Position numbers and translations under genes: made by a program
Notes under the pieces: model-generated
What the model was told of the DNA's origin: nothing
Databases searched by the model: none
The model's input: only the letters and a program-made list of their open reading frames with translations
Shown here: positions 1 through 57,937 of the stretch, in pieces
How positions within the stretch are numbered: the first letter of the stretch is position 1
Layout of the letters: each line of letters opens with the position of its first letter
Source of the DNA: Candidatus Daviesbacteria bacterium
GTDB lineage: Bacteria; Patescibacteriota; Microgenomatia; Daviesbacterales; UBA10151
DNA: 57,937 nucleotides
Direction: 5' to 3'
NCBI GenBank assembly: GCA_021731695.1
Contig: JAKFWZ010000053.1
Coordinates: 1 to 57,937 of the forward strand

Positions 1-165
1 ACTGCCAGACTTCATCAAAACCGACTCAATACGCCCAATTGCTGCGCAATTGCAAAGGTCGGGGTTTTCTATACGTATGTGATCTGCAAAACATCTCTTC
101 TAGTGCTCAATGTCAGACCTATCAAAGCTAGCTTTAAAAGTTGATGGTTATTAGTTTTAAGTAAG

Positions 166-1464
166 TTGTACAATAAAATTGTGGGGTTTTGTACAAAAAA
201 ATCAATGAGAGGTTTTACATTAGTTGAGCTATTAGTAGTTATAGTGATACTTGCTGTTTTGGGGGTTGCCGGTGCAAGCCTTTTTACTAATGTGGTTCAA
301 AGGGCAGATGACTCTAAAAGAAAAGCAGACATAGATGCAATAGCCAGAGCGTATGAGCTTAAATATAATCCGGTATCAGGCACTTATGCTCCGCTTGCGG
401 CTGGGGATTTTATTGATGGGGCAATTCCGAAATTACCTAGCGGAGGATTTGATTATCCTGTTTATGTTAATACTAACAATTACGGTTTTAGAGCCTGTAT
501 CGGGGCAACAGGCGGTACCTGCAGCGCACCTGCATCTAATTGTTATTGCAAGCAATCAAATCAGGGGAGCTTTGATCCTAACCCTGCGAACCATACCCTA
601 AGGGTTTCTACCGTGCCCCCTCCTGAAGGTTCCTCTCCTTCCTCAACCCCAACTCCTACCCCAACCCCAACACCAACACCAACTCCAACTCCAACTCCAA
701 CTCCAACTCCTACGCCTACACCAACCCCAACCCCAACTCCTACCCCAACACCAACACCGGCACCCACTCCGTCTCCAACCCCTCCTTCATATCTGGCCGG
801 TGTGGTAGGTTACTGGAAGATGAACGAAACGTCATGGACTAACGATTGCACCAGTCTACCAGTTATTGACTCGTCGATATTTTCGAATACTGGAAAATCC
901 TGTCCCGCTTCTACGGGGCCTCTGGGGGGAGCTGCGGGTCGGGCAGGGTTTGGTAATGCCGGAAGTTTTGACGGTATTGATGATTATATTGATCTTGGTA
1001 ATAGCGCAACCCTAAATCCAACTAATGAACTAACTGTGTCTGCCTGGATCAATACAACTACTACTAGTCAATCCCAATATATAGTTGCCAAGGATAATGC
1101 GCCTGGACCAGGAGGTATGCAGTATATGCTTAGAGTACAGGGAACAAATATCAGAATGGGGGTAAAGCTAAATGGGGTAGATGCTTTTATGACTACCCCA
1201 GCAGGAACTATTGCAATCAATACCTGGTATCATGTGGTCGGGATATATAACGGATCCCAAATTCAGGTTTATATTAACGGAAATCCGTCAGGAACAGCCG
1301 TTTCAGCTTCAGGAACAATGACAGATAATGGTACCAATGTAAGAATTGGCAGAAGACAGGATGCGACACTTCCATTTAAGGGTCTAATTGATAATGTCAG
1401 AATCTTTAACAGGGCCTTGACTCCAACTGAAGTGAATCAGCTTTATCTAGGTGAACCAAATTAA
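166..1464 (+). CDS. Type IV pilin/pseudopilin-like N-terminus, (PT)n linker and C-terminal LamG/concanavalin-like domain; likely true start ATG at 205
   Basis: [21 protein letters not shown] prepilin motif; TPTPTP linker; C-terminal GYWKMNE...[12 protein letters not shown]...[19 protein letters not shown] LamG-like signature. Confidence 0.85.
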
Positions 1465-1631
1465 AAGCTTGCAATACCTCACCTCGAAACGTTTCAGAAT
1501 CTTTTACAAAGGTGTATCAATCAATATCAGAGATTGCTTCGCTACGCTCGCAATGACGAATTTGTGTCAAGAAGACTGAATTATTGTCTCGCCTTAACGC
1601 ATTTGACAACTATCCTATCTAACAGAAGGTC

Positions 1632-1660
1632 TTGACAATAGACCTATAATAATGTACAAT
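1632..1660 (+). promoter_or_regulatory. Sigma70-like promoter TTGACA-17 bp-TACAAT upstream of the FN3 protein
   Basis: TTGACA 1632-1637, TACAAT 1655-1660, ATG at 1669. Confidence 0.7.
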
Positions 1661-1668
1661 ACGCATTC

Positions 1669-2565
1669 ATGTTTAATAAATCGATGTCCTATATTAATGA
1701 CACAAACACAGCTGCTAAACCAGTTGTTCTTTACAAAACACCTACAGAAAACACCAGAGCTCAAAGATTTGTAGCTGCTGCATTACTTGTTGTTGCAATT
1801 GGAACTTTAACTTTACAGGCTAATTGGGTTTACAATGCAAACGCAGAAGGCGCACCAGTAACATCACCTGTAACTAGCGAAGAAAGCCCTTCACCTTCAG
1901 CAACTGCTTCACCATCAGCAAGTCCATCAGTAAGTCCAAGCCCTTCAGATAGTCCCGTAACAGCACCTGAAGTTAGCCCGTCACCTACAAATCAACCTTC
2001 AAACGGTGGATCTAATGGAGGAAATGGTGGAAACAATAATAACTCAAATAGTAGCGGTCAGGTTAATGCACCAAGTTGTTCGAATGAAGCTCCTAAATCT
2101 GCACCTGTAATAATTTCAGCGGTTTCAACTGGTAAAAACGAAATAACTCTAAATTGGTCTAAAGCTGAAGGAAATGTTTCTGAATATGTAATTGCTTACG
2201 GACTGGTTAAAGGAAAGCCTTTATACGGAGCTCAATTCGGAAACATCAATACAACTTCAATTAAAGGTTTATCCGGAGGATCAACTTATTTCTTTAGAGT
2301 CAGAGCCGGAAACGGATGTATGCCAGGAGCGTATTCTCAGGAAATTGCTGTTAAAGTTGGCGGAAAATTCATTAATTCACCTGCTCAGGGTTTTAAACCA
2401 GGAGTTTTAGGAGCATCTAAAAATATAAAACCTGCAAATTCTGCAACACCAGCACCAAGTGCAAGCTCATTTGTTTCTATTAAAGTTGAACAGCCTCAAA
2501 CTGTTAACCATAACTCAGGTCTTTTTGGAAAAATAGCTAATTTCTTCAACGGATTCTTCCATTAA
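1669..2565 (+). CDS. Secreted/membrane protein with Ser/Pro-rich linker and fibronectin type III domain
   Basis: N-terminal hydrophobic segment; APVIISAVSTGKNEITLNWSKAEGNVSEYVIAYG...TYFFRVRAGNGC FN3-like. Confidence 0.75.
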   Translation: MFNKSMSYINDTNTAAKPVVLYKTPTENTRAQRFVAAALLVVAIGTLTLQANWVYNANAEGAPVTSPVTSEESPSPSATASPSASPSVSPSPSDSPVTAPEVSPSPTNQPSNGGSNGGNGGNNNNSNSSGQVNAPSCSNEAPKSAPVIISAVSTGKNEITLNWSKAEGNVSEYVIAYGLVKGKPLYGAQFGNINTTSIKGLSGGSTYFFRVRAGNGCMPGAYSQEIAVKVGGKFINSPAQGFKPGVLGASKNIKPANSATPAPSASSFVSIKVEQPQTVNHNSGLFGKIANFFNGFFH

Positions 2566-2673
2566 AACGTAAGTCGAAGGGGTCGAAAGATCGAAGGTAT
2601 CGAAGGTCAGACTTCCGACTCATACGACTCCTCAGTAACTTTCGACCCATTTGTTTATTTGCTAAACTAAATT

Positions 2674-3798
2674 GTGGCAGTATTTTTAATTTACCTGATT
2701 ATTTTCTTTGTTCCACTTTTGGTTTTGCCTGAAGTAAGCCTGAGATTTGAACCCCCCAAAGTATTACTCACGGAGTTTTTGATTGATGTTTTAATTGTTT
2801 ACTGTATCTTTAGCGGAAAATTTAGTGTAAAAAGAATCAATAAATTGTTTTTGAGCCTCATAGGTGGGCTTTTTTTATTGAGTTTAGGACATCTGTTGCT
2901 GGATCCGGACAAGCAAAATCTCTTTGGAAACATATTCAGGCTTCAGGGAACGATACTATTCTGGCATTTATTGGCTTTATCAATTATTGCTCAAAACATC
3001 TGGTTTAGCTTTAAGCATAAATATATTTATCTTGTAAGTTTTATTGCTATTTGCATTTTAGCGTTTATTTCCGGAACTAATAGTGCCGGAAGATTAATTG
3101 GATCTCTTGGTGAACCGAATTCTTTAGGTGCAGTAACCATTTTGATAGTGCCTTTTGTAATTTTGAGCTTCAAATCATTATGGATGAGATTGCCAACAAT
3201 CCTAATAGCTCTTGGTGTAATTAATTTTACTGAATCAAAATCCGCTTTAATTGCTCTTTTTCTGGAGCTTATTTTTATGCTCCTTATTAAAATTACGAGA
3301 GGGAAATATCTTCTAAGTTTTGGGATTTGTTTTGCGCTGATGATCTTATCTTTGGGTTTCCCGATCGCTGAAAGAAATTATTTTTTAAGTACAAACACCA
3401 ATCCTTTAAATTTCAGATTTGAAGACCGTGCTCAGATTTGGAATGCAGCCTTAGTTGCGGGATCTGAAAATCCTGTGTTGGGTTCGGGCATAGAGTCAGT
3501 TCAGGACCGGATTCATCAGACAGCGATGAAGCTTAATTTTGACGCTCAATACCAAGCTATTGACTCAAGTCATAACATCTTTTTGGACTACTGGGTTTGG
3601 GGTGGAATGATAGCTATATTTTTAATTTTTAGCCTCATTATTCTGGCTGTCACTAATATGTCAAAAGAGAAAATGTTAGTTGAATTGAGTGTCTTATTAG
3701 GCCTTCTGACAGTGCTATCTTTTAATCCTCTGACAGTTACAATCTTAGCGGCATTCTGGTTCGTACTAGGCAGGAGTTTTGTTAAAACAGAGGATTAA
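2674..3798 (+). CDS. O-antigen ligase/polymerase-like multi-TM protein
   Basis: Multiple TM segments, GSLGEPNSLGA and late SSHNIFLDYWVWGG motifs typical of Wzy/WaaL-like proteins. Confidence 0.7.
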   Translation: MAVFLIYLIIFFVPLLVLPEVSLRFEPPKVLLTEFLIDVLIVYCIFSGKFSVKRINKLFLSLIGGLFLLSLGHLLLDPDKQNLFGNIFRLQGTILFWHLLALSIIAQNIWFSFKHKYIYLVSFIAICILAFISGTNSAGRLIGSLGEPNSLGAVTILIVPFVILSFKSLWMRLPTILIALGVINFTESKSALIALFLELIFMLLIKITRGKYLLSFGICFALMILSLGFPIAERNYFLSTNTNPLNFRFEDRAQIWNAALVAGSENPVLGSGIESVQDRIHQTAMKLNFDAQYQAIDSSHNIFLDYWVWGGMIAIFLIFSLIILAVTNMSKEKMLVELSVLLGLLTVLSFNPLTVTILAAFWFVLGRSFVKTED

Positions 3799-4788
3799 TT
3801 AGGCGGCTTGCGGTGATTTAAATTTTTTGTTAAGACTAAAAGCGAAGAACCCAATCATCATAAGAGCCAGTCCCACTAAAACTAAAGAAAGAGGCCAGCC
3901 CAAGCTGTCTGTAAAATATTCGCCTGTAATCTTTAGAATATAGATCATTAAAAAGAGTGTTCCCCAAAGCATAAAGCTCCTGCTATTAAAGTAAAAAGTT
4001 GCAAAGATCGAAGCTAAAGCAAGCCCTGGGAAGAGGAGTTCCCATAAAACGTTTTGAGTTGGTGACCATCCTCCAAGAGCCAATGTAGAAGCTAAAACTC
4101 CAAAAACACCGATTCCATATAGTGATCCGCTTAACCCTTTTTTGTCAGTGCCGGCAAATGAATAGCCGAGCAGTATATATGAAGCTCCCAAAATTAACAC
4201 ACGGTATTCGTTAAAACTTAAATCGTTTAAAAGCGGACTGGATCCGATAATAAAGTTAATAAATGTAAAATACAAAGTGCTTCCAAAAATAATAGCAAAA
4301 ATTACAAAAATTAATTTCTTTAATAGAAGAAATGAAGCTAAATAGAGGAAGAAGAGAGTGCCGAAAATTATACTCATATAGCCTGATGTATTAGGTTCAA
4401 TGCCCGCTGCATCAAAGGCTATAAACATTCCTAAGGGTAAAACTAAAGCTGCTATAAGATGGAATGCATATCCGACAGGGTCTGTATCTTTATTTAATCC
4501 AAGCAAAATTCCGACAATATAAGCTATTATTCCTGAACCTAAAGTTACTAAAATTCTTGTAAAAGTATTTAACGTCTCCCAGTTTTGGAAAATTAAAACA
4601 GAAATTCCTATAAATACGATTAATCCACCGATAAAATAGAGGGATTCAGCAACTCCGATTTTTCGGTTTAGTACATCATGAGGCTTATTTTCCTGGCCTT
4701 CATCATATGCCTTAAGAAGCTCCTCTTTAGTAATCTGATTCTGTGAGACAAGAGCTCTTATATTGTTTAAGGTTTGAGTCTTATCCAT
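3799..4788 (-). CDS. DUF2157-like multi-TM membrane protein
   Basis: N-terminal soluble helix then about 10 hydrophobic segments. Confidence 0.5.
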   Translation of the reverse strand: MDKTQTLNNIRALVSQNQITKEELLKAYDEGQENKPHDVLNRKIGVAESLYFIGGLIVFIGISVLIFQNWETLNTFTRILVTLGSGIIAYIVGILLGLNKDTDPVGYAFHLIAALVLPLGMFIAFDAAGIEPNTSGYMSIIFGTLFFLYLASFLLLKKLIFVIFAIIFGSTLYFTFINFIIGSSPLLNDLSFNEYRVLILGASYILLGYSFAGTDKKGLSGSLYGIGVFGVLASTLALGGWSPTQNVLWELLFPGLALASIFATFYFNSRSFMLWGTLFLMIYILKITGEYFTDSLGWPLSLVLVGLALMMIGFFAFSLNKKFKSPQAA

Positions 4789-4789
4789 G

Positions 4790-5320
4790 TTATTGAACCC
4801 ATCCTAAAAATTTATAGTCATAATAGTTGCCGGCTGTATTTATATTAAGCCTTTTACTAAAGCTGTCTTTTTTCAAATAATGGCTATATCGTGAACTGCC
4901 CGAATAAGAGAAGGGAAATAATCCATACGAACCTGAGCCCTGTACAATTTCAAAGCCCTCCTGAGAGATAGGATTAGGATCGAAATTTAAACCCTGAGCT
5001 TCTTCGAAACTTATTTGTCGGCTTTTATTTTCTTTGACGTCATGAATAAAAAGCGTCTGGCTGTCCGTTGGCTTGTAGTAACTGTTGGAGCCGTATGGGT
5101 AAGGACGTTTTTCCAATTTGCCATTTTGAATCACATATTCGTAAGGGGCAGAATAGCTATTAGTTGAATAAATAAAGTTTTGATCGGGATGAATAAATAG
5201 AGTTGGGAGATAAATGCTGGCTGCTATAAATAAAATCATAGCGATTGGCAGCAGTATTGCGACAACCAGGGGTATGTTTATCCTTTTCGTCATCTGATGA
5301 GCTTTATATAATTGTAGCAA
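4790..5320 (-). CDS. Hypothetical membrane-anchored protein
   Basis: ORF adjacent to the DUF2157-like gene; N-terminal TM segment. Confidence 0.5.
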   Translation of the reverse strand: MLQLYKAHQMTKRINIPLVVAILLPIAMILFIAASIYLPTLFIHPDQNFIYSTNSYSAPYEYVIQNGKLEKRPYPYGSNSYYKPTDSQTLFIHDVKENKSRQISFEEAQGLNFDPNPISQEGFEIVQGSGSYGLFPFSYSGSSRYSHYLKKDSFSKRLNINTAGNYYDYKFLGWVQ

Positions 5321-5440
5321 ACCAGATATTTACTTGATACAGGTATTTTTGTAAATAGGAAGTTTAGTCACTTATCATTGCTCTTTACTGCTCTATTTGT
5401 TAATATTAGCCCATCTTAATGGAAAGTCAGGTATTAACAA

Positions 5441-6508
5441 GTGGCGCAAATGAGCATGGCCGATTTATTGGCCAAAACAGAAACAACAAATCTTAAACTT
5501 GAACGAAATCAGGAAATACAAGGCGTAGTTGTTTTTGTGGGCGATAAAGACGTTATTCTAGATTTAGGTTCAAAAGCAGAAGGCGTATTATCTGCAAAAG
5601 ACTTCACAGACGAAAAATTGGCTTCGCTTAAGGAAGGCGATAGAGTTTCAGCCTTCGTAATTCGTACAGAAAATGAATCAGGACAGGTGGTTTTAGGCTT
5701 AAATAAACCAGTTCCGGTAGGAAAATCCGGAGGACATACTAGAAATTGGGACAAATTTATAACAGCAAAAAACAAAGCCCAGGTCTTAAGAGGCAAGGCA
5801 ACTGAGCTTAATAAAGGCGGTTTGATCGTTGAAGTTGATGGAGTTAGAGGATTTATTCCTTCTTCTCAGGTTACTCTTTCACAGGCTGCAAAGATCGATG
5901 ACTTGGTAGGTCAGGAACTTCAGGTTACTGTAATAGAAATCGATCCTGGTCAGAATAGGCTGATCTTTTCTCAAAAAACAGTTGTTTCAGAAGAAACCAA
6001 AGCGAAGCTTGGAAAACTCAAGCATGGCGATAAAGTCAAAGGCAAGGCTGCAGCGATTTTGCCTTTTGGAGTCTTTGTGAATCTGGAGGATAGCTTAGAA
6101 GGATTGGTTCATGTCTCAGAGATTTCATGGGAAAAGGTTGAGGATCCGGCTTTAGTTGTAAAAATTGGTGAGGAAATTGAAGCTGTTGTGACAAATGTTG
6201 ACTTGGCTACAGGTAGAGTTAATTTATCCATTAAGCAGCTTTCGGATGACCCCTTCGCTAAAATCGCCGAAAAATTCCAGCCCGAGGATGTTATTTCAGG
6301 AACTGTAACTAAAGTATCATCTGCAGGCGTTTCTTTAGAACTTGAGAGCGGAGTAGAGGGATTAATTGCTTCAGGGAAAATTGAGGCCGGAACTGATTAT
6401 CCAATAGGTAAAAAAGTCACATGTCTGGTTGATTCGGTAGACGTGCCTAAAAGAAGAGTGAATCTTGTGCCTTTCGTTACCTCGACAAAAGATTTGATAT
6501 ACAAATAG
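5441..6508 (+). CDS. rpsA: Multi-S1-domain RNA-binding protein (30S ribosomal protein S1-like)
   Basis: Tandem S1 repeats, e.g. GDKVKGKAAAILPFGVFVNLEDSLEGLVHVSEISW. Confidence 0.9.
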   Translation: MAQMSMADLLAKTETTNLKLERNQEIQGVVVFVGDKDVILDLGSKAEGVLSAKDFTDEKLASLKEGDRVSAFVIRTENESGQVVLGLNKPVPVGKSGGHTRNWDKFITAKNKAQVLRGKATELNKGGLIVEVDGVRGFIPSSQVTLSQAAKIDDLVGQELQVTVIEIDPGQNRLIFSQKTVVSEETKAKLGKLKHGDKVKGKAAAILPFGVFVNLEDSLEGLVHVSEISWEKVEDPALVVKIGEEIEAVVTNVDLATGRVNLSIKQLSDDPFAKIAEKFQPEDVISGTVTKVSSAGVSLELESGVEGLIASGKIEAGTDYPIGKKVTCLVDSVDVPKRRVNLVPFVTSTKDLIYK

Positions 6509-7190
6509 CCTTCAGCTGCGGCTCTCTCTTCGCTCCTAAATCCAACTCTGTAAATTGTCTTGCGAAAGCTTCGCGTATAACTATCAAGATCGTTGTCTTG
6601 GGGTGGCAACCCTGTTCCTAGCCCTTATCCGTTGCGGGGAGAATAACTTTTTAACCAATAAAAAACTATCTGAAATGAAATAAATCAGGTTAAACTTAAT
6701 TACCCTGCTTTTGGAGAGAATCGAGAGATCAAAAAATCTATTCGCAATAAAGCGAAGCTTGTGACTTTGGTCTAGAAGCGGGGACAGGTAACTATTTATC
6801 AGCCGGCAGCTTTGCCATGAGGCTGAGAAGAGCCATGTTACGAATCAGGCAGCTTCATTAAATTGTGCGTGTTTAGATTTAAGTTTCGGGCATGTTAAAC
6901 CTCCTTGGCACTGATATGAGGGGAAAATCCGCAAAACTTCTGATCCAATGAAGATCTTTTAGAGTCCGTCTACCTGGATATCGGGAGCTATGGTCCAGTC
7001 GCCATAGGCGTAGACCAGAACCCTCGAGCAAAGCTCGTTGTGGTTCATCCTGCATTAATTTAAGGCTAAATCTTTTAAAAAGGGTTGTCAACCCCGTTCG
7101 AAGTATGTTGATTTAACAGAATCTGAAATACGCTTTGATTACCTTTATCAATACTTTTAAAATCATGATTATACTTCTAACGGGGTCAAT
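6509..7190. ncRNA. Putative structured non-coding region of unknown class upstream of radA
   Basis: No convincing ORF; nested complementary stems: GAAGC/GCTTC enclosing GTAAC/GTTAC enclosing two hairpins (about 6774-6856); GGTC..CGCC-ata-GGCG..GACC and GAACC..CGAGC-AAA-GCTCG..GGTTC (about 6990-7050). Confidence 0.4.
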
Positions 7191-7197
7191 GCTCTTG

Positions 7198-7226
7198 TTG
7201 ACTGGGCTATTGATCAAAGGTACTAT
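7198..7226 (+). promoter_or_regulatory. Promoter TTGACT-17 bp-TACTAT directly before radA
   Basis: -10 box ends 7 nt before the ATG at 7233. Confidence 0.7.
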
Positions 7227-7232
7227 TGCCTC

Positions 7233-8603
7233 ATGCCGAAGCCTAAATCAGCCTTTATTTGCCAACAATGCGGCTACAGATCACCAAGTTTATTAGGAAA
7301 ATGTCCTGAATGTGGTAACTGGGGGACTCTTATTGAAGAGATTGAAAATAGTTCTGATTTTCCTAACAAACGAGGTATATCTAAACCAAAGATCGTCAAG
7401 CTCTCTGATATAGAAACGAACAGTTATGAGAGAATTAGTACTAAAATCGATGAGTTCGATAGAGTTTTAGGCGGTGGAGTAGTTTTGGGATCAGTGGTTT
7501 TGCTCGCCGGAGATCCTGGAATCGGGAAGAGTACGTTATTGAGTCATTTGGCGATTAATATAAACGAGTCGAAAGGGTTGAAAGAGACGAAGGATTCGAA
7601 GGTAAAAACATCCGACACATTCGACTCCTTGGCTGCCTCCGACTCCTCTGTTCTTTATGTTGCAGGTGAAGAATCGCCCCAGCAAATAAGGCTCCGGATC
7701 AGGAGGATGAATTCTAACGCTAATTTATCTTTTATCTCGGAAACAGATATTGACTCGATCATTATGGGAATTGAATCTGAAAAGCCAAAGCTGGTCATCG
7801 TGGACTCAATTCAAACTCTTGAAACATCCGATTTAACTGCTGCTGCAGGATCGGTTTCCCAGGTCCGCGAGTGTAGTCATAGACTGCAAAAAGTGGCAAA
7901 AAGACTGCATATTCCGATCTTTATAGTGGGGCACGTTACAAAGGAAGGGACAATTGCGGGGCCAAAAACACTTGAGCATTTGGTGGACGTGGTTTTATCA
8001 CTTGAAGGTGAATCAGGCAGCAACTTTAGGATCCTGCGCGCGAATAAGAATCGATTTGGTCCTGTTGATGAGGTGGGAATTTTTGAAATGGATGAATCAG
8101 GACTGAAAGAAATTAAGAATCCTTCAGAGGTGTTTTTGGAAGAACGGGTTGATGCTCCAGGCTCTACGATTACAGTTCTGTTGACTGGCCTGAGACCTCT
8201 CTTAGTAGAAATCCAGGCTCTGGTGACCAAAACAAACTCACCAATTCCAAGAAGAGTGGCAACCGGATTTGATAACAACAGGCTCCAGCTTCTGGTCGCT
8301 GTTTTGCAAAAGAGATTGAATCTTAAGCTTTGGGAGCAGGATGTGTTTGTAAATGTGGCTGGAGGCATAAAAATAACTGAACCTGCGGGAGATCTTGCAG
8401 TCTGCGCAGCTATAATCTCTTCTTATAAGGATAAAGCTTTAGCTAAGAAAGCTGTGTTTGTTGGGGAAGTTGGGCTGCTCGGGGAGGTTAGGTCTGTTAG
8501 AGGCATTGAAAAGAGAATTAAGGAAGCTAAGAAGTTGGGGTTTGAAAAAGTTTTTTCGTCACAAAATATAAAGAATTTGGCTGGGTTATTTAAGAAAAGC
8601 TAG
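7233..8603 (+). CDS. radA: DNA repair protein RadA (Sms)
   Basis: N-terminal zinc finger CQQCGYRSPSLLGKCPECGNW, Walker A GDPGIGKST, VLYVAGEES, KNRFGPVDEVGIFEM. Confidence 0.96.
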   Translation: MPKPKSAFICQQCGYRSPSLLGKCPECGNWGTLIEEIENSSDFPNKRGISKPKIVKLSDIETNSYERISTKIDEFDRVLGGGVVLGSVVLLAGDPGIGKSTLLSHLAININESKGLKETKDSKVKTSDTFDSLAASDSSVLYVAGEESPQQIRLRIRRMNSNANLSFISETDIDSIIMGIESEKPKLVIVDSIQTLETSDLTAAAGSVSQVRECSHRLQKVAKRLHIPIFIVGHVTKEGTIAGPKTLEHLVDVVLSLEGESGSNFRILRANKNRFGPVDEVGIFEMDESGLKEIKNPSEVFLEERVDAPGSTITVLLTGLRPLLVEIQALVTKTNSPIPRRVATGFDNNRLQLLVAVLQKRLNLKLWEQDVFVNVAGGIKITEPAGDLAVCAAIISSYKDKALAKKAVFVGEVGLLGEVRSVRGIEKRIKEAKKLGFEKVFSSQNIKNLAGLFKKS

Positions 8604-8733
8604 AGGGAAGGCAAGGGCTCCCTGTGATGCGGGTTTACAGGCGGGATTAGATTACGGGCTCATGATCCTGAAGACCGGATTGAATAGTTAATCTGAAATA
8701 ACTTGTTTTAAATATATAATTTGTATATACTCT

Positions 8734-9042
8734 GTGCATATGAATACCTCTGTTGTGAATGTCAAAGTAAATTCTGAAATCAAGAAAAAAGCCCAACAAG
8801 TTGCGGAAGAGCTTGGGTTTTCTCTTAGCGGATTAATTAACGGATACTTAAGACAGCTGATTAAAACGAAAACGGTTCATTTTAGCGTGAGCGAGGAACC
8901 GAGCGATTACTTTATAAAGTCTATGAAAGAAGCGAAAGAGGATATTAAAGCCGGTAGGATAATAAGTTTTGAGAACTGGGAGGAAGAAGAGAAGTATTTG
9001 AATCAGTTAATTGAGAATGACAAAAAACACAAATCGAGTTAG
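8734..9042 (+). CDS. RelB/DinJ-type ribbon-helix-helix antitoxin (probable start ATG 8740)
   Basis: VNVKVNSEIKKKAQQVAEELGFSLSGLINGYLRQLI; overlaps downstream toxin ORF; TTGTTT-17-TATACT promoter at 8703-8731. Confidence 0.8.
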   Translation: MHMNTSVVNVKVNSEIKKKAQQVAEELGFSLSGLINGYLRQLIKTKTVHFSVSEEPSDYFIKSMKEAKEDIKAGRIISFENWEEEEKYLNQLIENDKKHKSS

Positions 9043-9304
9043 TTATTCAAAGAAATTTCAAAAGCAACTCGAAAAAGCGCCGGTTGAAATCAAAGAAGCT
9101 TTTTTGAAAAGACGAAAGATATTCCTGAAGGAGCCATTCCATACTATGCTTAATAACTACATGCTGATAGGTAACTATCTAGGTTCAAGGAGCATTAATA
9201 TTACAGGTGACTGGAGGGCAATTTATTCTGAATCAGCAGATAAAAACAGTGAAACAATGATTGTATTTGAATTTTTAGGAACCCACAGTGAACTCTATAA
9301 ATAG
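9011..9304 (+). CDS. RelE/YafQ-type mRNA interferase toxin
   Basis: YSKKFQKQLEKAP...LGSRSINITGDWRAIY...FEFLGTHSELY; overlaps antitoxin. Confidence 0.8.
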   Translation: MRMTKNTNRVSYSKKFQKQLEKAPVEIKEAFLKRRKIFLKEPFHTMLNNYMLIGNYLGSRSINITGDWRAIYSESADKNSETMIVFEFLGTHSELYK

Positions 9305-9350
9305 CTTAATTTGAAGCTAAACTTGCAAACTAAACAAATAGTTTTTACAA

Positions 9351-10886
9351 TTGTTAGATATGCCAAATCCTAAGGACAACGAAGAAGAGGACAAAGTAGC
9401 AGCCGCCTACGAAAACATCTCCAAAAAGCTTGAAGACATAAGAAGCGGAAAAGGTTCCGATGATGAAGATTCTGAAGAAGATGAAAAACCCAAGCATGTT
9501 AATGAAGACGAACTCGAAGAGTGGAAAGGTCCGAAAGGAGTAAAGAGTGAAGAGGGAAGAGCAGAAATAGAGGATGAGGATATTGAGCTTCGAAAGGTGA
9601 AACTTGAGCACTCGGAAGGCGATGATGAAGATGAAGAAGATGATGAGTCGAAGGAGTCGGAGGATTCGGATGGGTCGAATGATGATAAAAACGAAAAAGT
9701 AGATGAAGAGACTGAAGAGAGAGAAGAAAAGAGTTCCAAAGGCGATGACGATAAAGAGGATGAAGACTCTGAGCCTGTAAAAAAATGGAAACCAGAAGAA
9801 AATGATCCTCTGGATGATGATGAAGATTCAGAATCTGACGAAAAAGAAGATGTGCAAAGCTTGCGATCTGACGATCTAAAGCAAAACTTGCGATCCAGCG
9901 ATCTAGAATCTGAGGAATCCGATGAAGATGAAAAACCAAAGAGAGATTTTGAGCCTGAAAAGTTTGAAGAAGAAGCTCCGATAAGACACTCGAGAGATGA
10001 TGAAGATGAATTCGAAGAAACAATACGCCCCTCCGACGGAGGTGAGATTGCTTCGCAGGACTCGGAAGTCGTTCAGACTTCTTCCCCTCGCAATGACGAA
10101 CAATCAAAACCAAAAAGTGAATATTTTGGTGAAGATGTAAAACCAGGACATGATTTTGAAAGAGATGAATCAGACGTAAGCTTCAGAAAACCGCAGTCTT
10201 CGCCGGATACGCTGGATGATTTAGCAAATAAGCCTGCAAGTGAAGATGATGATTATCATATTCCGAACCTGAAAGGGGCTAGACACGAGCAGGGGGATAT
10301 GGAGTACAATGCTGACCCCTCGAGACAAAGACACGAGAGAGCTTATAACAATATGGACAATATGTCTAAAGATAGCGATCCTAATAATTTCTTCTCACAG
10401 CATCAGCAAAGTCCAAAACGCGCGAACAAGTTCCATCTTCTTATTTTAGTTTTAATTGGAATTGCAGTTATTGGTTTTACCGTTTATATTCTTAAAGGGG
10501 GTTTTGGTGAGATAAATATCACACCTGAAGCAAGTCCAAGTCCCTCACCTGTAGAATCTGCAAGCCCAACTCCGACACCAACTCCAGAACCAACAGTCGA
10601 AAGAGGCGACTTTACTATCAGGGTCTTAAACGGAACTTCAACAACAGGTCTTGCGGGAACCGTATCAGATAAACTCGAAGAATTAGGTTATGAAACTGCG
10701 AATCCGGGAAATGCAACCAATTCTGCTTTCACTCAGACTCAGATCCGTATTAAAGAAGGCGAAAATGCGACTGCGCTTTTTGAGAGACTTAAGCTTGATT
10801 TGGCTCCTGATTATGATGCGCAACAATCAACAAATTTACCTGATAATTCCACAAACGATGCGGAAGTCATCCTCGGTGCAAACTGA
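9351..10886 (+). CDS. Acidic low-complexity protein with TM segment and C-terminal LytR_C-like domain
   Basis: Asp/Glu/Ser-rich N-terminal part, TM FHLLILVLIGIAVIGFTVYIL, then FTIRVLNGTSTTGLAGTVSDKLEELGY. Confidence 0.8.
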   Translation: MLDMPNPKDNEEEDKVAAAYENISKKLEDIRSGKGSDDEDSEEDEKPKHVNEDELEEWKGPKGVKSEEGRAEIEDEDIELRKVKLEHSEGDDEDEEDDESKESEDSDGSNDDKNEKVDEETEEREEKSSKGDDDKEDEDSEPVKKWKPEENDPLDDDEDSESDEKEDVQSLRSDDLKQNLRSSDLESEESDEDEKPKRDFEPEKFEEEAPIRHSRDDEDEFEETIRPSDGGEIASQDSEVVQTSSPRNDEQSKPKSEYFGEDVKPGHDFERDESDVSFRKPQSSPDTLDDLANKPASEDDDYHIPNLKGARHEQGDMEYNADPSRQRHERAYNNMDNMSKDSDPNNFFSQHQQSPKRANKFHLLILVLIGIAVIGFTVYILKGGFGEINITPEASPSPSPVESASPTPTPTPEPTVERGDFTIRVLNGTSTTGLAGTVSDKLEELGYETANPGNATNSAFTQTQIRIKEGENATALFERLKLDLAPDYDAQQSTNLPDNSTNDAEVILGAN

Positions 10887-11042
10887 GTTCACGACAGACA
10901 ATACGCCCAATTTCAAAGAAATTGTGAAGTCTGCGGCTTCTCTTCCTCGAGAAGAATCCAATTAATGATAGAATATCAAGTCTTCTCTCGTAATAACCTT
11001 TAAGAGTATTTTTTGGGCCTTCCGGAGCTAGTTTTCAAACCT

Positions 11043-11810
11043 TTAAGTAGTTGCAACTTTCTTCGTATTTCCTTTTTTTGACATAAGAAGATTCAAAATC
11101 AGAATAGCCTCAAACAAACCAATAATTGGTAGTGCGAGCAGGACATCGGCCAGAATTGAGTCTGCGGGAAGAAAAATTACGAAGAAAATAGCAGCTGTAT
11201 AAATCCACTTACGCTGTTTACTGAGCTGTCTGTTATTAATAATACCCAACCGCAAAAGTATCAGCAAAACTATCGGAAACTGAAAAGCAAAACCCATAAG
11301 AACTGATGTTAAAAGTACAGTACTTAAAAGACGGCTGATATCTAAAATGTTTCCTATACCTAAGGAAATGGATTTGGATAAAAATATTTCGATTTGCCAT
11401 TTCATAATAAAAAACCCGAATAAAAATCCTGCCAGAAAAAGGATAAGCGAAACCGGTATGGACCTTACAACCATACTGAATTCTTTTATTTTTAGAGCAG
11501 GCTTGAAGAAAGATAAGACCTGATAAAGGATAAGAGGTAAAGTTAAAATTAATCCGCTGGCGATTCCGCAGCTAATTGCCAGATTAATGAATTGGAATGG
11601 TGAAGTGAAAACGATGTTGATTCCTTTAAGGCTTAAAATCTCAATCAAAAACCTTATTATATTTTCATAAAAAAGAAATCCGACTATTGTTGAAGCTGCA
11701 AAAACACAGGAAGTTAAAATAATCCTTTTTCGTATTTCTTTTAGAAAAGGGGAATATTTTTCGATTATTGTATTGAATTCAGGAAACTGCGAAGGTTGAT
11801 TATTTTCCAT
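11043..11810 (-). CDS. tatC: Sec-independent translocase TatC
   Basis: Six TM segments with TatC-like FSLFKPAL/FxFP pattern; adjacent tatA-like genes. Confidence 0.85.
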   Translation of the reverse strand: MENNQPSQFPEFNTIIEKYSPFLKEIRKRIILTSCVFAASTIVGFLFYENIIRFLIEILSLKGINIVFTSPFQFINLAISCGIASGLILTLPLILYQVLSFFKPALKIKEFSMVVRSIPVSLILFLAGFLFGFFIMKWQIEIFLSKSISLGIGNILDISRLLSTVLLTSVLMGFAFQFPIVLLILLRLGIINNRQLSKQRKWIYTAAIFFVIFLPADSILADVLLALPIIGLFEAILILNLLMSKKGNTKKVATT

Positions 11811-11891
11811 TCTCCTCTTGAATCTTTCCAGTTGACCGCAAGGCCTTAGTTAAACTCACTATAATCTTTGAAGCAGTTGCTAAACAAGTAG

Positions 11892-12308
11892 CTAGGCTAG
11901 ATCTACTGCGTTTTTAAAATGTTTATTAATTTCGGCTTTAGCTAAATATTTATCTCTTGAAGAGAGATTGGGAATATCAATAACTAAATGCCTGTCGGAA
12001 TCAAATTTAAAAGTAGGTTTGTGCCTTTCTTTAAATCTCTTGTATTTATTGCCGGATTCATCAGTAATTTCTTCAATCAAATGGGGGAATCTATCCATTA
12101 ATTTAGAGAGAGCCAGATTTTTCCTGGGGTTTTCTTCAGTTACAGCTGCGTAAATTTCTTTATCGTTTAAGTTTTTGTGTGCTTCGCATTTGTTAGTAAC
12201 TCTATGAACTGAATGTGTTCTCTGCTCTTCGGGAGCAGTATCTTCCCAGGAGTATTCAATGATGCAAGTGCAAGTATCTGGTCGCCATCGAGTTGTATGT
12301 AATGTCAT
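11892..12308 (-). CDS. Hypothetical protein
   Basis: 138-aa ORF in a compact cluster with tat genes. Confidence 0.55.
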   Translation of the reverse strand: MTLHTTRWRPDTCTCIIEYSWEDTAPEEQRTHSVHRVTNKCEAHKNLNDKEIYAAVTEENPRKNLALSKLMDRFPHLIEEITDESGNKYKRFKERHKPTFKFDSDRHLVIDIPNLSSRDKYLAKAEINKHFKNAVDLA

Positions 12309-12336
12309 AACAATATTATATTAGAAGCAGGAATTA

Positions 12337-12492
12337 TTATGAACTAGAAGACTCGTCTTTAGATGCTTTTTTAAATTCTTTCATAGCTTCGCCCAAGCCT
12401 TTAAAAAGTTCCGGGATTTTTTTACCGCCAAAAAGAAGAACAATTATTAATCCGATTATCAGCCATTCAGTGACACCTATTGATTGAAGCAT
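12337..12492 (-). CDS. tatA: TatA/TatE-like protein (51 aa, not in supplied ORF track)
   Basis: Read by eye: [51 protein letters not shown]. Confidence 0.85.
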
Positions 12493-12510
12493 AATTTATC
12501 TGAGACCCCT

Positions 12511-12702
12511 TTAATCTTTGCCGGATTTTGAATCGTCGCTTGCGGCTTTAGCAAATTCTTTTTTAACATTTTTAATTTCTTTAACCGTTTCTCCACTGGT
12601 TCGTGCGAAAGCGGTGATTATTTTGCTTCCAAACAAGAGTAGTAAGATTACAGCAATGATTATAAGTTCAGTAGGACCGATATTTTTTATAAAGTCTAAC
12701 AT
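12511..12702 (-). CDS. TatA-like protein (paralog 2)
   Basis: MLDFIKNIGPTELIIIAVILLLLFGSKIITAFARTSGETVKEIKNVKKEF. Confidence 0.8.
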   Translation of the reverse strand: MLDFIKNIGPTELIIIAVILLLLFGSKIITAFARTSGETVKEIKNVKKEFAKAASDDSKSGKD

Positions 12703-12793
12703 GGTGATTTGATAACTATATAACCTAAATTCTAAAAAGACAAGCAGTCAAAATATGATATATTTTCAAGCCAAAATGTATTTTAAACCTAAA

Positions 12794-12997
12794 TCAATAT
12801 CCGGCGCTCATTGCGGCTGAGTACCAATCCTCACCATCCCAAAATTCTAAATTATTTGTCTGAATATTGAATCCAAAAGTTCCTCTTCTGGGTTTTTTTG
12901 GCCTGGTTTCTGAATTCCATGCGGCTATCGTCGGTAGACCAATCATCATTGATAAACCCTGCCCGAGATTTACAAAATAGGGGTAATTGTTTGCCAT
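12794..12997 (-). CDS. Small 67-aa protein consisting of a GFNIQT module
   Basis: PTIAAWNSETRPKKPRRGTFGFNIQTNNLEFWDGEDWY; same module ends the neighbouring 1731-aa protein. Confidence 0.75.
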   Translation of the reverse strand: MANNYPYFVNLGQGLSMMIGLPTIAAWNSETRPKKPRRGTFGFNIQTNNLEFWDGEDWYSAAMSAGY

Positions 12998-13045
12998 GCG
13001 TTTGAAGTTATTATATAGACCAGAATAACAGGCTTCAAGTAATTA

Positions 13046-16000
13046 CTATTTATACATTCTTAGAATCATCCAGACCACTCCATTCCAATACTCAAGACTC
13101 TTTGTCTGAATATTAAATCCGACTGTTCCCACTTTTGGATTTTTTGGTCGACCGGCCACATTCCACATCGGAATGGTTGGTGCGGAATTTGGCCCTTGCT
13201 GGAATCCGAGAGATTCATTAATTACAAAGTTATTTTTAAGAAAAATAGCAGGTTCCCGCGCAAGCACTTCAAGAGGAGGAAGCGATGGGCTGGGCGAAAT
13301 GGAAGATAAATCTGATGGTTGGGGTGCTGCAGCAGGTGCTGTTGCTGTTGAAGGTCCTGGTGGTCCAGGTGGTGTCGGACTTGGTGAAGGACTTGGTGAA
13401 GGACTTGGTGACGGTGAAACGCTTGTGCTTGGAGGTGGTGGGGCTGAAGGGCTAATAGAAGCAGAAGGTGATTCAGAGGAGCTTGCAGACGGACTTTGTG
13501 AAGCTGATGGGCTTACTGATACTGATGGAGAGACTGATTCGCTTGTTGAACCGGAGGGACTGGTAGATGGACTTTCTGAAACAGAAGGACTCGAGGATGG
13601 TGAAGCAGATGCTGAAGGTGATGTACTCGGGCTTTCGCTAATACTTGGCGAAGCAGACGGACTTTGTGAAGCAGACGGACTTGTTGAGACCGAAGGAGAT
13701 GCGCTAGGAGATGCACTTGGCGAAGCTGATGGAGAAATTGAAACTGATGGAGATGCTGAAGGCGACGCACTGACAGAAGGAGATGCACTTGGCGAAGCTG
13801 ATACAGAAGGTGAAGTCGACGGACTTGCTGACGGTGAAGCAGAAGGAGATGTGCTTGGAGACACAGATGGACTTACAGATGGGCTTAACGATACAGAAGG
13901 AGATGCACTTGGCGAAGCTGATACTGATGGACTGGTTGAAGGAGATGCGCTTACTGAAGGTGATGTTGAGGCTGATGGTGAGGTAGAAGGGCTTTCGCTA
14001 ACACTAGGCGAGGTCGAAGGCGATGCACTGACGGAAGGTGAAACTGAAACACTTGGGCTTGTAGATGGACTTTCTGAAACTGAAGGTGAAGTACTTGGAC
14101 TTGCACTAGCGCTGGGGCTAGTGGAGGCAGACGGGCTTACTGAAGGCGATGCGCTTACTGAAGGTGACGTACTAGGACTTAGTGATGCAGACGGGCTTGT
14201 GGATGGGCTTAATGATACTGAAGGTGATGTACTCGGGCTAGATGATGCAGAAGGTGAAGTTGATACAGAGGGACTAGTTGAAGGACTGGAAGATACCGAA
14301 GGACTTGTTGATACAGATGGGGATGTTGATGGTGAAGCAGATGCTGAAGGTGAAATAGAAACTGAAGGACTTGTTGATGGTGAAGCACTAACAGAAGGAG
14401 ATGTTGAAACTGAAGGTGAAGTTGATGGGCTAGATGAAACAGATGGACTTGTTGAAACTGATGGACTTGTACTTGGGCTTTCAGAGACAGAAGGTGAAAC
14501 AGAAACTGAAGGACTTGTTGATGGTGAAGCACTAACTGAAGGAGATGTTGAAACTGAAGGTGAAGTTGATGGGCTAGATGATACAGAAGGTGAAGTGGAA
14601 ACACTGGGTGAAGTAGATGGCGATGAGCTAACAGATGGTGATGTTGATACTGATGGACTGGTTGAAGGACTGGAACTTACCGAAGGTGAAACTGAAACAC
14701 TCGGACTGGTAGATGGACTTTCTGAAACAGATGGACTTAATGAAGGAGACAGCGAAGGAGACAATGATGGAGAAAGTGAAGGTGAAACCGATACACTAGG
14801 TGAAACTGATGGTGAGGAACTAACTGAAGGAGATGTACTTACAGAAGGACTTGTACTTGGACTTTCAGAGACTGAAGGTGATGTAGAAACTGAAGGACTA
14901 GTGCTTGGACTGGAACTTACTGAAGGTGAAGTTGAAACAGATGGTGACGTAGATGGTGAAGCACTAACAGATGGACTTGTTGAAACTGAAGGACTTGTTG
15001 ATGGTGACGCACTTACTGAAGGAGATGTACTTACAGAAGGACTAGTGCTCGGTGAAGATGATACAGATGGAGAGGTTGATACAGATGGGGATGTTGATGG
15101 TGAAGCACTTACTGAAGGAGATGTAGAAACTGAAGGTGATGTTGATGGGCTAGATGATACAGATGGTGAAGTTGATACAGAAGGTGATGTTGATGGTGAG
15201 GAACTAACTGAAGGAGATGTACTTACAGAAGGACTTGTTGATGGTGAGGAACTAACTGAAGGAGACGTAGAAACAGAAGGACTTGTACTTGGACTTTCAG
15301 AGACTGAAGGAGATGTTGATACTGAGGGACTAGTTGAAGGCGATGCGCTAACAGAGGGTGAGGTAGAAACGCTCGGACTTGTTGATGGTGAGGAACTTAC
15401 TGAAGGAGATGTAGATACTGAAGGTGAAGTACTTGGGCTAGAACTTACAGAAGGTGAAGTTGATACAGATGGGGATGTTGATGGTGAGGAACTAACTGAA
15501 GGAGATGTAGAAACTGAAGGTGAAGTACTTGGACTGGAACTTACCGAAGGTGAAGTGGATACTGAGGGGCTAGTTGAAGGACTGGATGAAACAGATGGAC
15601 TTGTTGAAACAGATGGACTTGTTGAAACAGAAGGACTTGTACTTGGACTTTCAGAGATTGAAGGTGAAGTTGATACTGATGGACTAGTTGAGGGACTGGA
15701 ACTTACTGAAGGTGAAGTTGATACTGATGGACTAGTTGAGGGACTGGAACTTACTGAAGGTGAAGTTGATACTGATGGGGATGTTGATGGTGAAGCACTA
15801 ACAGATGGACTTGTTGAAACAGAAGGACTAGTACTTGGACTGGAACTTACTGAGGGTGAAGTGGAAACACTAGGTGAAGTAGATGGCGATGAGCTAACAG
15901 ATGGTGATGTTGATACTGAAGGACTAGTGCTTGGACTGGAACTTACCGAAGGTGAAGTGGATACTGAGGGGCTAGTTGAAGGACTGGATGAAACAGATGG

Positions 16001-18241
16001 ACTTGTTGAAACAGAAGGACTTGTACTTGGACTTTCAGAGACTGAAGGTGAAGTGGATACTGATGGACTAGTTGAGGGACTGGAACTTACTGAAGGTGAA
16101 GTTGATACTGATGGACTAGTTGAGGGACTGGAACTTACTGAAGGTGAAACTGAAACACTCGGACTGGTAGATGGACTTTCTGAAACAGATGGACTTAATG
16201 AAGGAGAAAGACTTTGGCTAAGCGAAGGACTTAATGAAGGACTAATTGAAACAGAAGGGCTTACTGAAGGCGATTCACTAACTGAAGGTGAAACCGATAC
16301 ACTAGGTGAAACTGATGGTGAAGCACTAACTGAAGGAGATGTAGAAACTGAAGGTGAAGTTGATGGACTAGATGATACAGATGGACTTGTTGAAACTGAT
16401 GGACTTGTACTTGGGCTTTCAGAGACAGAAGGTGAAACAGAAACTGAAGGACTTGTTGAAGGAGATGAACTAACAGAGGGTGAGGTAGAAACGCTCGGAC
16501 TAGTAGAGGGGCTTTCAGAGACTGAAGGAGATGTAGATACTGAAGGTGAAGTACTTGGGCTAGAACTTACTGAGGGTGAAGTTGATACAGATGGTGATGT
16601 TGATGGTGATGCACTAACTGAAGGAGATGTAGAAACTGAAGGTGAAGTTGATGGGCTAGATGAAACAGATGGTGATGTTGATACTGAAGGACTGGTACTT
16701 GGGCTTTCAGAGACTGAAGGACTGACTGAAACCGATGGAGAAACTGAAGGTGAAGCAGATGGCCCTGATGCAACAGTAAAAAGGGCGCCAAAAGTATTCA
16801 TTGTCAAGGCCGTACCTGTTGCGCCTGTTATTAATACATAATTAATCTCGTCAGTTGCTGAAAATGAGTCTGAATTAGAAGAATCCTCAAACCAGCCTGT
16901 CGTATTAGCTGTTATAGAAACGCTTGAGTTAGCAGCCCCCTGATTCTTTCTTATGCTAAAAGTGCTGGCAGCTGAAACAGTATTTGCTGATATATAAATT
17001 TCTAAATTAGAGGCTGTGAAGGACATATTTGCCTCTGCAGATAAATCCGACTCAGTTACGACATTTGGGTTTGCATTTCCTCCAAGCGTTTGGTACCTTG
17101 TCAGGTTAGCGGTTATTGAGCGCCCGGTGCTTCTTCCATTAACTACGTGGAATTTATTCGCGGTCGAGATCATCTCGGTAGAAATAGTTTCAATAACCAG
17201 AGCATTGCTATCTGCCCCCATAACAATGGCGTAGTTAACTAAATCTCCTGAGACTAAAGAATCACTGTTTGAGGTGTCTTCGAAGATTCCTGTAGCTGAA
17301 GCAGTAATAGACACTGACAGGTTTCCGTTGGCAGTATTTACCCTGGATCTGACTGTAGATGTGGTGGTTCTTGCGTTAGAGCTGACATAAACAAAGAGAT
17401 TTTTCCAGGTGAATGAGGCTTTAACTTTAAATTGGTTGAGGGTTTCGTCAGTAGTATTAAGAGGCCCTAAGTAACTTCCTATTAGCGGATAGACAGTACC
17501 ATTGTTGGTAGTAATACTTAGGCCGTTACCAACCACGGCATGGTGGGTAACAGTTAAATCCGAAGAGCCGGTGTAAATTGAGGTTAAGGTGGTGTAAACG
17601 AAGCTACTTCCCCCAGACCCGACAGCTATAGAAGCGTTAACTTCATCACCTGCTAAAATTGAATCAGAGTTGGTGGTGTCCTCGAATTCTCCTGTTGTCG
17701 AGGCTGTTATGGAAACAGACTGATTTCCGTTTGCACCGTTAATACGGCTTCTGAGAGTTGAAGCACCCCTGTCGTTTGATGTTATCCGGATATAGAGCAT
17801 ACTCAGAGTTCCTGCGGTTCTGTAGGTAATCTGGGTATTAGCCTCAGTGGTAACATCGGCACTAATAAGGGTATTTGAGGCTAAAGGGGCATAATAAGTG
17901 GTGCTCGCACTTAAGCTAGTACCATTACCTGCTGAAGCTTGTAAAACTGATGTACCACCAGCTATGCTCGGAGAAACTGAAGGTGATGAGCTTACTGAAG
18001 GACTAGCTGAAGGTGAAATTGAAGGACTGGCTGAAGGTGAAATTGAAGGAGAAACTGAAGATGAAACAGAAGGACTTGCAGAGGCTCCTGCTATAATTGG
18101 ATAATTCTCACCTGGATATATCTGACCTGGATAGTCAGTTCCTATGCCTCCGGCATTATTTGTAGGATTTGTTGGAGCGCTTCCACCACTAGAATTAGCC
18201 TGGCCGGGGTATGCCCCGCCAAACGTGTTAGACCCATACAT
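13046..18241 (-). CDS. Giant surface/fibre-like protein: three related N-terminal domains, about 1100-aa Ser/Pro repeat stalk, C-terminal GFNIQT module
   Basis: Continuous 1731-aa ORF; SPSTSPSVSTSPSVSS repeats; three copies of (S/A)NGNxSVSITAS(T/A)TGxFEDTSNSDS. Confidence 0.9.
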   Translation of the reverse strand: MYGSNTFGGAYPGQANSSGGSAPTNPTNNAGGIGTDYPGQIYPGENYPIIAGASASPSVSSSVSPSISPSASPSISPSASPSVSSSPSVSPSIAGGTSVLQASAGNGTSLSASTTYYAPLASNTLISADVTTEANTQITYRTAGTLSMLYIRITSNDRGASTLRSRINGANGNQSVSITASTTGEFEDTTNSDSILAGDEVNASIAVGSGGSSFVYTTLTSIYTGSSDLTVTHHAVVGNGLSITTNNGTVYPLIGSYLGPLNTTDETLNQFKVKASFTWKNLFVYVSSNARTTTSTVRSRVNTANGNLSVSITASATGIFEDTSNSDSLVSGDLVNYAIVMGADSNALVIETISTEMISTANKFHVVNGRSTGRSITANLTRYQTLGGNANPNVVTESDLSAEANMSFTASNLEIYISANTVSAASTFSIRKNQGAANSSVSITANTTGWFEDSSNSDSFSATDEINYVLITGATGTALTMNTFGALFTVASGPSASPSVSPSVSVSPSVSESPSTSPSVSTSPSVSSSPSTSPSVSTSPSVSASPSTSPSVSTSPSVSSSPSTSPSVSTSPSVSESPSTSPSVSTSPSVSSSPSTSPSVSVSPSVSESPSTSPSVSTSPSVSSSPSTSPSVSTSPSVSASPSVSPSVSVSPSVSESPSVSPSVSISPSLSPSLSQSLSPSLSPSVSESPSTSPSVSVSPSVSSSPSTSPSVSTSPSVSSSPSTSPSVSTSPSVSESPSTSPSVSTSPSVSSSPSTSPSVSTSPSVSSSPSTSPSVSTSPSVSSSPSTSPSVSTSPSVSSSPSTSPSVSTSPSVSASPSTSPSVSTSPSVSSSPSTSPSVSTSPSVSSSPSTSPSVSTSPSISESPSTSPSVSTSPSVSTSPSVSSSPSTSPSVSTSPSVSSSPSTSPSVSTSPSVSSSPSTSPSVSTSPSVSSSPSTSPSVSTSPSVSSSPSTSPSVSTSPSVSASPSTSPSVSTSPSVSESPSTSPSVSTSPSVSSSPSTSPSVSTSPSVSSSPSTSPSVSTSPSVSSSPSTSPSVSTSPSVSASPSTSPSVSTSPSVSSSPSTSPSVSTSPSVSASPSTSPSVSTSPSVSASPSTSPSVSTSPSVSSSPSTSPSVSTSPSVSESPSTSPSVSTSPSVSSSPSVSPSVSVSPSLSPSLSPSLSPSLSPSVSESPSTSPSVSVSPSVSSSPSTSPSVSTSPSVSSSPSTSPSVSTSPSVSSSPSTSPSVSTSPSVSASPSTSPSVSVSPSVSESPSTSPSVSTSPSVSSSPSTSPSVSTSPSVSASPSTSPSVSISPSASASPSTSPSVSTSPSVSSSPSTSPSVSTSPSASSSPSTSPSVSLSPSTSPSASLSPSTSPSVSASPSVSPSASTSPSASASPSTSPSVSESPSTSPSVSVSPSVSASPSTSPSVSESPSTSPSASTSPSVSASPSTSPSVSASPSASPSVSLSPSVSPSVSPSTSPSASPSASPSTSPSVSASPSASPSVSASPSASPSVSISPSASPSASPSASPSVSTSPSASQSPSASPSISESPSTSPSASASPSSSPSVSESPSTSPSGSTSESVSPSVSVSPSASQSPSASSSESPSASISPSAPPPPSTSVSPSPSPSPSPSPSPTPPGPPGPSTATAPAAAPQPSDLSSISPSPSLPPLEVLAREPAIFLKNNFVINESLGFQQGPNSAPTIPMWNVAGRPKNPKVGTVGFNIQTKSLEYWNGVVWMILRMYK
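13350..16770. repeat. Degenerate tandem repeat encoding Ser-Pro-rich 16-aa units
   Basis: Repeated ACTTGTTGAAGGACTGGAACTTACTGAAGGTGAAGT-like units on + strand. Confidence 0.95.
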
Positions 18242-18421
18242 ATTCTATTCAAGTCTAGCATTCAGAAGAGGTTTTCGCGATCCTTATGAAGGAGTTATTT
18301 CAAATAAAGAACTTTGTTCATTTTCGGGCGAAAAACTATGTCTCTGGAAGATTAATGTAGAACAAGAGAAACCGCGGACATTATAATTTCTTTTAGAAAT
18401 TGGGGTGTTTGATGTGGAGTC

Positions 18422-19000
18422 TCACTTTTTTAGAAGTACTGCCTGAATATCCATGACTACATTTGTATAATGTCTTACTGCAAAGGCTTTTGATTCTTCG
18501 CTTCGCATTGCCCAGTCAGGAGTGAAATCATAGCCATACGAATAGTCGAAATCGCATGTTATTGGATAATGATCGAGCTTGTTTGCCTCTCTCCAGCCTT
18601 TATTATAATAAAGAAAAGTAGCCTCGCTGATTGCTCTGGTATGAGTTGGATCCTGCCAGGCTCGCATTGAGTTGTAATAAGGAGCGCGGATTATGGCTGT
18701 AGCTCCGGGAGCCATAATTCTGTATAACTCATTCATGAAAGCAATTAAATCTTTTGTGTGTTCAATATAGTGATTACAGACTATCTCATCAACACTATTG
18801 TCCGGAAAAGGCCAGGGGAATTTTTCTAAATCCCAAACTATATCAGTATCTTTTGTGTCTGCGATATCAACCCCGAAAAAGCCCGGAGTTTTATTTGATC
18901 CGCAGGCAATATCAAGCCTGAAGGGGTGGAGAAGCTCGTGGGTTTTGCCGTTTGCTTTGACTTTAATTATATTTGGGTTTTCTTCTTTTTTCTTGGCCAT
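18422..19000 (-). CDS. Class I SAM-dependent methyltransferase-like protein
   Basis: LDIACGSNKTPGFFGVDIADTKDTDIVWDLEKFPWPFPDNSVDEIVCNHYIEH. Confidence 0.85.
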   Translation of the reverse strand: MAKKKEENPNIIKVKANGKTHELLHPFRLDIACGSNKTPGFFGVDIADTKDTDIVWDLEKFPWPFPDNSVDEIVCNHYIEHTKDLIAFMNELYRIMAPGATAIIRAPYYNSMRAWQDPTHTRAISEATFLYYNKGWREANKLDHYPITCDFDYSYGYDFTPDWAMRSEESKAFAVRHYTNVVMDIQAVLLKK

Positions 19001-19027
19001 GTTTATTTGGTTTTAGGTTAGTGGGTC

Positions 19028-19105
19028 AGGAAGCTGGTATGGTTTAGGGGTTAAGGTTGCTGGGCTTCTCTTTATTCTTAAACCCAACTTCCATACCAGC
19101 TTCCT
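19028..19105. repeat. Inverted repeat, 15-bp perfect arms
   Basis: AGGAAGCTGGTATGG (19028-19042) / CCATACCAGCTTCCT (19091-19105). Confidence 0.85.
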
Positions 19106-19124
19106 AACCATATACCTTTTTTGC

Positions 19125-19859
19125 TCACCAGACTATATCACTGTCTGCATCATAATGTCCAACTTTGACTCTGGTATCGCATGCTACCTTATAGCCTAGT
19201 TTATGTATATTTTCAAAAAAATAAAGATCCTGCGTATAGCCTCTGGCGCCGACTCCGGGTTTATATTCCTGTAAAGTCTTAAACCAGGGCTTTGGAACTT
19301 TTGGATCCTTAAAAATATCCAATTTAAATAATGTAAAACCCATGCCGAGTCCGTTGCATTCCTGAATTGTTTCCGGCTGGGGAATCTGGGGGATAAAGGT
19401 TAGGGGGATTTCGTGAGGATTGCCGTAAATCATAGGCTGGCCGAGTTCGCCCTTTGTCCAATATAGTCCGCCGATTGCATCAAACTTATCCATATTCTCG
19501 TATAGCTTTAAGAGTCCGTCCGGAGGAGGCATGTTGTCTTCTTCTAAAGTTAAAATATATTTCCACTGCGATAAGTTCGGATCGGCTAAAATTCCCTCGA
19601 TCATGTTTGTATAAGCGGCTCCAACTTCCATACCGATTGCAAACATTCTGATGAATTTTTGGTTCATCGGAGTGAAAAGCGCCCACCAATTTTGGATAAC
19701 CTTTGCGTGGACCATTCCCCGGGTAGGGATAATGCAGATAGTGGAGAGGTCCTGATATGTTTGAGATCTTGCAAGTCTCTCGCCCGCAGCTTTAAGATCG
19801 CTATTATGTCTGCCCTGATAATTATCAACAACAATCTGAGGTTTTACTGTACTATTCAT
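19125..19859 (-). CDS. Glycosyltransferase-like protein
   Basis: CIIPTRGMVHAKVIQNWW...KYILTLEEDNMPPPDGLLKLYENMDKFDAIGGLYWTKGE. Confidence 0.7.
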   Translation of the reverse strand: MNSTVKPQIVVDNYQGRHNSDLKAAGERLARSQTYQDLSTICIIPTRGMVHAKVIQNWWALFTPMNQKFIRMFAIGMEVGAAYTNMIEGILADPNLSQWKYILTLEEDNMPPPDGLLKLYENMDKFDAIGGLYWTKGELGQPMIYGNPHEIPLTFIPQIPQPETIQECNGLGMGFTLFKLDIFKDPKVPKPWFKTLQEYKPGVGARGYTQDLYFFENIHKLGYKVACDTRVKVGHYDADSDIVW

Positions 19860-19922
19860 ATTTACTTGATTACTGCGCAGGTACCGCTTCGCAGCTGATC
19901 ATTTTTCGGAGTATAGCAAATA

Positions 19923-21083
19923 CTATGTCGAAACGAAAGTGACTGCAGGCAGGATGGTTGCTGTTGAGCCCGCGCCTCCTGTTGTGCCTAGTTCGGATAA
20001 CGTAATGGCGCTCGGAATTGCATTACCTCCAAAGCCTGCCCTAGCTGTGTTTGTTAAGAATCCGACAATATGCCGTCCCCACCATGCGGTTTGGTTTGCG
20101 TTATTAGCACTCCAGGCTGTTGAAGCCGATCCGATAGGCATTAAGGATCCCGAGACCATATTTACCGGGTGGATTGGTTGACCTACAAGTCCAGCCAGAC
20201 TTAAACCATTAGTTGAGACTGTATTGGCAGTGCTCCTTAGGCGTAATAGGCCTAAATAATATTGTCCACCTGTTAAGGTGAAATTTCCACCAAATTGCAT
20301 TCCAATGATTCGTGAACCAGAGATATAGGACGATATATTGTTTGTGGATGAAAAGCTCGATGTTTGATAACCCCACGCAGATGTAGCTGTGGTCTGGGGA
20401 AAATTCCAGGTTATACTTCGGCTGCTTACTGATTCTCCAATAGAAAAAGAACTTGAGCTCATAAGGCTTAATGCAGTATCACCATTCATAGTATAAAGAC
20501 CATAATACGAGTAATACGTATTACTGCCCGAAGTATTAGATGTCAGTGTGATATAAGAGTAAGAATTACCGATAAGTATTTGATTAAATTGTAAGTTTGG
20601 GGGAACCGTAACCGGAAAAACAAATAGCGAATTGGTACCAATAAGCGATGTAGCGCCCAAGGTTTGAAATCCTGTTTGCGCAACTCCGGCAATAGCCAAA
20701 GGTTCCCAATAACTGATCGGATCGTTAACGTCATCGATTGTTTTATCAGTAATGCCGGCAGCTATCTGGTCGCCTACGACAATAGTCCGGTTAACGCTGG
20801 TATTGTTTGGTTCGCCTGTTGCTCCGTCTGCGCGGATAACAGTCAAGGTATCATCTTGGATATTGGTCACTCTGACAATCTCAGCAGTGGTTGCAGTACT
20901 GCCAGTCAGTGTTGGCTGTGCCCCGGTAGGCCAGATTGTGGCATTAAAAGGCGGAGAAGGGAATAAGATGCCCTGTCCATACTGAACGGTTATTGAAGTA
21001 CCGGAAGTTCCCGGATCGCTTCCGTTAGGGGAAGTCGTTCCGGTTACCGATGAATATGCAAAATTTTTATGTGCGTCAGCCAT
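19923..21083 (-). CDS. Phage tail-fibre/virion-structural-like surface protein, paralog 1
   Basis: N-terminal HKNFAYSSVTG...GQGILFPSPPFNATIWPTGAQPT..EIVRVTNIQDDTLTVIRADGATGEP..VVGDQIAA. Confidence 0.7.
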   Translation of the reverse strand: MADAHKNFAYSSVTGTTSPNGSDPGTSGTSITVQYGQGILFPSPPFNATIWPTGAQPTLTGSTATTAEIVRVTNIQDDTLTVIRADGATGEPNNTSVNRTIVVGDQIAAGITDKTIDDVNDPISYWEPLAIAGVAQTGFQTLGATSLIGTNSLFVFPVTVPPNLQFNQILIGNSYSYITLTSNTSGSNTYYSYYGLYTMNGDTALSLMSSSSFSIGESVSSRSITWNFPQTTATSAWGYQTSSFSSTNNISSYISGSRIIGMQFGGNFTLTGGQYYLGLLRLRSTANTVSTNGLSLAGLVGQPIHPVNMVSGSLMPIGSASTAWSANNANQTAWWGRHIVGFLTNTARAGFGGNAIPSAITLSELGTTGGAGSTATILPAVTFVST

Positions 21084-21167
21084 ATTTAATTATAAAATCA
21101 AAGGTCAAAAGTCAAAAATCAAAAGTTCAAGTTAAAAATCAAAACTTTTAACTTTTAACTTCCTTTC

Positions 21168-22283
21168 TTATGTCATTACATTTGATTGTAAAGTTACAGC
21201 AGGTAAGACAGTGGCGATTGAGGCTGCAGCACTTGCGCCTAGGGCGCTGAGATGGATGCTTGCCGGAATCGTTGAACCTCCGAAATTAGCAAGGGAAGTA
21301 GCGGTTACAAAGGCAAGCATGTGACGCCCCCACCAGAGACTTGAATTACTTCGATTAGTTCCCCAAGAGGATGCTGCAAATCCGATAGGATTGTAACCGC
21401 TGATACTTCCTACGAGGTGATATGGATCAACCGGCTTGCCGATTACTCCGGCGACACTCATTCCGTTTGTGCTGTTATTTGCTGTGCTTCTAATTGACAT
21501 CACTCCCATATAATAAATCCCGTTTGTCAGATGCATTTCGCTGCCAAATTGTAAACCAAACCATCTGGTTCCTGAAATATAGTTGACTATTTGGGCAGTG
21601 TTTGACATGGCAAGCGTATCATACCCATAGCCACTGGTATTAGTGGTGGTTGCAAAGCTCCAGGTACGGCTTAGAGTGTTAAATGACTCGGCCATTGAAA
21701 AAGATCCGTTTGCCATCAGTGAAAGGGCAGTAGAAGCATTCATTGTATACAGCCCGAAATAAGAATAGTAAGAAGCACTCCCTTGTGCACTGCCTGTTAC
21801 ATAAGACACTGAAACAGGTAAAACCGCCTGATTAAACTGGACATTACCGTTGACTGTAACCGGAAATACGAGAAGGGATCCGCTGGAGGATTGTCCGGAA
21901 GCAGACGCAAGTGTTTGTAAGGCGGAACCTGCAGCTGAGGAAAAAATATAGGGCGACCAACTAGCAACGGGATTTTCAACCTCTTCCAAAGTTTTGGTAG
22001 TGATTGTTGCGGCAATTTGATCCCCAACTAAGATACCCCGTCTTGAACTCCCTTCCTGTGCTCTGGTAATAGTGAAAGTATCGGTTGATATTGCAGTTAC
22101 CCGAACAATCTCGGCATTGCCTGAAGTTGGTTGTGCGCTGGCAGGCCAGATGGTTGCATTAAAAGGAACAGCAGGGAATAAGGCTCCCTGTCCTGAACTT
22201 ACCACTAAACTTGTTCCCTTCGTTGTCGGTGAAGGAGCGGTCAAAACTGTTGAATATGCGAAATTTTTATGTGCGTCAGCCAT
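21168..22283 (-). CDS. Phage tail-fibre/virion-structural-like surface protein, paralog 2
   Basis: HKNFAYSTVLTAPSPTTKGTSLVVSSGQGALFPAVPFNATIWP...ITRAQEGSSRRGILVGDQIAATIT. Confidence 0.7.
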   Translation of the reverse strand: MADAHKNFAYSTVLTAPSPTTKGTSLVVSSGQGALFPAVPFNATIWPASAQPTSGNAEIVRVTAISTDTFTITRAQEGSSRRGILVGDQIAATITTKTLEEVENPVASWSPYIFSSAAGSALQTLASASGQSSSGSLLVFPVTVNGNVQFNQAVLPVSVSYVTGSAQGSASYYSYFGLYTMNASTALSLMANGSFSMAESFNTLSRTWSFATTTNTSGYGYDTLAMSNTAQIVNYISGTRWFGLQFGSEMHLTNGIYYMGVMSIRSTANNSTNGMSVAGVIGKPVDPYHLVGSISGYNPIGFAASSWGTNRSNSSLWWGRHMLAFVTATSLANFGGSTIPASIHLSALGASAAASIATVLPAVTLQSNVMT

Positions 22284-22302
22284 GTAGTGAAATTATGACA
22301 AA

Positions 22303-22569
22303 TTAAATTTTTCTACTTTCATATAAATAATCCTTAATCCTTCTTTTGATAAGCCGACCTCCTTGTGTTGTCTTCAGATATTTTTCTCTTCGCTCGGCAT
22401 CGCTTTTTTCAATGCATGCTTCATAGTATATAAGTTTCCAGGGCATATATCTTTTAGTAGAAAAATTTAATCCATTATTATGTTCTACTAGCCGTTTTTT
22501 TAAGTCCGCTGTATATCCAATATAATGTTCTTTATTAGTCTCGCTTTCTAAAATGTAGACGTAGAACAT
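22303..22569 (-). CDS. GIY-YIG nuclease family protein
   Basis: MFYVYILESETNKEHYIGYTADLKKRLVEHNNG. Confidence 0.9.
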   Translation of the reverse strand: MFYVYILESETNKEHYIGYTADLKKRLVEHNNGLNFSTKRYMPWKLIYYEACIEKSDAERREKYLKTTQGGRLIKRRIKDYLYESRKI

Positions 22570-22612
22570 AAGTCATAATTCTACTACATGGTCTGCCATT
22601 TTTTTATTAATT

Positions 22613-22741
22613 TACCAAGTAACAAGATACAAGTTTTCCAAATAAATTCCAAATTCTAAATCTTAATATTCAAACTTTTTGGTACTTGTGATTTGATTCT
22701 TGGTTATTGTTTGTTCCTTGTTCCTTGTATCTTGGTTATTT
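22613..22741. repeat. MITE-like imperfect inverted repeat, copy 1
   Basis: CCAAGTAACAAGATACAAG ... CTTGTATCTTGGTTATT with AT-rich CAAATTCT/AATATTCAAA core; similar to 57294-57421. Confidence 0.65.
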
Positions 22742-22745
22742 CATT

Positions 22746-23876
22746 TTAGGTGCTTACCAAGCTTACTAAAGGTAAAACGGTTGCTATTGTGTTGGCGGTT
22801 TGGAAGTTTGCAAGTTCTATAGCACTCGGTAGTCTCGTGCCTCCATATCCCGCCTGCTGGGTATTGGTAACAAACCCCATGATAAATCTGCCATTCCAGC
22901 CGGAAATATCGACGTTACTTTGAGCAAATTCACCCGGACCAAAACCTAGAGGATTCAGCCCGCTCGCGCTCCCCGCCATATTAATTGGGTTGATCACCTG
23001 TCCGATTAATCCGGCATGGGAAAATCCGATAGAGGAAACTCCTCCGGCAGTACTTCTGTAGGTAAGCAGCGCCAGCCAATACATTCCGGCGCTTAAACTC
23101 ATCTCTCCACCAAATTGCAGTCCGACTTTGCGTGCACCTGCAACATAGCTTGAGCCTTGAGCTACAGCAGTTATAGCACCTAAGTTGCCGTTGCCATAAC
23201 CATATCCACTTGTTGCGGTCGAGGTTGGAAAATTAGACGTAAAACTTACGCCTGAATTTGAATCAAGAATACTAAAAGAGCTGGACGAAATAAGAGCCAT
23301 GGTGTTAGATGTCATACTATAAATTCCAAAATTGGAAAAATATGTATTGCTGGCCGCGGTATTAGAAGTCATATAGGATTGAGATTGCGCAATAATAACC
23401 TGATTGAATTTAATCGGGAAGGGGATGGTCATCGGGAAGGCATAAATACTTCCTGTGCCTGTAGTGCTCGAATTTGCTGCCAGAGTCTGGACTCCGGTTC
23501 CGGCTGAAACCGCAATAGCAGGTGACCAGCTGTTTATATAATTTGCCTCAAGATCAGTAAAAAGTTTGGCGGTAACAGTCGCAGCAACTTGATCGCCTAC
23601 AACAATACTGCGCACACTAGAACCTTCTTGCTGAGCGCGAGGATCAGATCCTGGGGATAAGGTAAATGTGTCAGTCGCAATGGATGTAACTCTAACAATT
23701 TCTGCATTAGCAGTTGTTGGTTGTGATCCACTTGGCCAGACTGTTGCATTAAAAGGTGGAGTAGGAAATTTTGCTCCGTCTCCTGATTGAACAACTAACG
23801 TAAATCCAGTAGTTGCTGGGGAAGGAGCGGTTGCTACTGTTGAATATGCGAAATTTTTATAATCGTCTAGAGCCAT
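22746..23876 (-). CDS. Phage tail-fibre/virion-structural-like surface protein, paralog 3
   Basis: YKNFAYSTVATAPSPATTGFTLVVQSGDGAKFPTPPFNATVWPSGSQPTTANAEIVRVTSIATDTFTL. Confidence 0.7.
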   Translation of the reverse strand: MALDDYKNFAYSTVATAPSPATTGFTLVVQSGDGAKFPTPPFNATVWPSGSQPTTANAEIVRVTSIATDTFTLSPGSDPRAQQEGSSVRSIVVGDQVAATVTAKLFTDLEANYINSWSPAIAVSAGTGVQTLAANSSTTGTGSIYAFPMTIPFPIKFNQVIIAQSQSYMTSNTAASNTYFSNFGIYSMTSNTMALISSSSFSILDSNSGVSFTSNFPTSTATSGYGYGNGNLGAITAVAQGSSYVAGARKVGLQFGGEMSLSAGMYWLALLTYRSTAGGVSSIGFSHAGLIGQVINPINMAGSASGLNPLGFGPGEFAQSNVDISGWNGRFIMGFVTNTQQAGYGGTRLPSAIELANFQTANTIATVLPLVSLVST

Positions 23877-23941
23877 ACATTGATCATTATAAAGCCTTAG
23901 TTAAATTTTTCCAGAGTTAAGTCAGGCAATAATTCAGAAAT

Positions 23942-24127
23942 TTACGGGTTTGCAGGCTCATCTTTCGCAGCATCAATAATTTCCTTCTTTATTTTTTTAA
24001 CCTCTTTAAAAGTTTCTCCGCCTTTTTTCGCCATATCAGATATAGTGTTGGCACCAAAAAGAATAACTAGTACCAGCAGGATGATAATGAGTTCAGTTGA
24101 GCTGATGTTCTTTATGAAATCGAACAT
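23942..24127 (-). CDS. TatA-like protein (paralog 3)
   Basis: MFDFIKNISSTELIIILLVLVILFGANTISDMAKKGGETFKEVKKIKKEI. Confidence 0.78.
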   Translation of the reverse strand: MFDFIKNISSTELIIILLVLVILFGANTISDMAKKGGETFKEVKKIKKEIIDAAKDEPANP

Positions 24128-24190
24128 AGTTTGAAGCGTAGTAAGGCTTATTAAATACTATTTCGGCTAAATTCGCAAGCGATAGAATTT

Positions 24191-24249
24191 CGTTATTCGT
24201 TATTCGTTATTCGTTATTCGTTATTCGTTATTCGTTATTCGTTATTCGC
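24191..24249. repeat. Heptanucleotide tandem array (GTTATTC)n
   Basis: Direct reading; overlaps stop codon of the 24242-26272 gene. Confidence 0.97.
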
Positions 24250-26272
24250 TATGAATCCACTTCTTGTTTTCTTCAAGTAAATTGCGGGTAAGCTCAGGGG
24301 AGTAGTTGAGACTTTCAGCCCAGGCACACCAGGCATAAATATCTTTAGGAATGCACTTTGAATTAAAGCCGCGTTTATCAGGAAAAACGAACGTCCACCA
24401 TAAATTAAATCGGGGATCGTCTCCATAAACTGCATCGCGAATGGTGTAGTAATCAATCCCGGCTTTTTCGCAGACATCATAAAGCTCCTGACATTGTGCA
24501 ACTTTAAAAGCGATAGCTCTATTTTCTGTGAGCTTAATTACTTCAGCCTCATAAGAAGTAACCTGTCTGATTTTAATATTGGCATTATAAACCGTTGCAT
24601 AAAGGTCGATTAACATTCTTCGGTCTTCTGGCGCGCCCCCAAGGATTAAAAATGGAACATTTTTTTCATCAAAAAGGGGGTGTTGTGCAGTTTCACCAAG
24701 ATATTCGGGCTGTATAACAATTCTTTTATTATATTTTTTGGATAAATAATCGCCAGTTCCGGGATTTACCGTCGATCTGATAACTATCAGCGGGGACTCG
24801 CTCCAGGCGACGCATTCTTCGACAATGCTTATATCTAAAGCTCCTTCGCCGATAGATGGAGTAGGCACGCAAATGAAAGCCACATCCGCCTGATTGGCTT
24901 TACTTTTGCTTCTTGATGCAGGCGGGTTATAAATATAGGCGTCAGGGAAGAGCCTGTGAACTGATTTTCCCACCCAGCCGTGTCCAATGATTGTTACTGT
25001 CATGGCCGGAGTTACCTTTCTTGGCCTGCCTCGTCCAGGTCTGGATTCTGTAGTACTTGTTAAGGGTTCAGATTCTTCAGGTTCTCCAGAGATAATATTT
25101 ATTTCTTCCTCAGCTTCTAAAGATTCGAGCTGTTTTTCATCATTAGCCACTAGTGGAGTAATTGTGATTTCGCTTTCGACTTGCTCTGCCGTTGTTTCGT
25201 TTGGAGTTGAAACTGTTGCCTGAATTTCATCTTTTGCGCCAACCACATTTTCTAAAGGCTCACTTTCTACCGGTTTAGGCTCCGCGTTTTCTTTAAATTC
25301 AAAAGTATTTGCTTTAAGTTTTGCTAAATCTTCATCAGTCCAGCCTCTAATCGGCCAGAATTTTTCAACCAGCCAGCTTAAGGGTCGAATTTGTTTATCC
25401 CAATTATTATCAAAAAACAGACTTCTAGCATATGCCTTGGCTTTTTCCTGATCTCTGTTTGAAATAGGATAGGGAAAACCAAAATCTCCGCCCTGAGTTC
25501 TGAACATATGAGCGTACCAGGTGTTTTGGTTAACTAAAACTTTGCCTCCCGAAAGCCAGGTTTTACATGCCACTTCAATTCCCTGAGAGCCCCAGCTGCC
25601 GAACTTTTCATCGCAGATATTAAGCTCGTTGTATTTTTCGCGGGTTAGCATCCAGCAGGAACCCTGAAGCGACATAGTTTCTGTTAATCCTTTTTCTTTT
25701 TTGTCAGTCTCATATTTTGGCCTGTGTTTCCAATCTTCAAAATATTGAAAGTGGGGGGTTGAGTCAAAACAATAAGAAGTGCTTCGCGGATTATTTTTTC
25801 CAACCCACATCATTTTTCTTCTTAAACGATCAGTTTTTCCGCACTGCTCGCATTTTTCTGGAGTTGGTCCCTGATATTTTTTCCATCCGCAGTGATAACA
25901 TTTCCAATCAAAAGCCCATAGATTCCTCATTACAGGCACCATGGTTGTATCGTCACCGGCGACTTTAAATGCCTCAATCATCTTACGGTCAAAGCCTTTA
26001 TCAAATGAGCAATGTGCATCGCATTTCATAACATATTTGGCTTTAGAGAGTTTGCAGGCTAGATTTGTGGCAGCTCTTTGGCCGATGCTCTTCGGCACAT
26101 AAATTACATTAACTCTGTCGTTTTGGGGGATAGATGGATCCGCCCATTTGCCGTCTAAGACTGCAATAACTTCTGTATCAGCTTCGATGTTGGAGAGAAT
26201 ATCTTCAATAGTTCGGCCTAAAAACATTTCATTGCGACTAGGAATTAATATGCTCAGGTCTCGTGCGGACAT
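24242..26272 (-). CDS. Fusion: N-terminal GT2 glycosyltransferase with zinc ribbon and C-terminal UDP-glucose/ManNAc dehydrogenase-like domain
   Basis: LSILIPSRNEMFLGRTIEDIL...CYHCGW..CEQCGK; C-terminal VTIIGHGWVGKSVHRLFPDAYIYN...VAFICVPTP...IVIRSTVNPGT. Confidence 0.88.
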   Translation of the reverse strand: MSARDLSILIPSRNEMFLGRTIEDILSNIEADTEVIAVLDGKWADPSIPQNDRVNVIYVPKSIGQRAATNLACKLSKAKYVMKCDAHCSFDKGFDRKMIEAFKVAGDDTTMVPVMRNLWAFDWKCYHCGWKKYQGPTPEKCEQCGKTDRLRRKMMWVGKNNPRSTSYCFDSTPHFQYFEDWKHRPKYETDKKEKGLTETMSLQGSCWMLTREKYNELNICDEKFGSWGSQGIEVACKTWLSGGKVLVNQNTWYAHMFRTQGGDFGFPYPISNRDQEKAKAYARSLFFDNNWDKQIRPLSWLVEKFWPIRGWTDEDLAKLKANTFEFKENAEPKPVESEPLENVVGAKDEIQATVSTPNETTAEQVESEITITPLVANDEKQLESLEAEEEINIISGEPEESEPLTSTTESRPGRGRPRKVTPAMTVTIIGHGWVGKSVHRLFPDAYIYNPPASRSKSKANQADVAFICVPTPSIGEGALDISIVEECVAWSESPLIVIRSTVNPGTGDYLSKKYNKRIVIQPEYLGETAQHPLFDEKNVPFLILGGAPEDRRMLIDLYATVYNANIKIRQVTSYEAEVIKLTENRAIAFKVAQCQELYDVCEKAGIDYYTIRDAVYGDDPRFNLWWTFVFPDKRGFNSKCIPKDIYAWCAWAESLNYSPELTRNLLEENKKWIHSE

Positions 26273-26320
26273 AATGCCTATATATTTAACTTAATTACGC
26301 ACAAAAAGCAACAAAGAGGA

Positions 26321-27187
26321 TTACTTTAAATTTTTGTATAGTTGGGCTATTTTGTCGATGTGATATTCCTCCGCCCTTTCAATACACAGTTCGGAAAATG
26401 CCTTGTAACGCTCGGGATACTTGATTAACAGGTCGAGTTCGCTGAACAGCTGATCGGTTTTGTTTACGCCTATATAACAGTTTCCCAGATCCTTAAAATG
26501 ACTTTCGTCAAGAGCAATTGTCGGAATTCCGAATGAGGCGGCATTAACAATTTTTAAGGGATTGGCGAGGTTTTTTTTATAAGGCCTCCAGACAACTTGA
26601 ATGTCTATTTTTTTATAGAAATCAATTATATCTTCCCGCGAAAAAAAATTCGAGAATTCAATCAATTTTATACCGCGTTCCCTCAATCGTAGTTTCAGAT
26701 CCGGGGGCAAAAAAGAAAAGGCCTTTGCATTTCCGATCACTCCTGCAACTGTGATCTTTTTTCGTGTTCTTTTTTCGCGATTGAAATTGCAATGATGCTG
26801 AGGGATGTGAACTATTTTGTTTTTAAGTCCCTGAGTGGACAAATTTATGTAGTCTCTTTGTGATAATACAATTGCTCCAACTTCAGGATATTTTTTTAAC
26901 TGTTCGATGTAGCCGATTTCGTCAATTATGTCCAGGTATGCACTTTTTCCTTCGAATCTATAATCGCCTGAGGAATTAGGATTTGGTTTGACATAGATAC
27001 AGACATCGTTTTTATAGCCCTTAGTTGGGTTCAATTTCGCGCCAATAGCTTCGGCTATTTGATCGGCGCGGATTATTGAGGAGACTCTTTTTAAGTAACC
27101 ATTAGCAGGTTTCTTGTTGCCAGAATCATACTCTTGTGAAGGTTGGGTACTTAAAAAAGCTCTTTTGGCAAATATTGAGATAGCCAT
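26321..27187 (-). CDS. Glycosyltransferase-like protein (group 1 type)
   Basis: RRKKITVAGVIGNAKAFSFLPPDLKLRL...NPLKIVNAASFGIPTIALDESHFKDLG. Confidence 0.6.
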   Translation of the reverse strand: MAISIFAKRAFLSTQPSQEYDSGNKKPANGYLKRVSSIIRADQIAEAIGAKLNPTKGYKNDVCIYVKPNPNSSGDYRFEGKSAYLDIIDEIGYIEQLKKYPEVGAIVLSQRDYINLSTQGLKNKIVHIPQHHCNFNREKRTRKKITVAGVIGNAKAFSFLPPDLKLRLRERGIKLIEFSNFFSREDIIDFYKKIDIQVVWRPYKKNLANPLKIVNAASFGIPTIALDESHFKDLGNCYIGVNKTDQLFSELDLLIKYPERYKAFSELCIERAEEYHIDKIAQLYKNLK

Positions 27188-27897
27188 TAGAGATTGAAGA
27201 GCTCCTTTAGATTCCAGCCGGGTATTTTATCAAGAGTAGTTGTTTTGAGATTAACAGGTGGATGTTTAAAGCTATCCAGAGTAACCTTTGTCGGGGAGAA
27301 AGTTTTACCATGTCTGATGTCAATGATTGGTTCTTTTGATGCCCAGACTTCAAAATTATCATCAGTAAATCCGCCCCGTTTAATTTTCTTTGTGCCTGGT
27401 TCATACCCCCAGCGCCTTGCCCATAAAGGTTCGTGCCCTATAACTGACTCGAGATTTAACTCTTCTATTTTATTAAGTCGGGATTTATAATGATTAAGGG
27501 CAAGTTCCCGGTTGACGCAAAGACCAGAGAGGCAAATTAATCTATCGTAAGTGATTGCATAATCATCGGGATATTTCCATCTCCAAACATTATTGTTGTA
27601 ATAAAAAATATTATCTTTTGGCGGTTGATACTCAAAGTGGGAAGCAGGGTAGAGAACGTCGTGTTCACAGAAAAATACATAATCTTCTTTGGCGTTTTCA
27701 AGGGCTGTGGTAATTTGTTTTGTCATAGTTATAAAACTCGGGGTTAGATTTAAAACTATATTATTTCCAAAATTGATTGGTTTGAGGGACACACTCGTTA
27801 CGGGTAATCCGGAGGACTGAATTGTTTGCTGGACTATAGAGAAAATAGGCTCGTTTAACCTATTATCAGTATAATAAATTATTCCTTTGCTACTCAT
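27187..27897 (-). CDS. Glycosyltransferase-like protein, paralogous to 32433-33113
   Basis: GIIYYTDNRLNEPIFSIVQQTIQSSGLPVTSVSLKPINFG...DYVFFCEHDVLYPASHFEYQPP. Confidence 0.6.
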   Translation of the reverse strand: MSSKGIIYYTDNRLNEPIFSIVQQTIQSSGLPVTSVSLKPINFGNNIVLNLTPSFITMTKQITTALENAKEDYVFFCEHDVLYPASHFEYQPPKDNIFYYNNNVWRWKYPDDYAITYDRLICLSGLCVNRELALNHYKSRLNKIEELNLESVIGHEPLWARRWGYEPGTKKIKRGGFTDDNFEVWASKEPIIDIRHGKTFSPTKVTLDSFKHPPVNLKTTTLDKIPGWNLKELFNL

Positions 27898-28429
27898 GTT
27901 TTTTTCTTACGACCACCAGCCAGTCGTCATACCTTTCTTTACGGCGGTTTAGTTTAGGGACTTCTATCTCGTAAGCGGTCAGGCTCTTTATGATATTTAA
28001 GTCTGCAACATCTTCGATAATATAAATGACATCGTCTTTGAGTAGAGGCATAAGAGTGAGGCAGGTTAGGATTTGATCCTCTGGTTTGTGGGAGCCGTCT
28101 TCAACTACAAAATCCAAATCTGCCCCGGTTTTTTTAATTAACTCTCGTAGATTCTTTTCGGAAGAGTGGTCGCATTTTATAACTTCTATCCGATTATCTT
28201 TAAAAATACGTTTATCATCTATTTCCGCTCCATATATCATTGCATTGGGGAAAAAATCTCTCCACATTCTAAGGCCTGGACCTTCACCGACTCCTATTTC
28301 AAGAACTTTTTTAATTGACTTACGCTCGTTACTGAACAAATCAGAGTAATAGGGGGTATAGCTGTGTTTTGAACCCGGATGCCTGTCGGTGCCGTATTTT
28401 TTTGCAAGTATGGTTAGGTCGTCGTTCAT
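27890..28429 (-). CDS. Class I SAM methyltransferase-like protein
   Basis: YGTDRHPGSKHSYTPYYSDLF...VLEIGVGEGPGLRMWRDFFPNAMIYGAEID...VEDGSHKPEDQ. Confidence 0.75.
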   Translation of the reverse strand: MNDDLTILAKKYGTDRHPGSKHSYTPYYSDLFSNERKSIKKVLEIGVGEGPGLRMWRDFFPNAMIYGAEIDDKRIFKDNRIEVIKCDHSSEKNLRELIKKTGADLDFVVEDGSHKPEDQILTCLTLMPLLKDDVIYIIEDVADLNIIKSLTAYEIEVPKLNRRKERYDDWLVVVRKKHE

Positions 28430-28430
28430 C

Positions 28431-29048
28431 TTAAGGTTTAATCCACATCCAGCTTCTGAATCTGTCTCTTATTTCATTATCTCTGCGTTCTCTTCTGCCT
28501 AAAAGATACCAGTTTTTTATGTCGTAAGCCTGAGTGAAAGCGTTGACTACATAAATTACATGAACCGTTCCAGCCTTGGTTTTTCCGCTGGTATAAATAT
28601 AGTCGTGCCCGCAAATCACTCCTCCTTTTTTTACTTTCCTGCTCCATTCAGCTAAGTCTTCAGCGATATATCTGAACTGGTGATTACCGTCAATATAAAC
28701 AAAATCCAGACTCTCATCTTCAAAGTCTACAACCGCTTCCATGGAAGTCTTTCTGATAATCTCGCAGTTGGGATATGGTGCTAGAACTCTTTTGGTGTGT
28801 TCGTATAAAAAATTCAGCCTGTCCTGAATCGGGGATTCATGATAATTTTTATCGTATTTCCATGGGTCGATTGCAAATAATTTAAGTCCGGCTTTAGCGA
28901 AATGTATTGAAAATTCACCTTTATCCACGCCTATTTCTGCACCAACCTTAAAACCCATATCAACGAAAAATTGAGGTAAATCATCGCGAGAGCAATCCGG
29001 GATTTCTGCCGGCGCGCCTGTGAGTTTTAATCCATCAATTAGTTTCAT
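28431..29048 (-). CDS. Class I SAM methyltransferase, tandem paralog A
   Basis: MGFKVGAEIGVDKGEFSIHFAKAGLKLFAIDPW...DFVYIDGNHQFRYIAEDLAEW. Confidence 0.8.
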   Translation of the reverse strand: MKLIDGLKLTGAPAEIPDCSRDDLPQFFVDMGFKVGAEIGVDKGEFSIHFAKAGLKLFAIDPWKYDKNYHESPIQDRLNFLYEHTKRVLAPYPNCEIIRKTSMEAVVDFEDESLDFVYIDGNHQFRYIAEDLAEWSRKVKKGGVICGHDYIYTSGKTKAGTVHVIYVVNAFTQAYDIKNWYLLGRRERRDNEIRDRFRSWMWIKP

Positions 29049-29131
29049 TGTTAGTAGTTATGAGTTATGGATAATGAGTTATGAGTGGGGAGTTTGTAGA
29101 ATTTGTTTAACTCCTAACTCCTAACTCATAA

Positions 29132-29755
29132 CTATTTAATAATCATCCAGCTCAAAGTCTTATCATTTCTGGGGTCTTTGCTGCCCGATTCCGGATGACC
29201 GAAAGTGTAAAAGTTTTCAATCTTAAAGGTTTTAACAAAAGCATCAACAACATGACTGACATGACATAAAACATTGTTAGCCCCGGGATCAGTACAGAAG
29301 TAATCGTGTCCGGCAATAATTCCGCCCTTTCTGACTTTATTCCACCAGAAGAAAAGATCTTCAGCGATGTAGGGGAAGCGGTGATCCCCGTCAATATAAA
29401 CAAAGTCTAAACTTCCGTCCTTAAAATCCTTTAGAGCTTCCATGGAAGTCTTTCTGATAATTGTGCAGTCTTTATATGGAGCGAGAGTTCTTTGGGTATG
29501 TCCATATAAAAAATCCTGTCTTTCCTGCGCCTTCTGGCTTCTGCCTGCGCCTTCGTAAGCTTTCCAGGGATCAATAGCGTACATTTTTAACCCTGCTTTG
29601 CAGAATTTTTCAGTAAATGCTCCTTTATGAATGCCTATTTCTGCTCCTGTTTTGAATCCCATAGCAGCAAAAAACTCAGGAAGTTCTTCCCTTGAATTGT
29701 CAGGGATATGAGCCGGTGCACCTTTTAGTTGTTTTATACCGTCGATTAATTTCAT
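29132..29755 (-). CDS. Class I SAM methyltransferase, tandem paralog B
   Basis: MGFKTGAEIGIHKGAFTEKFCKAGLKMYAIDPWKAYEG...YIDGDHRFPYIAEDL. Confidence 0.8.
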   Translation of the reverse strand: MKLIDGIKQLKGAPAHIPDNSREELPEFFAAMGFKTGAEIGIHKGAFTEKFCKAGLKMYAIDPWKAYEGAGRSQKAQERQDFLYGHTQRTLAPYKDCTIIRKTSMEALKDFKDGSLDFVYIDGDHRFPYIAEDLFFWWNKVRKGGIIAGHDYFCTDPGANNVLCHVSHVVDAFVKTFKIENFYTFGHPESGSKDPRNDKTLSWMIIK

Positions 29756-29811
29756 AGTTAGTTAGTTAGTTAGTTAGTTTTGCGATGAACGAATAACGAA
29801 TAACGAACTAA

Positions 29812-30426
29812 CTATTTAACAAACATCCAACTCCGCCATTTATCTCTTTTTTCGCCTTCTTTTTTATCTTTGCTTCCGAGTAAAAACCAATTAGTAATTC
29901 CAAAAGCTGCAACATAGGCTTTAAGAACATAGGCCACATGCCAGATCTGCGCACCAGTCCCGGTTTTAACAAAAAAGTAATCATGTCCCGCGACTATTCC
30001 GCCCTTTCTAACTTTTTTTGTCCATTCAGCCAGATCCTCGGCAATATAACGAAATTCATGGTTTGCGTCAATATAAACAAAGTCCAGGCTTTCATCTTCA
30101 AAATCCTCTACAGCTTCCATTGAGGTTTTTCTAATAATTTCTGCGTTTGGAAAGGGGGCTAAAACCCTCTGGGTATGCTCATACTGAAAGTCGAGTCTTG
30201 CCTGGCCCCTGGGGTTTTCAAATCCTTTATATATTTGCCAGGGATCAATTGCATAAAGCTTTAGTCCGGCTTTGGCTAATTTCTCTGAAAACTCACCTTT
30301 ATAAACTCCTATTTCAGCTCCGGTTTTAAATCCCATATCAACGAAAAATTGAGGTAAATCATCGCGCGAACAATCGGGAATTTCGAAAGGCCGGCCTTTT
30401 TCTTTTATGGCGTCAATTAGTTTCAT
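29812..30426 (-). CDS. Class I SAM methyltransferase, tandem paralog C
   Basis: MGFKTGAEIGVYKGEFSEKLAKAGLKLYAIDPWQIYKG...YIDANHEFRYIAEDLAEW. Confidence 0.8.
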   Translation of the reverse strand: MKLIDAIKEKGRPFEIPDCSRDDLPQFFVDMGFKTGAEIGVYKGEFSEKLAKAGLKLYAIDPWQIYKGFENPRGQARLDFQYEHTQRVLAPFPNAEIIRKTSMEAVEDFEDESLDFVYIDANHEFRYIAEDLAEWTKKVRKGGIVAGHDYFFVKTGTGAQIWHVAYVLKAYVAAFGITNWFLLGSKDKKEGEKRDKWRSWMFVK

Positions 30427-30544
30427 CCCGTTAGAAGCAGATCGCGATCAATCTATCGATGACCGGCTCCTTTCTTATTAATTCCATATAGTCTTTTATT
30501 ATCATAATCTAATGCGTCCTGCGATCGCGGCTTCTAACGGGATC
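30427..30544. repeat. Element with 12-bp terminal inverted repeats
   Basis: CCCGTTAGAAGC (30427-30438) ... GCTTCTAACGGG near 30530-30541. Confidence 0.75.
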
Positions 30545-30829
30545 ATGGTTTCTTGCTTCGGGTAAGATTTTCCCCGTTAGATGTAGGAACTGTTTTAGCC
30601 TATTTTTTAAGTAGCGTTTACCCATCCCGGATTTTAAATATTTTTCCCTTGCTTGTGCATCTTCTTCATTAATACATGCTTCATAATATATTAGTTTCCA
30701 AGGACCTCGTGATTTTGTCCATGTTGATTTGCCTTCAGTATGTTCTTTGAAACGCTTCCGCAAGTCGACTGTATAACCAGTGTACATTTTTCCGTCCTTT
30801 TCACTTTTTAATATATACGTATAAAACAT
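30509..30829 (-). CDS. GIY-YIG nuclease family protein with repeat-derived C-terminal tail
   Basis: MFYTYILKSEKDGKMYTGYTVDLRKRFKEHTEGKSTWTKSRGPWKLIYYEAC; tail ILPEARNHDPVRSRDRRTH lies in repeat. Confidence 0.88.
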   Translation of the reverse strand: MFYTYILKSEKDGKMYTGYTVDLRKRFKEHTEGKSTWTKSRGPWKLIYYEACINEEDAQAREKYLKSGMGKRYLKNRLKQFLHLTGKILPEARNHDPVRSRDRRTH

Positions 30830-30865
30830 AATTTAGTACGGGATCATAGTTTCTTAGGCAGGGTA

Positions 30866-32443
30866 CTAGGATTTAGTAACAAATATTCCATAATCATAAA
30901 AATATAAAAAATCAATATTTGTTTTGAGAAAGCATTTTAACGCGTCCTCAGGCGTTTCGACAATGGGTTCATCGTCGTTGAAACTAGTATTGAGAAGGAT
31001 CGGGACCCCAGAGATTGATTGCCACTTTTTTATGAGGTTATAAAACCAGTGATTTAATTCTTTTTTGACAGTTTGAAATCTGGCAGTTCCGTCAACATGT
31101 ATAACAGCCGGAACCTGATCTTTTTTATTTTCCTTAAACTTTACAGCAAATGACATATATGGACTGTCGTAATTTTCCTCAAACCAATCGTCGACACTTT
31201 CCTCAAGGATGGACGGTGCGAAGGGGCGAAACCATTGCCTGTGTTTAACCTTGTCATTGATATATTTCTTCATCTCCGGATTTCTCGGATCAGCTAAAAT
31301 GCTTCTGTTGCCCAAAGCCCGTCTGCCTGATTCAGAACCTCCGCCGAAAACAGCGACTATTTTTTGATCATTAATCTTATTTAAAACAAAATCATCTGTA
31401 GTTTTGCTAATTTTGATCCGGGTTTTATAAGACTTCAGAGCTGCATTTATATCTTTTTTCGAGTACACTTTTCCCAAATAGGGAGACTGATTCTGAGGTT
31501 TATTTTTGATTCGCGGATTGCCTAAAACGTGGTGCCATAAGTATCGGGCTGATCCTAAAGCCAGCCCCGCGTCATAAGGAACAGGGTCACAAAAAACATT
31601 TTTTATTTTTGGAATTCTGCGTTTAATTTTTCCCAGCATTACAGAATTTAAAGAGACCCCTCCTGAAAAGCAGATATTTTCATGACCTAATCCATTAACG
31701 AAATTTTTAAGATGAGCAAATAATAGATTCTCTGAGTATTCCTGAAGAGACGCAGCAACATTGAATTTTTCCTGTTCTGAAGATTGGGCGAGGCGTGCTA
31801 ATTGCGGTCGGTTTTTTTCAAACTCGTTAAACAATTCAGTATATTTAGGCTCACCAAGCGCTGCCATGGCCATAACCGTACCCTCCTGACCGCCTTTTGG
31901 AGGACCTACGGACAAACCAAATATCCATTTCGTTGACCGGTTCCAGATTCCTCCTATCGGGACTTGTTTTGAATCAAATATTTGGATTCTTTTGATTCTT
32001 TTGCCCAGCCCTTCGTCTATCGTGAATGATGTCGGGACACGGCCTTCCTCGTTTCCGTAACCGTCAATGGCTACTATAAGAGCTCTGTCGAAATTGCTGG
32101 TGTAATAGGCGTTTGCGCCATGACTTAAATGATGTCCAAACTCATAGTACTCGCCATGACTTTTTCTTAGTATTTCGTTCATTTTGTCGATACTGTTTTG
32201 CTCATGGCAGACTTCATGGTACCGGCGTCTTGCTTTGCCAACTACATTAGCAAAGGTGAAGTAATTAATGCCGCTTAGATTTTGCTGCCTGTCCAGAAAG
32301 AATTTCAACCCGTCTCCGTATTCCATTTTTTTTCTGCTAAATCTTTCCCATTCTTCATGAATAACCGGAATGCCATTTTCCAAAATACAATATGAGACAT
32401 CATGCCCTGAGTGAAAACCAACTATTTTTGTTTTACTTCTCAT
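30866..32443 (-). CDS. Carbamoyltransferase (NodU/CmcH/TobZ-like)
   Basis: VGFHSGHDVSYCILENG...HHLSHGANAYYTSNFDRALIVAIDGYG...FSGGVSLNSVMLGKI...GGGSESGRRALGNRSILADPR. Confidence 0.93.
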   Translation of the reverse strand: MRSKTKIVGFHSGHDVSYCILENGIPVIHEEWERFSRKKMEYGDGLKFFLDRQQNLSGINYFTFANVVGKARRRYHEVCHEQNSIDKMNEILRKSHGEYYEFGHHLSHGANAYYTSNFDRALIVAIDGYGNEEGRVPTSFTIDEGLGKRIKRIQIFDSKQVPIGGIWNRSTKWIFGLSVGPPKGGQEGTVMAMAALGEPKYTELFNEFEKNRPQLARLAQSSEQEKFNVAASLQEYSENLLFAHLKNFVNGLGHENICFSGGVSLNSVMLGKIKRRIPKIKNVFCDPVPYDAGLALGSARYLWHHVLGNPRIKNKPQNQSPYLGKVYSKKDINAALKSYKTRIKISKTTDDFVLNKINDQKIVAVFGGGSESGRRALGNRSILADPRNPEMKKYINDKVKHRQWFRPFAPSILEESVDDWFEENYDSPYMSFAVKFKENKKDQVPAVIHVDGTARFQTVKKELNHWFYNLIKKWQSISGVPILLNTSFNDDEPIVETPEDALKCFLKTNIDFLYFYDYGIFVTKS

Positions 32444-33113
32444 CTCTTTTTACTCCGTGAAGGTAAAATGCCCGGGCCGTTTTGCCGGATCCCCAATAAG
32501 GAATGGAGGGGATTGGGGTTCTATCAGAGTGAGTGTAATATCGCATTCCTTTGTGGGTTTTAATCTGGAAAACCGGATTCTCGCTTTTCCAGTAATAAAT
32601 CTTATCAAACACATCAGGTTTACGCGTGCGTTCCTTAGGGAAATTTTTTTCTTCGGCTGACCATTTTGGTGCGCCCTCGAATAATTTGTTCAGGGTTTGC
32701 AAATAAAATTCGCGGCCAACGATTTGGGCATGAGTCGCGCCTTCTTCCTTATAAAAATAATAATCCCGCGCATCAGGCATAACGTATAAATTGCTGTCCC
32801 TATAGCATTTATCTAAGTTCGGAGGCACGAATTCAAAATAATCAGGAGGATAAAGGCAGTCTGCTTCAGCAGAAATTACAAATGGGGTAGCGGCAATTTC
32901 AAGCGCAATCTGAACCTGACGGAACATATTAAAGCCGGAAGTTCCAACATCGCCAACACAGATATTTTTACCTAAATCAATTGGTTTTTGGGAAACGCTG
33001 ATGATTGGTAAACCGCCTGAAACCTTTAACAAATTTTCAATAACCCGCGCTTCGAATCCCGGATCTTCACGATTGGAGGTGTAGTAAATAATGGTAGCGT
33101 CTGTTCTTTTCAT
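32433..33113 (-). CDS. Glycosyltransferase-like protein, paralogous to 27187-27897
   Basis: IIYYTSNREDPGFEARVIENLLKVSGGLPIISVSQKPIDLGKNICVG...EADCLYPPDYFEFVPP. Confidence 0.6.
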   Translation of the reverse strand: MKRTDATIIYYTSNREDPGFEARVIENLLKVSGGLPIISVSQKPIDLGKNICVGDVGTSGFNMFRQVQIALEIAATPFVISAEADCLYPPDYFEFVPPNLDKCYRDSNLYVMPDARDYYFYKEEGATHAQIVGREFYLQTLNKLFEGAPKWSAEEKNFPKERTRKPDVFDKIYYWKSENPVFQIKTHKGMRYYTHSDRTPIPSIPYWGSGKTARAFYLHGVKRDEK

Positions 33114-34339
33114 ATTCTTACTCTTAACCCAATTTTTTTATTTAATAAAGTGGGGAAGTTGGTTTGTTTAAGGTATTCATAAATTGGCGCTTTGTAATTT
33201 TTGTTTTTAAGATCTGGCGACAGCCATAGAAATTCCTGAACGACATCGCGGTCCAAAAAAGGGTAGCGGGTTTCAATAGAATGAGAACCTGCAACATATT
33301 CTTCTTTGCCTAAATATGAATATTGATAGCCTTCATAAAAATTTTCCCACAGTGTTAATTTATCAGGAAACTTTCCCTTAAAGGTACTTTGGTGGGGTTT
33401 TAGTGCGTAATCACCGATTATTTCATCAGCTCCCTGTCCGCTTAAATATACCTTTCTGCCTTCTGAATGCGCATCCCGGCAGATTTTGGAAAGCCCTAAA
33501 GAAGCACTATCGCTTTTTAGGGTCTGGGGGATTTTATATTTAAATTCCTCAATGTTATTTTTGATCCATTCGGGTTCATCTTGAAAATCCTGAGATTTGT
33601 CTAAATATTCATAATCAGGAACCAGTTTCATTCTATCCTCCAAAACGCCTTTATCTTCATTTCCGGCAATGATATAAGCTTTGAAATCTACTTCTTGTTT
33701 TAATAATTCAGCTGCAATTGCCCCGCTGTCATAACCGGAGGAGAGTCCAATAAAACAACCGTCAACAACCCGTTTTTTTATTGATGAGCGAAAGGCTGCA
33801 ATCCAATCTTCGTAGTGATTTTTGTGCTGATTTAGGTCAAATTCGTAAATTTTTTTGCTTTCAGCCGATCCGACCTGCCTGCCGGCAGGCAGGTTAAAAT
33901 TTACAATCTCGATTGTATTTGCCGGGATCTTTTTTCCGCCGACACCAGATTCATAACTTGCGCACTCCAAACCATTTCGCCAAAGGGGTTTTGTGGCAAA
34001 TAAATCCGTTGCGAAAACTGCCAATTTTTTATTGAAATCATATAAAGCGATTGCCCATTCACCGTCTAAGTGTTTTATAAAATCAGGTCCATATTTTTTG
34101 TATAGGGGAATTAAGTTTTCGCCATCGCTTTTGATAAATTTATGATTATATATTTCTCCGTTATAGAGACAAATTATTCCATCTTCTTCATAAGGCTGGG
34201 GAGTGAGCTCGCCGGTTATCGATAGAAGATTATGAATAAAAGTGAACCCATGCGATTCTATTTTATTTGTTAAATCCTGCCCGCGTTTTTGGATATAAAA
34301 ATTATTTCCCTCGTGTTTGAAAACTAGGATACCGCACAT
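33110..34339 (-). CDS. Asparagine synthase-like class II glutamine amidotransferase/ligase
   Basis: N-terminal MCGILVFKHEG; SSGYDSGAIAAELL PP-loop motif; YNGEIYNHK. Confidence 0.88.
   Translation of the reverse strand: MCGILVFKHEGNNFYIQKRGQDLTNKIESHGFTFIHNLLSITGELTPQPYEEDGIICLYNGEIYNHKFIKSDGENLIPLYKKYGPDFIKHLDGEWAIALYDFNKKLAVFATDLFATKPLWRNGLECASYESGVGGKKIPANTIEIVNFNLPAGRQVGSAESKKIYEFDLNQHKNHYEDWIAAFRSSIKKRVVDGCFIGLSSGYDSGAIAAELLKQEVDFKAYIIAGNEDKGVLEDRMKLVPDYEYLDKSQDFQDEPEWIKNNIEEFKYKIPQTLKSDSASLGLSKICRDAHSEGRKVYLSGQGADEIIGDYALKPHQSTFKGKFPDKLTLWENFYEGYQYSYLGKEEYVAGSHSIETRYPFLDRDVVQEFLWLSPDLKNKNYKAPIYEYLKQTNFPTLLNKKIGLRVRI
33873..33894. repeat. 22-bp perfect palindrome within the asparagine-synthase-like gene
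   Basis: ACCTGCCTGCCGGCAGGCAGGT, encoding in-frame LPAGRQVG. Confidence 0.95.
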
Positions 34340-34343
34340 GAAT

Positions 34344-34919
34344 TTAAAGTTTATTCGTTACAATAATTACATTATCATCTCTGAATCTGCGCCTCAGTTT
34401 TGGTATTTCACAATTATACATACTTAAAGCGGCGGCAACTTTTTCCGGCTCTGAAGCATCCTCGACTATGTAAATAACATTTTTATTAACGATTGGCATT
34501 AAGGTTAGGCAACTAAAAATTTGATCTTCAGTTTTATGAGAGCCGTCGTCTACGATTAGATCAACATCCGAAACAATTTTCTTAATGAGATTTTCTAAAT
34601 CCTCTTTTTTTGTTTGGTCGCAGAGGAAACTTTCGATCCGTTCATCATTATAAAGAGCATTAGGAAGTATATCGATTCCATATATTTGAGCATTTGGAAA
34701 AAACTCCCGCCACATCAGTAAGCTTGCACCAGTTTGATAATCTCGCCACTTAAGTGCCATTTCGCGATACCCTATTCCTATTTCTAAAACCTTTTTTGTA
34801 GTGTCTATCTTATCTTTCAGAAGTTCATAGTAGGTGGGGGTAAAAGGGTGTTTAATTTGAGGGCATTTATCTGATAAATATTTAAATGCGAGCTCGCTTA
34901 AAAGATCTATCTTATCCAT
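34344..34919 (-). CDS. Class I SAM methyltransferase-like protein
   Basis: VLEIGIGYREMALKWRDYQTGASLLMWREFFPNAQIYGIDI...VDDGSHKTEDQIFSCL. Confidence 0.75.
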   Translation of the reverse strand: MDKIDLLSELAFKYLSDKCPQIKHPFTPTYYELLKDKIDTTKKVLEIGIGYREMALKWRDYQTGASLLMWREFFPNAQIYGIDILPNALYNDERIESFLCDQTKKEDLENLIKKIVSDVDLIVDDGSHKTEDQIFSCLTLMPIVNKNVIYIVEDASEPEKVAAALSMYNCEIPKLRRRFRDDNVIIVTNKL

Positions 34920-34983
34920 GGAAGCTATACTAGTATAAAAAAATATTCATGTCATCAGGTAAAAGGTTGGAAATAAAGTGTGA

Positions 34984-36291
34984 CTACTGACAAGCGGTGG
35001 GTGGAGTGGAAGAAACTGTTAACACCCCGCTATCTAAAGTTACATAACCAACTCCGCCGGCAGTATCACCCATAACAATACAGCCAGGAACGCTAGAGGA
35101 ACCTGAATATATCTTCTTAGCATGAGTATTGGCGTTCCCATTAGCAGATCCAAAATAGACATCTGTTAAGGATGAGTTTCCAAGGACTGCTTTATTAGCC
35201 CCAGCACCGATCGCAGCTTGTCCGATAACTATGCTGTTATTGTCATTATTATCGTAACCCTGAACATTGGCACCTATGTATACGCTGTTATTAGCAGTAG
35301 TTAAGGGAGTATTTCCATCTGATTGATAAAATGCTGTATTTGTTCCGATTAAAACATTACTGATTCCTGTTGTTATCCGTGAGCCGGAACTGTCGCCGAT
35401 TGCAACGTTCGAACCATCTGTTGTGATGGAGCCTAATGAACTGAAGCCTATCCCAATATTGTTGCCTGCGGTGGTGTTGCTTTCTAGTGCTCCCATACCC
35501 AACGCTACATTTTTGTCGCCTGTTGTATTTACTTCGAGCGCGCGGAACCCTAGTGCTGTGTTGTAGCTGCCTGTTGTAGTGCTATCTAAGGCGTGTGAGC
35601 CGATTGCAGTATTATCCTCTCCGTTGAAAGAGCCTGATGACAAGGCGCTGTTTCCAATAGCTGTATTGTGGTTGGAGCTTGAGATAGAGTTAAGGACATT
35701 GTGTCCAAATGCTGTATTCGTAAGTAGTGAACGCCCGCCACGGCCGACAGTCATTGAGTTCACGATTGCATCATTAGTAGAGGTGAGAGCGTCTGCTGTC
35801 AGGTTGTGTAAACCTAAGTTAACATCTGAAGTTGCTCCGGTGTATGGGACTAGATTGGAGACATCTACATTTACATTGCCGGTGATGGTTCCGGTGACAT
35901 CAAGATTTCCGGTTATTTTAGTATTTCCAGTTACATCAAGTGTGGAAGCAGGTGAGGAGATGCCGATACCAAGTCTTTTGTTTGTATCATCCCAAAATAA
36001 ATTAGAGTTGTCTTGTGTGATGGAAGTACCATTAGAAAATAGTAGAGAGCCTGCAGAAAATGAATCGGCTCCTGTTCCTCCTCTGGAAACAGGTAACAGT
36101 CCCAGCCAGCCAATAGAATGGACACGATTTGCTGAAGAAATTGTAATATTCGAGTCATTCTGAAATGTTTGATTCTGACCTGATAGTCCGTTTAAGGTTC
36201 TTATGTCAGCGAATGCCTCTGAAGGCGAAAGGAAAGAAGGTAAAAGAAGTAGTGATGTGGCTATTGAGCCTAATAGCTTAAAACCTCTCAT
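34984..36291 (-). CDS. Secreted YadA/Hia-head-like repeat protein
   Basis: Signal-like N-terminus; NTAFGHNVLNSISSSNHNTAIGNSALSSG...YNTALGFRALEVNTTGDKNVALGMGAL repeats. Confidence 0.82.
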   Translation of the reverse strand: MRGFKLLGSIATSLLLLPSFLSPSEAFADIRTLNGLSGQNQTFQNDSNITISSANRVHSIGWLGLLPVSRGGTGADSFSAGSLLFSNGTSITQDNSNLFWDDTNKRLGIGISSPASTLDVTGNTKITGNLDVTGTITGNVNVDVSNLVPYTGATSDVNLGLHNLTADALTSTNDAIVNSMTVGRGGRSLLTNTAFGHNVLNSISSSNHNTAIGNSALSSGSFNGEDNTAIGSHALDSTTTGSYNTALGFRALEVNTTGDKNVALGMGALESNTTAGNNIGIGFSSLGSITTDGSNVAIGDSSGSRITTGISNVLIGTNTAFYQSDGNTPLTTANNSVYIGANVQGYDNNDNNSIVIGQAAIGAGANKAVLGNSSLTDVYFGSANGNANTHAKKIYSGSSSVPGCIVMGDTAGGVGYVTLDSGVLTVSSTPPTACQ

Positions 36292-36389
36292 ACCTTACTC
36301 TAATCTTTATTATTTATGTTATGCAAGGGATCGTTTTGAGAGAAAATATTATTTAAGTCCATAACTATTAAAAATTTTGAGCAATCTCT

Positions 36390-36435
36390 CGGGCAGTATC
36401 TCCCATGACGATACAAGCAGGAACAGTAGAGGTCT
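36390..36435 (-). pseudogene. Remnant of a second copy of the YadA-head-like gene 3' part
   Basis: GGCAGTATCTCCCATGACGATACAAGCAGGAACAGTAGAGG resembles 35062-35103 GGCAGTATCACCCATAACAATACAGCCAGGAACGCTAGAGG. Confidence 0.6.
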
Positions 36436-36484
36436 ACTGAGGCCTTTGTAGGTTAGAAGTCTTAGGGAATGTATTTCTTGAAAA

Positions 36485-37006
36485 TTGGGGCAAACAAGGA
36501 TTATATTAAGGTCAAATATGAATGATGATTGGGGGATAGTCTATTATCAAGGCCCAACTCAGAGCAACTCTCCGATTCAGGAATTTATTGAAAGCTTAGA
36601 GAAAAGAGCTCAAAATAAGATAGTAAGAACTTTAGAACTTCTTGAGAGCTATGGACTCAAATTGGGGATGCCATACACTAAGAAAATGGCAGGTACAGAT
36701 TTATGGGAATTAAGAATATTGGGGCAAGATAACTTAAGAATTTTTTATGTAGCTATAACCGGTAAATCATTCTTACTCTTGCATGGTTTCAATGAAGCTC
36801 CACGGGCTTACGCCCGTGGTTTTTCTAGCTTCAAGCGACAAAGGTCGCTTGTCCTCACACTTCGTGCTCGGAAAAATCTTCATCCACGAGCTAATGCTCG
36901 AGGTTTTAAGATTTGTCGCTATAAAAAGAAGCAAAAAACTGATAAAAAAGAAATAGAAACTGCTCTTGCTAGGTTAAGGGATTTCCATTTCCGTAAGTCA
37001 AGCTAA
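36485..37006 (+). CDS. HigB/RelE-like toxin with large in-frame palindromic insertion (likely start ATG 36518)
   Basis: PIQEFIESLEKRAQNKIVRTLELLESYGLKLGMPYTKKMAGTDLWELRILGQDNLRIFYVAITGKSFLLLHGF...KKKQKTDKKEIETALARLRDF. Confidence 0.85.
   Translation: MGQTRIILRSNMNDDWGIVYYQGPTQSNSPIQEFIESLEKRAQNKIVRTLELLESYGLKLGMPYTKKMAGTDLWELRILGQDNLRIFYVAITGKSFLLLHGFNEAPRAYARGFSSFKRQRSLVLTLRARKNLHPRANARGFKICRYKKKQKTDKKEIETALARLRDFHFRKSS
36793..36925. repeat. Compound palindromic insertion in the toxin gene
   Basis: CCACGGGCTTACGCCCGTGG (36800-36819), AAGCGACAAAGGTCGCTT, CGAGCTAATGCTCG. Confidence 0.8.
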
Positions 37007-37015
37007 TATGTTGTA

Positions 37016-37037
37016 ATATCACAAAATTGTGATATAA
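37016..37037 (+). promoter_or_regulatory. Operator palindrome overlapping -10 box between toxin and antitoxin
   Basis: ATATCACAA-AA-TTGTGATAT (37016-37035) overlapping TATAAT (37032-37037). Confidence 0.7.
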
Positions 37038-37047
37038 TGAATTTAAT

Positions 37048-37320
37048 ATGGATTTCAAAACACACAAAAAACAATTATTAAAGGATCCTGAGTTCAGAAA
37101 AATCTATGAAGAAACTGAGCTTGAGTTTCAAATTGCCAAAGCTGTTATTGAGGCCAGGATAAATAGGGGACTTTCCCAAAAAGACTTAGCAGAAAAGTTA
37201 CATACCAAACAATCTGTTATCTCAAGGGTAGAAAATGCTAAAACTACTCCTTCGTTATCCTTCCTGAAGAGATTAGCCGAAGCTCTTAATGTTTCACTCC
37301 AGGTACAACTTAGAGCCTAA
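37048..37320 (+). CDS. HigA-like XRE-family antitoxin
   Basis: IEARINRGLSQKDLAEKLHTKQSVISRVENAKTTPSLSFLKRLAEAL. Confidence 0.9.
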   Translation: MDFKTHKKQLLKDPEFRKIYEETELEFQIAKAVIEARINRGLSQKDLAEKLHTKQSVISRVENAKTTPSLSFLKRLAEALNVSLQVQLRA

Positions 37321-37343
37321 GCAAAGCTTACGATTCGACGATG

Positions 37344-38033
37344 TTACTTAATTCCATATTTGTTAAATATGATGGTTAATCTTTCCGGCAGTATATTGCG
37401 ATAAAGAGCAAGATGCTTTCTTTTATGGGGATGGAAGTGGGCGACGTTGGCTTTTGTTCCGGCGATTTTTAAGTTTTCCTCAATTTTATATATCCCTAAA
37501 TTGTAGGCGGGACTTAATAGAGTGTATCTGCTGTTAATGTTATTGATATTGTTCTGCCACATATAGGTCAATGCATTTTGTTCATTAGTTCCTCTGAGGG
37601 TCATATATTTCCAAATATCTTCAAAAATATCTTGCGCGGTTTCTTTAAAGAAGAAGCTGCCGGCATTCCAGACATGGGAGTATGCGCCATGGGTTGTAAA
37701 GGCAGAATCTGTTTTTAGAGCGAGATCGAATAGCTCGAGCTGAAAAGCATCGTGATCGTGGAACCAATAAATAATGCCATCTTCGAAGAAGCCTTTTTTG
37801 AAAAGTTCATTAATTGCCGGGATTTTGGTTGAGCGGTTTTGGTCAAAGACCTCATAGTCATCGACAATTACAGATTTAACGCCGCGGTATTCATAAGGAA
37901 AATTGGTAACCAGAATTATATCTTTAGGATCCCATCCTAACTCAAGGCTATTATCGACCTGAATTTTAGTAAGGTCATCGTGTTCTTTGGAAAATTGCTT
38001 TGAGGGATTGATGTAGATCAGCAGGTTTTTCAT
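37344..38033 (-). CDS. Glycosyltransferase-like/hypothetical protein
   Basis: GWDPKDIILVTNFPYEYRGVKSVIVDDYE...DGIIYWFHDHDAFQL. Confidence 0.5.
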   Translation of the reverse strand: MKNLLIYINPSKQFSKEHDDLTKIQVDNSLELGWDPKDIILVTNFPYEYRGVKSVIVDDYEVFDQNRSTKIPAINELFKKGFFEDGIIYWFHDHDAFQLELFDLALKTDSAFTTHGAYSHVWNAGSFFFKETAQDIFEDIWKYMTLRGTNEQNALTYMWQNNINNINSRYTLLSPAYNLGIYKIEENLKIAGTKANVAHFHPHKRKHLALYRNILPERLTIIFNKYGIK

Positions 38034-38557
38034 ACAGAGAAGTCTTTGAGGTCAACGAAGTTGCTTAAGACAGTGGTTCCAGGCTCAACTTCTCTAAAAT
38101 CATAGCGGTATTTGAACAGGGGATAAATTTGGGAATAGTGATAATTTCTTTCTTTAAAGTCATCAGCATCATGAATGATGATATATTGGGCAAGATTTGC
38201 CAGTTTTCGGATTTCTTCGACGCGTCTTGCCGAGGGGGAATGGTCAACTAAAACAACATCCCACTTTTTGTTTATCAATTTTTCAGCATCTTCCCAGTCT
38301 TTCATAAAAACAAACCTGTGCCGGAAAGGTTTGTCTTTACCGGTTTGATAATATTTTCTGACAAAGTTAAACCACATCTCGTGGTTTTCAAGTGTTAGAA
38401 GATATCTTTGCTGCTTTCTGCAGATCCAATGAAGATAAGGGGTGCTGAAAACACCGGGTCCGAGCTCGAGAACGTCACCGGTTGTTCGATTCATCACTTC
38501 CATTAAAACCGGAAGGAAGGTGCTATATCTTATTGAGACGTTCATGTTTGTAGCCAT
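38030..38557 (-). CDS. Class I methyltransferase-like protein
   Basis: GDVLELGPGVFSTPYLHWICRKQQRYLLTLENHEMW...KWDVVLVDHSPSARRVEEI. Confidence 0.6.
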   Translation of the reverse strand: MATNMNVSIRYSTFLPVLMEVMNRTTGDVLELGPGVFSTPYLHWICRKQQRYLLTLENHEMWFNFVRKYYQTGKDKPFRHRFVFMKDWEDAEKLINKKWDVVLVDHSPSARRVEEIRKLANLAQYIIIHDADDFKERNYHYSQIYPLFKYRYDFREVEPGTTVLSNFVDLKDFSV

Positions 38558-38594
38558 AATTTCGTTAATCGTTGCCTCCGAAGGAGGGGTGTAT

Positions 38595-38655
38595 AATCGT
38601 TAATCGTTAATCGTTAATCGTTAATCGTTAATCGTTAATCGTTAATCGTTAATCG
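38595..38655. repeat. Heptanucleotide tandem array (GTTAATC)n
   Basis: Direct reading; overlaps stop codon of 38649-39533 gene. Confidence 0.97.
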
Positions 38656-39533
38656 TAAGTCCAAAGTTTTTTATCTTCGGGCCAGGTGGGAACGGGCATA
38701 AATTTTTCAATTAGCCACGAAAATGGATGAATCATGCCTGGTTCTTCATTATTCATCCAGTGATTCGTTGCCCATTGCCAGCCGCCTTTGGATTGAATTC
38801 CCAGCTTGTGTCTCCTTAATGCATTGCCTGCAACCTCCTTGTAGTAGCGGGCATTTTTAAACAAATGAGCGTACCAGGTGTTTTTATTAACCTTGACTTC
38901 GCCTCCACCTAACCAATATTTTAATCCAACCTCCATTTGCTCCGCACCAAAAGGGCTGTAGGCTGTTACTCTGTCATCCAAAAATCCCACTTTCTTCATA
39001 AAATACTTTCTGTTGGCAATATAACAGCTTCCCTGCATGATCATAGTATCGTCTATTAAATGATCCTTTCTTTCAACTGCCCGCGCTTTCCACTCAATAG
39101 GGAACATCGCTTTGCCAAAGATTCCGCTGGCGACGGGATATGTTAAATAGTGATAATCCTTGGGCGGGAAGCGCATATCCCTTTTCCAGCCGTCAGCATA
39201 TAAGGAATATCTCCTCGGAACAACCAGCCAGTTTTCTTCCATATTGCCGGTGATAATTTTGTCAAAACCCGGACCAAAAACGCAGTGCGCGTCACACTTC
39301 ATAATATATTTACCGCGTGCCACCTTGAGTCCTTTATTAATTCCGCCCCGCATGCCTAATGGAGATTTCGGGTAATTAAACTTAACCCGCGGATCATTTC
39401 TCGGGAACTCAACCGGAATTCCGTCATCGACATTTACAAAGATTTCTATTTTACCTTTCGCGTTATCTAAAATACTGTCGATTGTTTGGAGTAGATAAGG
39501 TTCTTTGTACGAGGGGATAATTATCGAAAGCAT
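38649..39533 (-). CDS. Glycosyltransferase family 2
   Basis: LSIIIPSYKEPYLLQTIDSILDNAKGKIEIFVNVDDG...KYIMKCDAHCVFGPGFD. Confidence 0.88.
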   Translation of the reverse strand: MLSIIIPSYKEPYLLQTIDSILDNAKGKIEIFVNVDDGIPVEFPRNDPRVKFNYPKSPLGMRGGINKGLKVARGKYIMKCDAHCVFGPGFDKIITGNMEENWLVVPRRYSLYADGWKRDMRFPPKDYHYLTYPVASGIFGKAMFPIEWKARAVERKDHLIDDTMIMQGSCYIANRKYFMKKVGFLDDRVTAYSPFGAEQMEVGLKYWLGGGEVKVNKNTWYAHLFKNARYYKEVAGNALRRHKLGIQSKGGWQWATNHWMNNEEPGMIHPFSWLIEKFMPVPTWPEDKKLWTYD

Positions 39534-39579
39534 AGAGTTTTTTTATCAGACTCTTTTTTCCCACATCAGGCTAGAACTG

Positions 39580-40710
39580 TCAAGGCTGAGCTGTGTTTTT
39601 CGTCGATTTTAAAACACCGAGTTTTGACATTTTTAACTGGGTTTTTTTAAGAATGGTGGCATTCATATCCTGAGATTTAAACCATTTTATAAACTGCGCG
39701 ATATTTTCTTTTTCAGAATATTCAGGTTTCCAGCCGAGTGATTTGAGCTTTTTTATATCAGAAAATGCATGCCTGATATCGCCTGCGCGGTAGCTGCTGT
39801 TAGGTTTAATCTCAGGCTTGATTCCTAATTGATTTGAAATCTGTTTTGCTAAATCCGAGACTGAATATCCTTTTCCGCTGCCGACATTAAAAACTTCATA
39901 ATCAGCTTTTGAAGATTCCATAGCGAGAACATTCGCCGAAGCTACATCTAAAACTGAAACATAATCTCTAATCTGTGCTCCATCTTCGAAGATCGTAGGG
40001 TTTTCGCCTGATGCTAATTGAAGCGTAAAAATTCTTAAAGCGCCCGAATAGACATTTTTAAATGATTGTCTCGCGCCGTGAACAATTGAATATCTCAAAG
40101 CTGTTGAAGGAATATCATGTAATCTGCCGAAATTGATTGCCATTAATTCCTGAGTATATTTAGAAATAGCATAGGCGTTCGGCGGATCATTATGATCTTC
40201 GGTATTCGGCAGTGAAGCAATCTTCCCTTTGCACTTTGGGCATTTAGGATCCCAAATGCCTTTTTCTAAATCTGATTCGGGCCTGTCTTTTGGATAAACG
40301 ATTCCGTCTTTAGAGCATTTCCATTTGCCCTGACCGTAAACGAATTGAGATGAAGCTACGACAATTTTTTTGACGGGCAACTGCTGCGAGACTATAACTT
40401 CATAAAGATTCGCAGTGCCTGTAATATTGATTGAAGTGAATTTTGAAAATTCAGGCATTAAATCCATCCAGGCTGCGAGATGAATTACATATGAAATGCC
40501 ATCCAGAGCTTTTTTCCAGTCGTTCTTATTCCAAACATCGCCTTTGATTTTTTCAATTCTTTTATCTAAATATTCCGGCCATTTTCCGTTGTGGGTTTTA
40601 GGTGAGAGGTTGTCAAGAATTCTGACAGAGTAGCCTTTTTTAAGAAGAAGATCTGCGGTGTGTGACCCGATGAATCCCGCTCCGCCGGATACTAAAACCC
40701 TGGTTTTCAT
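39580..40710 (-). CDS. NAD-dependent epimerase/dehydratase with zinc-ribbon-like insert
   Basis: VLVSGGAGFIGSHTADLLLKKGYSVRILDNLS; YAISKYTQE; insert CPKCKGK. Confidence 0.92.
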   Translation of the reverse strand: MKTRVLVSGGAGFIGSHTADLLLKKGYSVRILDNLSPKTHNGKWPEYLDKRIEKIKGDVWNKNDWKKALDGISYVIHLAAWMDLMPEFSKFTSINITGTANLYEVIVSQQLPVKKIVVASSQFVYGQGKWKCSKDGIVYPKDRPESDLEKGIWDPKCPKCKGKIASLPNTEDHNDPPNAYAISKYTQELMAINFGRLHDIPSTALRYSIVHGARQSFKNVYSGALRIFTLQLASGENPTIFEDGAQIRDYVSVLDVASANVLAMESSKADYEVFNVGSGKGYSVSDLAKQISNQLGIKPEIKPNSSYRAGDIRHAFSDIKKLKSLGWKPEYSEKENIAQFIKWFKSQDMNATILKKTQLKMSKLGVLKSTKNTAQP

Positions 40711-40743
40711 TGTGCTATTATACCCGCGCTTACCCTAATTACT

Positions 40744-41436
40744 ATGCAGGCTGTTATTTTATGTGCCGGTAAAGGCACGAGATTGAATCCACTAACTGAA
40801 ACGTTACCTAAAGTTATGCTTCCTGTTGGCGGACAACCGCTTCTGGGCAGGCACATAAAACATCTTAAAAAATATGGAATCAACGAGATCTTCATTAATC
40901 TGCATTATCTGCCTGATTCTATAACAGATTATCTTGGGACAGGGGAAAAGTTCAATGTCAAAATAACTTATTCAAACGAAAAAGAACTTTTGGGGACCGG
41001 AGGAGCATTAAATTCATTTAAAAAAACACTAAAAAAGACATTCTTTTTACTATTCGGAGATATTCTTACCCAGTTAGATATAGATAAATTATTGAAGTTT
41101 CATAAAGAAAAAAACGCAGATATTACAGCAGTTGTTGCTGAAACAGATCATCCTTTAGATAGTGACCTGGTAAGTTTTTCGCCTGATTTTAAAATAGGGA
41201 AGATTTACTTTAAGCCGCACAAGAATAAGCCTGAAACCGGTTACGGACTGGCAGCTGTTTATATGATTGAGGCTGAAGCTTTGGGGTCTTTGCCGGAGGG
41301 AACTTTTGAATTTGAAAAAGGGTTTTTACAAAAACTGGTAGAGGAGGGGAAGTCAGTATATGCTTATATGACTAATGAATTGGTTAAGGATATTGGAACG
41401 CCTGAGAGATATGCCAAAGTTAAGAACCAGGTTTAA
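40744..41436 (+). CDS. Sugar-nucleotide (NDP-sugar) pyrophosphorylase
   Basis: MQAVILCAGKGTRLNPLTETLPKVMLPVGGQPLLGRHIKHL. Confidence 0.92.
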   Translation: MQAVILCAGKGTRLNPLTETLPKVMLPVGGQPLLGRHIKHLKKYGINEIFINLHYLPDSITDYLGTGEKFNVKITYSNEKELLGTGGALNSFKKTLKKTFFLLFGDILTQLDIDKLLKFHKEKNADITAVVAETDHPLDSDLVSFSPDFKIGKIYFKPHKNKPETGYGLAAVYMIEAEALGSLPEGTFEFEKGFLQKLVEEGKSVYAYMTNELVKDIGTPERYAKVKNQV

Positions 41437-42212
41437 ATACCCCATTTAGGTCTAATTTCTTTTTCATAATAGTCCCGCCAGACCTTCAAAGAATAATCCC
41501 AGCTTTGTTCATTGTTTGATGGATTTTCTTTTGTGCCGTTATTATGCGTCCTTGGAAAATCTCTGTGCTTGTGTGCATGCCATGTATTTTTATTGACCAT
41601 TAATTTGCCTCCGGCCTGCCAGGCTTTAAAGACCATTTCATGACTATCCTGATAGTGTGGTCCATAGCCTTCAGTCTGAAGCTCTCCGACAACTTTATCC
41701 CACCAATCTCTCTTCATAACCCAACAGCTTCCCTGCATTGCCATCGACTCCTGAATTGGCTCATTATCATTTCCCGGGGCTTCAACACCTGAGAATTTTT
41801 GACCTGCACCCGCGCCAACAATCTTAAGTTTCATAAAATCAACTGGCGGAATATTCATAACCTCCCATTTAACCGGATCAAGGAAATATCTTCGTGGAGT
41901 AACTATCCAGTTTGGTTCCAGATCGCGGGTTAAGATAACGTCATAGCCTTTGCCGAACGAACAATGTTCATCAGTTCTCATAATAAATTCGCCTTGCGCA
42001 ACAGCAACTCCGGCATTAATTGCGCCTCTCATTCCGCGGTTCCGCCCTAAATGTACAACTTTAACTCTTTCGTCAGAATTAAGAGGGGTTTCAGGCCAAT
42101 AACCATCTAAAACTGCAATGATTTCTATTTCCCCTTCGGCATTATCTAAAAGCGACTGAATTGTTTTGTGAAGCAGGGGATCTTTGTATGAGGGAATAAT
42201 GATAGATAACAT
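41433..42212 (-). CDS. Glycosyltransferase family 2
   Basis: LSIIIPSYKDPLLHKTIQSLLDNAEGEIEIIAVLDGYWPET. Confidence 0.88.
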   Translation of the reverse strand: MLSIIIPSYKDPLLHKTIQSLLDNAEGEIEIIAVLDGYWPETPLNSDERVKVVHLGRNRGMRGAINAGVAVAQGEFIMRTDEHCSFGKGYDVILTRDLEPNWIVTPRRYFLDPVKWEVMNIPPVDFMKLKIVGAGAGQKFSGVEAPGNDNEPIQESMAMQGSCWVMKRDWWDKVVGELQTEGYGPHYQDSHEMVFKAWQAGGKLMVNKNTWHAHKHRDFPRTHNNGTKENPSNNEQSWDYSLKVWRDYYEKEIRPKWGI

Positions 42213-42257
42213 AGCGCGATTATATGAAGGGAGCCTCTATTTTACAAGCTGTGGGGT

Positions 42258-42917
42258 TTAGAAGACGTTATTGTAGTAGTCATAACTGAGTTTTTTCCTT
42301 GAGCCCCAGCCTGAAGGGAAGTTTACTTCGCCTTTCGCATAGCGGAACGAGCCAGTATCTGTATCTACTTTCATAATGAACCAGTTGCCGGTTTTATTTG
42401 TATAACCATAAAAGGCAATCTCTTCATCGTCAATTTCACTGATGGTATATCCGTCTGTCGGTTGATTTTCCGCCGGATTAATTTTATTTCCGGTTGTATC
42501 TTCAAGAAAGACCTTGCTCTGGGGACCGCTGTTATTGCCAAGGAAAAGATTCTCAGCCTTTTTATTGAAAAGAGAGAATAAGAATAAGGTTACACCTGCA
42601 CCACCGATTAACTTCAAAAACGCTCTCTTATCGATATCAGCTATGCCAAAACCTTTTTTGCCTTCTGTTTCTTCCTCAGCTTTTTCAGTCTGTTTTTCTG
42701 GTTTAGCGTCTAAAACTGTTTCGAAGGCAAAATTATCAGATTCATCAAACTGCTTTCTGGCCCGCAGAGGAAGCATTCTGTAGGCAAAATAAATTAATAC
42801 AGGATAGAGGACGATAGCCAGAGTTAATTGAGCGTAATTCGTTGCAGTCATAAAAGCTGCAATAACAGCCAGACATGCGATGACGAAACTTGAATAGGCC
42901 AGTAAAATTCTTTGCAT
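42258..42917 (-). CDS. Hypothetical membrane protein, adjacent to the transmembrane regulator
   Basis: Three hydrophobic segments; C-terminal GNWFIMKVDTDTGSFRYAKGEVNF. Confidence 0.55.
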   Translation of the reverse strand: MQRILLAYSSFVIACLAVIAAFMTATNYAQLTLAIVLYPVLIYFAYRMLPLRARKQFDESDNFAFETVLDAKPEKQTEKAEEETEGKKGFGIADIDKRAFLKLIGGAGVTLFLFSLFNKKAENLFLGNNSGPQSKVFLEDTTGNKINPAENQPTDGYTISEIDDEEIAFYGYTNKTGNWFIMKVDTDTGSFRYAKGEVNFPSGWGSRKKLSYDYYNNVF

Positions 42918-42919
42918 AC

Positions 42920-43987
42920 TTATTGAATCTCCTTAATCTCGGCAAATTTTTCTGATATAAAACCTTCTGCTTCATAAAACCTGATTCGATACCATGAAGA
43001 ATCGGCAGAGATCATTTGAAAAATCTGGCCATCCAAGGCTTTGCCGATTGTTGCTGATTCAGTTGAAGGCTTTTCTCTGATACTTATGGAATCAGCGCCT
43101 AAAGTGTTAATAGAAAGAAAAGCTGATGTCGATGCCGGTGTTATGAAATCCGGTCCGGCGGCACCTTCCTCTCTTTTTACCTGAGCTGCTTTTGTTGATT
43201 CTGTGGCCTCTTTGTAATCTAAAGCTCCTTCTATAAGGGTTTGCATATATTCCAACGTTCCGGCATCAGGTGCTTTCTCTTTTTCCTGAGTTTTTTCCAG
43301 ATCCTCTAATTCCTTTGGTGTCAGTATCGACGGGTTATCATCTATAAGAGTTATTCCGGAAAGTAGGGCTTTTGTCTGAGCAGTATGTGCTTTTATTTTT
43401 TCTGTAGAGGCAAGAGTGATATTTGTTACGCCTATTGCAATAAGTAATCCAAAAATAACAGTTAAAGCAAGCATTTCAGGTGCTTTATGTAATACTCCTT
43501 GCAGGAACTGGTTTTGCAAAAAAGGGGAGGAATAAGATTCATTTTTTTGTGATGAAGGCTTGGTTACCTCAGTTTTAACAGGTTTTTCAATAATATACTC
43601 ATCAGAGCTGTACTTCTCTTTTGATTTAAGAGCTTTCTTGCCGGCAAAATAACCACTTTTTAGAAAAGCATCTAAAGAGGTCTTCGTATAAACTCTCTCT
43701 TTTGCATGATTCCTCTTTGGTACGAGAAGACCTCTTTTTTCCAGCCTTCTAAGAGTAGTAGGAGAGATGCCCAGCTTGCGTGATGCTTCTGATATAGATA
43801 GAGGTTTACCGGATTTGTGGTTTGCGAGCTCTTCGAGTGTGAAATAGCGATTTTTACCATCAAGCCTTACTGAATGTAAGACTCCAGAGTTATCCCATCT
43901 TCTGATTGTGTCAATTGAAACACCCAGAAGCTTGGCAGCTTGAGATATTGAAACTAATTTTTTTTGCTTAGGCAGAACGGCGCTCAT
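42920..43987 (-). CDS. Transmembrane regulator: two MerR-like HTH domains, one TM segment, C-terminal SH3b-like domain
   Basis: VSISQAAKLLGVSIDTIRRWDNSGVL and LSISEASRKLGISPTTLRRLEKRGLLVPKR; TM LALTVIFGLLIAIGVTNITLA; SISIREKPSTESATIGKALDGQIFQMIS..WYRIRF. Confidence 0.82.
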   Translation of the reverse strand: MSAVLPKQKKLVSISQAAKLLGVSIDTIRRWDNSGVLHSVRLDGKNRYFTLEELANHKSGKPLSISEASRKLGISPTTLRRLEKRGLLVPKRNHAKERVYTKTSLDAFLKSGYFAGKKALKSKEKYSSDEYIIEKPVKTEVTKPSSQKNESYSSPFLQNQFLQGVLHKAPEMLALTVIFGLLIAIGVTNITLASTEKIKAHTAQTKALLSGITLIDDNPSILTPKELEDLEKTQEKEKAPDAGTLEYMQTLIEGALDYKEATESTKAAQVKREEGAAGPDFITPASTSAFLSINTLGADSISIREKPSTESATIGKALDGQIFQMISADSSWYRIRFYEAEGFISEKFAEIKEIQ

Positions 43988-44086
43988 ATTTTTCTATGTA
44001 TTGGTTATCCTCTGCTTAGGTAACCCTTACTCCGCATTTCCGTCTGCTTAGCTAGTTTCTCTGTTAGGCTAGATAGTTGTCAACAA

Positions 44087-44137
44087 TTGACAAAGTTTGT
44101 TTATAAATGTTTATAATTGTTTACTATTGTTTAATTC
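44087..44137 (+). promoter_or_regulatory. Divergent regulatory region with 10-bp-phased TGTTTA repeats and TTGTCAA/TTGACAA palindrome
   Basis: TGTTTATAAA TGTTTATAAT TGTTTACTAT TGTTTAATTC at 44098-44137; TTGTCAACAATTGACAA just upstream. Confidence 0.65.
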
Positions 44138-44151
44138 GTTAGCTTTAAAAT

Positions 44152-44427
44152 ATGGAAGAACTTTTCACAGTTGAACAGGTGGCCAAACTCTTAAAAGTCC
44201 ACCAAATTACAGTTAGAAGGTATGTAAAAGAGGGCAAATTAAAAGCTTTTCGTGCTGGAGGTAATGTCAGGATCTCAGCAGAAGCACTAAAATCATTTAC
44301 TCAGAGTTTTGTTCCTAAAATTAAAAACCCCAAAGCCGCCTCAGCTGAGGCTAATTTCTCCTTTGATGACCCTCTTTTCAGGCTTAAGGCGAGAGGACTT
44401 GGTATGAGCAGATTGGATCAAAAATGA
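44152..44427 (+). CDS. Excisionase/MerR-type helix-turn-helix DNA-binding protein
   Basis: LFTVEQVAKLLKVHQITVRRYVKEGKLKAFRAGGNVRISAEALKSF. Confidence 0.85.
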   Translation: MEELFTVEQVAKLLKVHQITVRRYVKEGKLKAFRAGGNVRISAEALKSFTQSFVPKIKNPKAASAEANFSFDDPLFRLKARGLGMSRLDQK

Positions 44428-44534
44428 GATTCCGCAAGCTGACGCATGCGGCATCTCCTGTTCGTTGGAACAATAAATATGCCTACAACAAGTAAAAAGA
44501 GATTTAAGATCAAAGATCGCAAAAATTTATTCTT

Positions 44535-44963
44535 ATGACTGTAATACGGCGCAAAATTTTTATTGATTCTTCTATATTGATTGCCTTTATAGACAGAGGT
44601 GATCCAAACCATCTTAAGGCTACAAAGGCGATAGAGGACATGGCAGGCATTGGTTGCCGTCTTTATACGAGTTCTGAGGTCGTTTCAACTTCATATGGCC
44701 TTTTAGCCCGGACTGTGGGTATCACAGTTGCTCTGGAGTTTCTTCAGGCAATGACCCAGTCAGGAATAGAGATATTATATCCGCAAAAGGCAGACTTAAT
44801 AACTTCATATAGGATTCTTAAGGTTCACCGGGATGAAAAGATTTCACTTAGAGAAGCGATTAGTGCTACTTTGATGCAGAAAAAGGGAATTAACCAAATA
44901 TTAACCTTAGCTCACTGGAATAATTTATTTGGTACAACTGTCAGCAACATTACTTCTGTCTAG
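44535..44963 (+). CDS. PIN-domain protein
   Basis: IFIDSSILIAFIDRGDPNHLKATKAIEDM...LYTSSEVVSTSYGLLAR. Confidence 0.75.
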   Translation: MTVIRRKIFIDSSILIAFIDRGDPNHLKATKAIEDMAGIGCRLYTSSEVVSTSYGLLARTVGITVALEFLQAMTQSGIEILYPQKADLITSYRILKVHRDEKISLREAISATLMQKKGINQILTLAHWNNLFGTTVSNITSV

Positions 44964-45544
44964 CAGGATCAAAAATGGTCAACTTATGCATAGGTGGTCA
45001 ACTTTGGCATAGGTCTGTGAAAAAATATTCTATCCTATAAAATAATTTTTTCAAAAAAAATGCGATTTTAAGGACTTTTTACGATTATAGGTTATTCAAG
45101 AAATGCATAACGGCCAAGAATTCTTAAATGTCACAAAAGACTTTAAATCCGAGTGATCAATAAAAGTACTCTTTAATAGGCTGTTACAACAGGCTGATTA
45201 AAGTGGAGCCCGAATAGTTAGAGTCTATGAAATAGAGATTTAAAGAGGATATTTTCTCAATAGCGAAAAATTCCTTTAAATATAAGCCTTTTTCAATATA
45301 CATTTTTTTATATCAAAATAATATTTATTTTAATAACATTTATATGTTAATAGAAAACAATTAAAATTGTATATTGTGCTGCAAGCAAATTGAAGCAGAA
45401 GCGGGAAGTTTTATACATTTTTTGAGGAATAAAAAAAACGACTATAATGAACTCCTTAAACCCTTAGTCCGGGCTCTAATAAATACTTGACATCATTGAT
45501 ATAAGCTTTTATTATTATTTTAGTACACTTAATCTATCATAGGC

Positions 45545-45844
45545 ATGAATGAACCAATTTTAACAATTTCTATCGCAGCAAAACTTTTAAATATCCACCC
45601 GAGGACAATAATGTTGTATGAAAGAACAAAACTATTCAAACCGCATAGAACTGATACACAGAGACGAATGTTCTCGGATAGGGATTTGGAAGATCTGCAG
45701 TTCATTAAGTTCTTAACTCAGAAAAAAGGCATAAATCTTCAGGGTGTAAAAATTCTTTTGGAGGCTATAGAGAGGGCTGCAAAAGGTGGAGTTAATCTTA
45801 AGAGCTCGCTTTTTCCTGAATTTAAGGCCGAGAAATTGTTTTAA
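45545..45844 (+). CDS. MerR/HspR-like transcriptional regulator
   Basis: LTISIAAKLLNIHPRTIMLYERTKLFKPHRTDTQRRMFSDRDLEDLQFIKFL. Confidence 0.85.
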   Translation: MNEPILTISIAAKLLNIHPRTIMLYERTKLFKPHRTDTQRRMFSDRDLEDLQFIKFLTQKKGINLQGVKILLEAIERAAKGGVNLKSSLFPEFKAEKLF

Positions 45845-45970
45845 GGCGGCTTTGGGTTCTGATGATATGAATAACTACATTATTGCGAAGCAAAAGAAAA
45901 TGCAGACGATAGTCTGCGATATCTTATTATATAGTGGTTATATATTAAGACATAGTATTGAGCCTGAATC

Positions 45971-46819
45971 CTAATTTTCTTTCTGAAGAATGCTTGATAA
46001 ATCCCAGATGATATAAACGATACCAACGCCCAAAAAATAAGCTGTTAAGGTATACATCAGGTCTGATATGTCTCCGTTAAAATAAGTTCCTGCTGAAGTG
46101 TTGATCGAAAATAAATAGTCACCTATAGTCTGACCGATCATAGCAATAATAAGTAGAATCAGCCCGATATGAGTTTTTCCGCTAGAGGCCTTGGCTGCAA
46201 TATAAATTAGTGAAATAAGGAAAATATCAGCCAGAGGGTAAGCTAAGTTAAAAATTCTCTCCAGTAGATCTGCATTTGGAGTTAAGTTTGGAGGATTTGT
46301 GAGTAAAATGAAAAATCCTGCAATAATACCTGCGACAATCCCTTCGATAACCATTCTTCTGGTTAAAACCAGCTTAAAAATATCTAAAGTGACAAAAATG
46401 CCTGCAGCTAAAAGGGGGTAAAACAAAATAAAGAATAAGTCGGCAATAGAAGGATATGGCACTTCAACCTGCAACGCTAAATTAAAATATGCCCAAATTA
46501 AAAGCCCGATTCCATAAGAAACTGTGGCTAAACCTAAAAATAATAAGCCTCTGCTGGTTTTTGAAACTCCGGCTAAGCTCTTGCTGCCGTAAAGAGCAAT
46601 TGAGCCACTGGCAATATACAGGAATGCGTAAGCAACGTTGTACCAGTAGTTATAGAGCGTGGTTTTATATTGAAGAGCAAGTAGGAGAATATCCCACATC
46701 AACAAAATGACTATGGCTACTGATAATCCGATTAGCAGCAAATTCTTCGGAAAAGAGAAGTGCATATAAGAATAAATGTAGCTTATATTGTGGGTTGATA
46801 CAACCGGCTTTCTGTGCAA
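45971..46819 (-). CDS. Multi-TM membrane protein
   Basis: About eight hydrophobic segments. Confidence 0.65.
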   Translation of the reverse strand: MHRKPVVSTHNISYIYSYMHFSFPKNLLLIGLSVAIVILLMWDILLLALQYKTTLYNYWYNVAYAFLYIASGSIALYGSKSLAGVSKTSRGLLFLGLATVSYGIGLLIWAYFNLALQVEVPYPSIADLFFILFYPLLAAGIFVTLDIFKLVLTRRMVIEGIVAGIIAGFFILLTNPPNLTPNADLLERIFNLAYPLADIFLISLIYIAAKASSGKTHIGLILLIIAMIGQTIGDYLFSINTSAGTYFNGDISDLMYTLTAYFLGVGIVYIIWDLSSILQKEN

Positions 46820-46919
46820 GAATAAATTGGTAAAGCTGCTTTAATGGATTTATCCTGAAGCTAAAAGCTTATAGACTCAGCTTTAGGGAATTGAGACCAG
46901 TTTTGGCTATGTCAAATCT

Positions 46920-47025
46920 GTCGCAATTCCGAAGGAAATTTAGATACTCGGCGAAGTCGAATGTATCGCAATTCCTTCGAAGAAGGAATTTAGAAACTTA
47001 AGTTTCGCAATTCCGAAGGAATTAT
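46920..47025. repeat. Three consecutive TCGCAATTCC-hairpin repeats immediately upstream of the PIN-TRAM gene
   Basis: TCGCAATTCCGAAGGAAATTTAGA / TCGCAATTCCTTCGAAGAAGGAATTTAGA / TCGCAATTCCGAAGGAATTAT. Confidence 0.85.
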
Positions 47026-47028
47026 CTC

Positions 47029-47955
47029 ATGCGTATAAATATTGTTTTACGGCTGGTACTGGCCGTTGTCTTTGCGTTGACCGCTTTTATTTTTTCGGAA
47101 GTAGTTCCGGACGTCCCTCCTTTTAACAGGATTTTTTTAAGAATTATCATTACCATTTGGTTTGGACTGATGGGTTATGGATTATTTCCTGATCTGGCAA
47201 AGTTGATCTCAACTGTCACTATAAAATTTATAAACAACTTCACTAGCAGATTATCAGCCGAGATTACAACCCAGATTATGAGAATTCAACGTGCGCAGGC
47301 CGGATTTAATATTGGTCAGCCTGTTTCGCAAATCGGCGGAGTTTCAGTTAATCATCCGCTAATTCTGGATACTTCGGCGATTATCGACGGAAGGATTTTG
47401 GATATTGCTAAAACTTCTTTTCTGTCAGGCACAGTTTTGGTCCCAAGCTTTATTTTAATTGAGCTTCAACAGGTTGCTGATTCAGCAGATTATCTAAAAC
47501 GTCAGAGAGGAAGACGGGGATTTGAAATTGTTGATGAGCTCAAAAAGGTAAAAGGCCTCAGGATTGAAATCTGGGACAAGGATACCGCAGGTAAGAATCC
47601 TGATGAAAAGTTAGTTAAAATGGCCAAAAACCTTCATGGAAAGATTATTACAACTGATTACAATCTGAATCGTCTGGCCACTGTTTCCAATATTACTGTC
47701 TTAAATATTAATGAACTGGCCAATTCTGTGCGTTCAATTGCTATCCCGGGTGAGATGCTAAAAATAAAAGTAATTCATCTGGGTAAAGATCCGAAGCAGG
47801 GCATAGGTTATTTGCCTGACGGAACAATGATCGTTGTTGAAGACGGTGCTGAGCTTGTTGGCAGAGAAGTTGAAACTGAAGTGTCCCGTCTTATTCAGGT
47901 TGCAGCCGGCCGAATGATCTTTGTTAAATTGTCGAAGGATTCGAAAGGGTCGTAA
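47029..47955 (+). CDS. PIN/TRAM domain membrane protein (YacL-like)
   Basis: N-terminal TM segments; LILDTSAIIDGRILDIAKTSFLSGTVLVPSFILIELQQVADSAD...QGIGYLPDGTMIVVEDGAELVG. Confidence 0.92.
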   Translation: MRINIVLRLVLAVVFALTAFIFSEVVPDVPPFNRIFLRIIITIWFGLMGYGLFPDLAKLISTVTIKFINNFTSRLSAEITTQIMRIQRAQAGFNIGQPVSQIGGVSVNHPLILDTSAIIDGRILDIAKTSFLSGTVLVPSFILIELQQVADSADYLKRQRGRRGFEIVDELKKVKGLRIEIWDKDTAGKNPDEKLVKMAKNLHGKIITTDYNLNRLATVSNITVLNINELANSVRSIAIPGEMLKIKVIHLGKDPKQGIGYLPDGTMIVVEDGAELVGREVETEVSRLIQVAAGRMIFVKLSKDSKGS

Positions 47956-47957
47956 GT

Positions 47958-48329
47958 ATGAGAGACAAGAAGGATAAAGGTTACCACAAGCTATTAATTT
48001 GGAAAAAATCCTTCGAATTGGTCCTCGAAATATACAGAGTTACAAAATATTTCCCAAAATCTGAAGAATTTGGCTTGGTAAGTCAATTAAAGCGAGCAGC
48101 AGTTTCTGTAGTTCTGAATATCGTTGAAGGAAATAGGCGAGCGACTAAAAAGGATTTTCTACATTTTCTCAATATAGCGCAAGGATCATTATCAGAGATA
48201 GAAGCTGCCCTCGAATTAAGCTTAGGGTTAAACTTTTTGAATGAAGGAGAATACGAAAATATTGACAACAAGGTCTCTGAGCTTGCTTATCTAGTGGGAG
48301 CATTCGTTAAATCTCTGAATAAACATTAG
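47958..48329 (+). CDS. S23-type four-helix-bundle protein (23S rRNA intervening-sequence protein family)
   Basis: YHKLLIWKKSFELVLEIYRVTKYFPKSEEFGLVSQLKRAAVSVVLNIVEGNRRATKKDFLHFLNIAQGSLSEIEAAL. Confidence 0.9.
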   Translation: MRDKKDKGYHKLLIWKKSFELVLEIYRVTKYFPKSEEFGLVSQLKRAAVSVVLNIVEGNRRATKKDFLHFLNIAQGSLSEIEAALELSLGLNFLNEGEYENIDNKVSELAYLVGAFVKSLNKH

Positions 48330-48507
48330 TAACCTTCGAACCTTTCGACACATTCGACTCAAGCCTACTTATCCCCATTTAATATTGTGGATAACTTTCA
48401 TGATTTGTTTTGCCTATTATGACGACCCAAACTATGTATTTATCCTCTTTATAATACTCTAGGCCATAGGTATTTTCTCTGATATTTTCCTATGGGGTGC
48501 GAATGTA

Positions 48508-48536
48508 TTGACAAATAGTTTTCCCTATGCTACTCT
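48508..48536 (+). promoter_or_regulatory. Promoter TTGACA-17 bp-TACTCT facing the repeat island
   Basis: TTGACA 48508-48513; TACTCT 48531-48536. Confidence 0.6.
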
Positions 48537-48557
48537 CGATGAGAATACGTTAACGAA

Positions 48558-48689
48558 ATGTTCAATATTAACCTGAAAAGAGATTTAAGAAGAAAAAGAA
48601 GTTTTGATAATAAAGATCAGATGTCTTCTCAGGTCAAAAAGATACTTGAACAAAAAGGACAGGGATTAATAGTAATGGTTAGGGGTTGA
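48558..48689 (+). CDS. Possible 43-aa basic peptide
   Basis: MFNINLKRDLRRKRSFDNKDQMSSQVKKILEQKGQGLIVMVRG*, 22 nt after a promoter. Confidence 0.35.
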   Translation: MFNINLKRDLRRKRSFDNKDQMSSQVKKILEQKGQGLIVMVRG

Positions 48690-48772
48690 TACGTTTTAAA
48701 AAGGATTTTGGGGGTTTGGTTGACTTTTAAATGAAGGTGCTGAGAAGCCTTCTTCGCGATATGATTGGCAAT

Positions 48773-48908
48773 AAGCAGACGGATTGCCAATCTTGCAAGG
48801 TCATAAAGCATAGCTTGCGATCTAACGATCTAAAGCAGACGGATTGCCAATCTTGCAAGGTCATAAAGCATAGCTTGCGATCTAACGATCTAAAGCAGAC
48901 GGATCGCG
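48773..48908. repeat. Two identical 60-bp tandem units plus partial flanks
   Basis: 48781-48840 identical to 48841-48900. Confidence 0.98.
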
Positions 48909-49350
48909 AAGAACCAAAAAAGTTTTTTGGTAACTTCAATTGACAGTTAACCGGGAAGGGAAGAGTTATTTGAGAGAGGTAGGCACTTTAGAAGCGAAGA
49001 TTAAAATCAGAGCAAAAAAAAGAGCATTTAAATAGTTATAAGCGTAGCTTGCAGAGTCATAACGCTAAGCGGAACTATCGCAAGGATCTTTTTAGAAGCG
49101 AAGAAGGAGCAAAAAAAAGAGCATTACTACCGCAGACGGACTCGAATAGCAATGCCCTTTTTGATTATTACAATGATAACTTCAAGAGCAGTTAGAAGTT
49201 ATCATCATTTACTTAGAATTTCATATTCTGGGGTTTCTGTCAAGGGGTGAATTTGAGGCTAAATTGCATAGATTGCAATTTTTCACTCAAAATATTGAGT
49301 AAATAAGTGATACGAAATTTTGGGGTTAGGATCAGGGGGTAATTATTAGC

Positions 49351-49670
49351 ATTGGGGACTAAACAGCACACCCTTTTGGCTTCGCCAAAAGCAGGACAGG
49401 GATTAATTGGTGAGTGCATTAAGGTGAGGTAGTACTTTGAGCTGGGGACTAATCTAGGGCAGGGATTAGTTCCCAGTCCACAGCATTACTTCATCTTTTT
49501 TTGTTGGTTGGGGACTAAGCAGTACACCCTTTTGGCTTTGCCAAAAGCAGGGCAGGGATTAGTTCCCAGTTGAGACCACAACCCTTTTTCGTGGAGACTA
49601 ATCAGCACACCCTCCGCCTTCGGCGGAGCAGGGCAGGGATTTAGATTCGAAGAATCGCCTTGTTCCCAGT
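49351..49670. repeat. Four related cruciform/hairpin repeats (GGGGACTAA...hairpin...GGCAGGGATTAG)
   Basis: Copies near 49354, 49444, 49510 and 49594; three carry an inner hairpin, one lacks it. Confidence 0.9.
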
Positions 49671-49677
49671 ATAATTT

Positions 49678-49762
49678 CGTTATTCGTTATTCGTTATTCG
49701 TTATTCGTTATTCGTTATTCGTTATTCGTTATTCGTTATTCGTTATTCGTTATTCGTTATCC
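49678..49762. repeat. Heptanucleotide tandem array (GTTATTC)n
   Basis: About 12 units; overlaps stop codon of 49750-50196 gene. Confidence 0.97.
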
Positions 49763-50196
49763 GTTTTGATACTTTTCACTTTCTTTATTAACAGGGTAAG
49801 CATTTTTCCGACATGATCAAATTTATCATCTAAAGCTAAAAATTCCTCTTTTGTACAGTAATCTCTATTAAAAGCGGTTTTTAAATGTTCTCTTGACTCG
49901 TGGCATGATGCCTGTGCAAAGATTAAGAATCTGGAGTATTCCCGGGGATAAGACCTCCGGCCATAGCCCTCAGCAATATTAGATACTATGGAGTGTACAG
50001 ATCTTAAGAATTGATCTATTAGGCTATAAATTTCAGATTTTGGAAATTTCCTCGTCAGCTGAAATATTGATCTATCTAATTCTTCAGCCAAAATATATAC
50101 CCTTAAGTTTCTATATCCAAGCATTAAATTGAGCATAGCACAGAGTAAAAAGCGAACAACGACGAACGAAAAACGACTTATCCACCACTTATCCAC
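49750..50196 (-). CDS. S23-type four-helix-bundle protein, second copy
   Basis: GYRNLRVYILAEELDRSIFQLTRKFPKSEIYSLIDQFLRSVHSIVSNIAEGYGRRSYPREYSRFLIFAQASCHE. Confidence 0.9.
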   Translation of the reverse strand: MDKWWISRFSFVVVRFLLCAMLNLMLGYRNLRVYILAEELDRSIFQLTRKFPKSEIYSLIDQFLRSVHSIVSNIAEGYGRRSYPREYSRFLIFAQASCHESREHLKTAFNRDYCTKEEFLALDDKFDHVGKMLTLLIKKVKSIKTDNE

Positions 50197-50297
50197 AAAA
50201 TTTACTCAATGACTATCTTGTAGTAAATTTATGAAAATTATTAATCGCGCAATGAAGACCTATATATAATGTATGTTAGTAAGAATTAATGGCTGAC

Positions 50298-50326
50298 TTG
50301 ACATTGTAAAATGCCTATAGTATAAT
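50298..50326 (+). promoter_or_regulatory. Consensus promoter TTGACA-17 bp-TATAAT
   Basis: TTGACA 50298-50303; TATAAT 50321-50326; ORF at 50377. Confidence 0.8.
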
Positions 50327-50376
50327 TCTTAATTCATAAATAACTTTACGCAGAAATTGCAAAAAGTTTTAATTAA

Positions 50377-51192
50377 ATGTCAATTCACGAAACACCGCAA
50401 AGAATAGAAAGAAAAGTAAACACAAATACAGGAACAGTGCTTGCTTTTCGCGTTTTATCTGCGGTAGCCTCCTTAACATCCCTAGGTGCTGATGCTGTTA
50501 ATTTTTTAACCAGTTCACGAGTTGCTGAAGCTGCCGGCTGTAAAGAAAGAGTCAGTGCGATTGATGTATGTCCGCCAGAGGGTCAAACACCAAGAGCGGG
50601 AATATTTTTAAAGGCTATATCTTATGACAACGTTAATGGTAGACCTGGATTTCAAGCAGGACAAGATAGCGATGCAGAATGGATGATTGGATGGAGATAT
50701 AGAGTTGTAAATACAGCTGATCCTAGGCAATTTATTGAGGCTATTGTTGACGCGGATGGCGACCTTATTGATCAGAGGTCAGGATCTAATTTATTTATAT
50801 TCGATGGTCAGCCCAATACAACTGAACCAATCCATGGAAAACCTGCTATAAATATAGAAATCCGAAGAAGAGATGCTTTCGATAGAACCTTAAATGAGGT
50901 TGTGCCATTAGGAGATCCAGTTATTCTTCCTTCAGCAGTTAACTGTACTCCTTTAGAAGCAACGCTGAGAACAAATAAGGAATATTTAACTCAACCAACA
51001 AAACCAACTCCTACTAAATCGGAATTTGTTCCGCCAACACCAGCAGCAACTCCAACGCCAAGAGTGCCAGTTGTAAAAGTTCCTGTACAGCTTCCAAGAA
51101 CTGGAGATGGGAGTGCGCAAAGACCACTAGAGGAACTTTCTGAAGCTGAAAGACGATTAATTGAAGAATATCCAGCAGTTCCAAGACAATAA
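50377..51192 (+). CDS. Hypothetical surface protein with PT-rich C-terminal region
   Basis: Hydrophobic N-terminal stretch, KPTPTKSEFVPPTPAATPTPRVP. Confidence 0.65.
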   Translation: MSIHETPQRIERKVNTNTGTVLAFRVLSAVASLTSLGADAVNFLTSSRVAEAAGCKERVSAIDVCPPEGQTPRAGIFLKAISYDNVNGRPGFQAGQDSDAEWMIGWRYRVVNTADPRQFIEAIVDADGDLIDQRSGSNLFIFDGQPNTTEPIHGKPAINIEIRRRDAFDRTLNEVVPLGDPVILPSAVNCTPLEATLRTNKEYLTQPTKPTPTKSEFVPPTPAATPTPRVPVVKVPVQLPRTGDGSAQRPLEELSEAERRLIEEYPAVPRQ

Positions 51193-51194
51193 AT

Positions 51195-51223
51195 TTGACA
51201 AAGAACTTATAGTAGTGTATATT
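51195..51223 (+). promoter_or_regulatory. Promoter TTGACA-17 bp-TATATT
   Basis: -10 box ends 12 nt before the ATG at 51235. Confidence 0.7.
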
Positions 51224-51234
51224 ACGCAAACAAA

Positions 51235-52152
51235 ATGAATAACCCAAATCTTATAACAAAACTTCTTTCTCAGTCAGGCAGATTTTTTATGCTTGGTCTT
51301 ACTTTGTTAGTTTTAACACTAGGAACTTTCTCATTAGTTAAAGGTGAACTTTTGCAAAAAGGTCCTGCAGTGGCAGTTGCAGATACTGGTGATGAAGGTA
51401 GCCAAGATGGAGGTAATGATTGTGGCTGTGATGGTGGAGATAATGGTGGAGGAGACAATGGTGGTAATGAAGGCAATTCTGGTGGTGGGAATAATGAAGA
51501 TAATAATCCTACACCCACACCTGAGCCAACCCCTCAGCAAACCCCTACACCAACTCCAACACCAACTCCAACTCCAACTCCAACTCCAACTCCAACACAT
51601 AGACCAACCCCAACTCCAACTCCAACTCCAACTCCAACACATAGACCAACTCCAACACCAACTCCTACTCCAACACCTACTCCTGTGCCTTCCGTACAAT
51701 GTCCTGTAGGGAAAATTGCTAAAGTTGTAAATTCAACTATTGTTTGTGTTTCCCAAAACCAGAATCAGAACCAAACTCAGACACAAAACAATAACCAAAA
51801 CCAAAACGTTAATACAAATGCTAATGCAACAGGCGGAACAAGCTCAAGCACATCATCTTCCTCGAGTTCGAGCAACGTTAACTTAACTATTAATAACCCA
51901 ACTAAAGAAAAAGAAATAATAAGAGAAGTAGTAAAAACAGCAGTTGTAACCCAAACAACCCCACAGGTTGTTATGCAGACAAAAGGTGATGTTAAAGGTG
52001 AGATTAAGGAATTACCAAAAACTGGTTTGCCTTTAGCTGGTTTAGCCTTAGCTTCCTTATTACCGGCTGGCGCAGGGCTTAGAAAATTCGGTAAAAAGGC
52101 AGACGAGACTTCGGCTAATTCTATCTGGACTGAAAGACAGATGGGAAAATAA
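51235..52152 (+). CDS. Surface protein with (PT)n linker and LPKTG-like C-terminal sorting signal
   Basis: N-terminal TM, TPTPTP linker, C-terminal [31 protein letters not shown]. Confidence 0.8.
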
Positions 52153-52260
52153 GTTAACTAAGGTAACTAAGGTAACTAAGGTAACTAAGGTAACTTAAGT
52201 AGCTTGAGGTTCGAAGATAAAAAGTTCTGCCCCCAATGAAAGATATTTCAATATAAACTT

Positions 52261-53298
52261 ATGAGATTTAATTTAGCTATATTCGTTAAATATTTAAAAA
52301 GAGCAAATTTCCTTTTAGCCTCATTATTTTTAATACTGTTTAGTGTTTTTTTAGCAGGTGAAACTCCAACTGGAGCCAAAGCTGCTTTTCTGAATAATAT
52401 CGTAGGAAATTTTGGTGCATCAGAAATTACATCACAGGGGCAGAGCATAAACGAAACTTTAGTCTTAACCGGATTTGCGGAGTGCTATATGAATCAGCCC
52501 TCCATAACTATTGATTTTAATGATATTCACCCTGAAGATCCGATGTTCCTTTATTCAATCGAGTCTTCGCCTGTCATATTCACAAACGGTCAGATTCCGG
52601 GAAAATTAAGTTTAAGACCTTTAAGGATTACTAATTTCGGGAACGTTGTCGTTTCACCAAACACAATCTATTCAATTTATTTACAATCAACTCAGGGCCA
52701 CAGATCAAATACAATTACTGTAACAACACCTGCAACTTGTGCAACTCCTACACCTACCCCAACACCAACACCTACCCCAACACCTGATTATGCTTGTACA
52801 CCTATGCATCAGAACGCTATGGTAAATCAGGCCGTGAACTTTTCAATAGGTTCAATCAATCCTGGTAATATATGGACAGCTAACGGAGGCTCACCTTCAG
52901 CCGGAACAGGAAGCACCTTTCAGACATCATATGCCAATCCCGGAATATATGAAGTCCGCGCAAGTGATGCAATAACTGCATGTCATGTCACTGTAGTTGC
53001 TCCAACTCCAACTCCAACACCAACCCCTACACCAACACCTACCCCAACACCTAGTTACACTCCTAAGCCAACATCTACGCCGATGCCTGGCGTAATGTGC
53101 CCTATAAATCATATTCACAAGATCATTGACTCAACTCTGGTTTGTGTTTCACAAAACCAAAACCAGGAACAGAATCAAGAACAGAACAATAATCAAAACC
53201 AGAATGTTAATACAAATGCAAATGCGACTGGCGGAAAAAGTTCAAGCTCATCATCTAATTCAAGTTCAAGCTCGGTTAACGTTACTTTGAATTATTAA
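52261..53298 (+). CDS. Surface protein paralogous in part to 51235-52152, without LPXTG
   Basis: Signal-like N-terminus; PT linkers; shared [40 protein letters not shown]. Confidence 0.75.
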   Translation: MRFNLAIFVKYLKRANFLLASLFLILFSVFLAGETPTGAKAAFLNNIVGNFGASEITSQGQSINETLVLTGFAECYMNQPSITIDFNDIHPEDPMFLYSIESSPVIFTNGQIPGKLSLRPLRITNFGNVVVSPNTIYSIYLQSTQGHRSNTITVTTPATCATPTPTPTPTPTPTPDYACTPMHQNAMVNQAVNFSIGSINPGNIWTANGGSPSAGTGSTFQTSYANPGIYEVRASDAITACHVTVVAPTPTPTPTPTPTPTPTPSYTPKPTSTPMPGVMCPINHIHKIIDSTLVCVSQNQNQEQNQEQNNNQNQNVNTNANATGGKSSSSSSNSSSSSVNVTLNY

Positions 53299-53447
53299 GT
53301 TTGAAGCAAGCATATCAGGCATTTTCCCAGTTGACGAAGAAAGACATAAAGGATAAAATATACATAATCTAACATTAATATTCTTCTTTCGTTTCTGAAA
53401 TTAATGATTTCCAAAAATAAATAATCCACTAACAATTCATTCCATCT

Positions 53448-54935
53448 ATGGCTAATACACGTTCATTTAAACCAAAACCTACAACTGAAAAAGCTCCTGA
53501 AACAGAGGAGACAGTTGAAAGTGCCGGTGAGTCGAAAGTGACGAATGCGTCGAATGAGTCGGAGGTCAAAACATCCGGCAGTAACGAAGCTTCACAGGAA
53601 AGCCAGACTGCAAATTCAGAACATGCAAGATTTGAATCCCAGGGATATTCTGACCAGGGATCAGAGTCCTATAGACCAAGATATTCAAGATACGAAGGCA
53701 ATGGCGGTGGGGGATATTCGAATGGTGGAGGAGATTATAATCGCGGAGGATATAGAAGTAGAAGTAATACCGAGGATAATACCCGGGATGTTCCGACCGA
53801 AGACGTAGCAGGATATCTGGATATTATGCCTGAAGGTCATGGATTCTTAAGACCTAAATATATACCTTCTGATATGGATGTATATATTTCAGCCAGCCAA
53901 ATCCGCAGATTTAATTTAAGAGGCGGAGACTTCGTTGAAGGCGGAGCAAGACAGCCTAAGGAAAATGAAAGATATTTCGGATTGCTTCAGGTAAGTAAAG
54001 TAAACTCAAAGCCCTCAGAAGAATTTGTATCTGAAGTTGGTGCTAACGGGAGACCGGCTAAATCAAAGAGAACTAAATTTGAAGATCTGACTGCAATTTA
54101 TCCAAATAAACAGTTAAGGCTAGAAACAGGAAAATTCCCGGCTTCTCAAAGAGTGATTGATTTGATTTCACCGATTGGTTTCGGTCAAAGGGGAATGATT
54201 GTTTCGCCTCCAAAAGCTGGTAAAACCACAATTTTAAAAGATTTGGCTGCAGGAATTTCCAAAAACCATCCAGATGCAGTATTAATGGCAGTGCTTGTCG
54301 GTGAGCGTCCTGAAGAGGTGACTGATTTATCCCGGAGCATTAAAGGCGATGTTATTGCCTCAAATTTTGATGAGCCAGCTGAGAATCAAACCAGAGCAGC
54401 TGAAGTGGCTTTAGAGCGTGCGAAACGTTTAGTTGAAGAAGGTAAAGATGTTGTAATCCTTCTGGACTCTATTACAAGATTAGGCCGTGCATATAACTTA
54501 TCAGTTCCACCTTCAGGAAGAACTTTATCAGGAGGATTTGATCCTGTAGCTTTATATCCACCAAAGAAATTCTTTGGAGCGGCGAGAAATTGCGAAGAGG
54601 GCGGATCGCTCACGATTATCGGAACTGCTTTAGTTGATACAGGTTCCAGAATGGATGATTTGATTTATGAAGAGTTTAAAGGTACGGGAAACATGGAGCT
54701 TCATCTTGATAGAAAACTTGCGGAAAGAAGAATCTTCCCGGCAATTGATATCTCTGCTTCAGGCACAAGACAGGAACAGCTTATGTTTGTTAAGGAAGTT
54801 TATGACAAGATGGTTGTGATGCATAGAATGTTAAGGCTTCTAAATGATAGCGAACAGACTGATTTGTTTTTGCAACAACTGGCGAAGACTGATACTAATG
54901 AAGAATTCCTTTCCTCCTTAAAAGACTTCAAATAA
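53448..54935 (+). CDS. rho: Transcription termination factor Rho with low-complexity N-terminal extension
   Basis: GYLDIMPEGHGFLR, GFGQRGMIVSPPKAGKTTILKDLA, VLLDSITRLGRAYN. Confidence 0.96.
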   Translation: MANTRSFKPKPTTEKAPETEETVESAGESKVTNASNESEVKTSGSNEASQESQTANSEHARFESQGYSDQGSESYRPRYSRYEGNGGGGYSNGGGDYNRGGYRSRSNTEDNTRDVPTEDVAGYLDIMPEGHGFLRPKYIPSDMDVYISASQIRRFNLRGGDFVEGGARQPKENERYFGLLQVSKVNSKPSEEFVSEVGANGRPAKSKRTKFEDLTAIYPNKQLRLETGKFPASQRVIDLISPIGFGQRGMIVSPPKAGKTTILKDLAAGISKNHPDAVLMAVLVGERPEEVTDLSRSIKGDVIASNFDEPAENQTRAAEVALERAKRLVEEGKDVVILLDSITRLGRAYNLSVPPSGRTLSGGFDPVALYPPKKFFGAARNCEEGGSLTIIGTALVDTGSRMDDLIYEEFKGTGNMELHLDRKLAERRIFPAIDISASGTRQEQLMFVKEVYDKMVVMHRMLRLLNDSEQTDLFLQQLAKTDTNEEFLSSLKDFK

Positions 54936-55047
54936 TTGATTAGTGATTACAGATTAACGATTAAAGAATAAATCGCAATCCAAAAAATCATTAATCATTA
55001 ATCATTAATCCTCATTCTTTTTTCTGTGGTAGAATATTTCGGACTTC

Positions 55048-56166
55048 ATGAATTCTTTTCTGTCGGATCTTAAATCCCTATTCAAATATCTTATCGTTTA
55101 TCAGACTGCGAAGACAGCCAGAATTGCCAAAGGACTGGAAGGCTTTAAAAACAAGACCGCCGAAATTCTTATGCATAGGCGGGGGAGGATGCAAAAATAT
55201 TTTTTCCATGCCTCAATGCTTGGGCTTGTAACTATTGGATTGGTTTCCTCCGGGATTTTTGGTTCAGATGCGATTGTGGTTAAGTCTTTCCCTGGAGTAG
55301 GCGAACCTGATCCTACAGTGATTGAAACATTTGATCCAAATGCTTCGGGTTTAAGTCTTAAAGCTTTGATTGATTTTAAAACCTCAGTTTCAGAAAAACC
55401 CCGCTCTGAAATTATTGAATATGAAGTCCAAAATGGAGATACACTTTCTACGATCGCTGAGAAATTCGGCATTTCCCAAGACACGATTAAATGGGCGAAT
55501 GATATGGAATCAAAAGACAGCATTAAGCCCGGTCAGAAGTTAAAAATTTTACCGGTTACAGGCGTAGCTTACACTGTAAAATCAGGTGATAATCTTGAAT
55601 CCATTGCTAAAAAATTTGATACAGGTTCGCAGGGAGTTTTAGATTTTCCGTTTAATGACGTGCCTGATGATCAAAAACTCGCAGTGGGTCAACTCCTGAT
55701 TATTCCCGATGGAGTTCCGCCTGAAGCTCGTGCGACTCCAAGACCTCAATCACGTATAGCATTTTCAACTGGTCCAAAAACTACATTCAGTGCTCCCGGC
55801 GGAGGAAACTTTATGTGGCCGACAAGCTTCCAGATGATCTCAACTAATTTTGCCTGGTGGCATCCCGGAATTGATATGGCCAATCGGGCGTCTCCTGGAG
55901 TTGCAGCCTCGGATGGCGGAACGATCGTTGTCGCCGGATGGCCTGATAATTATGGATATGGAAACAGGGTTGTGGTTGATCACGGCAATGGTTACCAGAC
56001 ACTGTACGCTCATTTATCAAATATTTATGTTTCGGTCGGGCAGAAAGTCTCAAGAGGACAAATTGTGGGACAGATGGGATCAACCGGAAGGTCAACCGGG
56101 ACTCATTTGCATTTTGAAATCCGCTATAAGGGAGTTGCTCTAAACCCCTTAGCGATTCTAAGATAA
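55048..56166 (+). CDS. LysM-LysM-M23 peptidase
   Basis: Two LysM motifs; HPGIDMANRASPGVAASDGGTIV...GNGYQTLYAHLS...GTHLHFEI. Confidence 0.94.
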   Translation: MNSFLSDLKSLFKYLIVYQTAKTARIAKGLEGFKNKTAEILMHRRGRMQKYFFHASMLGLVTIGLVSSGIFGSDAIVVKSFPGVGEPDPTVIETFDPNASGLSLKALIDFKTSVSEKPRSEIIEYEVQNGDTLSTIAEKFGISQDTIKWANDMESKDSIKPGQKLKILPVTGVAYTVKSGDNLESIAKKFDTGSQGVLDFPFNDVPDDQKLAVGQLLIIPDGVPPEARATPRPQSRIAFSTGPKTTFSAPGGGNFMWPTSFQMISTNFAWWHPGIDMANRASPGVAASDGGTIVVAGWPDNYGYGNRVVVDHGNGYQTLYAHLSNIYVSVGQKVSRGQIVGQMGSTGRSTGTHLHFEIRYKGVALNPLAILR

Positions 56167-56209
56167 GCCTCTTAAGATACTTAAGTAACTTAGGTATAAT
56201 CAAAAATAA

Positions 56210-57145
56210 ATGTTTAGCTCTTTTCTCTTTAAACTCATTTTAACCGTTATTATCTCTATTTTTATCGGTTTTCAGATTGCAAAATTTGATATACAACCTG
56301 CGGATCTTACGATACAGGAAACTACTTATAGTTTTAGAAAAATAGTGGAGCCTGAGCCTCCAAAAATAGAACAGGATCCGGCATTACAATCTCAAATTGA
56401 GCAATACCTGTCTGACAAAACAGGGGAATATGCAGTTTATGTTAAAGACTTAAAGCCTGAAGGTAAAAGAAATGCTTGTATCAGATGCGAAGAAGGATTT
56501 GAGGCAGCATCGCTCTACAAGGTCTTTTTAATGGTTGCGGTTTACCAGGCAGTTAACGACGGGAACTTTACTTTGGATACGGAAATTTCGGCAAAAATGA
56601 GTCATTTAAACGAAGTTTATGGCGGGGTTGATTTCGGTTATGAGAACTTTTCTGATGAGGAAGTTATCGGGTATACAGTTAGGGAAGCTTTAGACAGGAT
56701 TGCCCGGGTTTCTGATAATTACTCCGCAATAATGTTAGCGGAAAAAGTTGGATGGAATAGTGTTCAGGCTGTTGCTGATGAAATTGATGCTAAAAACACT
56801 TCTATTAAAAGCCCGATCACGACTTCAGCAGAGGATGTTGGTGTCTTAATGGAGAAACTCTATAACGGTCAGATGGTTTCGCTTGAATCTTCAGAGCAGA
56901 TTTTAGATACGCTGACACTTGCCCAAATAAATAATCGTATTCCTGAGAAGCTTCCGAAAGAAACAAAAATCGCCCATAAAACCGGAGAGCTTGCGGGAGT
57001 CAGAAATGATGCCGGTGTTGTTTTTTTAAACGGCAATCCGTATGTGATTGTTGAGATGAGTAAGAATTTGAAAGGTGAAGACGCGGGGGTTGAAAATCTG
57101 GCAGAGATATCAAAAATTGTTTATGACTATTACAATGCCAATTAA
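56210..57145 (+). CDS. Class A beta-lactamase-like serine hydrolase
   Basis: SLYK (SxxK), SDN, HKTGEL (KTG) motifs in order. Confidence 0.88.
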   Translation: MFSSFLFKLILTVIISIFIGFQIAKFDIQPADLTIQETTYSFRKIVEPEPPKIEQDPALQSQIEQYLSDKTGEYAVYVKDLKPEGKRNACIRCEEGFEAASLYKVFLMVAVYQAVNDGNFTLDTEISAKMSHLNEVYGGVDFGYENFSDEEVIGYTVREALDRIARVSDNYSAIMLAEKVGWNSVQAVADEIDAKNTSIKSPITTSAEDVGVLMEKLYNGQMVSLESSEQILDTLTLAQINNRIPEKLPKETKIAHKTGELAGVRNDAGVVFLNGNPYVIVEMSKNLKGEDAGVENLAEISKIVYDYYNAN

Positions 57146-57207
57146 CAATGATCAATTAACAATTGTTGTATTTGATTTCATCAAAATTTATAATTTGCAA
57201 GCACGAT

Positions 57208-57279
57208 GGGCCTGTGGTCTACCGGTATGATGTCTCCATGGCATGGAGAAGGTAAGGGGTTCGATTCCCCTCAGGTCCA
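57208..57279 (+). tRNA. tRNA-Ala (anticodon GGC)
   Basis: Acceptor GGGCCTG/CAGGTCC with G3:U70 pair, anticodon stem TCTCC-ATGGCAT-GGAGA, T-arm AGGGG-TTCGATT-CCCCT; CCA not encoded. Confidence 0.96.
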
Positions 57280-57293
57280 CAATTAAAATTAAT

Positions 57294-57421
57294 GACCAAG
57301 AAACAAGTTACAAGATACAAACAATAACCAATATCTAATATTCAAAATTCAAAATAATTTGGTTATTAAGATTTTTGTATGTGATTTGTTTGTTTCTTGT
57401 AGCTTGTATCTTGTTTCTTGG
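57294..57421. repeat. MITE-like imperfect inverted repeat, copy 2
   Basis: CCAAGAAACAAGTTACAAGATACAAAC ... GTTTCTTGTAGCTTGTATCTTGTTTCTTGG. Confidence 0.75.
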
Positions 57422-57425
57422 AAAC

Positions 57426-57937
57426 TTATCTCTTTACAGCAGGTGGAGTAGCTACATTAGGCTGGTTTTGCAGCTGATCTAAAGGAACCTGAGGCAGGCT
57501 GTCATTTTGCAAAGCTCCCTGCTGCTGTCCGGCTGGTGCCTGAATTTCGGAATTTTGTGCACTTCCTGTGGCAATTCTGGCTTTCAGATCTTTTAAGTAA
57601 TCAGCTGCGACTTGATAATCAGGATTGCTGGTGTCTGTTTGTAATAATTGAACTGTTTTTTCTGCAATTGTTTCAGCTTCTTTTAAATTGCCGCGATCTC
57701 TCAAAGCGATCGAAAGATTGTAATATGCATTTGCATAATCAGGCTTTAAATTAACAGCATCATCAAAGAAGCGGATTGCCATATCATAATTTTTAATCGA
57801 ATAATAAAGCCCGCCAACGTTAAGTCTGAGTAACGGATTATATGGGTCAAGGGCTATTGCTCTTCCGTAACCATCAAGAGAGAACTGTAAAGCACTTTCT
57901 GCAACTCCGGTGATTTGTCTATAAATTGAAGCTAATA
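57426..57937 (-). CDS. TPR-repeat protein, incomplete (continues past window end)
   Basis: Frame stays open to the window edge: ALQFSLDGYGRAIALDPYNPLLRLNVGGLYYSIKNYDMAIRFFDDAVNLKPDYANAYYNLSIALRDRGN. Confidence 0.85.
   Translation of the reverse strand, partial: LASIYRQITGVAESALQFSLDGYGRAIALDPYNPLLRLNVGGLYYSIKNYDMAIRFFDDAVNLKPDYANAYYNLSIALRDRGNLKEAETIAEKTVQLLQTDTSNPDYQVAADYLKDLKARIATGSAQNSEIQAPAGQQQGALQNDSLPQVPLDQLQNQPNVATPPAVKR

Follow-up and report, generated by a model that had tools for sequence, protein, structure and literature searches.

A small uncultivated patescibacterium, Candidatus Daviesbacteria bacterium, carries tail-fibre genes of phage origin and a giant stalk gene close to the genes of the Tat translocase (the machinery that exports folded proteins), and a similar pairing recurs across its class, which suggests that these cells may wear phage parts on their surface, probably to stick to other cells. 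The region analysed (here, the window) is the whole 57,937-nt stretch of contig JAKFWZ010000053.1 (assembly GCA_021731695.1). A first-pass annotation, made from the sequence alone, had noticed three paralogous fibre-like proteins, a Ser/Pro-rich stalk and extra TatA-like genes, and had inferred a cell-encoded adhesion or fibre system exported by an unrecognised route that might use the extra TatA-like proteins. What it had observed proved to be real, with every ORF found where it had been placed, on the minus strand; how it had interpreted this was only partly supported, because the association is with the complete Tat system including TatC rather than with stray TatA-like genes, because the fibres are accessory whereas GFN67, tatA, tatC and a gene that we call g42 are what is conserved, and because the route is not wholly unrecognised, a plausible Tat substrate (the g42 product) being linked to it.

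The three fibre paralogues, each of c. 375 aa (P1, 19923–21083; P2, 21168–22283; P3, 22746–23876; all minus strand), are 49–54% identical over their whole length, and not only in the N-terminal module (HKNFAYS...PFNATxWP...EIVRVT...VGDQIAA) to which attention had first been drawn. This module is of a phage tail-fibre type: it matches PHROG 8469, 'tail fiber protein' (E 9e-14 for P2, more weakly for P1 and P3), and the tail fibre of phage GP4 (PDB 8jov; E 4e-10 by sequence, and Foldseek E 2.5e-5, probability 1.00, with the predicted fold), and it has relatives on 118 IMG/VR contigs. The C-terminal c. 250 aa differ from those fibres. In an AlphaFold model of P2 only about the first 95 residues were confident (mean pLDDT 53), so the C-terminal fold is unresolved and Foldseek matches other than 8jov carry no weight. 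No fibre homologues were found in 57 relatives or in 329 genomes of the class, and because the fibres were thus not the conserved part of the locus, the GFN module (below) and g42 were used for wider searches instead.

Downstream of the fibres lie GT19 (19125–19859, minus strand), a glycosyltransferase-like gene (PHROG 1574 and a weak glycosyltransferase match) whose product is 44–58% identical to phage homologues, and MT18 (18422–19000, minus strand), a methyltransferase by both Pfam and PHROG matches, homologues of which follow the fibre in phage contigs. The order fibre, glycosyltransferase, methyltransferase, 'YFG' gene is shared with phage contigs (the loci labelled L004, L041 and L011 in our set), so this part of the locus came from phages. 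It might therefore be supposed that the locus is a decayed prophage or a recent phage insertion without cellular function, and the rarity of the fibres in genomes would fit this idea, but we consider it very unlikely: the ORFs are long and intact, the three paralogues are diverged but full-length, the core described below is conserved across many genera, and no TatA, g42 or GFN was present in the phage loci retrieved. Neither a terminase (phrog_2) nor a portal gene (PF04860) was found anywhere in the genome (other portal families, and capsid families, were not searched genome-wide), and the fibres are in this respect not part of a recognisable virion.

The conserved core comprises GFN67, tatA, tatC and g42. 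The stalk gene (13046–18241, minus strand) encodes 1731 aa, comprising a YFG-like start, three related head repeats (residues 96–490), about 1,100 residues of Ser/Pro repeat and a C-terminal GFN module, which an alignment showed to be shared, as had been proposed, with a 67-aa protein, GFN67 (12794–12997, minus strand). An AlphaFold model of the head repeat was poor (mean pLDDT 36) and was not used for structural searches. Next come tatA2 (12511–12702, minus strand), of a second TatA-family type and possibly encoding a TatB-like receptor (an inference), tatA1 (12337–12492, minus strand), of the canonical TatA type (GGKKIPEL), and tatC (11043–11810, minus strand; PF00902 above cut-off). The products of tatA2 and tatA1 score 38.9 and 65 bits against the Pfam TatA_B_E (PF02416) cut-off of 21, as does that of a third gene, tatA3 (23942–24127, minus strand; 36.8 bits), which is of the TatA2 type and lies beside fibre P3, a position seen only in this genome. 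These three are the only TatA-family genes of the genome, which thus has both components, TatA-family proteins and TatC, expected of a Tat system. The first-pass annotation had named in advance a lack of conserved association between homologues and TatA-like genes as the result that would count against its reading, and the outcome was the opposite: the exact order stalk–GFN67–tatA2–tatA1–tatC is found in 11 patescibacterial genomes, with different stalk heads (several of the stalks being broken at contig ends), which supports a cell-encoded system rather than a prophage. The GFN system goes with TatC in 10 of 11 genomes and with g42 in 11 of 11.

The fibres, the stalk and GFN67 have no obvious export signal, as had been stated, but the linked gene g42 (42258–42917, minus strand), which had been overlooked, encodes a predicted Tat substrate, with two transmembrane helices, a conserved [K/R]-R-x-F-L-K motif (DKRAFLK in the window), a third helix followed by positive charges, and a conserved C-terminal domain. 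This is the plan of published dual Sec/Tat membrane proteins such as the actinobacterial Rieske protein Sco2149, in which helices inserted by Sec are followed by an internal twin-arginine motif, a weaker last helix and positive charges (PMC5449189), although g42 has no known cofactor domain (and no Pfam hit). Such proteins have an even number of helices before the motif, and g42 fits this plan: in a simple hydropathy scan most g42 relatives had two helices before the motif and two longer ones had four, while one long relative gave three and two gave fewer than two; the last helix of one fell under the threshold, and a K/R pair followed the last helix in 24 of 27. Measured against the twin-arginine consensus S-R-R-x-F-L-K, the motif leaves the assignment undecided: [KR]-R-x-F is present in 27 of 27 relatives, but as RR in 14 and as KR in 13, the window copy being KR, and replacement of a twin arginine by lysine is described as poorly tolerated (PMC7317946). 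Tat-dependent translocation was not assayed. The C-terminal domain was found only on g42 relatives in the loci examined, and neither g42 nor the GFN module gave relatives in IMG/VR, though with so few short search patterns this is weak evidence of absence.

Among 310 genomes of the class, TatC was found in 41 and g42 in 43, and they coincide in 33 (genus-level p about 1e-21, a value that ignores relatedness); ten g42 genomes show no TatC. Where the two share a contig (23 of 33) they lie 2–32 kb apart. Tat loci without GFN67 encode other phage-virion-type proteins in the same place, between g42 and tatAC. PHROGs gave nothing for most of the giant proteins of these loci, but in IMG/VR scans two of the families had full-length relatives (a third had none), and others are of beta-helix or glycine-rich tail-fibre types.

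We think it somewhat more likely than not that the locus determines a cell-encoded surface apparatus built from domesticated phage fibre proteins and tied to the cell's Tat translocase, and that Tat in this class serves such an apparatus. In this view, phage-derived fibre and stalk proteins are made without a signal and fold in the cytoplasm, where the linked enzymes may glycosylate the stalk; they are then brought to the Tat translocon through the GFN module, GFN67 and a TatA2-type receptor, or by hitchhiking on g42 (Tat export of signal-less partners being an established mechanism: PMC10924467), and are held at the surface as long adhesive fibres with exchangeable heads. g42 itself would be inserted like a dual Sec/Tat protein, its first two helices by Sec, and its third helix and C-terminal domain by Tat. 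Our analysis shows the phage ancestry of the fibre cassette, the conserved core, the co-occurrence and physical linkage of TatC with g42, and the Tat-type motif, whereas the Tat dependence of g42, the export of fibres and stalk by hitchhiking, glycosylation, surface display and adhesion are inferred. No physical contact of the fibres, stalk or GFN67 with g42 or TatA has been shown, nor has any partner cell, and a 1731-aa protein with a long low-complexity stretch would be an unusual Tat cargo. An alternative, less likely but possible, is that Tat exports only g42, and that the phage-type fibres are neighbours for another reason and reach the surface by another route or are released by lysis. 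Among the cluster proteins only g42 carries a Tat-type motif, and a virion/tail-spike-like protein (34984–36291, minus strand; phrog_6002, phrog_23837 and phrog_4636), with a homologue in another genome of our set (G068), begins with what looks by eye like a Sec signal, so Sec may serve part of the cluster; but the stalk and GFN67 directly precede tatA2 in 11 genomes, and unrelated virion-type families recur between g42 and tatAC in others.

It is also conceivable, though unlikely, that this is a targeting or decoy device rather than an adhesin, the fibres aiming the cell at prey bacteria for a separate delivery system, or binding up phages or their receptors. Receptor binding is the job of phage fibres, a cultivated patescibacterium needs adhesins and a secretion system for epibiotic growth (PMC10633639), and the cassette-bearing phage contigs are 61–64% GC, compared with 40% here, which would fit phages of other hosts. 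However, no effector or injection gene was recognised among the window proteins searched, and the partner cell is not known. A bolder form of our main reading, which we think rather less likely than not but more likely than these alternatives, is that the Tat translocase is devoted across this class to the display of domesticated phage fibre and spike proteins, with signal-less, pre-folded phage proteins crossing by hitchhiking on a dual Sec/Tat anchor or through an extra TatA-type receptor, and with heads renewed by capture from phages of other bacteria (twin-arginine proteins were not counted genome-wide).

We found no paper joining Patescibacteria, TatA and tail fibres, in a literature search that did not extend to preprints or most subscription papers. 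The proposed apparatus resembles in outline the serine-rich repeat protein adhesins, in which a long Ser-rich stalk with a separate head is encoded in a cluster with glycosyltransferases and an export machinery, accessory Sec (SecA2/SecY2) (PMC6973325). Here, however, the linked export genes are Tat, no aSec signal or LPXTG anchor is seen in the stalk, the heads differ between genomes (some being of phage type), the cluster also has methyl- and carbamoyltransferases, and there were no SecA2/SecY2 or Asp genes among the cluster proteins scanned with Pfam (the rest of the genome was not searched for them). Tailocins and extracellular contractile injection systems are likewise phage tail parts kept by a cell, but only fibre and spike-type proteins, and no tube, sheath or baseplate gene, were recognised among the window proteins searched, without a dedicated search. 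Our interpretation offers a job for the Tat system reported in Microgenomatia and other patescibacterial classes (PMC9166423), for which we saw no substrates given, and a candidate attachment apparatus for ultra-small bacteria whose partners are mostly unknown. If the fibres are exported by Tat, cells would have a way to display phage receptor-binding proteins without building a tail, with heads replaceable by horizontal transfer, so that partner range might be read from fibre sequences.

The cluster also contains glycan and modification genes. GT24 (24242–26272, minus strand) is a family 2 glycosyltransferase fused to a UDP-glucose dehydrogenase-like half, and its homologues lie next to or near the stalk gene in other genomes. 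At 26321–34919 (minus strand) lie glycan/modification genes identified with Pfam and PHROGs (methyltransferases, a carbamoyltransferase at 30866–32443, an asparagine-synthase-like gene at 33110–34339 and others), which are partly syntenic in two other loci (L091 and L092), and at 37344–41436 lie further glycan genes (GT2, epimerase and nucleotidyltransferase, with 40744–41436 on the plus strand). A GT2 glycosyltransferase gene (41433–42212, minus strand) is next to g42, as it is in G068 and two further genomes (G249 and G261). Just upstream of g42, a gene at 42920–43987 (minus strand) encodes a protein with a double MerR helix-turn-helix, a transmembrane segment and an SH3b domain, and an SH3-type partner is also found upstream of g42 in other genomes.

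The observation made in the first-pass annotation, of three tail-fibre-like paralogues, a Ser/Pro-repeat stalk, a small protein sharing the C-terminal GFN module of the stalk, and TatA-like genes, is borne out: the ORFs named there are all present on the minus strand. The three paralogues (P1–P3) are 49–54% identical over full length. Their N-terminal c. 100 residues are a phage tail-fibre module, matching PHROG 8469, PDB 8jov (both by sequence and by predicted fold), 118 IMG/VR contigs and, with 70% identity over 99 residues, a tail-fibre gene of an environmental phage, whereas the C-terminal c. 250 residues were not resolved by structure prediction. The fibres are absent from 57 relatives and from 329 genomes of the class; a scan of a genome collection found five contigs, four of them with cluster homologues of the window and three labelled Patescibacteria or Levyibacteriota.

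One part of the locus is of phage origin. In two phage contigs (L004 and L041), a fibre with the same N-terminal module is followed directly by a homologue of GT19 (a glycosyltransferase-like gene of the window), a homologue of MT18 (a methyltransferase gene) and a small gene; in a third (L011), the same genes occur in the same order, with two genes between fibre and GT19, and a fourth (L022) has the first three in order. The small gene starts MFGGNYFGSPYLGQ in L041, and looser forms of this start occur in L004 and L011. The window has P1, GT19, MT18 and stalk in that order, and the stalk of a relative, L091, starts MFGANYFGHPYFAQAYP, although the start of the window's own stalk (MYGSNTFGGAYPGQ) is a weaker likeness; genes of this YFG type also occur near fibres in further phage contigs. 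Stretches of L004, L041 and L011 are 61–64% GC, compared with 40% for the window, which suggests, but does not show, phages of another host. The UDP-glucose-dehydrogenase-like half (24242–25342) of GT24, a fused glycosyltransferase gene of the cluster, has 50 relatives in IMG/VR contigs, up to 77% identical over part of its length.

Another part is a cellular core. Two hot-spring MAGs carry a largely syntenic cluster (L091 and L092). In the genome of L091, the cluster runs off a contig inside the Ser/Pro repeat, and another contig that ends in such a repeat carries the C-terminal end of the stalk, GFN67 (the stand-alone 67-aa GFN protein), tatA2, tatA1 and tatC; that the two contigs join is inferred. 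A third genome, G337, has the same order. A profile of the GFN module gave strong matches in 11 of 310 genomes of the class, and reading of those regions shows GFN67-tatA2-tatA1-tatC with a stalk upstream in genomes G000, G036, G068, G077, G152, G249, G255, G261 and G288, which with G335 and G337 makes 11 (in the window, one unrelated 138-aa ORF lies between tatA1 and tatC). G274 has a variant, and in G123 there are a stalk, a shorter GFN67 and g42 (see below), but no TatC was found. Stalk heads differ between genomes, and some match phage tail-fibre families. In a sample of 287 from the phylum, the module was found only in this class, which we infer to be Microgenomatia: one relative is Levyibacteriota (Microgenomates group), and Tat has been reported in Microgenomatia, Paceibacteria and Saccharimonadia (PMC9166423).

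A candidate Tat substrate, missed in the first-pass annotation, is encoded at 42258–42917. This protein (g42) belongs to a family found in 43 of 310 genomes of the class. All 27 relatives examined keep [K/R]-R-x-F with a hydrophobic stretch after it, 24 have a K/R pair behind that stretch, and most have two helices before the motif. This is the plan of dual Sec/Tat proteins, in which Sec inserts the first helices and Tat the last one (PMC5449189). The motif is RR in 14 relatives and KR in 13, and KR in the window copy, so that the sequences leave undecided whether g42 has a genuine twin-arginine motif; its translocation was not assayed. The SH3-type protein upstream of g42 has different N-terminal parts in different genomes: a double MerR helix-turn-helix in the window (42920–43987), but elsewhere (L158 6726–7796, L146 4038–5162 and L165 2765–3811) a sequence that looks by eye, without a database search, like a REP-associated transposase.

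TatC is present in 41 of 310 genomes of the class, and coincides with g42 in 33 (Fisher P = 4e-28; by genus, 28 shared of 35 and 38, P = 1e-21); the GFN system goes with TatC in 10 of 11 genomes and with g42 in 11 of 11. Relatedness makes these P-values optimistic, but the genera span many families. In 23 of the 33 genomes, g42 and tatC lie on one contig, 2–32 kb apart (median 15 kb); on four long contigs alone, the product of chances is about 2e-6.

In genomes whose Tat loci lack GFN67, the regions between or around g42 and tatAC encode large proteins of other phage-virion types without evident signals. One has 57 IMG/VR relatives, the best at 47% identity over full length, another has six, with up to 48% identity, and some are of right-handed beta-helix or glycine-rich tail-fibre types. 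TatA-family genes number two to seven per genome in the stretches read, with seven (L331 and L332 of G143) and five (L325 of G151) clustered around tatC in small genomes. No TatA, g42 or GFN was found in the phage loci that were retrieved. Of the eight genomes with TatC but without g42, three (G098, G189 and G197) were viewed at short range. In G098 and G189, TatA and TatC stand beside a 58–72-aa protein with an R-K-E-F-L motif and a spike-like protein, and G337 has a similar set on a second contig, while the G197 stretch ends at TatC. This second kind of Tat locus, which was not surveyed, comprises TatA, TatC, a small membrane protein with an RKEFL motif and a C-terminal GxGPYG or GGAYGA tail, and then a signal-less spike-like protein (seen in L184 1288–3618, L188 1–2344 and L098 (G337:C144); the L182 stretch, 1242–2319, ends at TatC). 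In G274, a 403-aa protein (L174 6663–7874) has an N-terminal LTRRDFFKVAGAAAAGAF Tat-type signal near the Tat genes, so that in this genome Tat has at least one other likely substrate.

How might such a system work? The parts themselves, the ancestry of the fibre cassette, the conservation of the core and the linkage of TatC with g42 are shown by the sequences analysed; what follows is inference. In this view, Tat inserts g42, and the fibres and stalk, lacking signals, would cross either by hitchhiking, a mechanism known for signal-less partners (PMC10924467), or through a TatA2-type receptor that recognises GFN67; linked glycosyltransferases and other enzymes would decorate the stalk, and the result would be an adhesive surface fibre. 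The nearest functional analogue is the SRRP/accessory-Sec adhesin locus (PMC6973325), which is not homologous. The earlier proposal of a cell-encoded adhesion or fibre system, exported by an unrecognised route that may use extra TatA-like proteins, is supported in part, and extended. The solid element is the conserved linkage of Tat with phage-type fibre proteins, which is, as far as our searches go, undescribed; the mechanism is a hypothesis.

The cluster also contains small genes of other kinds. One (30509–30829) is a GIY-YIG gene by Pfam, and another (22303–22569, not searched), lying between two fibres, looks similar by eye. On the plus strand at 36485–37320, inside the glycan cluster, a Gp49-like (DUF891) gene is followed by a helix-turn-helix gene, and the two are probably a toxin–antitoxin pair.
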